This document shows, piece after piece, positions 1-64,000 of a DNA stretch of 64,000 nucleotides (position 1 is the stretch's first letter; the number at the start of each line of letters is the position of its first letter). This DNA comes from Henricia sp. BOLD:AAB3569 (lineage: Eukaryota > Echinodermata > Asteroidea > Spinulosida > Echinasteridae). The translations under genes were made by a program, and so were the position numbers. The stretch lies in contig JBBELK010000316.1 in the NCBI GenBank assembly GCA_037783545.1, positions 496,001-560,000 on the forward strand. The letters are read 5' to 3'. Under the pieces are notes generated by a model. That model was not told the DNA's origin and made no database searches. It was given only the letters and a program-made list of their open reading frames with translations.

Positions 1-476
1 AGGGAGTATACCACTGTGCCTCATAGCTCAGCTGGTAGAGCATCTGCCCAGTGTGTCAGAGGTCTTGGGGAAAACCTGAGGGAGTATACCACTGTGCCGC
101 ATAGCTCAGCTGGTAGAGCATCTGCCCAGTGTGTCAGAGGTCTTGGGGAAACCTGAGGGAGTATACCACTTTGCCTCATAGCTCAGCTGGTAGAGCATCT
201 GCCCAGTGTGTCAGAGGTCTTGGGGAAATTTGAGGAAGTGTACCACTGTGCCTCATAGCTCAGCTGGTAGAGCATCTGCCCAGTGTGTCAGAGGTCTTGG
301 GGAAATTTGAGGGAGTATACCACTGTGCCTCATAGCTCAGCTGGTAGAGCATCTGCCCAGTGTGTCAGAGGTCTTGGGGAAAACCTGAGGGAGTATACCA
401 CTGTGCCTCATAGCTCAGCTGGTAGAGCATCTGCCCAGTGTGTCAGAGGTCTCGGGTTCAAATCCCAATGAGGACC
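1..476 (+). repeat. tRNA-like tandem array, six 77-78 bp units
   Basis: Units begin near 19, 97, 174, 251, 328 and 406. Each carries a tRNA 5' half with a good polymerase III A box (TAGCTCAGCTGG). In the first five units the tRNA 3' half is replaced by a spacer around CTTGGGGAAA and GAGGGAGTATACCACTGTG. Only the last unit (406-474) has a T arm and B box (GGTTCAAATCC) and a closing acceptor strand (CCTCAT pairs with ATGAGG). The anticodon loop is irregular (8 nt with a weak stem), so a working tRNA is unlikely. The same family recurs near 9.9, 10.6, 14.2 and 46.9 kb. A tRNA-derived minisatellite is the best description. Confidence 0.85.
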
Positions 477-1249
477 ATATGATTTTTCAGTCATTACATA
501 TTTAGTTATCTCACTTCTATGCACAAATACTATTTACACAAATATGCAGCCATAAAAATATGTACACTGTGCAAACATCCTAACTATACCGAGCAAAAAA
601 AGAAACACAGATTTTTGTCAAAAACAATTTTAAATTTAATTAAAATCAGAATATTTTGATCTTAAGTGTAAGATCAAAATATTAACATACCAGCTACCTT
701 CTGCATGACTGCATATGACTTTTGTGTGCTGAAAAAAAAAATCCTTTTTCAGATTGCATTTTTGTTAATCATAAATTAAAGCGATTGTTTGTTTCTTTTG
801 GTGCTCAGTTAATACATGTACATTTTTTCACATTTTTAGAATTAAGAGTAATGTGTAACTTTTACCAATTAATTTTTCACAAAAAAATTCCCCAAAATTC
901 TAAACACTCTACAAAAATAACTCGCCAGTGTTGAGTTTGCACACATTGCAAGGCTTTCACAGGCCATTCATTGAGGAATGCGCCAAATCAATCCTGACCC
1001 TAATGATCTGGGGGCCGGGGGGCGGGGAGTGCAATTGGGCTGTAGGCCCAGTCCTGTCCACCCAGTCTTGTCCCCGCTCTACCTTTCTCCCTTTGATTAT
1101 ATCAGCAAGTTGGTGTTCAATGATGGACTTCAGTCATTTAGCAGTGGATACCACATACATAGCTGCCAACTTCCCGTATTTCGGAGAAGAAACCTGGAAA
1201 ATAGGTTAATACCTCCTGAATTCAGACACATCTATAAATCTCTGCACAG
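477..1249. other. AT-rich intergenic stretch
   Basis: I see no gene here. The sequence is AT-rich up to about 950. From about 1150 to 1249 it looks like the 3' flank of the adjacent lectin copy. Confidence 0.5.
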
Positions 1250-1753
1250 TTATGCATTTGGCATCTCACATACGAATCGGAACGAAAAATCGCAGTTGGT
1301 ATCATCCCATGTGTCCATGACACCAGAGTTATTAATAATGCAGCAGTCTTGGTTTCCATCGCGATTATTGGGTTCTCCAGTATTCCAGTTGACGAAGCTT
1401 CTCTGACTTCCTTCCATCCAAACAAAGTTCCCCTGTTGTTGCACGTCGTTAAGTCCGATTCAAACTTCACAATCTTTCTTTATGCTGGTTGCGTACTTGA
1501 ACACAAAGTCATTCTCTGCTTGATCAGAAATTGACACGAGATGGGCAGCTCTCCCCGGCTTGGTGAAGTTCAAACAGTATGCTTCGGCTTTCAGAAATGC
1601 CATTCTGTCATTGATGTAAAGGTAGCAGTGATTTCCATAGGCCAGCCAAGGTGGAGGACAGGTGCGTGATGTACGTGTTAAGATGCACCTGTCAGACAGT
1701 GACAAAGCAGGTCTAAATGTCACCAAGACAAAAAGACTCCAGAATGACATCAT
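1250..1753 (-). pseudogene. C-type lectin copy A with a premature stop
   Basis: The copy is intronless and 168 codons long including the stop. It has a signal peptide (MMSFWSLFVLVTF), then a mature N-terminus rich in Cys and Arg, then one C-type lectin domain (WLAYGNHCYLY, GEPNNRDGNQDC, WDDTNC, FVCEMPNA). The EPN motif is the mannose-type calcium-site signature in this family. One in-frame TGA at 1460-1462 replaces the Trp of the conserved WIGLND motif. A TGG to TGA change explains it, and the frame is open on both sides. It is therefore either a young pseudogene, a segregating null allele or a sequencing error. An intact product would be a secreted glycan-binding protein. Only about 160 bp separate its start from the stop of copy B. 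Confidence 0.85.
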
Positions 1754-1789
1754 GATGTTTTGTTCAGATCAGTTCTGATGCTGACCCTG

Positions 1790-1913
1790 ACTTAATTTCA
1801 GCCACTTTAATGTCATTGGGTGTGGTTCAAACGCCATCTTGATGCTGGTAACATGCTTAAACACAATGTCATTCGTTGTCCCAAACTTTTTGCAGACTTA
1901 CTCCTGTTGCGAT
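1790..1913 (-). repeat. Duplicated lectin 3' flank
   Basis: The sequence around CTTTAATGTCATTGGGTGTGG and CACAATGTCATTCGTTGTCC recurs almost unchanged at about 3700-3830 and in part at about 5440-5560. Each copy follows the stop codon of a minus-strand lectin. This marks a tandem segmental duplication of a gene plus its flank. Confidence 0.75.
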
Positions 1914-2429
1914 TCAAGAACAGTTATATGCATTTGGCATCTCACATAGGAATCTCAACGGAATTTTACATTTGTCATCATCCCACTTGTCTAGGGCATA
2001 ATTGCCATTGATAACTACACAGTCTTGTCCCCCACTCCAATTGGATGGTTCAGTTGGATGCCAGTTGGTGAAGCCAGTCTCACTTCCGTCCGTCCACACA
2101 AACTGTCCTTCCTGTTGTATGTCATTGAGCCCGATCCAAACTCTACAGCTTATTGATATGCTGCTAGAATACTTATACACAAACTCATTTTCTGCTTGAT
2201 CAGAAATTGATACGAGATGGGCAGCTAGCCCCGTCTCGGTGAAGTTCGAGCAGTATGATTCAGCCGTTAGAAATGGCATTCTGTCATTGACGTAAAGGTA
2301 GCAGTGATTTCCATAGGCCAGCCAAGGTGGAGGACAGGTGCGTGATGTGCGTGTCGAGATGCACCTGTCAGACAGTGACAAAGCAGGTCCAAATGTCATC
2401 AAGACAAAAAGACTCCAGAATGACATCAT
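1914..2429 (-). CDS. Secreted C-type lectin B
   Basis: This is an intact, intronless ORF of 171 codons. It has a hydrophobic signal peptide (about residues 1-20), then SDRCISTRTSRTC, then a full C-type lectin domain with WLAYGNHCYLY, LVSISDQAEN, WIGLND and CEMPNA. The calcium-site triplet is EPS (HPTEPSNWSGGQDC) where copies A, C and D have EPN. The second calcium-site motif is WDDDKC. The product should be a small secreted carbohydrate-binding protein with one domain and no membrane anchor. Roles in innate recognition are common for such proteins in marine invertebrates, but the ligand cannot be read from sequence. The protein ends AYNCS, five residues past the end of its paralogues. The start follows their shared MMSFWSL. 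Confidence 0.88.
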   Translation of the reverse strand: MMSFWSLFVLMTFGPALSLSDRCISTRTSRTCPPPWLAYGNHCYLYVNDRMPFLTAESYCSNFTETGLAAHLVSISDQAENEFVYKYSSSISISCRVWIGLNDIQQEGQFVWTDGSETGFTNWHPTEPSNWSGGQDCVVINGNYALDKWDDDKCKIPLRFLCEMPNAYNCS

Positions 2430-3690
2430 GATGTTTTGTTCAGATCAGTTCTGCCGTTGTGCTTTGGTATAGTGTGAAATGTACATGTACAGTAGAATAC
2501 GTTTATTTTCTAGTGGAGGCCGTTGTTTTATTCACATCTTTGTCCAGGGATATGTGTACAATCAGCAACTGATACTGCTTTCCTTAATGCTTTATTGAAT
2601 GCTCCTCTTTCACACGTTAGGAACTTGATGTTGAAGAAAGAAAATTTAGAGCAGAATCCGCGCTTGACTCTCCTGCATGGTTTTTTGCCAAAATCTGCGG
2701 CACTGTTCTGGTACAGCCTGTACACACCGTGTCTACAAGCAAATGTGTGCTGCTTATTTGCTTCATGCATCCACGTCTGTTGTCGTTTCAGTTGCATCTG
2801 GCCCAGACCAGACCAATAATCATTTACACCCACTATACAGACTGAACTAGCCAATCACTGTGCAGATAAATGGTGATGCAAGTGGTTTGTGCTGGGTCAT
2901 GTGATCAACTGATTGTGCACACTTCAGTAGTACTAGACACGTTCTCTATGGGGTGGAGCCAACAGATCAATATTTTGACGTCACATTGTAAAACTGACTG
3001 TTCTCGATGCAGGCCTAATATCATGCTCTAGTTCTCTCATAATATTCTCATTGTTTCAACTCGGGCCAAGTTCTGAAGGTTCTTATAGCTTTTGAAAAAA
3101 AAGTAACTCGTCGAGGATTTAATCAACCATAACTTGTAGCTGAAAAATGCCTCGATCGTGCTGCCCGAGCAATATTGATTTCAGAGCTAGCAACACAATG
3201 AAATTTCACACCCGACTGTCGTCACCGCAGATGCAATGAAGTCTCTGTGCCATTGCGCCAGTTTCCATCATGATATTCATCCTTGTACATCAAGTATTGC
3301 CAACTGAGGCATGCACATGAAGGGTCCGTTTGAATAACTCTGCATCTTGGTCAAAAACATCGCCATCTTGTTGCCTTAGCAACTCCAGTTTCTTAGCCGA
3401 CATCACAGATGTTTACTATTTCTTTATTTGCTGCAAGCAAATAAAGACAAACCAAGTATCCCTTGGCAGCAGGAACTAGGCACTGCGGTCTCCTCAGTAG
3501 CAAGCCACCTCTAGGAGTGTGTGTTGTCTAGTGGGTACACAGTCCTGCTCATAATCGAGTTATGGGTTCAAGCCTCTCTAGTACCACCGGTTGAATTTGT
3601 TAGCAAAACAAATGGAACACTTGACAATTTTCTCTATCTCCTGTGGAGTGATGTTGGGTTAAACCGGCATCCAATTGAAGAAGCTACCCT
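2430..3690. other. Intergenic spacer with duplicated segments
   Basis: I see no gene. The part from about 2850 to 3400 resembles 6850-7320 (shared phrases such as CCTCGATCGTG, GCAATATTGATTTCAG and CAACACAATGAAATTT). The tandem duplication therefore covered spacer as well as lectin genes. A short palindrome around TTTATTTGCTGCAAGCAAATAAA lies near 3423-3445. Confidence 0.5.
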
Positions 3691-3831
3691 GACTTAATTT
3701 CAGTCACTTTAATGTCATTGGGTGTGGTTTAAACGCCATCTTTATGCTGGTAACATGCTTAAACACAATGTCATTCGTTGTCCCAAACTTTTTGCAGACT
3801 TTCCCCTGTTAATGTTGCGATTCGAGCACAG

Positions 3832-4338
3832 TTATGCATTTGGCATCTCACATAGGAATGTCAACAAATCTTCACAGTGGTCGTCATCCCACTTGTCTAT
3901 AACATACATGTAAATGCTATTGATTACTACACAGTCTTGTCCCAAACCATCACCATCATTGGGTTCTTTTGGGTGCCAGTTGATGAAGCCAGTCTCACTT
4001 CCGTCCGTCCAAACAAACTTTCCTTCCTGTTGCATGTCATTAAGCCCGATCCAAACTTTATGGGTTGCTATGCTGCTAGCATACTTAAACACAAAGTCAT
4101 TTTCTGCTTGATCAGAAATCGATACGAGATGGGCAGCTCTCCCCGGCTCGGTGAAGTTTGAGCAGTATGCTTCGGCCGTTAGAAATGGCATTTTGTCATT
4201 GACGTAAAGGTAGCAGTGATTTCCATAGGCCAGCCAAGGTGGGGGACAGGTGCGTGATGTACGTGTTGAGATGCACCTGTCAGACAGTGACAAAGCAGGT
4301 CCAAATGCCAACAAGATTAAAAGACTCCAGAACGACAT
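3832..4338 (-). CDS. Secreted C-type lectin C
   Basis: This is an intact, intronless ORF of 168 residues. It starts MSFWSLLILLAFGPALSLS, a clear signal peptide with a likely cleavage after the Leu-Ser stretch, and continues into one C-type lectin domain: CPPPWLAYGNHCYLY, LVSISDQAENDF, WIGLNDMQQEGKFVW, EPN triplet (HPKEPNDGDGLGQDC), WDDDHC and the closing CEMPNA. The EPN triplet predicts mannose-type ligand preference by family rule. It is closest to copies B and D, and the 5' flank is shared with copy D out to about 280 bp upstream. A secreted soluble lectin is the likely role. Confidence 0.9.
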   Translation of the reverse strand: MSFWSLLILLAFGPALSLSDRCISTRTSRTCPPPWLAYGNHCYLYVNDKMPFLTAEAYCSNFTEPGRAAHLVSISDQAENDFVFKYASSIATHKVWIGLNDMQQEGKFVWTDGSETGFINWHPKEPNDGDGLGQDCVVINSIYMYVIDKWDDDHCEDLLTFLCEMPNA

Positions 4339-4442
4339 TGTGAGTTGCTTGTAAAGGCCAGGTGTTTGTTCTTTTACATGTCGCTTGGTACAGCTATCTT
4401 ACACTCGAATGAGATGTACACTCTTTTCGGCTGGTGAAAGCT

Positions 4443-4460
4443 GAATAAAACACCAATTGG
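4443..4460 (-). promoter_or_regulatory. Candidate lectin C core promoter
   Basis: On the minus strand a CCAATTGG box is followed by TTTTATTC (TATA-like), about 108 bp before the lectin C start. The same pair at the same distance precedes lectin D. Conservation may only reflect recent duplication. Confidence 0.3.
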
Positions 4461-4669
4461 AACAAAACTGATTTGTCGTTAATCATTACATGGCCAGTGT
4501 TGGTATATGGCGTGGTTAACAGTTCCTCTGATGCCGCTTGCTTTAAAAAGATGAAATGCCAAAACAACTCGTCTGTCCAGAAATCGGAAAGCTACAATGT
4601 AGCACGTACAATGCTACCTGCTGCACCTAGACTACAAGTCTCAACCGACATCAACTGGTACAGTTGTTG

Positions 4670-5215
4670 TTCTGTCGTCGACTTAAATCTGCGCTGTCGT
4701 TTATACCGGCCCCGGCCGTGTGGCCCAAATCTGTCAACATTGCTAATTCACAGTCAACAATTTCATCAAAATCCAATCACGGCATCTTTCGCAAAGTCAA
4801 TAATTTTGGCATTCAAGATTGATGTTTCTGGGTCACGAATGCCAATTCGTGCTATTCATTGCGCTTTAGCTGTTCAGTAGCGCCGTTGTTTTGTCGTCAA
4901 CTTCAAACTTTGCTGTGGCTTTATGGATCAAATTTTAATATTACAAACACTGCTAATTGAAAGCTGCCATTTTCATCAAAATCCAATCACGTTGCCATTG
5001 GCAAAATCAATAATTGTGACAGTCAAGATTGCGAATATACAGAGTGTGGTTTTCATTGCGCTTCAGTTGTCCGGTGGCTCTGTTATTCTGCCGTCAGCTT
5101 GATGAATAGCGCCGTCGTTTATACTGGCCTTCTGGCCCAAATTTAATACCCACATTGCCGTTTCAACAGTTGACATTTTCATCAAAATCCGATCAAAGTG
5201 TCCAGGGGCGGATCC
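4670..5215. repeat. Diverged ~200-220 bp tandem repeat, three units
   Basis: Three units start near 4671, 4891 and 5088. They share CTGTCGTCGACTTAAATCTG-like, TTTCATCAAAATCCAATCAC and AATCAATAATTTTGACA-like blocks. Two further units lie at 6390-6775. No coding potential is convincing. Confidence 0.6.
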
Positions 5216-5567
5216 AGGGGGGTGCGTGGGGGGCGCACACACCCACCACCCCCCTTTTCCAAAAAGAAAACCAAAAAAACCCACCACTTTTTGTGCACAC
5301 TTTTCCTGCTTAAAGTGGTTGAATATTGCCTCAGATTGTACCACAGAGCATCTAGAATCCATCTAGAAGCCGTCAGGGCTTCGCGCTACGCTCTCGCTAT
5401 TTCATTGTCATCAGCATGTCCAGTTAAAGAAGCTATCCTGACTTAATTCCAGCCATCGCAACAACGTTCTCTTCAGTTTAATGTCATTGGGTGTAATTCA
5501 TTGCTGGTAACCATGTTAACAGACTAATTAAACATTCTCTCTCCCAGCTTTGCATAGACATGAGCAG

Positions 5568-6071
5568 TTATGCAGATGGCATCTCACAAACAAAACTGTC
5601 CACATGATCACAACTGATATCGTCCCATTTGTCCTTGAAATGAACGTTATTCATAACGGTGCAGTCTTGTTCCCCGTCGTCACTGTTGGGTTCTCCTTCG
5701 AGCCAGTTGTTAAAGTTACTCAGACTTCCATCCGTCCACACAAACTTGTCTTCCTCTTGCATGTCGTTGAACCCAAGCCAAATTCTATTATCTGTTTTTT
5801 TAATGCTTGTTGCGTACTTGAATACAAACTCATTTTCTGCTTGATCAGAAATCGATACGAGATGGGCAGCTCTCCCCGGCGTGGCGAAGGTTGAGCAGTA
5901 TGCTTCGGCATCTAGAAATGTCAATTTTTCAATGACGTAAAGGTAGCAGTGATTTCCATAGGCCAGCCAAGGTGGGGGACAGGTGCGTGATGTACGTGTT
6001 GAGATGCACCTGTCGGACAGCGACAAAGCAGGTCCAAATGTCAACAAGATTAAAAGACTCCAGAACGACAT
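5568..6071 (-). CDS. Secreted C-type lectin D
   Basis: This is an intact, intronless ORF of 167 residues. The signal peptide MSFWSLLILLTFGPALSLS is followed by SDRCISTRTSRTC and a complete C-type lectin domain: WLAYGNHCYLYV, LVSISDQAENEF, WLGFNDMQEEDKFVW, the EPN triplet (LEGEPNSDDGEQDC), WDDISC and FVCEMPSA. WLGFND replaces WIGLND, a conservative change. The family features predict a calcium-dependent, mannose-type, secreted lectin. It lies on the same strand as copies A-C and has the same promoter-proximal sequence as copy C, so co-expression is plausible. Confidence 0.9.
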   Translation of the reverse strand: MSFWSLLILLTFGPALSLSDRCISTRTSRTCPPPWLAYGNHCYLYVIEKLTFLDAEAYCSTFATPGRAAHLVSISDQAENEFVFKYATSIKKTDNRIWLGFNDMQEEDKFVWTDGSLSNFNNWLEGEPNSDDGEQDCTVMNNVHFKDKWDDISCDHVDSFVCEMPSA

Positions 6072-6174
6072 TGTGCGTTGCTTGTAAGGGTCAGTTGTTT
6101 GTTCTTTTACATGTCACTTGGTACAGCTATCTTTCACTCGAATGAGATGTACACTCTTTGTGGCTGGTGAAAGC

Positions 6175-6193
6175 TGAATAAAACACCAATTGG
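6175..6193 (-). promoter_or_regulatory. Candidate lectin D core promoter
   Basis: The same CCAATTGG plus TATA-like pair as upstream of lectin C, again about 108 bp before the start codon. Confidence 0.3.
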
Positions 6194-6389
6194 AACAAAA
6201 CTGATTTGTTGTTAATTGTTTGCAGCCAGTGTTGGTATATGGCGTGTTTAACAGTTTCCTCTGATGCCGCTTGCCAAAACAACTCGACTGTCCAGAAATC
6301 AGAAAGCTACCATGTAAAATGCCGCCAGGTTTCTACTTGTAAACCAAATCGTCCGCTGCACATAGACTACAAGTCCCAACCGACATCAA

Positions 6390-6775
6390 CTGGTAGCTAT
6401 ATCGTTCTGCCGTCAACTCGAATATACGCTGTCGTTAATACTGGCTGTGGCCGTGTGACCCAAATTTTAATATTACAAACACTGCTTATGTTGAGTTTGT
6501 TGCCATTTTCATCAAAATCAAATTATTTTGCCATTCATCACAAAATCAATAATTTTGACAGTCGAGATTACGAATATACAGCAAGCGCTTCTCTGCATTT
6601 GAGTTGTCCAATGGTTATGTCATTATGCCTTAAACTTAAATCTACGCTGTTGTTTATACTGGCTGCGGCCTTGTGGATCAAAACCAAGATCAGCATTGTC
6701 AATTTAAGTTGCCATTTTCATCAAAACCCAATTTCCTTGCCATTCTCAAAATCAAAACCTCAGATGTAAATACCA
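6390..6775. repeat. Two more units of the ~200 bp repeat
   Basis: The blocks TTTTCATCAAAA and AAAATCAATAATTTTGACAG match the array at 4670-5215. The array is therefore part of the duplicated lectin 5' flank. Confidence 0.55.
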
Positions 6776-7365
6776 AGAAAGCAGTCAGTCACGTGACAAT
6801 CTTGCAAAGACTCGACTTAGTAGCGAGGTTTTGCAACTTATTTTGCTTGACGTTTACGTCCTACATGCAGACTGAACTGGCCAATCACTGGGCAGATCAA
6901 TTGTGATGCAAGTTTTTATAATATGCTCCAGTTCTCTGATAATATTTTAATTGTTACGACTTGGCGTCAATTCTGAAGGTCTTTGTGTATTTTCCAGAAA
7001 GGCACACTCATTTGAGCATTTAATCAACCATAACTTGTGTCTGAAGATGCCTCGATCGTGTTGCCTATGCAATATTGATTTCAGGGCAAGCAACACAATG
7101 AAATTTTACACCTGACTGTTGAACAATAAAATTTCACACGTGACTGTTGTTACTGCAGATACAATTAAGTCTGTGTGCAATCAAGCCATACGATATCCAT
7201 CCTTTTTGAACTGAGGCATGCTTATGGAGGGTCCATTTGAATATTTAAGTGCATCTTTAATATTTAAAGATGCCTCTATTTTGTTGCCTTAAGCAACTTC
7301 AGTTTCAGAGCGGATATCAAGGATATGTTCATGCCGTCCTCATTTTGCTGCAAATTTCAGTAGAT

Positions 7366-7436
7366 GATGATCTTCTGCGCCTTGAACACCCAGCAGGGTG
7401 GATATGTGCGCATTACAAAAATTATTATTATTATTA
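7366..7436 (+). mobile_element. LINE 3' tail with (ATT)n end
   Basis: The segment CTGCGCCTTGAACACCCAGC, continuing to GCGCATTACA, is nearly identical to the 3' end of the LINE at 30.3-30.8 kb. It ends in ATT repeats, as expected for a non-LTR retrotransposon 3' terminus. Only the tail is present (5' truncated). Confidence 0.75.
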
Positions 7437-7439
7437 CTG

Positions 7440-7735
7440 GCCAACAACGGTAACTAACGAGGAAGTTAGGAACAGGGTTTGATTCGTCAGAGAAGGTGGA
7501 GATGGATTGGACACGTGCTCCACATGGACCTGAACCAAAGCCCACGCATCGCGCTGACCTAGGCACCTGAGGAGTAGAGGAGGGGAGGAAGACCAAGGGA
7601 GACATAGAGAAGGACTGCGGAGACGGAGAGAGTGGAAATGAGGTTCTCATCATGGTCGGAAGCTGTTACTGCCGCGAGTGACCGGAGTGCTTGGCATAAA
7701 AGAGTGACTGGCCCAAAGGAACTAAGTAACTCAAG
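7440..7735 (+). mobile_element. LINE ORF2 C-terminal remnant
   Basis: Conceptual translation gives IRQRRWRWIGHVLHMD, then RGGRPRET and a final DRSAWHKR. This is the W-GHV-RM / GRP-TW / DR-W pattern found after the reverse transcriptase in many LINEs. Three in-frame TAG codons and a frame change near the start show that it is dead. It lies directly upstream of lectin copy E. Confidence 0.65.
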
Positions 7736-7785
7736 ATGTTGATCATATAGATTCAGCTTCTATCCACAAAAACCCACTTTTTTCT

Positions 7786-8232
7786 TGCATCTCAAACCGC
7801 ACACAAACATCACGCACCTGTCCCCCACCTTGGCTGGCCTATGGAAATCATTGCTACCTTTATGTCAACGATGGAATGACATTTCTTGAGGCCGAAGCAT
7901 ACTGCTCAAACTTCACCAAGCCGGGGAGAGCTTCCCATCTCGTGTCAATTTCTGATCAAGCAGAAAATGCCTTTGTGTATAAGTATTCTAGCAGCATAGC
8001 AGGCCATAAAGTTTGGATTGGGCTCAATGACATGCAACTCGAAGGGAAGTTTGTGTGGACGGACGGAAGTGAGACTGGCTTCATCAACTGGCACCCGAAT
8101 GAACCATCCAATGTGTATAAGGGACAAGCACAAGACTGTGTAGTTATCAATGGCAATTATGCCAGAGACAATTGGGATGATTACACATGCGAAGATTTGT
8201 TGAAATTCCTCTGTGAGATGCCAATTATTTAA
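7786..8232 (+). pseudogene. C-type lectin copy E lacking signal peptide
   Basis: The mature domain is intact: TSRTCPPPWLAYGNHCYLYV, LVSISDQAENAF, WIGLNDMQLEGKFVW, EPS triplet (HPNEPSNVYKGQAQDC), WDDYTC and CEMPII. Homology to copies B-D stops at about 7786, at the start of the mature protein, and the LINE remnant follows immediately upstream. No in-frame ATG precedes the domain. The first one (7876) lies inside it. The gene is therefore 5'-truncated, unless an unseen upstream exon supplies a signal peptide. It runs opposite to copies A-D, so the cluster also contains an inverted duplication. A reanimated gene cannot be excluded without RNA data. Confidence 0.75.
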
Positions 8233-8366
8233 CTGTCCGTGTCACAACAGCTAAAATGTCTGCAAAATGTTTCGGGACAGAGAATGACGTAGTGGTTAAG
8301 TATGGTCCTGACACTGAACTCAGACATTCAACTGAGGAAGACTGCACAATGCTGTTGTTGTTTATA

Positions 8367-8697
8367 GCATACTGCTTAAACTTCACCAAGCCAGGGCAAG
8401 CTGCCCATCGTATCAATTTCTGATCAAGCAGAGAATGACTTTGTGTATCAGTATTCTAGCATCATATCATCAAGCTGTAGAGTTTGGATCGGGCTCAATG
8501 ACATGCAACAGGAAGGAAAGTTTGTTTGGACGGACAGAACTCAGACTGGCTTCATCAACTGGCAAGATGGAGAACCCAATGATGATAATGGGGAACAAGA
8601 CTGCAGCGTTATGAATAACTTGGATCCCAAGGACGAGTGGGACGATGACAGATGCATTTATTGGTACAAATTTGTATGTCAGATGCCAAATGCATAA
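8367..8697 (+). pseudogene. C-type lectin copy F, truncated and frameshifted
   Basis: Homology starts at AYCLNFTKPG, so the signal peptide and the first third of the domain are missing. A 2-base deletion near 8408 (GCCCATCTCGT in paralogues, GCCCATCGT here) shifts the frame. The rest is open to the normal stop: WIGLNDMQQEGKFVW, EPN triplet, WDDDRC, FVCQMPNA. The truncation and frameshift together make it a pseudogene. It lies 134 bp after copy E on the same strand, so the pair probably arose by tandem duplication. Confidence 0.85.
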
Positions 8698-8967
8698 CTG
8701 CTTCTGTGTCTCAACAGCAGAAAGTCTGGCAAAAACTGGGGATAGGAATTACATTGTGTAGTATAAGGAAAGATAAGTGCCTGGGAGAAGGGCGTTCTGC
8801 TGTTTTAACTTGTGTTTTCAACCTTAACACCTTTTTGCTGGCCACAGGATGACCTCTGTACAGTGTATAAAGCAAAGGGGTTACAAAGACGGAATTGAAG
8901 GCTAATTTGAGGCACGTAGGGGTTTCGACCATATCTGAAGTGATCTGTGGGAGAGGTGGTTATATCA

Positions 8968-9420
8968 TTGAAGGGTTTATCCCTCTGTGGCGCTTGTTAA
9001 GCTCACGTGATAGCCAATCCCAGTCAGTGAGGAACAACTGGAAGACTGTGTTTCGAGTCCACCAGTTGGCTTCATAGCTCAATTAGTAGAGCGTCTGCAT
9101 GTAAAGCAGAAGGTCCGTGGTTTGAATCCTGGTGAAGCTAAGGTGTATTCTGCTACATCCGGATTCCCCACCCTCCGACATTCAACTGGGGAAAACATTG
9201 CTCTATGCTGTTGTTGTTACCAGTACATGGTGCACGCCATTGCCAGGCAACCAACAGTCTGTCTACTTTATGCCATTTTCTCCTGCCTTAAACACTGTAT
9301 TGATTCTGTACTTCAAATCTGCCGTGTACACCACATAGCAACAAAAATTTAGTCTGGTCAAGTGGACACTAAGTGTGCATGTAAAAGAACGTACGCCAGC
9401 ACTGTACATGTGAAACACAC
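8968..9420 (+). repeat. Dispersed element with embedded tRNA-like segment
   Basis: A tRNA-shaped segment at 9068-9139 has acceptor GGCTTCA/TGAAGCT, anticodon stem TCTGC/GCAGA and a GTA anticodon by position, but a mismatched T stem. About 95 bp upstream (GGGTTTATCCCTCTGTGGCG to CACCAGTT) also matches the copy at 51.6 kb, so the unit extends beyond the tRNA-like part. The body downstream (about 9210-9420) recurs at 40190-40395. A SINE-like element is likely. Confidence 0.65.
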
Positions 9421-9884
9421 AAAAAGGCTAATTGGATGCCGGTACATGTATAATCAAACTGCACTCGCAGGAGATGGATAAAATCGTCAATCGGTTCAAT
9501 TTGTTGACCCACAAAACTTAAGGCGAAGAGACCATCTGCACTTGAACCGACAAGGTGATCTTTAACTGTGCTGTTGGGCAGGACTTTAACAAGAAACATT
9601 TTTCCATGGCGAGGCCTCGTGATTTGTGGTAGTTATTGCAGTTTTTAAGTTTGACTGACATATATTTACTTTTATGCTTTTAACCAGCGGAATAATCTTG
9701 GTTTTAAGGAGTTTAAAATAGACTTGAGATCAAAGACGTTGAAAAGCTGATGTTAAACTTTCAGTAACTCTAAATCCTTGAAGGCAACTTGAGTCAGTTT
9801 TGAACATTCATGACAAAAGTGCGAGGCAGAAAATGTGGATGCTGATTGTTGCTTTGCGGAGGTTAGTTCCTATTGTTCTCAGGC

Positions 9885-10075
9885 CCAAAAGATTTCTTGG
9901 TAGAGCATCTGCCCGGTGTTTCAGAGGTCTTGGGGAAAACCTGAGGGAGTATACCGCTGTGACTCATAGCTCAGCTAGTAGAGCATCTGTCTGTTGTGTC
10001 GGAGGTCTTGGGGAAACCTGAGGGAGTTTACCACTGTGACTCATAGCTCAGCTGGTAGAGCATCTGTCTGTTCAT
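9885..10075 (+). repeat. tRNA-like array, about three degenerate units
   Basis: The same A-box unit and spacer as at 1-476, with no B box. From 10076 to 10614 the sequence is non-repetitive and I see no gene in it. Confidence 0.75.
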
Positions 10076-10614
10076 CCTGAGATATCAGGGAATTTCCACT
10101 CTGCAAAGCGGCGTAACAATACCCTGAGGAAATACACGCAAATCTGTGGAGTGAGCCGGCTGTTGTCTTGAGCCAACTCACGCCCGAGTCATTTTGATGT
10201 AATTAAATGAAATTAGTCATGTTTTGGTTAAAATTCCAAATATCTATATTTTCTAGAAATTTGTTTGAGTTTTTGTTCTTTGTCACGTTAATCATATCGA
10301 TAATTCCTGCAACATTTGTGTCTACTACGCATTTTTTTAACAAAATTAATCAGAGGGATGCGGAACGAGTAACATAATGTCCTGTTCAATAGAAATAGCG
10401 ACCAATCGGCGAGCGCGTTAAATTGGACAGCTCGAAGTTGGCACTGGTAACAAGGTGGATCGTGGAAACACCGAACGCCACATATAACAAGCCTCATGAT
10501 TGGTCTAGAGAGGCGACAAGATTTCTGTCGCTAGTCCCACCGCGAAATGGGGCCTTTTTCAACAGGGCCACTGTACGCAGGAGTTAGGGAGTGCGTTAAA
10601 GGGGCACTGTTGCA

Positions 10615-11010
10615 AGAGGATGCTGTCTGTTGTGTCAGAGGTCCTGGGGAAAACCTGAGGGAGTATATCCCTGTACCTCATAGCTCAGCTGGTAGAGCAT
10701 CTGCCCGGTGTGTCGGAGGTCTTGGGGGGGGGGGGGGGGGGGACCTGAGGGAGTATATATCACTGTGCCACATACATGATCATGTAGCTAGCTCAGCTGG
10801 TAGAGCATCTGTCTGTTGTGTCGGAGGTCGTGGGGGGTGGAACCTGAGGGAGTATACCACTGTGCCTCATGCTCATAGATCAGCTGGTAGAGCATCTGCA
10901 TGGTGTGTCTGTCTTGGGGGGAACCTGAGGGAGTAGACCACTGTGCCTCATAGCTCAGCTGGTAGAGCAACTCGTGTGTCAGTGGTCTCGGGTTCGATTC
11001 ACAATTATTT
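10615..11010 (+). repeat. tRNA-like array ending beside a splice acceptor
   Basis: Four to five A-box units are interrupted by a G-run near 10726-10741. Only the final unit (about 10950-11005) has a B box (GGGTTCGATTC). It ends about 20 bp before the acceptor of the next coding exon at 11031. Confidence 0.75.
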
Positions 11011-11030
11011 GTTTTCCACTTTATCTTCAG

Positions 11031-13935
11031 GCTACAGCGTATGAGTTTCTCCAAGCCTGGACTTCACTTAAGCACCATAAAAGTATGTCTGCTTACGCTG
11101 AGCTACTAAAACAGATCGAACCCAAAGAGTTACCCACAGGTATAAAAAGCATCTTTTCATATATACAGTTCGTGGGTTCGAGTCCCACCCGAGCACGCTA
11201 TGTATAGTGTATGTGTCGTGTCATGTATGGGCAAATTACATCCATTTAACATTACAGTTTACTTGTTTTTCTGTCCATTTTGCATTTAGGCGATAAAAAA
11301 GTTCTCATAAAATTGATAGATTATAAAAGGATTTTTTTTCAAAGCACAAAGGATGATTCTCAAAATAACATACAAGAGGTCATCTAAAGTTGTCAACATT
11401 TTTGCAGAGCTACAAAGTCTAGGGAGGGGGATCAAGGGCCGCGTATGACTTTACAAAAATTACATGCATTGGGGCACCATGTCCAAGCGGTGTAGCGTGT
11501 TGAATTCAAGACTATGGTCAATCTACAGGTCGTGGGTTCGAATCCCATCCTGGCTTGTCCATGGTGCGTGTGCTCTTGGGCAAGGCACTTTGCCATGAAT
11601 TGCCTCTCTCCGCCCATTAGGAAATGGGTACCTGTGTGGGTAGAGAAAGCTAATGTGTTTGATTAGTCCCTGTAAGCTGCACGGGACTATACATACTCCC
11701 CAGGGAGCTGAGAAGGATTAAGAAATGATATTACTGAGCCCAATGACCAGGGGTAATAATGCAGAAAGCGCATTGAGAGATCCGTCGGATCTGTAATGCG
11801 CTATATAAGAACTGTCTATAAAATGTTGGCACTCCACGGTAGTGACAAAAAATGCTGATAAGTTGTATTTCGGGGGAGGGAGGGGAGGTCTAGAAAAAGA
11901 CTACGTTATGTAGAACTGTGAAAATGTTGACAATTTTGGACGACCCCAAATAAAGGAACTTTTCAGACTTTGGTTGATGAGTTAAATTTCTACCTGCTTT
12001 ATCTTGTAAATGTTTGATGAATATTAATTTTGCAGTTTTAACCAATAAACTGGACGGAGACATGTTGGTGATCATTGTCAAGGCCATCTGTGAGCATCTA
12101 ATAGATTCAGGTAAATGGATTTGATGAGTGATTCTTTCTGGTACTGAAACCAAAGATTCACTAAAAGCACCTTGGGCACTAGAGCCTGTGTTGTAGTCGA
12201 GTCACCAATATCGAGTCCAAGTCCGAGTCACTAGTCACTTTCCTCGAGTCCGAGTCACGAGTCACTTTCATCAAATCCAAGTCCGAGTCACGAGTCTCTT
12301 TCCTCGAATCCAAGTCCGAGTCACGAGTCACTTTCATCAAATCCAAGTCCGAGTCACGAGTCTCTTTCCTCGAATCCAAGTCCGAGTCACGAGTCACTTT
12401 CCTGGAGTCCGAGTCCGGATCACGAGTCACCAAAATGAAACTGTATCTGCTATAGTTTTGTACACTCGGTGTGTAAAATGATGACATGCTCGTGTGCTCC
12501 TCGCCGGCCTGGTGGGGCAGTGTACATATTCACACGTACTGTGCTTTTCCCTGAAGAATCCTGCATTAAGCGCACGTTTTATTTTTTTGGAAATTTGTGA
12601 CTCGAGTCACGAGTCATCATGGTCGAGTCAGAGTCCGAGTCATTTTCCAATGTGACTCGAGGCAAGTCCGAGTCACGAAAAATGTGACTCGAGGAGTCAC
12701 ATTTTTCGTGACGAAAAATGTGACTCGAGTCCGAGTCCTGGACTCGAGTACTACAACACTGACAAATAAGCCCAAAGAAAAACCTGTGAAGTGAAGAAGA
12801 CGAAGAAATGCTCAGTTGGGAGAAAAAACGACACATGTGTACAAGGGAAACCCATGGAATCAAACGGGGACTGAATACCCAATTCACTTATTAACCCAGA
12901 CGGGATTCGAACCAGGGCCACGTACTTGACGTACGTCACAGGAAACTTGGTCTGATGTATTTGTTGGGTTTGAAAGTGACGTGTGGGCCTTATGAATATG
13001 TATCTGAGGCTTTGTAACTGGTTAGAGAAATATTGAATTCAAACAACGTTCGTTTGAAAGTCGGGTATCGGGGAAAAAATAAAATCTTGCAATTTCTTTG
13101 ATATCAGAATAATTATTCCATTGATTTCAACATTTTGCAGATGGGGACTTGAGTTACGGACTACTGGCCAATTTACCAAAAGTTGAGCGGTTTAAAGTGA
13201 TGGTTTTATTCTTTTCAACCAGCGACAAAAAACGTAAGTTTGTTCACAGACATGACGAGAACTATTTAATATCCTGAATGCAAGTGTCATTTTGAAACTT
13301 TTTAAAACAAATTCTTTGAAACTCCTCAAAAAACGTTCGGAAAGTCAAGTTTCACTGACGATTTCTCTCTGGTTACTAAATCATTTCCCTTGAATTTGGT
13401 ATCACTGGAAAGCCCTGTTTACAGTGATGTGTCATTTGTTATGATTAATCAATTGGGGGATGTGCAGTATAGCGGAATACAGGGGTGGGTGGAAAGTGAA
13501 ATGTCACAAAATTCACTGCTATTGTCATGCAGTGCATTCCCCTTTTGCTTGGAGGATGGGAATGTGTCAATGCACTTTTTGACAATAGCAATGCATTTTG
13601 TGACATTTCACTTTACACCCGCCCCTGTATTCAGCTGTGCTGCACATCCCCCAATTGCTTAATCATAACAAATGACACATCATTGTAAAGAGGAATAACA
13701 GGGCTTTCCAATGATACCAAATTCAAGGAAATTTATTTTGCAACAAGAGAGAAATCGTCAGTCAAACTTGACTTTCCGAACATTTTTTTAGGAGTTTACT
13801 TCAATCTGTCAAATTCTTAATTTGTGTTTGACAGGTCTGCGGAATTCTCTGAAGAAACTCGGTTCCAGAAAATCTGACTTGTACACAGATGTCGACTTGG
13901 ACAAATTACGACAACAGTACACCCTTGAAAACTAG
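11031..13935 (+). CDS. SPAG1: SPAG1-like protein, C-terminal RPAP3_C domain
   Basis: Four exons join in phase: 11031-11139, 12036-12110, 13141-13233 and 13835-13935 (TAG at 13933). All introns are GT-AG. They encode about 125 residues: AYEFLQAWTSLK, LLKQIEPKELP, LTNKLDGDML, LPKVERFKVM and a final LDKLRQQYTLEN. This pattern fits the RPAP3 C-terminal domain. The KLDGD, KxERFKxM and final LRxQY blocks point to SPAG1, a dynein-arm assembly co-chaperone, over RPAP3. SPAG1 normally has three TPR regions before this domain, and none is visible here. The first exon begins with a splice acceptor, so the 5' part lies outside the window or has been lost. If it lies upstream, the lectin cluster sits in a SPAG1 intron. 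CCDC103 is another family member with this domain. Confidence 0.75.
11375..11945. mobile_element. MITE split by a SINE
   Basis: The ends AAAGTTGTCAACATTTTTGC and GTGAAAATGTTGACAATTTT are inverted repeats. They match the intact 220 bp element at 26690-26910. The left half (11375-11470) and right half (11824-11945) are separated by the SINE at 11471-11823. The host exon structure is not affected, as this is intronic. Confidence 0.75.
11471..11823 (+). mobile_element. tRNA-Ser/Leu-type SINE
   Basis: A tRNA-like head (TCCAAGCGGTGTAGCG, then GGGTTCGAATCCCATCC) precedes a body shared with 27767-28122 (GGTGCGTGTG, TTGGGCAAGGCACTTTGCC, GGGTACCTG, CCCAGGGAGCTGAGA) and a tail (AATGCGCTATATAAGAAC). Confidence 0.8.
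12190..12760. repeat. GAGTC-rich satellite blocks
   Basis: Tandem CCGAGTCACGAGTCACTTTC-like units fill 12190-12430, with a 66 bp higher-order period (two 33 bp halves). A second block of GACTCGAGTC-like units fills 12595-12760 and contains a local inverted repeat around GGAGTCACATTTTTCGTGAC. Both are intronic. Confidence 0.8.
13315..13805. mobile_element. Large foldback element in the last SPAG1-like intron
   Basis: Two arms of about 230 bp are inverted copies: GGAAAGTCAAGTTTCACTGA at 13339 pairs with TCAGTCAAACTTGACTTTCC near 13758. The inner parts pair through TGTCATTTGTTATGATTAAT and TTAATCATAACAAATGACA. It fills nearly the whole intron between 13233 and 13835. Confidence 0.85.
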
Positions 13936-14204
13936 AGAAACTATTTTCCATAGTCGTGCGTTCGAGTCCCACCCGAGCACGCTATGAAGTTTTTCATAGT
14001 GTCTCGGGAAAGCACTGAGTATACAGTGTTAATAGTTACGTCGGGTAAGGGCAAAAACAAACCCTAATTAATATTTTCCATAAATTAGCCAAAACGAATT
14101 GCCCTTAAATTTCCCCAGGTCAGTTATAAACAAAACGTGAAACCGAGCAATATTTTTCCCAGTAACGGGTTTTGACTGTCAACCGATCAGTTTCTAAAGA
14201 GAGA

Positions 14205-14255
14205 GATGGCATGGTGTGTCATAGGTCTCTGGTTCGACTCCCAATTAGGACCATA
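14205..14255 (+). repeat. 3' half of the tRNA-like unit
   Basis: GGCATGGTGTGTCATAGGTC, continuing into TCTGGTTCGACTCCC, matches the terminal B-box unit of the array at 1-476 without its A-box half. Confidence 0.6.
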
Positions 14256-14810
14256 GGAATTTTCTCTTATTATTTGGTGGTTTCTGTGACAAGCTGCCAT
14301 TATGAATGTTGGTGGGTGTGGCTGATTTTTGATTGAAAGCTCGCAAGTCACAAATTAACATGGACCCAATTTTGTGTAGCTACAGGAAATACTTAGGTTT
14401 TTTGTTTTTCCTACAAATTGTTTTAAAGGTTTGTGAAGCAATTATTTTAAAGCCGGGTTTGTTTGCGTGTGCGAGCTGCTTGCACCAGTATTCTGGCTGG
14501 AAAGATGTTTCTCATTATGCTGTGAGCGGTCTGTTGTAGTGAGTCAACAAATTTTCATGTTTTACGAAATTCCGAAAATTACGAAATGACGTGAGATTTT
14601 TGCTAATCTGTTTTTGGCGTGGTCCCAATGACAGGCCCTATTTTTAAAAGCGTGGCTGCAGACTCCACACCAAAATTTGGCAATGAGCCTAGAGAGATCA
14701 GAACCGGCTCCCTCTCTCCATTGTTGCCCCATTGTGTATCAAACATTTAATGAATTTCCTTTCAGGTTTTAGGGAGAGTCGTGCATTAACAAAATGGAAG
14801 TGTGTTGAGA

Positions 14811-14960
14811 TATAGACCGTATCAAATAGCCGCCATTTCGTGGGGCAGTTTCTTTGTTCCTTGAGGACGTGCATGGTTGCACATATTGTGCTTCCATTGT
14901 TGAACGGTTTAAGTAACAAAAGGTGGCCCACGAAATGGCGGCTATTCGATACGGTCTATA
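14811..14960. mobile_element. 150 bp MITE, TATAGACCGTATC termini
   Basis: Terminal inverted repeats are about 30 bp (TATAGACCGTATCAAATAGC with GCTATTCGATACGGTCTATA). A nearly identical copy is at 61311-61459. The TA at each end suggests a TA target duplication, as in Tc1/mariner. Confidence 0.85.
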
Positions 14961-16107
14961 GGGGGAGTCGCTCGGTCAGGGGCATACTGCTAGACCATTT
15001 TGATTGGGGTAGGGTGTGAACAAATTTTGCCGACGGGCCTAACGAAGTTGCTCAGGAGGGGTGGGGGGGTGAACGGATAAGTGTCCTTGTGGGACAACTA
15101 GTGCCAATATAATATAGATATTACCAGCGCCGTAATAGCATTGCCGATATAGCCAGGCCTTTATGATTCTTTAATTTTTTTGTTTTTTTGCCGAAATAAA
15201 ATAAATATTGGGGGAGGGGTGGGAAGTCTCTCCCCTGGCCCTCTAGCTGCGCTCGGTCTCGTATCTTGCAGCATATAATCAAACCAATGGGCAAACTCAT
15301 TGCCATGCAAGTAGCGTGAACCATTGTAAACACGGTAAGCATGACCTGGGCCGACGTTTACAATTTGGCGGAAAATGTAGGCTATCGTGAAGTTATAAAA
15401 CAGATATTTTTTTGTTTAAAACATTGCCCAGTTAAATTTATAACAATTTTATTTTAATGTTATCTTTCAGTTTGAAAGGAAAAAAGAATCGTAGCATTTG
15501 CTTCGGAATGCATTAATTCAAGTCTTGAAGATTATTCCTTAAAAGTAACCGATATAAAATCTTATACTTTATTCATTGAAAATGCCAAGGAATTATATAC
15601 AACCACAATTGTTGTGGAGAAAAATGTAATAGTGTAGTTTACTCAGAGTGCACACTTGTATTAATAATAATGTATCATGGGACAAAGTCCATTTAAATAT
15701 TCTTTTGTTTCAACATTTTGAATTGAATTTGAAGTAAATGACAAATATTGAATTAAATGTTAAAGGAATTATGCAAAATCCATGAACTTTTACAGGCAGT
15801 GTTTCTAGAAAATGGTAAAAAGCCATTTTGGGGTTTGTTTTGAGAAATTAATTCCCGACAGTGATTTAACGGTTCTTACACATTCAAACGAATATATGTG
15901 TTATTTACATTTTCTACACACCACAGATGACACTAACAAACTGCATACGAAAAAAAACATTATTTAATTTAATTGTAAATATTGGTGGTATAATCCATGA
16001 TTTAAATAAAGTAGACAAAAATTTATCTTTCAAAACTAATACAACATAGGATCAATACTTCAGGCGGAGTGAAGCTACAACGCCAAATGGTAGGTACATT
16101 ATATCTT
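14961..16107. other. Intergenic, no gene seen
   Basis: AT-rich, low-complexity sequence. I see no exon with splice signals and protein similarity. Confidence 0.5.
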
Positions 16108-16352
16108 TGTATAGACACTATGAGCAACTAACAATGGAAATTGGGCACACACCATTGTTAATAACAATGATGTGTGCTCAATTTCCATTGTTAGTTGCTC
16201 ATAGTGAGAGTGGTTTCAGGGCCACTAAACATCTCCCGTGTTTTCCCTCCAGATAGGGAGAGAACAATAGCCTCATGTGTTTCTGCACATGGCTCTATTG
16301 TTCTCTCCCTGATCTGGAGGACAAACATGGGAGGGTTTAGTGACCTGTGTGA
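16108..16352. mobile_element. Two adjacent perfect hairpins
   Basis: Arms GAGCAACTAACAATGGAAAT and ATTTCCATTGTTAGTTGCTC form the first hairpin (about 16108-16207). Arms around GGGAGAGAACAATAG and CTATTGTTCTCTCCC form the second (about 16208-16352), with GGTTTCA and TGAAACC at its ends. It looks like a compound foldback element. Confidence 0.75.
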
Positions 16353-16929
16353 AACCGCCCAATACAGAATTGAGTGTCCCAAAATTTCAATCAACTAGAA
16401 AAACTTCACTGAAGACGTTCCAACTGTCCAATGCAATGGTGCCATCATGTGAACATAACTGGGCCCCTGATTACAAAAGTATCATAATAATAAAAATTCT
16501 TCTTAATGCGGGAAACCTTTCCCAAACGACCACCGAAATTTCGGCAAGAATCACTCACATTGACACCAAATTTCTCTACCCAAAGCGTCCAAAAATGGTT
16601 CTAGACCTAAGAAAAATGGTTAACCTCCAAAATATTGGGGCTACACCAAATTGTCGCCCTAACATAACTTTCTACGCAAAAAGTGTCGCCCTATTGGATA
16701 AAATAGAAAAATAATATTTGTTTATAGAGCACCTTTTCCAAAGATACAAAGCGCTTGGGGAGAGTGGCTAAATTTTCTGTGCAGTTCAGCAAGGGAACCA
16801 GGACAATGGCTTCAGTTTTTCATTGTTTTCTCGGACCATAGATGAGGTACTGAGCTGACTTACACAGGTCGGGTTTTTTTTTTTATCACATGAAGATAAC
16901 ACCATTTGTAACAGATTTTTAATACCTCG

Positions 16930-17020
16930 ATAGACCCTTTGCTCGGATGGCCATGAGTAGGCACATCATTCCAGTATAAAAACCCGCCCTCTGTCATGGC
17001 TGCTAGTGCAGAGGGCCTAT
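16930..17020. mobile_element. MITE fragment, ATAGACYCTTTG family
   Basis: The ends ATAGACCCTTTGCTCGG and CAGAGGGCCTAT are inverted. It is an internally deleted relative of 25845-25992, 43530-43650 and 62699-62848. Confidence 0.55.
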
Positions 17021-17035
17021 ATCAAGTCCTGATTG

Positions 17036-17596
17036 CAACATATACTCCAACAAAAGAAACTGCATGATAAAAATTGCTGTATTTTTTCAGCCATGGCAGA
17101 TAACTCGCTGGAACAAACTGTTAATGAAAGTCTATGAAATCTTTCAAATGGTTAACCGAACTTGAAATGTACAAAATGTGTTCTTCGTGTTCTCAGAGGT
17201 TGCTGAAAACTGACTTGCCAATATTGAAGTCACAAAGTCAGTTTCGAGTGTGTCCCCCTTGTGCATTAATCACTGCTGTGCATCTTCGCCTCATGGAGCC
17301 AATGACACGCGCATGAAAGAGAATATTGACTTTTGGGTAGTCCTTTTATACAGCTTGCTAACGAGACCTGAACTTTATGGAATTCTGTTACATAACAACC
17401 TGTAGGACTCCTATTGTGAAATCAACACCCAGGCATGCATAAGTCCTGCACTATGCCATGAGCAGGTTTTGAGTGCATAACCTTTTTCTAACAATGTCAG
17501 AGAATATTGTCTGTGAATTTGGTGTTTATTTTCCACCTTCTTGAAAAAATACAGCAATTTTTACCATGCACAGTTTCTTTTGTTGGAGAGTATATA
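17036..17596. mobile_element. ~560 bp inverted-repeat element
   Basis: The arm TATACTCCAACAAAAGAAAC continuing through AAAAATTGCTGTATTTTTTC is repeated inverted near 17535-17595 (GAAAAAATACAGCAATTTTT, then GTTTCTTTTGTTGGAGAGTA). The interior has no convincing ORF. Confidence 0.7.
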
Positions 17597-18000
17597 TTAA
17601 ACATTAAAAACATGCTCACAAGCGACTGTAATTTTAAATCAGCTGAAAAAAAACAGACTAGATTACAAACTATTTAAATGCGACCAAAAAAAAACGAAAT
17701 AGAATATTGAGAAATTATTAACAAAAATAACATGCATGGCTCTAACTTATATGACCGCATGCAGCATACAACTCCTTAATTAACATGCACATCCCTTATT
17801 TTATCTTAATTTTCCGGTATTTAGAAATCATACATACTATTTACACAAATTGTGACCATGTTCGTTACAATAGATAGGAGAAAATATTACATGTAGAATG
17901 AAACAAAATTTGGACAGCTCAATAACTTTTAAAAACCTTTGGGTAGCAGGATACAAGTGGGTCATTCCCAAAATTAGGGGTCAAAAAGTGTGACATGCTT

Positions 18001-18372
18001 TTTAAAGGAGCATGACCAGAGTTTCTGGAAAATAGTTTTCGATGTAACTTACCAATATTATCAAGCAACTCCCATACACACCTCCCATGTCCCAAAAACC
18101 AGAAAACATTCGCGATTTCCAGTAAAAAATTGAACAAAACTATCGAGTCGGCTTTCAGTGGATAAACGTTGATACTGGAAAATTAGTTTACAAATAATCG
18201 GTGGATTTTCGACGATATCCTCAGAAATATGCGGCCTAGAAGCGCGGGAGTTTCAGTTTCGTAATCAGAAAAATATAACGGATGTTATGATATAAAAATC
18301 TCATGACCCATAAGGTAAGTCCCGGGGAGTTATGGGTAAGAAAAAAGTGATCTGGTCACACTCCTTTAAGAT
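18001..18372. mobile_element. ~370 bp MITE, TTTAAAGGAGCATGACCAGA termini
   Basis: Left end TTTAAAGGAGCATGACCAGA pairs with right end TCTGGTCACACTCCTTTAAG. A second copy starts at about 27100 and is itself interrupted. Confidence 0.75.
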
Positions 18373-19010
18373 TTCCCAGTAGATAATTATTTTTATTTCA
18401 ACAAATGCCACTTAAATTTAATGTTTGTGTGTAAATATGGCACCAAGGTTAATGCAAACTCATTCTACAGCAAATTGTCATTGGCGTAGGTAACCCGGGA
18501 CACCAAACTCCTATTCAATACCATGGAACAAATTATAAGCTTTTATGGTCTTTTGTTTTAAATATTTTTCAGGAATCAGAGAACAAAATATTGAAGAAAA
18601 TGATGCTGCCTACTGAGAATTTGTGGTCGTAAATGGTGATTTCTGAAGCAGAGAGTGTCGTACGTAACTGGGACACCAACAATTTTGGACCCCTAATTTT
18701 GGGAAGTACGTAACGGAAAATGTATATTTTGTGTGAAGATGTCTTGCATTTTTCTCGCATCCTAACATCCAAACTGTCCAGATCCAGTTGTGCTCCGACA
18801 ACCTACATCAATTTAAAAAAACAAATTATTTCAAACAATGCCGTCATTTCATATAAGACAATTTATAATATTTTCATGGTGCTTCTTGAAGCATTATTAC
18901 CCCTGGTCATTGGGCTCTTAATATCATTTCTTAATTCGGACTATAAGTGTACAGTATACTTACGCTCCGTGTTTTTCTTAACCCATAATGCTCTGTAAAT
19001 CTGCCAGCCG
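18373..19010. other. 3' flank of ZNF706, no gene seen
   Basis: AT-rich sequence without a supported exon. It probably holds the ZNF706 3' UTR. I did not find a canonical polyadenylation signal close to the stop. Confidence 0.4.
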
Positions 19011-19799
19011 TCATGCACTGACATCTTGGAGTTCGGCAGGCATGGGGCTCTTCGGGTGCTTGCTCTCAAAGTGTTGCTTGTACGTCTTGGGGTCGGGCAT
19101 TTGAGACTTAAAAATAAAAACGAACGTTTTGAGAACTTCTTGCACTACAGTATTACCTAGCTAATGTTACCTTAGCCCTAACTTTATCATGTGGTTATTT
19201 CATATAGGGTTAGCTGAGAACAGTCAACATGGACTCGATATCTCAAATTCAGTCTGTGCACTGGTAGTCTGGTAATCAACCGTGCATGGCCATTCCTTGG
19301 TACACAAGACTTGAATTTGTACACATCGGCTGTCATTCCGGACCTCCTTTTTTACTGCAATTGTAGTCTGAATCTTCATCGTGGCTTGTTATTTCCCTGA
19401 AGGACCTGCGTAGTGGTTATGCCTGACAAGGTTTGGGCGAGTCCTAGGGGGAATTAGTGTGTCACAGGGAGAAAATTACACATTTGTTTTGTGATATCGT
19501 GTTCATGTTGACTATTCTCATTAGCCCTATATGAAAAAACCACATGACAAAGTTAGGGCTAAGTATTACCCAAATAAATTGAAAACATTGTGAAATATAC
19601 AGGACGCCCTCTACCAGTCACAAAGCTACACACTTGGTTGTCCCATAGGTTTTGTACGCAGTAATATTACCTTACAGATGGTGCATGTGTAGGTGAGTGC
19701 TTTAGCAGCTGATCCCTTTTGACTGGTCCCTTTCTTCGATTTGGCCGTTTTCTCGGCATTTTTCTGTTGGGATTGGATTTTCTGTTGACCGCGTGCCAT
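19011..19799 (-). CDS. ZNF706: Zinc finger protein 706
   Basis: Two coding exons, 19671-19799 and 19011-19106, join in phase to a 74-residue protein. It starts MARGQQKIQSQQKNAEKTAK, carries one C2H2 finger (YTCTICKSQMPDPKTYKQHF, then ESKH) and ends PMPAELQDVSA. Length, start and finger match the tiny, highly conserved ZNF706 of animals. The basic Gln/Lys-rich N-terminus resembles the SERF/4F5 motif. The family is described as a nuclear transcription repressor that promotes exit from stem-cell self-renewal. Nothing in the sequence tests that role here. The intron splits the finger between the second Cys and the following Ser. It also hosts a foldback element. Confidence 0.95.
19160..19572. mobile_element. 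Foldback element in the ZNF706 intron
   Basis: The left arm around CTTAGCCCTAACTTTATCAT (19172-19240) is inverted at 19490-19570 (ATGACAAAGTTAGGGCTAAG). Inner segments GTCAACATGGACTCGATATC and GATATCGTGTTCATGTTGAC also pair. Confidence 0.75.
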
Positions 19800-20342
19800 C
19801 TTTGTTGAATATAGTCAAATAAAATGCTGTGTGTGAAATATGAACAAATTAATAAATTATAGGGCCTATACTAATTTGAGTAAGCCCTTATTTGTTTATT
19901 GATAAACTCCCAGGTGCCTGAACGAAACTGCCTGAAAATATTCCGTCTAATGGGAATGGCCAGAAAAACGTATGAGAACCAGGGCATTATTAAAAGTTAA
20001 AGGGTGGTTTCACAAACGGTATGTGTAGTCAATTTCCTCCTCCCACAATTTACGTTTCTCAAGATGACCGTGAGGCGTACGTATCAAAGTGAGGCCCTTA
20101 ATTTCACACAAAAAATACCTCCTCGTGTAATTATAATCCAAACAAGGAAAACATCAATTCATTCCAAACAAGTTTACCAAAACATGAGTCATCTAGATCT
20201 ATTTTAAGACATGTAAGACCAGACATCATGACCAAGCTGCATGCAACCATGGAGGCAACTAATTAAAAATCACGGTAGGCCTTTTCCAAAATCACTCTAA
20301 ATTAATTGAAAACGTAAAATGAACATTGAGGGAAACTCTCAC

Positions 20343-20420
20343 CTAATACCTCGCGAAAATGACAAAAATAAACTAAGTTTAAAGGTATTTTTGACAGAAA
20401 CGTAGGAACTACTGCGCACT
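20343..20420 (-). other. Candidate ZNF706 non-coding first exon
   Basis: On the minus strand CGCGAGGTATTAG is followed by GTGAGAG, a good donor, and the region is locally GC-rich just upstream (CGCCCCCAACCGGCCGG). Human ZNF706 also has a 5' non-coding exon. This call is position-based only. The span 19800-20342 would then be intron. Confidence 0.25.
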
Positions 20421-20957
20421 ATCCACTAGCACCACTTGAATAGCGCCCCCAACCGGCCGGAACCGATGCCATAACAATTCAATGCGTACGGAGGCTCTAA
20501 TTGACTACATGTTCGGTATCATAACAATCACCACAGAAGAAAATCTAGGGAAAAAATGATTTTTCAGACAAGATCCATTAGGTATATGCATAGGGTTAGA
20601 AGTAAAAGTATTAAAGTAAAACTTTCCAAAAATAGAGCTCCATGAGACGAGCCTTTGTTTTATTTTTGCAAAGTTTTCAAAGATAATATGAATATAACCC
20701 CTTATGTCCGATATGAGCCCACGTACATTTACACCTTAAGGCGCCCTCAAGAGTTAAAGAGAGGATACACGTGACTGTGAGACAGCAACAAAAACACGTG
20801 CTGGCTTGCCACTGCACCTCCACTACTTTACGGGTACGGGTACGGGGGTGCATGTAAAAAAGGGGAAACTTCTAAATGTTATTACTTGTTATCATCCAAT
20901 TTCTGAGGGCGGGGAGTTTGGAGAGGCAATTGATGTTAAAATTTCTTAGACCTTTAA

Positions 20958-21737
20958 ATAGACCTGTTCGGGGTTTTTCGTACCCCTAGAACTATGGGGG
21001 ACTGTATCCCCCATAGGTTATGTTGTTTTTTTCCAATATGGCGGCACCTGAACTTTAAGATCGGACCGATACGGTTTAAGCTAGCGCAATAATCCGCTCC
21101 CCAATCGCCACCAAACTCCGTCTGATAGTTCTTGAGACACTCACCTTGCGTGTGTCTACGGAATTTCGGTACCATTTGTCCACTAAATTCTCCGAAAATA
21201 ATGTTGGGAAATGAACGGGAACATGTGCGATGCATCCACATGTATGATTGAGGCATTCGGTAAAATGCATGTGGATGCATCACACATGTTACCGTTCATT
21301 TCCCAACATTATTTTCGGAGAATTTAGTGGACGAATGGTACCGAAATTCCGTAGACACACGCAAGGTGAGTGTCTCAAGAACTATCAGACGGAGTTTGGT
21401 GGCGATTGGGGAGCGGATTATTGCGCTAGCTTAAACCGTATCGGTCCGATCTTAAAGTTCAGGCGCCGCCATATTGGAAAAAAACAACATAACCTATGGG
21501 GGATACAGTCCCCCATAGTTCTAGGGGTAGGTTTTTCGCACACAATGGTATTAGCATATTCATGTATTTTTGGTACAGCGGACCTTTGACATACTATGGA
21601 CCAGTTCCTAATCCTATCGCTTATTGCGGAATGCCATGTTTAGCGGGAACCAATCTATAAATATCAAAGGTCCGCTGTACCAATTTTTAATGATATGCTA
21701 ATTCCATTGTGTTCGTAAAACCCCGAACAGGTCTATA
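20958..21737. mobile_element. Nested ~780 bp palindromic element
   Basis: The outer termini TAGACCTGTTCGGGGTTTTT (20959) and AAAACCCCGAACAGGTCTA (21715-21735) pair. Inside, two arms of nearly 270 bp (20982-21255 and 21258-21530) are near-perfect inverted copies, including TTTTCCAATATGGCGGC. A second inner foldback follows at 21540-21720 (CAATGGTATTAGCATATTCA with TGATATGCTAATTCCATTG, and TGGTACAGCGGACCTTTGA with AAAGGTCCGCTGTACCA). Ordinary DNA transposons are not nested like this, so it may be a foldback with a second insertion. Confidence 0.85.
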
Positions 21738-22141
21738 GGCTAGGCCTATAGCTTTTTATGGTATGAATTCCGTTCACTGTGAGACGCCATGTGTTAAGTC
21801 TATCAATATATTATCGGTCTATGACCAGAACAGGGCAACAAAAGTTACAAGTATTTTTAAGGAAACTGGGTAATGTTTTTCACTACTAAAAAAAATCACT
21901 TCCCATTAATATATAAGGAGAATAAGTGGCGACCAGTAGGCCTATACGGAATCTTTCTGTCAAAATTATAATTTTTCCTGACTTGTCCCATAGCCTAGGT
22001 AGGTTTGTGCATTGAAGTGCCAGGTCATGGCACTAGGTGTGGATTTATTTTTCAATTTGGTCAATCTAACTTAATTCTTCATTTCGTTTAATTTGCAGGT
22101 GTACGTAAAGCTGAAGTTAACTGACTTCACTTCACTTCATT

Positions 22142-25100
22142 ATGAACATGAATTCTTCCAAAATGTCAAATCTTGTGAAATTATGCTCCAGACGTTTTCA
22201 GTTGCATTTACCCAAAAACTGGACTTTAAATGAAAATCTGCAAACAACAACCTGCAGACTATACCACAAAATGAAACTTGCGTCTCGAATGCGGTACAAT
22301 TGTGAACGGAGCAAAATTCTTCCATCAAAGTGTTTGCCGTCCAGAACAACACAGCACTTCATCGGACTCAAGCAGTTTTCATCAAAAGTGTCGCCCCTAT
22401 CCCCTGCGTCGGAGGCACAGAGACGCGAGCTCGAGGCAAGCGATATGGAAAGCACGCAGCTCGTAGGAAAACACCGAAAGCGACAGAACCGTGTCTATGT
22501 CTGGGGGCTCTCGTTTACGGGTGCTCTCGGTGTCCCAGGATTCGTCAAAGCAACGCCGCTGAAAAGGGGACGAACTAAGCCCAAGAGGAAATATCAGTCT
22601 GCTCCTCACATGCTGAAAGAAAAAGACAAGGTGAAAAAGAGTGGTTGGGAATTTTTAAAAGACAACTGGGCATGAGTTATTTTCTGGACTCCTTTTTGTA
22701 AAACTGAATTTGTTTTTTTTTTGCAGTAAAATTACATTTGTGACAACTAACTCTTTTACATTCCTACAATTTTTAGTTTTCCGACTTTAGATCAATAATT
22801 CTTAAAGAAAAGTACAATATTGTAGCCTGCTTTATTAGATAATTTGCATAAGGCCAAACAAAATTAATGGTGTGTTTACTGTACCCCGACCTACCTGGAA
22901 TTTTTGAGGCCAAATTGCCGACCTCAAACTTTTTACTGCCAATTTTCAAGTTGATAATTTTAAGTAGCGCTGGGAGTTAACGTTTATTTTTTTAAACGTT
23001 TAAACGTTTAAACGAATAGTAATTACTAAACATAACAAAAAGTAAAACTTATTACCGCGCTCGCAATAAAAAGTTCTTTGACCTGGTATCATGTGCGTTC
23101 GCGCGGCACCACTGACACTTCATTGAATTGGAGCATACATGATGCAGGCCACGAAAGTTCAGCTATATAGTAAACGGTGTTTACCGCCTTGCTTTGAATT
23201 AAACAAGATTAAACCGTAAACCAGTAAAATCGCTTCCGCCTGCGAATGCAACTGTACATCTTCGGCTTGAAACCACAAAGGTTACCGACGTACCGTTGGG
23301 CTCATCACAGCGGTATGCTGCCTGATTCTTACGAACAAAATTGCCGCTTTAGAAATTTCTGGTGGCGCAAAATGGCCATTAGATCTTTGAAAAAGGGAGG
23401 ATCGATTTTTCACAAGTTGGTTTCGGATATCCATTTAGCATTTTTCTAAACGGATAGTTAAATTTCGGTAAACGTCGCAGCTCTAATTTTAAGTGAGCAC
23501 TATTTGCAATAATTTCCAACGAACATAACATTTTCTACACTTGTACATGAACATGTTTAATAGTGTTAATAGTGAGTTTCAAACATTGCAAAACAACACG
23601 CAAATGCATGAACTGAAATGTAAAAAAAATGACAAAATAAAATTATTTTTCTACCTACCTACCTGGATTTTTTTTAGGCCGTTACCGTAAACGCACCATT
23701 TATTTTGTTTGGCCTAAGCTCTCTTTAATTTGACTCGTCTGCTGTTGTTTTTCTGCTGAAAAAAAAACATGTAATTATAAATATTGACCAATCAGAGGTA
23801 TGGACATTAATCTGAAACTTTTCTCGGCCAATCAAGAGTGAACGCCATATTAAATGTTAAACTTGCTCACTTAATTGTTACTGATTTTATTACCCCACAA
23901 TTTCCCCTCAAAATTCAAAACCCTGCCCTCTTTCCACAAAATTAAACTTGTATTTAAAAAAAGAAATTTATCAAGAAGGACATTTGTATTACAACTTTAT
24001 TGATAAAACAGCAAAACAGTTTCTCAATACAAATTTATGGATTGGACGATTATCCGGACAAAAATTGGCATCTAGAAAAATAATATAGGAGTGTGGGCAT
24101 TTCCTTAATTTCCAGATTACCTCCATTGGGTGTGGCTATGGTTTCACTCTGCTCGCAAGTAACACGCTGGAAACTACCAAAGTCTGGGGAACGGGTGTTA
24201 ACGTGGATTCACAGCTGGGGTATCAACCGAAAAGTATCAACAAAGGTCAGTACAGGTTGTCCTTAAAAAAATAAGTGCATTGTATACCTAAAGCCTAGCA
24301 TACATCGACATTGCAACGGAAGCAACTCAACTAATCAGTTGCTGTCGATGTGTGCGTAGTGTGCTCATCGACAGCAACTGATCAGTTGCGCAACTAGCGG
24401 CAACTGGGAGCATCCAGCCATGTCTACATTGACCTCGCAACTGGAAGTAACTGTTGCTTCCAGTTGCTGTCGATGTGCGCGCACGTGATCAGATGCACGC
24501 GAGCAACTTACAGCAACTAGTTGCAAGTACACGTACATCGATGCAACTGACCGCAACTGGGTACAACTAGTTGCCAGAAAGTAGAACATGAGCAACTCGC
24601 GGCAACTGGGATTTTTCCAGTTGCCGGTAGTTGCAAGTTCGCGTACATCAACCTTTTTAGGCAACTGATCAGTTGCTCCCAGTTGATGCAAACACCAGTT
24701 GCCACTAGTTGCTTCCAGTTGCAATGTCGATGTACGCTAGGCTTAAAGTTTCTAAATTCATATTATCACGAAACTACTGAACATTTGAGAAAAAGGCAAA
24801 TATCTGTGGAAAGTTTAAATTGTCCTCTATACAATGGTATTAGGTTCATTATGCCACTGCCCTGAACGATCCAACATACAAGACGTTATGAAAGGTATTG
24901 AAATCAGCACTGTGACAAGTTGCCTGAATAGTGGATGAAGTGAATCATCTCCGCCAAGACCGTGGGATGATAAGGCAGGCAGTAGGAGACATGAGACAAA
25001 GATGCCAGCTATGCATTAACAGGAATGGTGGCCATGTAAAGGGCACAGCACCTTAAAGGCCCAGTGTATAATTTTCAATGACCCCAAAAAGTAATTGACG

Positions 25101-28100
25101 AGTTTACAGGGGAAAAGTTCTGAAAGTAAAGATTGAATTAATAGCAACTACCCAATGAAAGGTTTCCGCTCAAAAAGATATAATTTTACCACAAAATAAT
25201 CCGTAAAGATGAAATTATTTATATCGTTTGCAAACGATTTACTTATTTTTGGTTCGCATCTATGCGGTCCAAAATGCATGGGCGCTGTGTAATGCGTGTG
25301 AGTGTTCTATCGCGATGCATTTTTATGGATCGCGCGCACACGCAGTATATGATGTGCACCACAGAGTGCATGACGCAAGCCACATAGTACCCGATCAACT
25401 GAGAACGAATATTTGAAACACCCCGCCAAGACCAGGAAAACGCATATGGATTTTCATGTTTTTTTAAACGTGGTACATTTGACAAAACTGAAATTTCTTC
25501 GGATGAGTTTGTTGATGTCTTTCGTTTGATTTATAATGGTTTTATTCACAACAGATCATCTACAGAGCCTTTAAGCCACAAAAGGAATGGATCAGAAAGA
25601 TTGTGTTGTTTCTTCATTTATTGTCCCTGTCGCCACTTTTTCAGCTAACATAATCTGTGTCCAACTGTTTTGTTTATATTTCAGAGGCGGGAATGGAGTA
25701 TATCTTTGCTCCAGTTTCAATTGATCTTCCGCTAAGTAGACCACGGTCAACAAGGGTTAGTCAGGTGGCGTGTGGAAGGGCACACTCTATGATACTTACT
25801 GACAACGAAGGAGGTATGTAGTTTAGGGTTGATAATACGTGGGCAATAGACTCTTTGCACCGGGGGCCTACAGGGGGCAGTCACATTGTCACCGTGTGTC
25901 ATGCATGAGTAGGCACATTGTGGATCTATTGTCACATCATTTAAATATGAAAACCTTCCCCCTGTCATGGCTGCCGGTGGAAAGGGTCTATTCCAGAAAT
26001 TCAGTTTTACATTTCAGAGACTTTGAGGGCTTGTAATGCTTCACATATTCAAGTTGTTTGATTTTAAACACATGTTCTTCAAGCATCCTTGATGGAATTG
26101 TAATTCCTAAAATACTGGTCGTAATGCTGTTCTCAAAATGGAGGGTTTTTTACATTTGAATGCAAACTTGACTGAATGATCATATCCAAAATGTGGATTT
26201 CTTCTGTAAAATTGTACATTTATTTCTTCAAAACCTGTATTTTGTTTGCAGTTTTCAGCCTGGGTAACAATGCAGGGGGACAATGTGGAAGGACAACTGT
26301 AGAAAACGAGGACTATAGATCCAATCCAGTTATCCATCGAATTGGAGGAATTGATGGGAAAGTAACCCAGGTACAGACTTGAGAAAAGACTACCTTTAAA
26401 TCCTACTTGTGCATAGTATTTGTTGTAATTTTAGAAAGTTAACAGATTCAATAATGGAAAAAAATGGCTGCAGCCAAACCAAAAAGTATTTAGTAATTTA
26501 CTGCAATGCTTATTTCTAGGTTGAGTGTGGTCATGACCATACCCTTTTCCTGACTGAAGAGGGCGCTGTTTACAGCTGTGGATGGGGAGCAGACGGTCAG
26601 ACTGGTGAGCTTACTTTTTCTACATTTATGTTGCCATAGTAATTTACATACATATTTGCAATATTTTGAATTTAAAAAAACGTTAAGGACAGTCCAAGGT
26701 TGTCAACATTTTCACTGAACTACAAAGCATAGGAAGGGGGAAGGTGGCTCGAGGGCCGCATACGACTTTACATGCACTGTGAAGTGTTGACATTTCATGG
26801 TAGTGACAAAAAATGTTGATAAGTAGTATTTCGGGGGAGGGATGGAGCGTCTTGAAAAATACTACGCTCTGTAGAACTGTGAAAATGTTGACAACTTTGG
26901 ACGGCACTTAAATTTGAGAATTTGTCCAATTTTTACCTTGCAGGACTGGGTCACTACGAAAACATCGACCATCCAACAAGACTTAACGGAGACATAAAAG
27001 GGGAGAAAATAGTTCAAATTGCGACATTTTCTGACTGTTGTCTTGCAGTATCCGGTAAGAAAACTTGTTTAAAGTTAAACTGTTAACCTTTCTTTAAAGG
27101 AGCGTGACCAGATCACATTTTTGAGCCTTCCAACTATGGCCTTATTCCAAATCTCGACTTGGGCTCAGGCTCAGGCTACATGTAAACCACATGGAGACGG
27201 AGCCGGAGACGGAGACGAAGCCGAGATTTGGAAAAGCCCCCATATTTCCCATGGGTGTTGAGATTTTGATACCATATCATGTGTCATATTTTTCTCCTCA
27301 TTCTGAAATTTCGCACTCTCAATCTGTATATTTTGAAGGATATACAATGTAGTAAAAACAAACCACCAATGTTTTGTAAACTAATTTATCTGGTTCCATA
27401 AAGCAGTGCAGTGATTACACCAACCTTTTTGCTTCCACATCAAAATTGGAGATTGCAAATTTCCTGTTTGAAACAAAATTAATTTCTCTGAACACAAAAA
27501 AGGAGCCGCAGCTATTTATTAATGTGGTTAAACCCAAAACTGATTTCATACTAATGAGTAACTTTAATGTTTTTGGCAGATAAAGGGGACCTGTTCGGAT
27601 GGGGTAACTCGGAGTATAATCAGTTAAACAGTGTCACGGAGGAAATGCAGGTAAATAAGATTTTGTTTTAGATTATTTTAGTTTATTTTAGTTTATAGTT
27701 TCTGACTGGCATCATGTGTTGAACAAAGATAGCATTTCTAGGTAGCATATTTCTGTGAATTTCATTGGAGTGCTATGGCAGAGCGGTCTAGTGGATCGTT
27801 TTTGAAACCTGGGTTAGTTCCAAAGGTAGTGGGTTCGAATCCCGGTCCGGTCCATCCATGGTGCGTGTACCCTTGGGCAAGGTACTTTGCCATGCATTGC
27901 TTCTCTCCACCCAGGAGCAAAATGGGTACCTGAGAAGGTAGCGAAAGTTGATGTGTTTGATTAGCCGTTGAGCGCCTAAGGCAGCCAGGGCTGTTTACTC
28001 CCAGGGAGCTGAGATGGTGTATGGAGTGATTTAATGGAGCCCTATGATCAGCGGTAATGATAGTGTAGGCGCCTTGATGGGGTTTCTCCCGATAAGTGCG

Positions 28101-31100
28101 CGGTATAAGTCGATATTATCATTAAGAATATACTAGGCTTTGGCAAATTCTCTCTTATATTCATTAAAGTTTACCTTTTTATGTTGATGGTTTGTTCCAT
28201 TTTTGTATACAGGTTTATGAGCCACGGCATCTTCCATTCACTGGAATAGGGAAGGTAGTTGGTGCTGCAGCTGGAGGAACTATTTGTCAACTTGTTAATG
28301 GTAAGAAAGAAATTTTTTTTTTAGCTAGGCCTCTGACAACCGTAGTATTATGGTATAACCAGAGAATCATCTTAAATAGGACAGTGGCTTCACTGTACAC
28401 AGTTTTTCATTGTTTTCTCAGAACGTAGATGAGGTACTGAGCTGACTTATACACAGGTTGGTTTTTATCATACACATCCTCAATCACACATGGAGATAAC
28501 ACCATTTGCAATAGTTTTCTAATTCTTCAATCTATCTTTAACTATTACCAAATTTCCTTTGTCGCTTTATACAGATAGTGGAGATGTTTTCGTCTGGGGC
28601 TACGGCATTCTCGGCAAAGGACCCAAGCTAAGCGAAAGTCGATTTCCCGAGCTCATTCCACCAATACTTTTCGGACGAACTGAGTCTAAGCCGGATGTCA
28701 TGGTGACCCAGGTGCATTGTGGGTTGCAGCACTTTGCTGCCGTAACAAGTGAGTTATAGCAGGAACTGCATTGTCCCAAAATGTTAATACCAATACGTGT
28801 CTTTACGGTCCCCCACAATTCACTGCGCATGGTACATGGCGCAGTGCATGATGGGATACAAATCTAGTACACTCGCAGAAGCGCGCACTTTGTCCGGTAC
28901 ACAAGTGAATTGGATTCCGGAGGTGAGTGGAGTTCTCGGCCACTTCAAGTTTGTGTTTTTGACACAAATGTTAACTGGTAATATAGAGCTCAGATACAGA
29001 TTTAATATACTGTATATCTATTTTGGGATTATATCGGCGTCTAGGGGTGGAATATTTGAGATGACTGTCACGAAGTTGATGAATATGATAACGTGACACA
29101 ATGACCGTGCACAACGAAATGAGAGTCCCAAAAAGATGCTCACGCACTAGATTTGTATCCCATCATGCATTACCCATGTACCACGCGCAGTGAATTGTAG
29201 TGGAACCAACCGTAAAGGCACGTATAGACTAAAAAATCTTACTCAAAGATAGAAGATGTTCGAACTGTTCAATGCAATGATTCCGCCTGAGATATCTTTT
29301 TCTTGAAAACTTTTAGTGTTTTCTCAGAATGTAGATGAGGTACTGAGCTGACTTAGACACAGGTTGGTTTTAATCATACATGTCCTTAATCACCATGATC
29401 ACACATGGAAAAAATTGTATTGATTTTGGAGAATTCAGTAGTGTTAGAGTTAATCTCGAAAATCAGAAATGTTCACAGATTTAAGCCTAACTTACACAAT
29501 ATAAACATGATGACCGTAGAAAACTTCCCCTGAAATGGTTTTGTCTGAAGTGCTATAGTCTTTGAGAAATGAGTAAAACAATTAGTTTTCGTCTCATGAG
29601 ACGAAAATTCAACTCGCCCCAAAACCATTTCACCCAAGTGCCATTTCGCCCCAAATTACTTCGTCCAAACACTACATCGCCCAAATGCCACTTCGCGCCA
29701 AAACCACTTCGTGCACAGGCCGTGGTTCAGGGCGAAGTGGTTTTAGGGCGAAATGACTGCAAACCCTTTTTTGACTGTTTTCTCAAAAGTTAGACAAAGT
29801 ACGGAGCTGGTTTTTGCTCAGGTTGGTTTTAATCATGCATATCTTCAATCACACAGGGGGATAAAACTAACTATAACAGTTTACCAATCATGTATACTAT
29901 CTTTAAATTCGAGTGCAATTGCCAGAACCAAAAAATTTGCAAAGCTCTCAAGATATTGTGTTTAAAAAGTTCGCAGGACAGCAATTTAATGATACATTCC
30001 AGTTTTATTTTAAGGTGTTTTACAGTGATGTTACTGTACATGTGTTCTAAAGATTTCTACATGTATTGTCTATTTTTCCCCTCAGATACAGGAGATCTTT
30101 TTACCTGGGGAAAGAATGAAAATGGTCACCTTGGTCTTGGGACACTCAGCGACCAATTCTTTCCACTCAGGGTAAGCATGAAAACCGGCCAATTATAAGA
30201 ATAAACATAGAAACATATTTCTCATACTGCACCTATTAATTGTCCTCCCCCCCCCCCCCCCCCCCCCCCCCCCACCCCCCGCAGCTCAACAATCTAGGCA
30301 GTCCAAAACACCGCAGCCCGCATCGTTACACTCTCTAGAAAATCCTGTTCCATCTCCCCAATCCTGAAACAACTTCATTGGCTCCCTATCTCTCAACGAA
30401 TTATCTTCAAGCTTATGCTAATTGTCCACAAAGCACTCAATGGCAAGGCTCCCCATTACATCTCAGAACTTCTTCAAGTTTACACTCCGTCAAGGAACCT
30501 ACGATCCAGCAACATGCTTCTCCTCAAGGAATCCAAGTCTCGACACTCTTGGGGTGACAGAAGTTTTTCTGCAGCCGCACCACACATCTGGAACTCTCTA
30601 CCGCTTAATCTTAGATCTTGTCTCTGTACAACAAAATTCAAATCACTTCTTAAAACTTATCTCATGTCTCAGGTTTTCAAGGACTAATTTGGTTGTTCCT
30701 GTCATTTTTGATTGTTTCTTTCATGTTTAATATTACTTTGTTTGTTTTTTAGGGTCTCTGCGCCTTGAACACCCAGCAGGGTGGATATGTGCGCATTACA
30801 ATTACTATCAATGCTAGAATAGGGCGACAAATCGTGTGTAAAAAAGGTATATTAGGGCGACCTGCTCAATAGGGCGACATTTTGGTGTCGCCCTAATATT
30901 TTTGAGTTTAAAATTAATTTTTTTAGGTCAAAAACCATTTTTTTTAGGTCGAGAACCATTTTTATCGGGACTGGAGTTGTTTCTCTTCGGTCTGCGACCA
31001 TCTCCGGAAGCTTTGGGTAAAAAAATAAGGTGTCATTTTGAGTGACTCTTGCCTGAAATTTCGGTGGTCCCCGGTGAGAGTCTTGCCGAAATGTCGCCCC

Positions 31101-31473
31101 ATTGCGGCATTCAGAGTAGTTTAAAATCTTATTATTATTATTATTAGTTCAACATTAATCCTAACACTCCTCAATCCTCCAAAATCAATATGATTTTACA
31201 TACACCTAAGGGAGTTAGGGTTAAGATGCAGTTCAACAAATAAAGTAAAACTTTCTGTTATCCGATGAGTCTTGGCAACTTCCAGAGGGTGCAATAATCA
31301 CTCACTAGTTTTTGAGTATTGTGCCCAGTCAGGAACGATAGTCAAAAAATTACAAGCTTTCCATTTTTAACTTTTTATTTTTGTCCTTCATACAGGTATC
31401 TGTAGCAGCAGAAGTAACATCAGTGGCATGTGGTGTCGATCACATGGCTGCTATATGCAAGAACTTCATATGA
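22142..31473 (+). CDS. RCC1L: RCC1-like protein, mitochondrial (RCC1L/WBSCR16)
   Basis: Eleven exons join in phase to 519 residues: 22142-22630, 24116-24245, 25685-25813, 26252-26370, 26520-26604, 26944-27054, 27580-27650, 28213-28300, 28575-28748, 30086-30171 and 31396-31473 (TGA). The N-terminus (about 1-110) is basic and Ser-rich, consistent with a mitochondrial targeting sequence. RCC1 repeats follow: RVYVWGLSFTGALG (117-130), CGYGFTLLAS, SLGNNAGGQCG, CGHDHTLFLTE, SCGWGADGQTG, GDLFGWGNSEYNQL, VFVWGYGILGKGPKL, LFTWGKNENGHLGLG and CGVDHMAAICKN. RCC1L acts in mitochondria in ribosome assembly and pseudouridine-modification modules, and has been proposed to act on OPA1. Block order and length match the family. 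All introns are GT-AG, and several contain MITEs, a SINE and a LINE tail. The first Met is chosen for length. Met3 or Met8 could also serve. Confidence 0.96.
22852..23716. mobile_element. ~865 bp TIR element in RCC1L intron 1
   Basis: AGGCCAAACAAAATTAATGG at the left is inverted at the right (CCATTTATTTTGTTTGGCCT). Subterminal TACCTGGAATTTTTGAGGCC and TACCTGGATTTTTTTTAGGC are direct copies. A short inner ORF (23246-23449) has no family I recognise. Confidence 0.65.
24289..24748. mobile_element. Foldback element built from GCAACT/AGTTGC motifs
   Basis: The termini AAGCCTAGCATACATCGACA and TGTCGATGTACGCTAGGCTT pair over about 30 bp. The interior is dense in GCAACT and AGTTGC hexamers on both strands and can fold many ways. 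It lies 44 bp after RCC1L exon 2. Confidence 0.8.
25845..25992. mobile_element. ~148 bp MITE, AATAGACYCTTTG family
   Basis: AATAGACTCTTTGCACCGG at the left pairs with CCGGTGGAAAGGGTCTATT at the right. Relatives at 43530-43650 and 62699-62848 share the inner block CACATTGTCACCGTG. Confidence 0.8.
26690..26910. mobile_element. ~220 bp MITE, intact copy
   Basis: GTCCAAGGTTGTCAACATTTTC and its inverse GAAAATGTTGACAACTTTGGAC form the termini. The interior has CGAGGGCCGCATACGACTTT and GTATTTCGGGGGAGGGA, also found in the SINE-split copy at 11375-11945. Confidence 0.8.
27095..27330. mobile_element. TTTAAAGGAG MITE with nested foldback
   Basis: CTTTAAAGGAGCGTGACCAG, then GATCACATTTTTG and later CCCATGGGTGTTGAGATTTT, matches the element at 18001-18372. 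Between these parts, 27137-27242 is a hairpin (CCAAATCTCGACTTGGGCTC with GCCGAGATTTGGAAAAGCCC) absent from the other copy. The right end is not clear. Confidence 0.6.
27767..28122 (+). mobile_element. tRNA-Ser/Leu-type SINE, second copy
   Basis: The head GGCAGAGCGGTCTAG and B box GGGTTCGAATCCC are followed by the same body as 11471-11823 and a tail ending GTGCGCGGTATAAG. It is intronic in RCC1L. Confidence 0.82.
28792..29228. mobile_element. ~440 bp MITE with ~80 bp inverted termini
   Basis: ATACGTGTCTTTACGGTCCC through GATGGGATACAAATCTAGT at the left is inverted at 29147-29228 (ACTAGATTTGTATCCCATCA through CCGTAAAGGCACGTAT). It begins about 40 bp after an RCC1L splice donor. Confidence 0.8.
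29280..29905. mobile_element. TGAGACGAAAATTC-family MITE
   Basis: This copy shares AAAACTTCCCCTGAAATGGT, TCTCATGAGACGAAAATTCA and TGTTTTCTCAAAAGTTAGAC with 32480-33030 and 57335-57815, and ends ACCAATCATGTATACTATCTTTA. The left part also contains the related GTAGATGAGGTACTGAGCTG block. Confidence 0.75.
30245..30283 (+). repeat. Poly-C tract
   Basis: A run of more than 30 C lies at the 5' edge of the LINE fragment. Its length is probably unreliable. Confidence 0.9.
30285..30815 (+). mobile_element. LINE 3' end, C-terminal RT region
   Basis: The frame reads LKQLHWLPISQRIIFKLMLI, then ALNGKAPHYISELL, GDRSFSAAAPHIWNSLPLNL and FKSLLKTYLM. This is the typical post-RT tail of CR1/L2/Jockey-like LINEs. 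About 128 residues remain before the stop near 30687. The 3' UTR ends CTGCGCCTTGAACACCCAGC, as at 7366-7436. It is 5'-truncated and intronic in RCC1L. Confidence 0.85.
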
Positions 31474-31495
31474 TACAGGTACTGAAACTTAGAAC

Positions 31496-31501
31496 TAATA
31501 A
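31496..31501 (+). terminator. Polyadenylation signal of RCC1L
   Basis: AATAAA lies 23 bp after the RCC1L stop codon and is followed by a T-rich stretch. Confidence 0.55.
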
Positions 31502-31616
31502 AATGATTTCTGAAATAAGGTTTAATTTGCTTTATTCCTTGCAGAAAGAAGGAAACATTTTCTTATTAAAAATTTGACACATTTTTAATGGTTCATGAAC
31601 ATTTTTACTGCACATG

Positions 31617-31823
31617 TACAGTTGAAGTCAGAAGTATAAATACAACTGTATGCAACCACCTGTTAAAAACAGTGTGCCTACTAAATTCTGTGGAATTCCT
31701 CACGTGCATGCAGTACTTAAAACATAGCTTGTATACCTTGCAATGGTTCGGGTAGTCCTGTTTACCATTTTGGGTGATGATGATAGTGGTGTACATGTAT
31801 TTATACTTCTGACTTCAACTGTA
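31617..31823. mobile_element. Tc1-type MITE
   Basis: Ends CAGTTGAAGTCAGAAGTATA and its inverse TATACTTCTGACTTCAACTG are flanked by TA. The termini closely resemble those of vertebrate and invertebrate Tc1 elements of the Sleeping Beauty type. The interior is non-coding. Confidence 0.85.
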
Positions 31824-31829
31824 CATTTG

Positions 31830-32479
31830 ACTTCAACTGTGTTTAATAATTAAACAAATGCTATTTTTTTTCACGGAAATTTACACAGGCAACCTAAACG
31901 ACCGTTTCTATTGATACGGAATATTATGCTTTTGCTAAGTATTTCGTAGTATTTCTTAAAATTATCAACAGGTTTTACTTCCATTGATATTAGCTGGTAA
32001 AATCCTCTGTATAATATGTTTTGAATTTTGAACATAGTTGTCATATATATACATGTAAATATGATTTTCAACAAGATTCCATTTTCAAAAAAGAAAGACA
32101 CATTTAAGAAACGCTTATGAAATATCTTGCATAATAACAAAATTACCTTGTAAACTACTTTAAAAAAACAAAACAATGAGCCACCTTTAAATTTGGAAGA
32201 TTTACTATTTTATCAAAAATATAGTTTGGAGCTAGATTATTAGTTTTTTCTATATACTCTTTATCATTTTACAGTAAAATAAACTGAGAATATGTTTTAG
32301 AATGAATATTCATTGAATAATAGAATATTTTTGACAACGATGGCTGATAATTCATAAATTTATCCAGGTGACGTATATTAACATTAATCGCAGTATTCTT
32401 GGTGTGTACACATTTCAAACACCAGAACAGAAAGTTAATTTTCAGAACCGATAAAACACTCGTTTAAAGTTAGAACACA
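31830..32479. other. Intergenic, no gene seen
   Basis: AT-rich sequence between the RCC1L end and the next MITE. Confidence 0.5.
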
Positions 32480-33030
32480 TCATTGGTAATCTCGAAAATC
32501 ACAGATTTACACATAACTTACACAATATAAACATGATGACCGTAGAAAACTTCCCCTGAAATGGTTTTGTCTGAAGTGCTATAGTCTTTGAGAAATGAGT
32601 AAAACAATTAGTTTTCGTCTCATGAGACGGAAATTCAATAGACTGCCGAAGTGAATACGTCACCTTTTGATATAAACTAAAAATCATCCAACCGTGTCCC
32701 AGTGCTTTTACAATGGTACTTTTCCCGACGGCCATGATAGTTTAGATCCAATTGCCATGGAAACGCACGTCACACTTCGGCTGTCTATTCGCCCCAAAAC
32801 CATTTCGGCGAAATGGCACTTGGGCGAAATGGTTTTTGGGCGAATTGAATTTTCGTCTCATGAGACGAAAACTAATTGTTTTACTCATTTCTCAAAGACT
32901 ATAGCACTTCAGACAAAACCATTTCAGGGGAAGTTTTCTACGGTCATCATGTTTATATTGTGTAAGTTAGGCGTAAATCTGAACATTTCTGATTTTCGAG
33001 ATACCAATCATGTATACTGCCTTTAAAATA
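32480..33030. mobile_element. TGAGACGAAAATTC-family element with long inverted arms
   Basis: AACATGATGACCGTAGAAAA through TTTCGTCTCATGAGACGGAA at the left is inverted at 32850-33005 (TTTTCGTCTCATGAGACGAA through TTTTCTACGGTCATCATGTT). It ends ACCAATCATGTATACTGCCTTTAA. Confidence 0.8.
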
Positions 33031-33257
33031 AACAAAAAAAACATGCATTGATGTGTCTACATATTTGGAATTTCTGCAGACTAGTTTACCAACATTCGTC
33101 TATATGTTATGTCCTTGCTCCAGGAATCTATCAAATAAAAAGCTTTATCTTGCATTGGGCCTTTAAAAGATGCAGCATAGTTAAATTATACATGCTCGAC
33201 CTCAACAAAAGTCTGAGTAATTTTGGATTTGCGTTTTCAGACACAAGAAGCATCACA

Positions 33258-36200
33258 TCAGAATATTTCATCGGCGATTTGATCCCGTTGTTTCTGCTTA
33301 GCCTTGGCCCAGACACGGCGTTTCCCGTTATCGGAGTAAGGGTCTTCCGGCACGGCCATATCGGTGCTGTCAACCTCCTGAAATCGTTTCAGGCTTCTCT
33401 GGCGAAACGCAGCTGCGATAGACAAGGTACATTGATACAAGGAATTAAAGTCTATTTTTGCACAGCCACCAGTTTATTTGTATTTTGTTAAATGGATGTA
33501 GTTTGCCCATATATGATGTGGTATGTGCACTACGCCAAGTTCTTTTCCCCAAAAACAAAGTTTACAAAAATCTGTAGTGACCCTACTCACTTGTCAAGTC
33601 CGTGGACCGAACCGCAAAACATGGCAACTTACATGAAGTGTATTTATATGCAAAGTAATTTTTTTTTTTTTAAATGCTAAGATATATGATTAGAAAAATC
33701 AACTTTGATGTGCCATTTTTATAACAAATTTTGCTATTCTGGTGATATCCTGACAAATTGAACAAGCTTTTCGAAGGTTTCTTCCCCCTTCAAGAAAAAT
33801 TGATCACTGAGCTAAGCAAACTTACCGGCATTACGGACCGACAGTGAACGTAGCACAGCGCGACGAACAGACGAACTCTGATAACCGGGATTGCCTTCAT
33901 TATCTGCTTGGTACAAACTCGACCCAGCGTCACTGTCGTTTGAGACGACGGAGAGACGATCTGTGTCTTCTGTCAAATAAACATTGAGAAATCTTAAAGT
34001 ACAGTCTAAAACTAATTTGTCATTTTTCAAATAACTTTAATATCAAGTGAAATTCTTGCCTCATAAAAATGTAATTTGTAAAATTTGTAAGAAATAGTAA
34101 TAAACAACAGGATGATGGCTTTCCAAAAATTGTTCAGTTTATCGCGAGAAACTGTGTTCCAGGTCAAGAACACCATAAAGAATGTCAATTTTTTTGTATA
34201 CATGTATATACCATGACTAAGCAGTACCGTGGTAAAGCGTTTAGGTCTCTAACTTTTAAACTCCAAGTGGAAACCATTCAAGGTACTTTTACCCTTGAGC
34301 AAGGTACTTGACCCCAATTGCTCCATCCTTCGGATGGGATGTAAAGGTTTAGTTTGCTGTGCAATGCACTTAAAAGTTGCCAGGGCATTTGGTTGCAAAG
34401 AGAAGGGGATTCTTCCCGGCGTTTCAGGCTTGTCTGCTGAAGGCGCCACCCGACTATGTATCTCAATGTTTAGGCAATTCCTGATAGTTGTAAAGTGCAT
34501 TGAGATGTTAACAGACATAAATGCGCTATGTAAGAATAGCTGTAAGAACTAGTTATTTTTTATTAATTTTTGCAACCGACCAGAGGTCAAATTTACCTCT
34601 CTCCTCCCTATTGTTCTCCCAGCTGTAAACAGCTTCCATTCCCATCGCCTTGGCCTTTTCCCTCTCGTTCAGCCGAGCTCTCCGACCTTCCTTCTTTGTG
34701 TTTTCTTTCTCAAAGTTGGAGCGCCTCATGTTGGCCTTGGCCCATTTCCGACTTGCCTGCGAGAAAAGACCAAAAATTTGTAACCCTCAAAAAAGTGAAT
34801 GTGTGTATAAACCTTCACACAAAATCAAACATTTTGACCCCTGACCTCGTAAACACCAGCTGGTCGAGATTCCATGACTTTGTAAGTTGGGCCTCGCACT
34901 ATTTTCAAAGGGAAGTTCAGTCACTGGGTCCCTTTGGCTGTCTCACAATTGGCAGGAAAAATATCTGCTCCCTTAGGTTTGTGTACAATTTTTACCCGTC
35001 TTAAAAATGAAACAATCTTTTGAGTTTGATTTTAGTTTGGAGACAATTATATGCTTACCGATCGTCCCATTTCACTCGATTCTATTTGTTTAGCCGTGCG
35101 GTACACAGACAGTATCTTGGTCGCGTCTTGCAGAACTGCACGAGAAAACAGAAAAATAAGCCTTTTACATGAAGTAAGGAATTATTGCGTCGCAGAGATG
35201 CCAACATCTACGATTTTGGCGTAGTTTGTACAATTGTTTCAGCCAATGACGATCAGACACTGTTCATGTAGACGATTTAAAAAAAAAACTAAAATTTTGA
35301 GCTAAATTTCACACAACGAGCAGAATGTAGTGTGAAAGTTGTGTGAAATTTAGCTCAAAATTGTAGATTTTTATCGCCTGTTAACGACACAACAATGAAC
35401 CAACTCTATTCACTATTTATGTAAGTGGAACTTCCCCCTGCAGTTAAGCTTTTAAAGTTGGTAGAACCTGGTAGAACAGTGAAGAAATTTAAAGATGCAA
35501 GAAACCTGAGGTGTGAGCTGGTATTTTCAAGAGGTATTGGCAACTGAATTGTTACTAGTGCATGTTACACCGTGTTTACACTGGTCCCGAGCTCGGGATC
35601 AAGATTGATCCCCTGATAAGAATGCGTCGGTGTTAACCGCAATGATCCTGAGTGCCGTGTTTACATTTTGTAGTTGATCTCGAGCGCAGTGCCAGAAGTT
35701 GCAGTCAAAGGTCACGTGTATGTATGTACTAATCAATGTGTGCATGGGTTGTACATGTACAGTGTACAGGGCCACTTGAATTTCGTGGGCTTTCCCCCGC
35801 TACGGCTGTGGAGCAGATGCGGTTAAGATTAATTGCTTATCTAACCGCAAACTGATCCCAAGCTCGGGATCGAGCCCTCCACCAACGCGAGACCAAAATA
35901 TCGGGATCTGATCCGGGGCCAATTTGGTTCCGAGAGCGTTTACACTCAGTTTGTGATCCGGGGCTAATCCCCAGCTCGGTGTTCGACCCCGAGCTCGGGA
36001 TCAAGTGTAAACAGGGTGTTAGTTGACTCGGTGGTTTAAATGTAAAGATTTAAGAAGCATTTAAAGTGTGCTCTCTGCCAACTAGATGTAAGACAAAATT
36101 AGTTCTTCAACATAAAGCACTTGCTAATCAACTTTAAAAGCCTGCTTAGTGCTTAAAGCATTCGCAAGAAAATAGTTTGTTTCTAAAACACAAGAAAGTG

Positions 36201-39200
36201 GACATTTTTTGTTATAGCATTACTGTATACAAAATGTTTAACTTTTCATTGTGTGTTACATGTATATATATTCGGTAAACTGAAGGTGGAAATGGTTTTC
36301 ACAAAACGCCAAATTGCCTAAAGATTGTGATTCGACCTTCGTTTTAAAGTGGCAAAGCTTGGCATTGGAGTGTTATTTTTCTTTGCAAAAGCTTTCAGTT
36401 GAAAAGCAGCTGTTTTCTGTTAGGCTGAAGAAATACTGGGACAAGTCTCCATCACTTGATGAGAAGCTTGTGACTGCTATGCCACCATTGGCTACACTAG
36501 CTCCAGGTGATAGTCCAAAGTGGACCGTTTGGAAGTAGACTCTACGAGGTACACTACAAGCAGTTGTATTCAAATTTAACCTTACCTGATTCTAATATGT
36601 TGTCAGCATTCGAACCTATCAGTGCTTGGAATGCTAAAACCCCCAACATCAAACAAATCAAAGGTATTGAGAGAAGAGTTAACTCTATGGTGCCAATGAG
36701 GAAAACTTAAATGTGGGACGGAGGAAAGAAGGATACAATCTTTTCACACTCAAAATGTTTTAGTGATGCTCATGATTTTGAGGTATGGGGAAGGGGCATG
36801 GAAGGTCGTAACTTCAAGCAAAGGTCCACTTTAAGAAGACCTCCAGCTGACTTTTGGAAGACCTTCACCTCACATTTGGAAGACCCTCAACTGACTTTTG
36901 GGAGACTTTCACTAGCTTCTGAAAACCCCTAAAGTTTTAGAAACCTTCAACTGACTTTTAGAAAGCCCCTAACTTGCATTGAGAAAGCCCTCCAACTCAC
37001 TTTTGAAAGACCTTCAACTCACTTTTGAAAGACCTTCAACTCACTTTTGAAAGACCTTCAACTCACTTTTGAAAGACCTTCAACTCACTTTTTGGGTTAT
37101 CAAGTCTGAGGGCTGGTAGCACCACAATACTGATCCAGCAAGGAGTGTTCACGTCTTCCACAGCATCCTTGACGAAACTCAGAGACACGATGCACAGCTG
37201 CTTTAATCTCTTCCTGTCGATCTCGGACTGGTCTGACTTCTTGGCTTCCAGTGCGAGCTGGATCTTATACTCCCTGATGTCAAACACCTGAGTGTATGAA
37301 AATCACTGAATGATAAGGGAGGTCAACAATTAAGGCCTGGTAAGGTCTGGTCTGTAAATATGCAAGCTTGGCAAGAGCGTCTCTTGGGCCTTCAGTCTCA
37401 TTGTGATCTTAGACCCAAGCAGTAGATTCTCCAGGACTTTGGCTGGCTCGGTCGGCCCTACCGACGCCATTAACATCTCGATAATTTGTCATCTCATATT
37501 TGAAAGACTTCTTTTTTCCTGAAAACATTATTTTTTTCTGAAAAAAAAAACCGGTCTATAGTTGTCATTGGATAAAGATTGCACCTACTGAAAGTGACCA
37601 TCGGTCCTTAATCCTAAACAGGCTATGTATAATGCTAACTCAACTTCTGTGAATTGTCTAGTTTGGACAATCTCTTCGTAAACAGAAGGTTAATAACAGA
37701 GAGGATTTCTTGATCAACCTCCAGCTCTTTTGTGAAATTATTCTTCTGTTACGCGAAAATGCTGCCCCATGAACCATCTCCGGACTTATTTTGGCCAGCT
37801 TGGTGCATTTGACAAAGGAGACGAAGATTATCAGCCTTTTGTGTCTGACATGGCCAATTTTCCTTGTCACAAGGACAACCTCTCAGAACGTTTCACAAGT
37901 CCTACCTTCATCGGTTTATTGGTCTCAAGATGGCCCATCATCTCAATGGCGTCAGCCGAGATGCAATGGTTCTCCGGATCGAAGCATCCCTTAACGAAGA
38001 CTTCATTCTTCCCCAGCCGAGTGGCCCAGAGGTTGCCCTCCTTGTCCACTTCGATCTGGACCCCCTTACCGATGTGAGCTCGAACCTTCTCTGTTTGCTG
38101 ATCGCGGAGTGGGTTGTGCAGTGCTCCGAAACCTAGCCTAGAGCACAGAATTTGGAGGAGTAGTTTTTTGCGAACTTCGATATTATAGAAGCATTGACAA
38201 TCACAAGCATTGGGTTTATCTTCACATGTCGGTGGCCCACAGGGCAAGTTGAGATTGACGTTTATTGGTTCTCATAGCATTTTGGTGGCCCATACTTTAA
38301 AATTATGTTCTGTTCTCTAATATGTTGGCCTCAAAATGTTCTAGTTAAATAAAAGAAACGCAATTTCCTTAAAATATTGATTTCTTAAAATACCAATTCT
38401 TGATCAGTACAGAAGTTTGTTGAATACAATGAACTTGCGGATAACAAGGCACTGATCGACCAATCATGGAATCGCTTTCAAGGCTGCTCCGCTTCAGTGA
38501 TTTCGTCCAGGTCCAAGTGGGTCTGTTTCAAATGTGATATTTTTCCCCTAGGGGTTAAGGGTTCTCAGATAACCCATTTTGTTTTAAGCCTGATTAAACC
38601 TGTGTGGGATGGGCTGACCTCTGGAACCGTGCGTCTCTCAAGCCTAGAAGTACAGGAGTTCGTGGAGGCACTTCATCAGGCAGAGTGGCGCACCCTGCCT
38701 CAGTGACTCTTACAGAAGCTTGTGCAGTCGGGGTTGTCACAAAAGGTGTTCATACACATTACTGACTGATAAAATGTTAAGTCTCTCAGCCTTCTTAATC
38801 GTTTGGTCATAGTGGGCTATAATTTAATCGTACACGAAAACATGATTGCTACAGTTGCAGTAAAAGACGCAATTGAAAGTGACATCTCTAAGATGCCTAT
38901 AAAGCAAACCGTGTCCTTAAAAACGAACCTTCCTGGATACTGGAACTTTGAACCATCCACAATGACCGACGATGACTTGATGTTGAAGTCAACCAGACGA
39001 CACCTCTTCTCGAGAAAATAAACCTTGGCCCAGGCGTCCGGGTCGATCCTTGGCAGCTGGTATTCCAGCTCTTCAAGTAGCTCCTGGTCAATAAAAAGGT
39101 GACCAAAAGGATTTTGGTTCATTCCCCGGTTTATTGTGTTTTATAGCAGTTCTCTTTTGAAAAGTAAGTATGAATATGTTAATTGTTGGGATGATGACCC

Positions 39201-42200
39201 ATGAACCGCGCTTTTACACCTGAAAAGGCTCACGGTGAATCCACCATATGCGCGTTCGCGTCTCCAGCTACGTGCTTGCATCCCATTGGTCTACAGTGCT
39301 GAAAGAGCTGCGTGCGTAAATGCATTGCGCAGACAAGTGACACACCCAAACTGGTACCTGTTTTCGCGATCATAACTGCAACCATGTTTCTGACATAATT
39401 CGTGATTTAACAAAACAACCCCTGACCTCTTCAATGCGGCTGTTCCTGACTGGTATCTGTGTCCGTTCCGTGCCTGCACCATTCACGCCGGGAACTGGTA
39501 CCCCGTAGGAGTATCTCTTGGGAGCCGTGGGAGGCGGAACTTTCTTTCGTTCTGTCTGTTCAACAATCAGTCGTTGCCTTTCGTCCGTTTTGACTCGCAG
39601 CTCGCCCAGAAGCATCTGTTGGGGAAAAAATACAGTAAGTCCGACGCTTGTTTATCCACCTCTAGCAACTGGGGTATTTCTCGTGCCTTAAAGCAGCTTC
39701 GTTCGATGTTAAATATCTACCATCGTCGGCAACCGTGGCCCTTCACGGTATTAGCTTTAACCTTGTAATTTATTATCAACTAAAAGGAGATGCAGTTTTA
39801 GAAGTGGGAGGAAAACCTCCAGAAAAATCTCCTGGGGGAAAACCCACGCGGTCAAGTAGGGACTTATCCTTATCTCGGTTGTTTACGAAGTACAGGGTAA
39901 AAATTGAAAAGTTGACCACAACAATATGTTCCTTAAAATGACTTCTCCAGCATTCAGTAAAAGGAATTTTGATGGAAAACCCAGATTTAGAAGTGAAAAA
40001 AAAAACGTCCTAAGGAAAAAACACTTGGAAATGTTGTGTTTTGTACACGAGGTTTGAAGCAATGGTCAACTATAGGCCTACATACATGCACCTAATTAGC
40101 ATTCTGCGTATAACATTTGCACAATGGCTGACGCCCCGAATTCATTACCTCTAAATGGAGGTGCAATTCACAAAGGTCCCCATACTATGTTATTGTTGCT
40201 ACGTGGTGCATGCCATTGCTTAGTAGTCAGTAGCCTTGTTGCTTTATGCCATTCTCTCCTACTGTAAACACGGGTATATTGATTCTGTACTTCACACCTG
40301 CCGCGCGTGCACCCGGCCACATTACACAGCAACAAAAATTTAGTCTGGTCGTATGGATACTAAGAGTGCATGTTAAAAAAAAGTACATCAGTACATCAGA
40401 TGCTATTCGTGTGAATCACGCAAAAAGCCGTTTGTCAAAATGTCCATGCTTACTTACTTACGTTGTGTGCTGGTTTGGGATGCATTCTCACAAAATACTG
40501 GTCGATTTTTGTCAAAGTACGCAACCATGCACCAATATCGCTCGACGCTAAATGATTTGAACGCCCCTGTTACATCGCTTTAAAGAGATCGGCTCTCAGT
40601 CAACTCTACGCGTCTCCATGGGAACCGAAATGACGTCATCGAGTGGGAAGGCCCCTCGGTAGAGGAAACTGAGTCATTACATTGATTTAAGGACCATGCT
40701 CTCATCACCTCGAGTCTCTCAAATTGTGTCAAATTCCCCCTTGGCCACGGTGGAACGTTCCACTTTACTACATACACCTTACTGCTCCTGCAAGCCACAG
40801 CGTTCTGATGGAAGGCGAACTGTTGAACTACGTAATACAGTGACCGATTTGGAAACGGGATGTATAAAAATAGCCTTTCTATTAAAAAGGTAATACAATA
40901 CTGTATGTACAACTTAGGTAGATGGGTGTGGGCCGCGGAGTGCACAAACCTTTGTTATCCTCAGAACAACTTGGTCAACTACCTCCATGGTTTTGTATGC
41001 TCGGAGCTGATTTTAATATTTCTTTAATGTCTCGAGGTTTTAATTAACCTCGCTCCCTAAAACAATTTGACACATGTCCAACATGAATGCCAAACATAGT
41101 ATGAGTTAATTGTGTGTCATCTTCCATCGGGTATTTAAGATATGCCGATTCCCATGCCGTTTCGCTGCATGCACCCACATACTTCCGTCGAACCTATAGA
41201 GTGGGTGCCCTAATTCGTCACTGCACACTGAGAATTCAATTTATCTCTTCCGGTCGAACGATTTCAGGGACGAACTAGTTTCCTTTAAATGTCCACAAAT
41301 TTTAATAAACCTTTACTCAAGTTGAAGATAGAAGTGGTTTTATGTATGTAAACTGTCCAATGCAGTGATTTTATCCGGCGATATTTTTTTATAAGAAAAT
41401 GAATAATTAAAATGAATTTATATATATATGTGTATGCACACGCATTTTGTTACAATAGCGCCCTCATGTGAACGAAACTGGGTCCCTGACTACCGTGGTA
41501 TTATGACTAAGTTTTCTGTGCAGTATATCAAGGGAACCAGTCTAAATAGGACGGTGGCGTTGAACAATTTCTTGAAAGCATTGACACCGTTTTTTATTGT
41601 TTTCTCAGAACGTAGATGAGGTACTGAGCTGACTTATACACAGGTTGGTTTTTATCATACACATCCTCAATCACACGTGAAGATAACGCCGTTTGTAACC
41701 GTTTTCCAATCCTGTAATCTTTAATAAGAGAAAGTGTACCAACCTGTCTCTTCTTGGCTTCAAACTTCTCCTTATCCAACCTGTCCAATTTGGCCATGGC
41801 CCTGAAGATTTTCTCGTTGTAAATCTCGACCTCTTCCAGAAACTCCGTTAACGCACCGCGTTGCTTCCAGCCCTTCTCCCGGATGGATCGCGTGAATCTA
41901 CGGCCCAGCCTACCGCGCACGAGCCGCTGACAAGTCACCACGTACGTTAGGAGCTGGTCTAGGCGAGTGTCGAGTTTCTCCGAGTGCCAGTACTTGAGAA
42001 ATACCTAAATGAGCGGAGGAGTTTTTAAAAAAGGTGGGTGGGTTGAGTAACTTGGCAATATTGAGAAGCAATATACTTCAGGGGCCTGTTTTCGCGTCCA
42101 TAATCAGAAAGATGTTTCTGACGTCATCACTGATTAAACCAATGACGAGCTTTGATCGTCGGCAACCAATGCCATTTATTTGTTGAATCAGAAAATACGC

Positions 42201-45200
42201 CAGAAATATGTTTCCAGTTAAGGTCGCAAAAACACGCTCTATATGTGTTATATGGGTGGGTTTAATCGCCACTTTTGAGAGTTAAATTGGAGCCATCTTA
42301 TTGGTGCACCAAAGTGCATAGCGCGTGTCAGGAATGCGCGCACGCGCATCGCTCCACCAATGAGATGTTAGCATTTTAAGCGCCAAATAACACTATCCAA
42401 ATACATGTCCCTTATCGTCTGCGAACTAAATATCGACAGTGTTAAAGTTCTGCAAAATGTTTATGCACAAAATGCACATAAAATCAGGTATACATGTACG
42501 TACCTGGCAAAAAGTTCATGTTTAAGTACGAACGTGCAGAAAAGCAGACATGGTTGAAAAGCTCTAAATTCTGCATTTTTGAACCATCCTTTTATAGTTT
42601 TAAGCGGGTTTTAAACGGACTTTGCAAAATCATTATTTTCAACACAATACGTTAGTTTGCGGTTAAAAGCGTGGGCCGCGTTTCTAAAAATAAAACCGGT
42701 AATACGTCAGTAAACAATCTGCAACATACAGCAAGTCCAAATACAAGTTACTTTTATTTTTAGGATGTCATTTCTCTGATAGATTCCCAGGGCACTATGT
42801 GTGTTATAGGGTGACCGCGGGGTTAGAGTGAGGTCAGTTTGGTCCCTGGTTTCAGCAAGCGTTTGAGCGATCATAATTTTAGTTATTCCTCGATTTTTTG
42901 ATGACATGAAACAATGTGAAAGGTAACGTTCATTTTTCTGAAAAGCATTTTTTTAAAGTTCACAAGTAATCTGGTACATGGGGCTAGTATGTAGATTGGT
43001 TCCCGATCCCTATAGATTGGTTCGCTTATTGCGAAAATATAGGGATCGCTAAAGGGCAGCCATGACGGGCAGAATTCTGCCCGTCACGTGGTTATTAATA
43101 TTTATTTATTTTTTGTAAGTGCGCAGATTTTGCATTGACATTGGTAACTTGGCCGTGCGTGTCGAACATATCCAATTATGTAAATAAACCACAGTGCCTA
43201 AAGCAAAGGGCTTGGCCAATTTTTAAATATAAAAAACACAATGCGCACGCGCAAAGACGACCAATTACAGATCAAGATGAAGCGCCCTTTACCTGTCCTT
43301 ATATTCTCCTGTGTGGAATATGTGGACGGGAACCAGTCTAGCTAGTATGTGGCTATTTGTCCTGGGAATGAGGTTAATTGGCTGTTTTGCAGGTGAGTTG
43401 AACTGACGTAACAGTGACGCAAGTACAAGCTTCGATGAGGCCATAACAATTAACCAAAATTATTGGAGAAAATAAGTCGTGACGTTGGTGCAGTTATCAG
43501 TTTTATTAAGAGCTAAACACAGAAGACGCAATAGACGCTTTGCACGGGCAGCCATGACAGGGGCCAGTCACATTGTCACCGTGCGTCACGCACGAGTACG
43601 CACTTTGTGGATTTATTGTCGCATCATTTAAATATGAAAACCTGCCCAGAGAGATGTTTAGCGAAATCAGATAGGCATACCAAACAAAACAACTCTCTGC
43701 GCTTAGCAAACATCGGCAGAGTATATTATTGATACAAATGACATTAGCTGGTTACTTGTTATTTCTAACCATTTTTTTTTGTGCTCAGCATAGCACGGGC
43801 TTGTTTTCGCGACCAATAAAAACTATTCCCCATCGTTAGAGAAACTGGCAGCTTTTGTGCGAATCTTTGCACAGCAATCTTTGCACAGCAGGATTAGGCC
43901 TACCTAATTTGGAACAACGTGTTCTGGAAAGCATCGTAATCTCCCATATCCCGTGCGCTCAAGAGACACGTCATCCTATAATTATATAACGAACATCGCA
44001 GCGAACTTTGAGCAAAATTAACACAATTTGTTTTCGATTTTCATTCACGTCACGCGAAATCGTGGACGAAAACAAGGACCCTGAAAACAAAATGAATGAC
44101 GTCATCATGACGTGATTTCATTTATTGCAAGCATGTACCAAAATATGCATGAACTTAGCACGTGATTCTAACAAATTTGGGGACAAAACAAAACAAATAT
44201 GCAAAACTTTTATTTAAACAGTCGTTTAATAACACAAGGCCTACTGTAGTGAATGGAAATTATTCTACGAATGTTTCTCAGTAATCAACCATTTTCCGTC
44301 TTACCTTCGTTTTGCCGATCTCAAATTCAGTCAAACCCGCCGATTGCAATATCTTCTTGCACGACGCTGCGTTCGCTTTGACAGGGGTTGTCAACGGAAT
44401 TCCGATAAACTTGTATCTAATGCAAAGTAAAATAGTCACATTATCCAAACGTCAATTTCCAATATCCTAAAAAAAATTGTCAAACATTTGGCGGGAAAAA
44501 CTTTACTCAAATGATTCCGCCTGGGATATCTTCTCATAAGAAAACGAAAATTAAAGATGGATTTATATAAATGCATGTGCACAAGCATTTGTTTACAAGG
44601 GCGCCCTCATGTAAACGAACCCTTGTTTACCGTAGCCTTATGGCCACGTGGTGGTCAGCCGACGGCCAGGTGACGGCCATGTGATGGTCATGTTATTGTC
44701 TCGCAGTGTGCTATGCCCATGCGACAGTCATGCCTTTGTGACGGCCTCGATCGGACGCAGCGCTGCTTCTTCACCACCAAGACCTACCTCCTAAGGAAAT
44801 CAGCAAACAGCAGTCTCGAAGGAAACCCCATCCGTCGAATCTTGATGGTCTCCAAGACTCCCGTGTACTGAAGTTGCCTCTGTACGAGACGGTCGTCGAA
44901 GCAGTCGTTGCGGCTCTGACTGTTGGGTTTCAGGCAACGGATGAACTGAGGCTCTGCACCCAGGAGTTTAGCCATTAGGCCCGTTAGTGAGCTCTGCCGG
45001 GAAACCACGAGAGACTTTACATTCTTCTCTTTAATTGTCGGGAGTCAAGGAAAGCATGAAGTCATTTAAATTGTCTCTATTTTTTATTTAAATTGAAAAA
45101 GGAAGTTATGTTACCTTGAAGTGCGAGCCGATGGACGGCATTGTTGCGCGTCGTTTTCCTTTGTCGCTTTGTTGCAACTTGCCGTCCTTCATCCTGCAAA

Positions 45201-48200
45201 ATCAATGAAAATAAATTTGTTAAAATACACCAAATAAAATGTCAATACGTTGCTAATTGCTGCAAAATTCATCACAAAAAAAGTTCGTCTGAAATATTGG
45301 TAACAATTAGTCTGGTTAATTAACGAGACATTCACTCACTGTTTCTTGAGTTTCTTGGTTGCAGCGCGAGACAGACTGACCGTCCCGTCGTGGATAATCT
45401 TTGGCGGCGGTTTGCAGAGAAGAATGTCTTTTTGGCTTTGCGGCACGGCGTACGGACCCGACTGAGTGCTAGAAAAGGATGAAAGAAACGTTTGTTGATA
45501 CAGCGAACTTGTGAATATCAAGGCACCGATCGACCAAACACTTTGGATTCGCTTTCAGAGATTTCGTCCAGTTTCGTCCAGACCCGTTTGTCAAGAATTC
45601 CCACAGTAATTTTCTGTTTCTGTGAGAATTATACAGCTAAGGGCTCTCGGAAAACCACTATTGTTGGCTTCTTAGCAACCTGAATGTGCATGCGTGGGCT
45701 GAGCTGACCACTGCATCCGCATGGAGCCAGAGCAGGAGTTTTGGGTGGTACTTCAGGCAGAGTGGCGCATCCTACCTCAGCGGCTTATATACAGAAGCTG
45801 TTGCAGTCAGCCTTGCCACAAGAGGTGGTCCTACCAATACAAGTATGCTATATCTCTCAGCCTCCTCGGTCTTTCGGTCAGAGTACATCTTCCTTTTCTT
45901 TCTTTTTTAAGTGTATATTTTAATTGCAGTTTCGCTTATTCTTGCCGTCAAAAATTGCTTTTAGTCGGGTGATTTCGGATCCTGTTTTGTGACTTTAAAG
46001 ACAGTTCATTGGGAATGGAACTCACGTTTCTAAAAGCTCATCCTCAGTAGCACTGAAGAGATATCTGAGTAGGCCGTTTTGGCTGTTCAGCATGCTGTTG
46101 GTCAGATTGGCGCTAAAAGTGTCTCGGTTCTTCTCCAGAAAACATCGGGCGTCGTACCAAAGCTTAAAACAAGAAAATAACAATGGTGCTTTAGTATTCA
46201 TTACCGAGTAAAGGATAGTTGGAATTTCGGGACGACATAAACATTTGGCTGTTCTGATTGGCTCAGATGGTAGAACACTGCCCGTTTAGAGCTATCTCAT
46301 TGGTTGAAAAAAATCCAACATGGCTACCCGATGCCCGACCATCCAGGGTGCACCACACTTGATAATGGCCAGATCCTTTCGTCCAGCTCATTAATTTTTG
46401 GACACCTTCTTAGGCAGATGGAACAGGGTCGTGTTCTTGCTGTCAGAACCAGAACCATGTTTGTCAGTGACAGTCACGATCAGCCATGCAGTGGTTACGT
46501 TATAAGTGTGTTTCTGGTCATGAACGCTTAAACGCGATCCGGCATATCTAATAATAAATTCACATATAAATGTTACTCACTTCCCCGGCGTAGTGCTTGA
46601 TACCAAACTTGGTCTGTCCCTTCGATTTCTTGTCTTTGAGGAAGTTACTGTTCTTGCCGTGATTACTGGTGAGTTTGTGCACAAAGGTGACGTCAGTTGC
46701 CTGCGGAAAGCGGCATTCCTCGTCAAGAATTGAGAATATCCCAAGAGGCTTCTGTAGAAGATACGGTTTTCAAATTTCTGCTGAGTAATGACTGTAAATT
46801 TTAAATATTTAATTGTGTGGCTACATTCTGCAAGAAACATGTATTATCATGATTTTGCTTGAAATTGCCTCGTAGCTCAGCTGGTAGAGCATCTGCCCAG
46901 TGTGTCAGTCTGAGAGGTCTTGGTGAAAACCTGAGGGAGTATACCTCTGTGGCTTTTAGCTTATCTGGTAGAGATTCCGCCTGGTGTGTCTGAGGTCTTG
47001 GGGAAAACCTGAGGGGAATATACCACTGTGCCTCATAGCTCAGCTGGTGGAACATCTGCTCGCGTCAGAGGTCTGGGGGAAACCTGGGGGAGTATACCAC
47101 TGTGCCTCATAGCTCAGCTGGTAGAGCAGCTGCCTGGTGTGTCAGAGGTCTCAGAGAAAACCTGAGGGAGTATACCACTGTGCCTCATAGCTCAGCTGGT
47201 AGAGCAGCTGCCTGGTGTGTCAGAGGTCTCAGAGAAAACCTGAGGGAGTATACCACTGTGCCTCGTAGTTCAGCTGGTAGAGCATCTGCCTGGTGTGTCA
47301 GAGATCTTGGGGGAACCTGAGGGAGTATACCACTGTGCTTCATAGCTCAGCTGGTAGAGCAGCTGCCTGGTGTGTCAGAGGTCTAAGAGAAAACCTGAGG
47401 GAGTATACCACTGTGCCTCATAGCTCAGCTGGTACAGCATCTGCCTGGTGTGTCAGAGGTCTCAGAGAAAACATGAGGGAGTATACCACTGTGCCTCATA
47501 GCTCAGCTGGTAGATCATCTGCCTGGTGTGTCAGAGGTCTTGGGGGAACCTGAGGGAGTATACCACTGTGCTTCATAGCTCAGCTGGTACAGCATCTACC
47601 CGGTGTGCATTGTCAGAGGTCTTATAGAAAAACCTGAGGGAGTATACCTCCCCGCCTAGTTCAGCTGGTAGAGCATTTGCCTGGTGTGTCGGAGATCTTG
47701 GGGAAAACATTAGGGATTCAGGCGAAATCAGTGCACCGGACAGTTGGAACCATTGCTATCTTCCATTTGAATAAAGTTTCTTTGGCCGAATAATTGGTTT
47801 AAATTTCGGGACATTGCAATTTTTGTGAACGGACTCTTACTGCAAGAAAAAGATCCAGTACGGGCTGGTTATCCAGGAACTTGATCTTAGCGTGTGAGAC
47901 CCCCTCGGTGGCGTACTCGGCCAGCTCCCAAGCGAAGATTCGCTGGTTGAAGAAATACTGTAGCTGTTCGTTGGTAACGTTAATACAGAGCTGCTCGAAG
48001 CTGTTCGTCTCGAAACTCTCAAATCCGTAAATGTCTAGGATGCCAATCTCGTAACCGGGCGTGCCTCTGCGAAGAAAAGTCAACAGACTGAACCTTTTGC
48101 GGTAACATTTCAGGGGAGGATTTGGCTTTGGGTTAAGGGTGAGGTTGTGGCTGCTACTGTGTGCCTAAAATACGCCCCCGGAAAATTTGGAAATGTTTGT

Positions 48201-51200
48201 GCTTTCTCCCGAAAAGTAAATTGGTTTGGGCTGATGGTAAATGTAAAATTGTGTGTTTGGGCGACTAGCTTACCCCTGTAGATGTGGATCGGGAGCAATG
48301 AGCGTGTTGACTTGTCGCACAATCCACGTGAACAGTTTGCTGTATAGCGCTTTGGCTAGCGCGTCTCTCCCGTCATTGGCTTGTGCAACGGTCTTCAGTG
48401 TTAGAATCTGTTCGCCTGAAGAAACCAAAAGGTAAATCGAAAAACGGGTTCTCTTATAAATCGCCGAATGTGTGCGACCTTGTACATTTGCACCTTGTAT
48501 ATCTTCAATATCGTGTTCTCATAAAAAGATAAATCTCATGCGAAATCATTGCATTGGACAGTAGGAATTATCTTCCAAAAGGTTTTTCGGCTTCTACACT
48601 CCTATGTACCTGTCCATTCGCGAATGGGATTTTCGCATTAAAAATTAAACAAAATGTCTACCTCTTGTGTAGTTCACGTTGGACACGAGCGCTGTTGCCA
48701 TTTCTACAACGTCTAAGCCGAGAAGGTTGCACACTATGCGAGAGAAAAAAAATACAATTTTATGGCAAGTATATAGTTTTTATGTGGAGACGCAATATCA
48801 TGCATACCACACGCGTAAACATTTGTGTTAATCAGGACATCTCATTGGTCGAACGTGTGCGTGCGCGCTATGCGTAATCATAGTACGCGCAACGCGCAAA
48901 TTGCACCAATGACAAGATTCCTTTGCAGTAAGTTCAAAAAGCCCTATTCATACTTTACGCAAACGCAAATTTGACCTCACAGCGAAGATGCCACACCGCA
49001 ATTTTGCAGAAAGTTGAACTTGCGCAAATCTTCGCCGCGAAATATTTGACGTCAGATTTACGTCAGATTATGAACCGGGAGATTAACCGGGTCAGATTAA
49101 GTATGAACCGGGCTGACGCCAACTTAAATGCTGACGAACTGTTTATTCTAAATTGACACAAATTGCAGTCCGTATATATTGTTGTAAAGCAAACAATAAT
49201 TGTGAGATGTCGATTCTCCAAAATATTTTCCACTTACCAACTTTGAGGATATATTCGTCCACGATGTACGAACCGCCTGTTTCTTCGTCAAAGTCAAAAT
49301 CGATGTCGGCTATTTGAATAATCGCCGACAAAATCGTGAAAACCATCCAAATATCCTGTGACAGATTACAAAAGTGTAATAAGTTACCTTTGGCACGTTC
49401 AAATTGAAACCCAATAAAATGGGTTTTCTGATCGGTTCGTAACTAACTACAAGATTCTCCCAGAAACGGAAAATGTTACATTTATTTTAGTACTGTTTGA
49501 ATCACTTTGTTCAAACAGGTCCTCTTGGACCTGGAGGAAATCACTGAAGCGGACTGTCTTGAAAGAGATAACAAAGTGCCTTGTTCTGATCAAATTGATA
49601 TTTATTTGATTTTTTTGGGGGGTTGGGGGAAGTATATATTAATACCTCTTGTGTAAATCCGACCAGTTCCATGGTGTCTTGCAATTCATCGTACATTTTC
49701 TGATTGAACAGAAACTCTTCTTCGCTGGCATAAACACCCTGACCTTGAATTGCGTTCAAAATCCTGCAGGTTTCAAAACAAACAAAAATGCAATTAACGA
49801 CACATTACAGAATTGGAAAACGGTTACGAGCGACGTTATCTCCATGTTTGATTGAATATTTGCATATTTATTGTTTTCAGTCAGACGGGTGATTAAAATT
49901 TGGGGGCTTTATTTAACGTTTTAATTTTCGAACGTACCTATGTTTTTCAGGGGGTGACAACAGAAGATTCAACAGCTGCTGTTCCGTCAATCCGGCGAAC
50001 ATGTAATAGAAGATATGAAAGTTCCTCTCGCCTCTGCCCTGGCTTACGACGCGGGACTTTTCTAGCAGATACTGGTCGATTTTTGCTGCAAATTAGAGAG
50101 AAAAAGCAAAATAGAAGTCTGTGACTTTTTTTGCTTATGGTCAAAGTGTTTTTCAGGTACGCTATGTCGTTTACATAGTTCTTATGAGCGATACAGTTTT
50201 GCAGTTAATGAATTTGGCTTTAGGGGAAAATAAACCATTTACGTACCGCCCACTATTCTGCCGTCGTGGTTGAATTTCAGTTCGATAAATTTGCCGAACC
50301 GACTCGAGTTGTCGTTCATAACAGTTCGTGCATTTCCGAACGCTTCCAGCAGAGGATTGACCTGGAAGAAAGAAAAAGCTGCCTTGGAAAGATGTTTTCT
50401 TAAAATAAATCCACAAACGAGTAAATTCTAAACTTAAATAGGTCTAACGTATATTTATGCATATTTATAAGTTATAAAGATTATGTGATCAGATTTCTTT
50501 TGGAACATATCACCTTTGACCTCATTCAACAACATTTATGCAAATTACAGGTGTCAACAGAGGGCGCTTTAGATACCTGCAGAATCTTCTCCTGTAGGTT
50601 CTTCTTTTGGCTGTTGCAGTGGCTGATCACGTGACCAATCAGGTACTTGGCGCTCTCTGTTTTGCCGGCTCCTGATTCGCCGCTGATGACGCAACATTGG
50701 CGCATGCCCAGTCGCTTCATGCTGCTGTAAGCCTTATCTGCTACGGCAAATATATGCGGTGGCAATGCTTGCCGGTATTGGAGATTTGTGTACGAACATG
50801 ATGTCTGGGGAAAGAAATTTGTTAAAATCATCGAGGTTATTTTGCAATTAATAAGAAAACGAGTAAATTCTGTAAAAAAATGGAGAATTCAGAAAGTCTT
50901 ACCTGATAGGAATAAATCGACAGAGGCTTGTACGGATTCACAGCAATTAGAATGTCACCAATGTACGTCTGTAGAATGAAAAAGAAATGTTTCAAAAACA
51001 AAATCATTTTTGTCATTCTTCACCCACTAGTTTTCGGGTAAAATGGTGGCGCCCATATTACAAGGCATCGATGCAATTGCCATTCTTTGTTAACTTCATA
51101 TCCGTTTTTCATTGCAATCGACTCTTTTTGTTCTTTGTATAGCAATAATGTACGGGTTGCACTTGTTTGACACTATATATTTTGTTTATTGAGTATATAC

Positions 51201-51492
51201 ATTTTCTTAATAATGTGTCAAAATGTTTCTAAAATTTGAAGGGAACATGGTAGCCAAATGGAACTATACACACAAGTGAGTAATTTCAAGACTAGGTAAA
51301 TAATTCAAGCAAAACGTTCAATATAATATTTACAATATATAATACTGCATCGATTTGTGATGTGAAACTATGAAACTACAAATTTCTTACGTAAATGACA
51401 TCGTTGGAGTATCGTTTTCTAAGTTCTTCCATGATGGCCGTTTCATCCAGCGCTTCCAATGTCGCCAGGTCATCCACAAGAGCCACCGGCAT
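33258..51492 (-). CDS. Unconventional myosin with a C-terminal MH2 domain
   Basis: Twenty-five exons join in one frame (1253 residues from Met at 51492): 51391-51492, 50903-50968, 50577-50804, 50247-50361, 49938-50085, 49646-49763, 49238-49355, 48662-48733, 48274-48415, 47841-48066, 46581-46751, 46026-46162, 45340-45468, 45115-45193, 44788-45014, 44305-44416, 41744-42004, 39427-39615, 38929-39083, 37906-38137, 37089-37287, 35059-35135, 34597-34756, 33826-33969, 33258-33412 (TGA). Motor: P-loop GESGAGKT (98-105), switch [11 protein letters not shown] (148-157), DALAK (340-344), switch II DIYGFE (381-386), Lys-rich loop 2 (about 548-617), RCLKPN (643-648). One IQ-like motif [13 protein letters not shown] (755-767). 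MH2-like region (898-1075): W898, VDG, HIGKGV (953-958), [14 protein letters not shown] (1057-1061). A basic tail follows and lacks the R-SMAD SSxS end. Class unassigned. Upstream exons are possible. Confidence 0.92.
34214..34545 (+). mobile_element. SINE with GAGCAAGGTACTTGACC body
   Basis: A degenerate tRNA-like head precedes TTGAGCAAGGTACTTGACCC, CCATCCTTCGGATGGGATGT and a tail ATGCGCTATGTAAGAA. The body is related to the SINE at 58053-58433. Intronic. Confidence 0.65.
35280..35380. mobile_element. Short hairpin
   Basis: AAAATTTTGAGCTAAATTTC with GAAATTTAGCTCAAAATT, plus TTGTGTGAAA/TTTCACACAA. Intronic. Confidence 0.7.
35568..36018. mobile_element. ~450 bp MITE with TTA target duplication
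   Basis: CACCGTGTTTACACTGGTCC and its diverged inverse GTGTAAACAGGGTG are flanked by TTA at 35565-35567 and 36019-36021. Subterminal GAGCTCGGGATC blocks pair. A 3-bp TTA duplication is typical of PIF/Harbinger, so that superfamily is the best guess. Confidence 0.75.
36830..37088. repeat. 22 bp minisatellite carrying 5' splice-site motifs
   Basis: CTTTTGAAAGACCTTCAACT-type units become degenerate leftward of about 36990. Four perfect 22-bp steps give five copies of CAACTCAC (36993, 37015, 37037, 37059, 37081). On the minus strand each reads GTGAGTTG, and the last is the donor of the myosin exon ending at 37089. Confidence 0.85.
38400..38815 (+). mobile_element. Tc1/mariner-like transposase remnant
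   Basis: The frame reads [16 protein letters not shown], then [14 protein letters not shown], like the end of Tc1 transposases (W-EL, EW--IPQ). Flanking sequence (AAGGCACTGATCGACCAA) matches 45485-45905. It is short and has a stop, so it is dead. Confidence 0.5.
39616..41743. other. Myosin intron with dispersed repeats
   Basis: It holds a copy (40190-40395) of the body of the element at 9210-9420 and, at 41540-41730, a copy of the GTAGATGAGGTACTGAGCTG block. Otherwise I see nothing. Confidence 0.5.
42005..44304. other. Myosin intron
   Basis: It contains a MITE copy at 43530-43650 (AATAGACGCTTTGCACGGGC family) with a lost right end. I see no nested gene. Confidence 0.5.
44510..44640. mobile_element. 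Fragment of a dispersed MITE
   Basis: The ATTCCGCCTGGGATATCTTC block followed by ACAAGGGCGCCCTCATG recurs near 41380-41470, 54030-54115, 62575-62670 and 63890-63915. Confidence 0.5.
45485..45905 (+). mobile_element. Tc1/mariner-like transposase remnant
   Basis: The frames contain [15 protein letters not shown] and, shifted, RGGPTN, as at the C-terminus of Tc1-type transposases. It is homologous to 38400-38815, and in inverse orientation to 55940-56400. Confidence 0.55.
46868..47715 (+). repeat. tRNA-like tandem array, about eleven units
   Basis: Units of about 78 bp start near 46868, 46951, 47030, 47105, 47183, 47261, 47338, 47416, 47494, 47572 and 47656. All have the A-box half and none has a clear B box. 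The array fills most of the myosin intron between 46751 and 47841 and lies antisense to that gene. Confidence 0.85.
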
Positions 51493-51603
51493 ATTGGTGG
51501 TTTTGGCGCGGTCTCCGCGCGTCTTACGACGGTCAGATGATAAGCCTAACGTCTACCTTTCTTTAATAGAAAGTCAAGAGTGTCGGAATCAAAAAAAATT
51601 CTC

Positions 51604-51775
51604 ATTGAAGGGTGTATCCCTCTGTAGGGCTTGCTAAGCTCACGTGATTCCCAATCAGTGAGGAACAACTGCACTACCGTGATTCGAGACCACCAGTTGG
51701 CTTCATAGCTCAATTGGTAGGGCGTCTGCACGTTAAGCAGAAGGTATCGGGTTCGAGTCCCGATGGAGCCAAGTT
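51604..51775 (+). repeat. Element with a well-folded tRNA-like segment
   Basis: 51699-51770 folds as a full cloverleaf: acceptor GGCTTCA/TGGAGCC, D stem GCTC/GGGC, anticodon stem TCTGC/GCAGA, T stem TCGGG/CCCGA, and GTT in the anticodon place. The base before the anticodon is C, not the near-universal T, and there is no gap between repeat and tRNA. It shares about 95 bp of 5' flank with the copy at 8968, so it belongs to a mobile repeat. Confidence 0.7.
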
Positions 51776-53319
51776 GCTTTTCACTGCATCCAGATTTCCC
51801 AAAACTCATGGACATCTGTCCACATTTATATCTATTATATTTATGTATTCACCCCGGCGGTCCCTGGGGGACCCCTAAAGAAATAATCATTAATTCATAC
51901 AGAATATGATATTGATACAGTGCTCTTATAATATACATACCCCTTATAGGAAAATGACGTTATCGTAAGTACCATTCCAACTTGAAAATCTCTATCGCAT
52001 CATTATTCACGGGTGGTGTATTTTTACATATTTCCTGCTTCATTAGTTGTTAATCCACCATAATTATCCCGATTTACCGTGAACTATGCAGGTGTTTTTC
52101 AATCAATGACCTTGCTGTGTCTATTGACTATGCCACGATATGTTATTGTATAGTGCAACCATGACATAGTAATATACGTTTAGCTACACACCATGCAATG
52201 ATATAGCATAATCCAAAGTCCATTTCGTTTATGTATACAATTATTCTCATGCGAAAGAGGAATTTCACATTGTCATCAAATGGGAAGGGTTTCGGTGCTT
52301 TTTTTTAAATATAAAATTTGCAAATGAACAGATAGGCCTACGTGATGTATTGCAATGGCTCGGCTTCTGAAACGAGGCTGCTAGTACTGAAATGGTGTCG
52401 ACATTTTTGCTTTGCTGAAAATAAGAATTCGTTTTCACCAAAATTAAACAACCTGAACCAAAAGGAACACAACAGTTTTGGCCTGGTACTCGATAATATT
52501 ACTTTTTATCACTTTTTGTGACAAAATCTGGCATCAGCACAATAAAGTAAAAACATAAAACTACTGCATAATATGCATGACCATGATCAAAAATTGTTGG
52601 TCTGAAAAGATGAAGATTTCAAAAAGTCCTTATACTTTGATTTTGCCAAAGACTTTTTGGATAAAATAAATTCGGAATTTGGTAAAACGAGCGTTTTAAT
52701 TTATAGTTTGTGACATAGTCATGCACGTATCGTCACGGACGTGGTTTTTAACTTAACATAATAAATTGCGACCTATTAATCAAATATCCCTATATTATAC
52801 AGGTATAAAAACAACACGCATAATATTGTTGGGATATTTTTAGGTGCTAAAATGAAACTATTTATATCATGTTGATTCATTGCATTTAATAAACCAAACC
52901 TATTGTACTGTTAAAATTGGACAATAAGTGAATTTCTGCGCCCATTGTGCAACACAGAATCTGGCTTTTATGACGTCACTCGAGTTGGCCAACCATAAAA
53001 TCGTCTCAGGGTCATGGCCTAAAAGATTAGCAACGTTTTCTACCCGGAAATACTTAGAAATTCCACAAGTATCCATTTTCTTGCCAATTTAAGTACATTA
53101 CATTTATTAAGTACTTTACATTAATGAGACAGCCGCATAATTCTTTTCAAATAATTAACATTATTGTTAATATTAACTTTTAGAGTTTGCGTTAAACATA
53201 ATGGTGGAATTTCCACCCAACAGCGGGCACTGTATATACCCCACATTGTGAGCATGGAGAAATGCAAAGCTCACAAATTTCTTTCTCCAATTCATTGAAA
53301 AAAATACGAGTAAACTTAC
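51776..53319. other. AT-rich stretch upstream of the myosin motor exons
   Basis: No exon is supported. It would be intron if the candidate exon at 53320-53406 is real, otherwise 5' flank. Confidence 0.45.
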
Positions 53320-53406
53320 CAGATTTCGTTTGGAAATTGGCTGTTGCTGCTGCTGTTGTTTACTTTTAGCACTAGATTTTCCACCAACGCCCACAGATGA
53401 TGCATG
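53320..53406 (-). CDS. Candidate upstream myosin exon with poly-Gln
   Basis: On the minus strand an acceptor (TTTGTAG) opens an 87-base frame, VGVGGKSSAKSK, five Gln, PISKRNL, that ends at a strong donor (GTAAGTTT). If exon 51391 is extended to 51552 (acceptor GGTAG, then ACG TTA), the frames join in phase through LGLSSDRRKTRGDRAK into the Met at 51492. A stop codon lies just upstream of the acceptor and there is no ATG, so further 5' exons would be needed. It could instead be a non-coding first exon. Confidence 0.4.
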
Positions 53407-54232
53407 CTACAAATTATCTAATAATGGTGATGATTCAGCACTGCAGATGGACGGCGCGCGGTTTTACTGTCCATATTTTCCCGATCACATATGGCTAAAA
53501 CGTTCGATATCAACAAAATCAATACGGGAGATCTTCCTTTATAACTAGACCCTGGAAAAGGAAGTACGTTTGTATCGTAAAACTATCGGTTTCCAACAAG
53601 AAAAGGTCGACGTTGAATATTAAAGTTCCTGGTTGAAACGTAGCTGAATTTAATCAAAACTCAACGCGAAACGCACACAAAGTGCATGATACGGGCGAAC
53701 CATGGGCGAACTTCGTTTCGTCTGCACGGTTCAATGGTCATTCTTTTGTCATGGAAATTAACGGTCTACAAAATGGTACTTGTGTAAATTTGGTTGTTGC
53801 AAGGGTTATTTTGGGTGTTTAGATTTGCACGTAATTGGGCGGCGTGTATGTTTAACGGATTTGTGCTCGATTTTACTGTGCGTTGATTAATCGATGTCGA
53901 TGACGCATATGTTCGATTAATACAGGGATTTGCAATGTCCCACAATTTTTTAATTAACCATTTGTCTGGGGAAAGCTTACTCAAATGGAAGATTACAGTG
54001 GTTCCAACCATGTTCCAACTATCCAGTGCTACGATTCCGCCCGAGATACTCTTTAATGAGAAACAACAATTAAAGATAAATATATATACGTGCACACACA
54101 TTTTTACAAGGGCGCCTTCATTTAGCCAGTTGCCATTGACTCGTGTACAAATCTAAGCCGTCTGCAATAAACCCTATGGCAGGAAATTTAGCTGGCTATA
54201 CCTAACTTGAACTTGTGCTGGATCTGAATTAG
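53407..54232. other. Intergenic between myosin and EXOSC6
   Basis: No gene seen. A fragment of a dispersed repeat (GATTCCGCCCGAGATACTCT) lies near 54030-54115. Confidence 0.45.
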
Positions 54233-54317
54233 TGGCTGTGGCTATGCTGTGCTGTTGCTATGGGCGGACAATAAAAGTCCTTAAAAACAGCATAGCAACA
54301 GCCACAGCCAAAGCCAT
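54233..54317. repeat. Short palindrome
   Basis: GGCTGTGGCTATGCTGTGCT... pairs with CAGCATAGCAACAGCCACAG around a 30-base loop, about 610 bp upstream of the EXOSC6 start. Confidence 0.7.
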
Positions 54318-54537
54318 CCAGTCTACGTCTCACGCGCCGTCCTTTGTTGGTGGGCTGAGCAATTTAGCCGGCTGCGATATTTTTTTCCGTACCACATATT
54401 TGCTATGAGGCTCCATCGAGGTTTCTGATTGGTTAATTGCAATGGATATGAATATTGATATTCTCTATATAGCTCCCTCGGGAGTTGTTAAATAAAGGCA
54501 TACAAGAAATAAATTTTATGGGTTTTGTTTGTCGAGT

Positions 54538-54612
54538 TTCTTGGTAGTCTAGTGGTGAAGACGAGGACTATCAATCAAGAGTTGCGGGTTCGAATCTGCT
54601 TTGAGTCACATT
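54538..54612 (+). repeat. tRNA-like segment
   Basis: TTGGTAGTCTAGTGGTGAAG with B box GCGGGTTCGAATC looks like a degraded tRNA or SINE head. No full cloverleaf. Confidence 0.5.
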
Positions 54613-54929
54613 TCGCCCCCCCAATAATATTTGAGGAAAGAGTGAGGGATATGTTAAGGTAAAGTTATATGGAGTTTGACTAATCAGAAGCAATGTTCAC
54701 GTAACCCAGGTAGGCCTACCGAAAAAAAATATCAGTAGCCGGCTGCCACTGACTCGTATAAACATTTAAGCCGTATCCTTTCTATAAATTCTACAGCAGG
54801 AAGTTTAGCCGCTAGCTGGCTACCTCTTGAGGGCGCTAGAGAGCATTATGTCTGCTTCCTTGCACGTGTGCAAATGTTAAATGTGTCAAGCTTATCGAGG
54901 GATTGACAAAAATACCGCAAGAAACTAAG

Positions 54930-57900
54930 ATGCCAGTTGATTCTAAGCGCATTCCATGTCCCCAAGAGACGTTTTCACCTTTGCTCTATTGCCAGAGTTT
55001 AAAGACAAAGAAATTGGTAAAATTTTATTCCCTTTTGCTTTTGGAATTTGGGGAAGAGTGTCCTGTCTTTATTTTATTTTTAATATTTGGCACTTGTTTT
55101 TTTGGAGGCCAAGGTGAAGGCATATTTTTTCCCAAAATTAAAGGCAGAGGTAGGCCTATATATCAGTATATGATTGGTATCTCGAAAATCAGAAATGTTC
55201 ACAGATTTACACATAACTTACACAATATGATGACAGTAGAAAACTTCCCCGGCTGCAATAGTTTTGTCTGAACTGCTAGGCCTATAATATGAGTAGGCCT
55301 AAAAGTTTAAACAATTTTAAGTTTAACATTTTGACGTTTACTTTTTACAGCTCCAAGAAAATGGCAAGAGGACCGACAACAGATCACCTGAAGACATTAG
55401 GCCAATCTGTAAGAAATCATTCCTAAATTTATGCTATTTGACATCCCAATCACGTCAATATTAAGTTATTGTTAAATAATTGTAAAAATGAAATTGTCTT
55501 ATTCTCTTCCCCTTATTGAAATTTATCCCTGTAGTTCTTAAAGCCGGTGTCATAAGCCAAGCCCGAGGGTCCGCTTACATCGAGGCATGCAACACCAAAG
55601 TCATATGTGCTGTCTACGGACCTCACGAGGTACAAAGAAAGGAAGGATTCAGCATGCAGGGAACGTTACGCTGTGTGTTCAAGTACGCGACGTTTTCATG
55701 TTTGACGCGACGACAACATCAAGCTGACAGTGAAGAACGACAGTTAGGATTAGTAATTGCACAGGCCTTACAACCTGCTGTGTGCTTGGTAAGAGAGATT
55801 TTGGGGAAAGGGGGAGGTGGGGGGGGGAACAAAATTTTAAAGAAACGCAAATAATACTCTGACTAAAAGATAAAAGATGCTAAGAGATGCAACATATTTT
55901 ATCAGTCGGTAACGTGTATGAACAACTGTTGTGGCAAGGCTGACTGCGCAAGCCTCCATTGGAGCCACTAAGGCAGGGTGCGCCACTCTGCCTGAAGTGC
56001 CTCCCTGAGCTCCTGCACTTCAAGGGCTGTTTGGAAGACACGTGGCCTTGGATTTCAGCTCATCCCACACAGCTTGTCATCAGGGGCCAATTTCATAGCG
56101 CTGCTTAACGGCCGATTTTCTGTTAACCGAGCATCTGCTATTTCATAGGCATCGTTAATGGTAAGCAACTCAAAACGTGCCTTAACTGCAGGGCCAAATT
56201 TTGCTTAAGATAGTGACGCAACAATAGCTGTCTCCAAGCGTGCGCATGCTTAAGCATGCTGTGTCCATAAAATAGTGCTTTTAAAACTCGTCTGCTATAG
56301 TAAGCACGCCTTTTTATGCTTAAGCAGTGCTATGAAATTGTCCCCTGTTTGAAACTCCCTAAAATGGGTTTTCTGAAACAAAAAAGTGTATCAACAACAT
56401 TATTACCCACAAACATATTATTTTCTTCTCCCAAATTTGAGATATTGTACAATTTAATTTTCCTGTAGACAATTGCAATTAAGCTAAATATTGTTAAATA
56501 TTGCTGAATATTTTCTTTCTTTCAGCATAAATTTCCCAAGTCTCAACTGGACATCTTCGTTACAGTTCTCCAGAATGACGGAAGCAGTAAGTAGACATGC
56601 CTTTTAGGCTCGACACAAACCAAAAACCAAAAAGAAAAAGACCAAATGTTGAGGGCTGGCATGTCCCGTGCAAACGGTATCCTGGAGAAAGAAAATGACC
56701 TGGTTACAAGTTATTAATTAGTGAAAGTACACGAAGCTCCACTTAAAGATGATGGCTCGTGTTATGAGCGTATATTGGAAATTTGTACACGGGGTTTTTA
56801 GAAAGGCATGTTGTCACACTATTTGTAACCCCTTTTGGGCCTTTGTTATCTCTTCAGAACAACTAAAACTTATTTCTTTTATTTTGAGACCAGACAAAGG
56901 TATTTTAACAATAACCCTTTTTGGGCCTATGTTATCTCTTCAGAACAACTGAAACTTATTTATTTTATTTTGAGACCAGACAAAGGTATTTTCTGGAAAA
57001 TATGGTTTGTGTTGCCAAAATGCCCCCTTTACCGTGGAAAGACTCAAGTAAGGATTCACATTTTCCTACAGCTCTAGCCTCTGCTCTGACATGCGCCTCT
57101 GTTGCTGTAGCTGATGCTGGAATTGAGATGTATGATGTCGTCATTGGTTGTTCACTGGTAAGGCATGCATCTTAAAATCAAGTTAAGCCATGTCCGCATA
57201 AGACTGATTTGTACAAAGCCATAACATTCCATCGTGGAAATTCTTTTGTGCATTTTTTTGCATGTCCTAGTAATTTTACTTTAAAGATGACTCTATGAGA
57301 GTCGGAACATGATGGCACTAATTTTACAGTGTAATTAAAGGCAGTATACATGATTGGTATCTTGAAAATCAGAAATGTTCACAGATTTATGCCTAACTTA
57401 CACAATATAAACATGATGACGGCAGAAAACTTCCCCTGAAATGGTTTTGTCTGAAGTGCTATAGTCTTTGAGAAATGAGTAAAACAATTATTTTTCGTCT
57501 TGTGCGACGAAAATTCAATTCGCCCCAAAACCATTTCGCCCAAGTGCCATTTCGCCTGCAAACCACTTCGCCCGAGTGCCATTTCGCCCCAAATCACTTC
57601 GTCCAAACACTACATCGCCCAAATGCTACTTCGCCCCAAAACCACTTCGTGCACAGGCTGTGGTTCAGGGCGAAGGGGTTTTGGGGCGAAATGACTGCAA
57701 ACCCCTTTTTTTGACTGTTTTCTCAAAAGTTAAACGAAGTACGGAGCTGATTTTTGCTCAGGTTGGTTTGAATGAAACTATTTGTAACGGTTTACCAATC
57801 ATGTATACTACCTTTAAATTGCTTGATTTAACTTCTTTTTATCAGCGTCAGGCAGGTGACTTGTCAGTCTTAGACCCAACGACAGATGAGGAGTATCACA

Positions 57901-59257
57901 ACCGTTTAGTGGAAGGGGATTCCAGAAACCATGGTTCGGTCACAGTAGCTCTTCTACCTTCACTCAGTCAGTTATCGGCAGTGCAACAAACGGGAGAGTT
58001 GGACACGGAAGTCGCCGTTCAGGTTAGAAATACACTACAGTAAACCCTCGTTGGGGTGTTATGGCCGAGCGGTCTAGTGCGTCGAACTCAAGTTTCTTTG
58101 CCTGTACTAGAATGTGGGTTCGATTCCGGGCCGTGACGGGTTGTGGCACTTGTGCTTTTGAGCAAGGCACTTCATCACACTTGTTCCGTCCTTCGGAAGG
58201 GATGTAAAGCCGTTGGTCCAGTGTGTTAAGTTTCGGTAACTCACTTTAAAGATCCCAGAGCATTCTTTCGTGAAGAGCAAGGGGAGAGATTCCCCGGTGT
58301 CTCTGGCCGTTTCTAATTCAACTTAGAAGTTGATAGTTATTCAAATATCTATGTTAATTGATCTCATTCCTGTAATTGGCAGTCCTTCCGCTGTTGGATG
58401 TGGTGAATAAATAAATATAAATAAATAAATAACACCCCCTAATACAAAGCTCTTCTCGATATAAAGCTCCTTTTTCTAAGTCCCAGCCATTATTCTCTGC
58501 ATTGTGTATGCACTGGTTATAGCGCTCGCTGGATATAAAGCTCAAATTATTTCGGTCCCTTGAAGAGCGCTATATGAGAGTTTACTGTACTCACAATAAG
58601 TTAGGGATATTGGTAGGGGTGAGTTTGGAATTTTTGTTTTCACCTATTCCTGTGACAAGGGGTGTCTGTCATGCAGATACAATTGTCTAATCATATACAA
58701 AATTATTCAAGCGGAATGCATACCCTAAATAAAATATTTGCGTGCACCCCAGAATAATCCCTTACTTATTGCGAGTACTGTATTTTAAAATGTCCATTCT
58801 AGTGGCATTTTTACTGAACAGGGCCAATATTCACAAAACAACTAACCCTCTGTAAGATGGGGTACTTTTGGACGGTACATTTTTGTAATTTACTAAAACA
58901 CCTTTGGGCCAATTTTACTCAAACTCCATATAATCCTCCGTTGGAGCTTGTATATGCACCTTTATTATTGAGTTCACTCACCAGTCACGCCAACCCTGGG
59001 AAATCTGAACCTCAAGCCAAGCCCCATTCATTTGTGTAGCCTGCATACTACGAGCTGTCGACCATCCTTGTAAACAATGTAAACCCAGCTGTTTCGACCA
59101 ATGGCTTGAATTATATCTATGTTTCCATTTATTTTTTTACCAGTGTTTGAAGAAGTGTATTGACGGCTCTCTCACGATATTTCCAGTTGTCAATCAAAGT
59201 CTGACAAAAGCCGTGAAACGAAAAGCAGAGAAATCGGGAAAAGATGCTGGCATCTGA
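54930..59257 (+). CDS. EXOSC6: Exosome complex component MTR3
   Basis: Seven exons join in phase to 278 residues: 54930-55016, 55351-55408, 55535-55788, 56526-56586, 57072-57157, 57846-58022 and 59144-59257 (TGA). The protein carries one RNase PH-type domain: [33 protein letters not shown] ([12 protein letters not shown] follows), [51 protein letters not shown] and [20 protein letters not shown]6 is one of six RNase PH-like subunits of the RNA exosome ring. In animals the ring is non-catalytic and threads RNA to DIS3/EXOSC10. Length agrees with the human protein (about 272). The start is the ATG that opens the conserved region, and GATTGACAAA upstream has no better start. A 3' MITE/SINE lies 14 bp past the sixth donor. 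Confidence 0.95.
55150..55290. mobile_element. Partial TGAGACG-family MITE
   Basis: TGATTGGTATCTCGAAAATC, AGAAATGTTCACAGATTTAC and AAAACTTCCCC are shared with 57335-57815. The right part is missing. EXOSC6 intron 1. Confidence 0.65.
55940..56400 (-). mobile_element. Tc1/mariner-like remnant, interrupted
   Basis: Minus-strand frames give [10 protein letters not shown] and [14 protein letters not shown] text, homologous to 38400-38815. It is split by the MITE at 56091-56347. Confidence 0.5.
56091..56347. mobile_element. ~257 bp hAT-like MITE
   Basis: Terminal repeats CAGGGGCCAATTTCATAGCG and its inverse GCACTGCTTAA-type end (TATGAAATTGTCCCCTG) are near-perfect. The CAGGG start is typical of hAT elements. 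I could not find an 8-bp duplication. Confidence 0.75.
57335..57815. mobile_element. ~480 bp TGAGACG-family MITE
   Basis: The termini TTAAAGGCAGTATACATGAT and its inverse ATCATGTATACTACCTTTAA bound a body with repeated TTCGCCC/GGGCGAA words (CCAAAACCATTTCGCCC, GGGCGAAGGGGTTTTGGGGC). It ends 31 bp before an EXOSC6 acceptor. Confidence 0.85.
58036..58589. mobile_element. TACAGTAAAC-terminus MITE holding a SINE
   Basis: TACAGTAAACCCTCG at the left and GAGAGTTTACTGTA at the right are inverted. The SINE at 58053-58433 lies inside, bounded by GGGGTGTTAT and ATAACACCCC. Confidence 0.65.
58053..58433 (+). mobile_element. tRNA-Leu/Ser-type SINE
   Basis: The head GTTATGGCCGAGCGGTCTAG and B box GGGTTCGATTCCG are followed by TTGAGCAAGGCACTTCATCA, TCCGTCCTTCGGAAGGGATG and an (AAAT)n tail. 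Confidence 0.8.
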
Positions 59258-59789
59258 TGAAAGGGGCTGTAACTTCGACCATGGTGAGCTGAGATAGCAT
59301 TTTCGCTTTCATTAATAGTATTGTATTTCTTCGGAGTTTTAGTGAGACGATGGTAAATAATTTTTCTACTGGGGGGGGGGGGACACAGCTGGCTTTTACC
59401 TTATTCGCATTAGAGAAATTGCTTCTGTTCATTCGACAAAGATTCCTTGAAGTTTTATCTTGCAAATGATACATAGGGCCTTTCAAGCATCAATGTGCTT
59501 GTGCAACGAAGCCATCGTGGTGTCGCACAGCTAAATTTGATCTTCGTTAGCGGTTTCCTAACGTGAATGGGTACTGTTCTTCATTTGATCTTCGGTATGT
59601 GAGATGTGAACGCATGCTTCATTACCTAACAATGGTTAACGGTAACTAGTCTTTGAAGTTTCAACACTAATGCTGTTTTTCTTCGTGGTCATAAGTGTTA
59701 TGTTCGAACACAAAGTGCGCTACACGTGCACATGAACAAAACTGGACAAAACGAGTTACGGTGCCGTTATTCAAGAACACATCCGATAC
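59258..59789. other. EXOSC6 3' flank
   Basis: No second gene. A poly-G run lies near 59371-59381. A nearby AATAAA was not found. Confidence 0.4.
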
Positions 59790-60260
59790 TGGCATATATA
59801 ATAATGATAATAATAATAATACAGCATTTATAAAGCGCACTTGATCTGTAAAAACATTCAAAGGCGCTGGTCTAGTTGAACAATGGTTTAAATTCTCAAT
59901 TCTTTGTAAATGCATTTGTGAACATGTGTCTTTAGTTGTTGCTGAAAGACAGTGATATTATCTATTTCTCTGAGAGACTGACGAAGAGAATTCCATAACC
60001 TTGGAGCAATACTCTGAAAGCCTCTGTCTCCATAAGAGGACAGTCTGGTACGTGGCACAAAGAGTGGGGAAGCGCTAGTTGACCTTAAACCTGGTCTTGT
60101 GGTTCGACGTATCAGTAAACCCTGGATATTTTTAGGAGCTAAACCGTGTAGGGCCTTGAAAGTAAGGAGGATTATTTTGTAATGGATTCTTTCTTTGATT
60201 GGTAGCCAAAGTAGCTATTGTAGGATAGGAGTAATGTGATCAGATGATTTGCTGACCCAC
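59790..60260 (-). mobile_element. LINE 3' end, C-terminal RT region
   Basis: Minus-strand translation gives LAPKNIQGLLIRRTTRPGLR, then LFVPRTRLSSYGDRGFQS and IAPRLWNSLRQSLREI, the GxRxF--APxLWNSLP pattern of CR1/L2-like LINE tails. The 3' UTR (GCGCTTTATAAATG) ends in ATT repeats at about 59800. It is 5'-truncated. Confidence 0.8.
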
Positions 60261-61310
60261 AGGATGCACCACTGACCAGGGTGTTATTTTTTTGGGGGGG
60301 AGGGGTGGTAGCCATGGGAACAATAGAATTTCACGACAATTCATACAATTTGTGTAGTTTTATTGCTGTTCACATTCTAAGACTTCACAGTTGGTGTGGT
60401 AGTGAATAGTACTATATATGTTTATATATTGTTCTGCAAGCAGATAAGCAAAAAACAAATATACATACATACACTGAATCACTCCAAAAACCTTTTAAAA
60501 GGTATTGCAAACATTAATCATAATTACATGCATAAAATTATTAATAAATTTTATATTTGAGGGAAATAAACATTGTACAAAGATTCCTGTTGTGGGAGTC
60601 TTTTTAAAGTTCTTAATGCAAATCCTTTTCCATGTACAGTTAAATTTACTGTACATTCATAAATACCTTAGACAATTTATGCATGTATGGTACGTGGCCA
60701 GTCTTAAGCGGACGATAAAGACTGGCTGAGCGGGCCCCTAGCCGGTTTTAAATGTATGTTTAAGACTGGCTAAACCCACTTTTAATCCCTAATTTTAAAA
60801 AAGGACACAAGAAAAGTGGTTTATGGAGTTCGTTTGCATTTAAAAACCCAACTGACGTCTGCTAAAAAATTACGGGAATAAAATGCCACTGTTTTGCTTT
60901 ATTTTCGTTTGTTTTGTTTTGCTTTATTTTCGTTTTTTTTTGTTTTAACTTCCTTTTCTTTACAAGTTTTTGTGAAAAAAAGGAACACACTTATATCATT
61001 ACCAAAATTAACATTTAAAAATACATACATTGTATGTTATTTATTGACATTATTTCAGCAAATTTCGTTGCGAAAGATAAATTGTGCCAATCGTGGAAAA
61101 AATATGCAGTTGACAAATTACATTGCTCACAAAAAATAAGACACAACAATTTTCAATCTTTAATTTTTTGCGTGTTTTTCTGCAGCAAATGATATAATAA
61201 GGATAACTGATGAGAGGCAGTTAGTTAAGAAAACAACAAAACAATTCAGTACAAATTCGTTTTTCTTTTTTGTGAGCACTGGACATTAAACACTGAAATC
61301 GTTGGTGTGC
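60261..61310. other. Intergenic, no gene seen
   Basis: AT-rich, with T-runs near 60890-60950. No exon is supported. Confidence 0.45.
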
Positions 61311-61459
61311 TATAGACCGTATCGAATAGCCGCCATTTCATGGGGCAGTTTCTTTGTTCCTTGAGGACATGCATGGTTGCACATACTGTGCTTCCATTGT
61401 TGAACGTTTTAAGAAACAAAAGGTGCCCCACGAAATGGCGGCTATTCGATACGGTCTAT
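61311..61459. mobile_element. 150 bp MITE, second copy
   Basis: Nearly identical to 14811-14960, including the middle GGACATGCATGGTTGCACAT. Ends TATAGACCGTATCG and CGATACGGTCTATT. Confidence 0.85.
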
Positions 61460-61668
61460 TGTGCGTGCGTATTGTGGATTTATCACCAATGGTATAGATC
61501 TTTGTAGTCTTCTGTTATGACAGTGATTTTTTATATGGGATGTAATGTGGGGGTTGGGGGGAGGTCTTTACGTAGATAAGGACAGTTCAGACGTGCACTT
61601 TGATAGTTCAACTAGTGGGTTCTTTTAAACCTTGCGGCAATTGTTCGCCCTTGTTTGGTTCCTTTTCG

Positions 61669-63763
61669 TCAAGTAATTCTGGTATTTACACTGACTCCAG
61701 CAGTTTCCAGTTCCTTGATAATGCCATCTTTCTGTGAAAACGAAACACGGATACGTTGCTAAAGCAAATCTGCCTAAGTCTTGTATACAAGATTTGCAAT
61801 GTCTCAAAATTCCAGTGGGCTGAAAAACTTTACCGAGTAAAACCCTAAAACATGAAAGGAATGGATGTTTGACACAATGGGGCACAATGGAAGGGGAGTC
61901 ACTCGGTGTTATATCAGGCAGCATGTATCGTGTCCAATGCATAGTTCCGATACTGCCCAGTTAACCCCGCCCCCTTGGATATTGTTGCTATGGCTCACAC
62001 GCTATCCCTCAAAATGGCGACACACAACGCACAAAGCAATGGGACTTTCAACGGAAAGCACAGATTCATTGGAGAAAACTGAAAGGTATTCATGTTTCAG
62101 GGTCGACAGTTATCTTAGAACACACCGAGTAAAGGGCCAGTAATACCGGGAAGACAAATCATGAAATACGTGCTTTCGTACCTTTTGAACATGCTTTGAA
62201 CATGCTTTGAACAACGAAACGACCGGCCTTGAAACCAAACATTCACCCGGAACATCGCATACAACACTGTACAAATTGTATGGGGCAGAACATCGCGTGA
62301 TATGTTGTTGCAAACATTGCACTTTGACCTATGTGGGTGATCTCTGCTAGCTCTGTTGTGATTGGTCGGCGGGTTCGGTTGATTGACAGGTCGGAACTAT
62401 GCATTCACCACTTGCATTCAAAACGAGGCTTTCTTGGCATACGTCGTATTTTACAATGGACAAAAGTCAACGTCACAGCAACCGACATGGTAACGATACG
62501 AGGGAGTCATTGTTCATGCAAGGAAAGCCTCCCTGTTTTGCCAATATGGCGGTTCCATGCAAGTGGTGAATGCAATGATTTCACCCGAGGTTGTTTTTCA
62601 TTTTGTGAAAAAATGATTTGAGGATGAATTGATATAAATGCGTGCGCACACATTGTTTTACAAGGGCGCCCTCATGGTATTATGACTCCGTTTTCCGAGC
62701 AATAGAGCTTCTGCACCAGCGACCATGACAGGGGCAGGTTTTCTTATTTAAATGATGTAACAATAGAACCACAAAGCACCTACTCATGCATGACACACTG
62801 TGACAATGTGACTGCCCCCTGTCATGGCCGCCGTGCAAAGGCTCTATACAGCTGGGGAACAAGTCTAGGACGGTGCCTTTGCACAATTTCTTAAAAGCAA
62901 GGGGACAGTTTTTCATTGTTTTCTCAGAACGTATGAGGTGCTGAGCTGACTTATACACAGGTTGGTTTTTATCATACACACCCTTAATCACACATGGAGA
63001 TACAACGCCGTTTGTAACCGTTTCCTTGTCTTGTAAGTTACCTTGTGCAGTGTGGTCTGAAGTCTTTGAACCATTTCATTGAGCATGCGTATTCGCTTAT
63101 CAGCGTCCGTTTCACTTTCTTCACCGTCTTTCATAGTAGAGAACATCCTGCCTTTTGGATGAACGTCATTCCGTGCTCTCAGCTCAAAAATAAATAAATT
63201 CATTCATTCATTAAATAAATAAAAGAATCAAAAGAGAAGTCACATTAATCAAATTTACGATTGCGAATTCAATATGCGTATTACCATTAATACGTGTATA
63301 GGCCTACATACATGGAGATGTCTTCCATGTTGTCATTGGTATCCAGCTCTTTAATGTTTATTTTATGAGAAATGAGCTACTGGTTACCAGTGTGGCTACA
63401 TACCCAAATTATGGGCCTCGGAGTGCTGTAGTGGGAACGTCACTCTGTGTGTAAATTACTCAGGTTAATGTGTCTATACTAAAACTAGCGAACCGTTTCC
63501 TCGCACATTAGCAATTTACATCTCAGATATCCAGCGAATATTCAGACCAATTGCCCTGACAACTTGCGTCACACCATATTTTTCTTGATCGTTAACAAAA
63601 TAATTGGTGAATACCTTGGGAACGAATACCAAACACAGCGCTACAGTTGTGGCGAAGAAGATAAAAACAGACACGATGACGTAACGGGCATCGACATCAT
63701 CGAGAACCAGCGAAACGGGAACCACTATGAATGACAAGATGACTGTGTTGTATACACTCATAC
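61669..63763 (-). CDS. GABA-B-like class C receptor, C-terminal exons
   Basis: Three exons join in phase: 63615-63763, 63042-63182 and 61669-61731 (TGA). The first encodes GMSVYNTVILSFIVVPVSLV and then FIFFATTVALCLVFVPK, which are transmembrane helices 6-7 with the VFVPK end typical of GABA-B receptors. The second is polar (LRARNDVHPKGRM) and then a heptad-like stretch IRMLNEMVQRLQTTLHK, likely the start of the coiled coil that pairs GABA-B subunits. The third adds KDGIIKELETAGVSVNTRIT. Earlier exons (ligand-binding domain, helices 1-5) lie beyond 64000. The tail is shorter than in vertebrate GABBR1/2, so the subunit type is not assigned. An orphan GPR156-like receptor is an alternative. Confidence 0.8.
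61732..62574. other. Receptor intron, no other gene seen
   Basis: Several short ORFs but no protein similarity that I recognise. Confidence 0.4.
62575..63040. mobile_element. Cluster of MITE pieces
   Basis: 62575-62670 has the CAAGGGCGCCCTCATG block, 62699-62848 is an AATAGAGC...GGCTCTAT element of the 25845 family, and 62900-63010 has the GAGGTGCTGAGCTGACTTAT block. All are in the receptor intron, and the last one ends just before the exon at 63042. Confidence 0.6.
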
Positions 63764-63839
63764 CTGCAAGATTTAATACAAACATTTTACAATGATTTAC
63801 AATGTCCCAAACTTTCAATCGACCATTTAACCCAAACAA

Positions 63840-64000
63840 ATATCTTATTCATATGGATAAATGTGGTTTCAACTGTCCATTACACTGATTCCGCCCGAGA
63901 TATCTTCTCAGAAAATGAGAGTTAAAGATAGTATACATAATTGGTAAACTGTTACAAATAGTTTTATCCCCGTGTGATTGAAGATATGCATGATTAAAAC
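63840..64000. mobile_element. MITE fragment at the window edge
   Basis: TTCCGCCCGAGATATCTTCT, then ATACATAATTGGTAAACTGT and CCCCGTGTGATTGAAGATAT, match the end of the 57335-57815 family in inverse orientation. Confidence 0.6.

What the first reader, a model, noticed from the sequence alone, without database searches (positions are those of the whole stretch)
33258..51492. Myosin motor fused to a SMAD-type MH2 domain
Twenty-five coding exons on the minus strand join without a phase conflict, from a complete motor ([24 protein letters not shown]) through one IQ-like motif to an MH2-like region. That region has W898, VDG, HIGKGV, a CIVSLSFVK block and TPCWI, in the order seen in SMAD MH2 domains. 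MH2 domains bind phosphoserine partners and form trimers in TGF-beta signalling. Attached to a motor it could act as a cargo or signalling adaptor. The R-SMAD SSxS end is absent and about 180 basic residues follow. I do not know of a well described MH2-tailed myosin.
Basis: partly seen in the sequence, partly recalled or inferred. Interest (0 to 1): 0.93.

Follow-up and report, generated by a model that had tools for sequence, protein, structure and literature searches.

The report
Sea-star myosin with MH2 tail
This is a real starfish gene for a myosin motor protein carrying an MH2 tail, a kind already on record as class-80 myosins, and the tail looks more like the fly protein Expansion than like the SMAD signalling proteins, which changes what it probably does.

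The parts
33258..51492 (-). whole coding span of the MH2-tailed myosin gene, 25 exons, 1246 aa
51391..51492 (-). exon 1, start codon, residues 1-34; motor match starts at residue 6
50903..50968 (-). exon 2, motor
50577..50804 (-). exon 3, motor, P-loop GESGAGKT (residue 98)
50247..50361 (-). exon 4, motor, switch 1 [10 protein letters not shown] (148)
49938..50085 (-). exon 5, motor
49646..49763 (-). exon 6, motor
49238..49355 (-). exon 7, motor
48662..48733 (-). exon 8, motor
48274..48415 (-). exon 9, motor, TEDS position E324 near its start (rule recalled)
47841..48066 (-). exon 10, motor, switch 2 DIYGFE (381)
46581..46751 (-). exon 11, motor
46026..46162 (-). exon 12, motor
45340..45468 (-). 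exon 13, long loop 2 (label recalled)
45115..45193 (-). exon 14, lysine-rich loop 2 (label recalled)
44788..44993 (-). exon 15, motor; acceptor chosen by agreement with relatives (alternative 45026)
44305..44416 (-). exon 16, motor, near its end
41744..42004 (-). exon 17, end of motor, IQ-like motif by eye ([15 protein letters not shown]), start of linker
   Evidence: no IQ family in the Pfam scan
39427..39615 (-). exon 18, linker and start of the predicted N-alpha helix (residues about 870-885)
   Evidence: helix position carried over from the Patiria model
38929..39083 (-). exon 19, rest of predicted N-alpha helix and first part of MH2 (W891, VDG 915)
37906..38137 (-). exon 20, MH2 (HIGKGV 946)
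37089..37287 (-). exon 21, MH2 end (SLSFVK, short L3 loop [12 protein letters not shown] 1050)
35059..35135 (-). exon 22, post-MH2 tail
34597..34756 (-). exon 23, tail with first WA-K/R motif (SRKWAK, W1099)
33826..33969 (-). exon 24, tail
33258..33412 (-). exon 25, tail end with second WA-K/R motif (RRVWAK, W1230) and stop codon

Best explanation
The gene is a starfish class-80 myosin. Shown: a motor intact by its motifs, a linker, an MH2-fold domain, and a tail with two conserved WA-K/R motifs. Supported by sequence scores, loop length and predicted fold: the domain is of the N-alpha-MH2 kind known from Drosophila Expansion and Rebuf rather than the SMAD kind. Inferred: the N-alpha helix and the short L3 loop keep it from forming SMAD-type trimers or reading phospho-SxS ends, so it acts as a monomeric docking module outside TGF-beta signalling. 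The motor would carry or hold this module at actin-rich cell edges (microvilli, filopodia, apical membrane), where it gathers a membrane or secretion partner, much as Expansion, with its own targeting motif in place of a motor, influences the arrangement of chitin synthase at the apical membrane.
Against: Raw identity does not separate the two: the window MH2 is 30.6% identical to Expansion but 34.8% to the SMAD4 pieces. The N-alpha stretch is poorly conserved: 0 of 20 positions invariant in 11 proteins, identity to the window 30-95%. Its sequence match to the fly is weak (shuffle P 0.012 for the window, 0.005 for the mean), and one of two SMAD upstream stretches scores as well against the fly (8.0; myosin mean 7.6). 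AlphaFold may have learnt the Expansion structure; its packing was not inspected; the model is of a relative's piece, not of the window's spliced protein. With one Expansion sequence the tree cannot say which of Expansion, SMAD and myosin branched first. Short L3 could be the old state rather than a tie to Expansion. No expression or localisation data were seen. In flies no physical contact of Reb and chitin synthase was found, so even the model for the mechanism is indirect.
Confidence: 0.62

Rival explanations
1. A SMAD-type MH2 on a motor: it binds phosphorylated SMADs or receptors and links actin transport to TGF-beta or BMP signalling.
For: Pfam MH2; identity to the SMAD4 pieces of 34.8% is a little above that to Expansion; SMAD4 is the runner-up.
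Against: L3 loop 7 residues against 13, predicted N-alpha helix, no MH1 in the scan, no SSxS end, lower scores than Expansion by sequence and fold. The fly relative takes no part in TGF-beta signalling (PMC4388265).
Confidence: 0.13
2. A carrier of a polysaccharide synthase (chitin or hyaluronan type) to the apical membrane, the same job done in other animals by Expansion plus chitin synthase or by class-36 myosins with a fused chitin synthase. (A special case of the best explanation, not exclusive of it.)
For: Expansion and Rebuf are needed for chitin synthase output. Lophotrochozoan MH2 myosins, polyphyletic in motor trees, are sister to or group with class-36 chitin-synthase myosins. MH2 match to Expansion.
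Against: No synthase was looked for in this genome (genome search did not complete). No physical contact of Reb with chitin synthase was found in flies. I recall little chitin in starfish.
Confidence: 0.2
3. Two neighbouring genes wrongly joined: a short myosin and a separate MH2 protein.
For: Introns of about 2.3 and 2.1 kb lie on the two sides of exon 17.
Against: Phases fit across all 25 exons; the same joined protein in 10 relatives, one on a 4.7 kb contig.
Confidence: 0.02

Closest known systems
Class-80 myosins (Kollmar and Muhlhausen 2017, PMC5583752, passages seen)
   Same: Myosin motor with a C-terminal MH2 domain; known from echinoderms and hemichordates; the S. purpuratus relative P0008 has the same layout.
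   Different: Nothing shown to differ. Reference class-80 sequences were not held, so motor phylogeny was not tested.
MH2-tailed myosin III-like proteins of S. rosetta and O. carmela (Sebe-Pedros 2014, PMC3942036, passages seen)
   Same: C-terminal MH2 on a myosin; the authors suggest MH2 first arose on myosins.
   Different: Sequences not at hand, so not compared.
Expansion and Rebuf (Drosophila N-alpha-MH2 proteins; PDB 4r9p)
   Same: Best match of the MH2 core by score and fold, helix predicted ahead of MH2, short L3 loop, longer H2 stretch.
   Different: Expansion has no motor and its MH2 is N-terminal. Its paper calls the proteins protostome-only. CM2 motif not tested.
SMAD proteins
   Same: MH2 fold, order of conserved blocks, 25-35% identity to the window in 7 rows.
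   Different: Here no MH1 and no SSxS end; L3 loop six residues shorter.
Class-3 and class-36 myosins
   Same: NCBI names the relatives myosin-IIIb-like or IIIa-like; published trees place lophotrochozoan MH2 myosins near class 36.
   Different: No kinase (class 3) and no chitin synthase tail (class 36) in the scan. Among solved structures the motor is closest to myosins VIIa, X and XV (best 60 of 149 rows shown).

Membership tests
class-80 myosin | myosin motor with MH2 domain at the C-terminal side | tested here: met
   Myosin_head 706 bits, MH2 99.6 bits
class-80 myosin | found in Ambulacraria | tested here: met
   window protein groups with three starfish, support 100/100 in a tree of 11; source species not named to me
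class-80 myosin | motor groups with class-80 motors in a wide myosin tree | not testable with these tools
   no reference set of other myosin classes held
class-3 myosin | N-terminal protein kinase domain | tested here: not met
   motor match starts at residue 6, no kinase family in the scan
class-36 myosin | chitin synthase tail with transmembrane segments | tested here: not met
   no chitin synthase family in the scan; transmembrane segments not scanned
SMAD | MH1 DNA-binding domain | tested here: not met
SMAD | 13-residue L3 loop between FVK and TPCW | tested here: not met
   7 residues in 11 of 11 myosins; 13 in 7 of 7 SMADs
SMAD | C-terminal SSxS (R-SMADs) | tested here: not met
   protein ends ADEIF
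SMAD | MH2 trimer on phosphorylation | not testable with these tools
   needs biochemistry
N-alpha-MH2 domain (Expansion type) | helix before MH2 that packs on the trimer face | tested here: inconclusive
   helix predicted and aligned to 4r9p from chain residue 32; packing not inspected; 0 of 20 positions invariant and sequence match weak
N-alpha-MH2 domain (Expansion type) | L3 loop shortened | tested here: met
   7 residues, same as Expansion
N-alpha-MH2 domain (Expansion type) | closest by sequence score and fold to Expansion | tested here: met
   raw identity favours SMAD4 slightly
N-alpha-MH2 domain (Expansion type) | monomer in solution | not testable with these tools
   needs purified protein
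Expansion/Rebuf protein family | CM2 apical-targeting motif | not tested
   full-length Expansion sequence not held
Expansion/Rebuf protein family | N-terminal MH2 without motor | tested here: not met
   MH2 follows a motor

The most novel reading that the evidence does not exclude
The motor-borne MH2 is the missing middle of the MH2 family. It scores closer to both Expansion and SMAD4 than those do to each other, so N-alpha-MH2 is an old animal domain first carried by a myosin, later freed from the motor in protostomes as Expansion and joined to MH1 to make SMADs. Class-80 myosins would then still do the original job: moving a secretion or polysaccharide-synthase complex to the apical membrane.
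Probability: 0.2. Interest if true: 0.8.

Novelty: new member of a known kind. Interest (0 to 1): 0.48.

Why it matters
MH2-tailed myosins have been listed since 2014, and my searches showed no functional study. Reading their tail as Expansion-like gives a concrete hypothesis (apical membrane secretion rather than TGF-beta signalling), places an Expansion-like MH2 in deuterostomes although the Expansion paper called Expansion proteins protostome-only, and offers a testable route for how MH2, and so SMAD signalling, arose.

Tried and rejected
Rejected: chance or artefact (Pfam E 3e-28, 10 near-full-length relatives); two fused gene models; SMAD-type trimer and phosphoserine reading.

Led nowhere: a profile of MH2 plus tail from 6 of the 11 proteins found only two SMADs among 7992 candidates, and the third protein search, from the crinoid relative, gave 12 rows, 11 named as echinoderms and one unnamed. 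So no mollusc, annelid, hemichordate, sponge or choanoflagellate MH2 myosin could be compared. The first structure job, on the 748-residue P0012, was poor (pLDDT 41) and is not used. The linker has no solved relative (one row, E 0.9). The MH2 tree of 19 rows sets 7 SMADs apart from 11 myosins plus Expansion at 100/100, but Expansion sits on a branch of 2.94, drawn inside the starfish rows, and an unrooted tree of three groups cannot say which two are sisters. P0001 (one exon), P0012 (partial) and P0015 (truncated MH2) were left out of the 11-protein counts. SMAD7 was left out of the tree and loop counts because its letters were not printed; its 22.9 bits lie below chance-like matches to designed Pizza proteins (up to 29.0). 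The SMAD4 row comes from chain 1g88, titled a mutant in the L3 arginine; its loop length equals that of the other SMAD4 chain printed, 1ygs.

Paper searches: myosin with MH2 domain, 50 papers, 20 listed; expansion, MH2, chitin synthase, 7; expansion, MH2, smad, N-terminal domain, Drosophila, crystal structure, 7, 6 listed; class-80 myosin, 1; myosin, MH2, choanoflagellate, Smad, 1; myosin IIIb with echinoderm, 0; chitin synthase, echinoderm, myosin, 13, 12 listed; rebuf, myosin, MH2, 0. The word myosin occurs 0 times in PMC9894549, PMC4305360, PMC4388265 and PMC6176944, and CG13188 0 times in PMC3942036. Papers were seen as passages, some with outline and abstract, and sections 16 and 22 of PMC4388265; none was read whole.

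Results against my reading: identity to SMAD4 pieces (34.8%) is above that to Expansion (30.6%); the N-alpha stretch has 0 of 20 invariant positions and its sequence does not tell SMAD from myosin.

Full report
What is there. The minus strand from 51492 to 33258 holds a single gene. Twenty-five exons, all 24 introns GT-AG, join without an inner stop into 1246 residues. Exon 15 has two usable acceptors; I took 44993 because it matches the relatives. P-loop, switch 1 and switch 2 are intact; the TEDS position is E324 (rule recalled). The scan, run to E 1, lists no kinase, MH1, MyTH4, FERM, chitin synthase or IQ family; the IQ-like motif in exon 17 is by eye. Among solved structures the motor is nearest to myosins VIIa, X and XV.

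It is conserved as one protein. Ten are 1218-1323 residues long; P0012 is partial. By source name they come from starfish, brittle star, sea urchins, crinoid and sea cucumber; P0010 has no name. P0010 encodes 1234 residues on a contig of 4700 bases, which can only be a spliced or intronless copy, so motor and MH2 share a transcript there (inference). The window protein is 88.3% identical to Patiria, 87.7% to Acanthaster and 84.7% to Asterias, and falls beside the first two at 90/92: the window is, by this, starfish DNA from a species other than these. Motor and MH2 are kept better than linker and tail (invariant in 11 proteins: motor 289 of 662, MH2 75 of 178, linker 10 of 133, tail 19 of 180, N-alpha stretch 0 of 20).

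It is a known kind. Sebe-Pedros and colleagues reported a choanoflagellate and a sponge myosin with C-terminal MH2 in 2014 and proposed that MH2 first appeared on myosins (PMC3942036, passages). Kollmar and Muhlhausen named class 80 in 2017 for MH2-tailed myosins of echinoderms and hemichordates, with lophotrochozoan relatives that are polyphyletic and sit by the class-36 chitin-synthase myosins (PMC5583752, passages). A search for the words class-80 myosin gives only that paper.

What kind of MH2. Against solved structures the MH2 region matches Drosophila Expansion best (90.2 bits, E 1e-24), then SMAD4 (57 bits). To take away any help from the N-terminal helix I built a profile from the MH2 core of 9 of the 11 myosins: Expansion 97.6 bits over the whole core, SMAD4 67.2, SMAD1 56.1, SMAD2 47.3, SMAD7 22.9. 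The reverse search agrees: with the fly core as query, the 11 myosins score 62.5-83.6 bits and the 7 SMADs 9.7-29.1; with SMAD4 or SMAD1 as query the myosins come after the other SMADs and before Expansion. So by score the myosin MH2 lies between the two. Raw identity tells less: 30.6% to Expansion, 34.8% to the SMAD4 pieces, and 21.8% between those two.

What follows. The Expansion paper argues that this helix lies on the SMAD trimer face, that the L3 loop is changed, reports that the protein elutes as a monomer and that Expansion takes no part in TGF-beta signalling (PMC4388265, passages and two sections). It also states that Expansion proteins are restricted to protostomes and that only SMADs and Expansion carry MH2 domains; MH2 myosins contradict the second statement, and on my reading they carry the domain type, though not the Expansion protein, beyond protostomes. 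In flies, Expansion and Rebuf are needed for chitin synthase to move chitin out of the cell; the MH2 part is needed for that step, and another motif helps bring the protein to the apical membrane; no physical contact with the synthase was found (PMC9894549, PMC4305360, passages). In the class-80 myosin the motor could supply the localisation. That is my proposed mechanism; no step of it was tested in echinoderms.

Limits. Only one Expansion sequence was available, none from molluscs or annelids, and no non-echinoderm MH2 myosin. The own-genome search did not complete (ten tries). AlphaFold may know the Expansion fold from training. The family tree cannot be rooted.

Surroundings. C-type lectin open frames lie on the left (three scanned), an RNase PH exon on the plus strand at 55.5 kb, and a tRNA-Asn gene lies about 200 bases upstream of the myosin start codon on the other strand. 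Twenty flanking open frames were scanned against Pfam out of 265 of 55 or more codons listed. I see no bearing of these on the myosin.

Noticed in passing
window 36827-37092: A 22-base tandem array begins exactly at the exon 21 donor, so the splice site AAA|GTGAGT is repeated five times at 22-base steps (6 copies on the minus strand of the window in all). Use of a later copy would change the frame except for the fourth.
   Followed up: partly
window 46866-47716 (intron 10), also 1-456, 9900-10092, 10789-10957: Tandem repeats of 77-81 bases whose unit looks like a tRNA front half (TAGCTCAGCTGGTAGAGC), perhaps a tRNA-derived element turned satellite.
   Followed up: no
window 1917-2444 (-), 3835-4398 (-), 7726-8229 (+); 5571-6113 (-) alike by eye: Cluster of C-type lectin open frames (Lectin_C E 2e-20 to 9e-18 for the three scanned).
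   Followed up: partly
window 55492-55851 (+): Exon with an RNase PH domain (E 7e-17), a separate gene on the other strand upstream of the myosin.
   Followed up: no
window 51698-51772 (+): tRNA-Asn gene about 200 bases upstream of the myosin start codon, on the opposite strand.
   Followed up: no
myosin residues 1099 and 1230 (exons 23 and 25): A motif W-A-K/R preceded by basic residues occurs once near each end of the post-MH2 tail in 11 of 11 proteins; role unknown, perhaps a repeated docking site.
   Followed up: partly
window 29833-30195 (+) and 63519-63848 (-): An RCC1 repeat and the end of a 7tm_3 receptor (the latter below Pfam's cut-off).
   Followed up: no
P0005-P0009 (5 of 11 relatives): Their precomputed domain lists also hold IRF-3 PF10401; the window scores 24.1 bits, below its cut-off of 27. 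A hint of deep MH2-IRF kinship.
   Followed up: no
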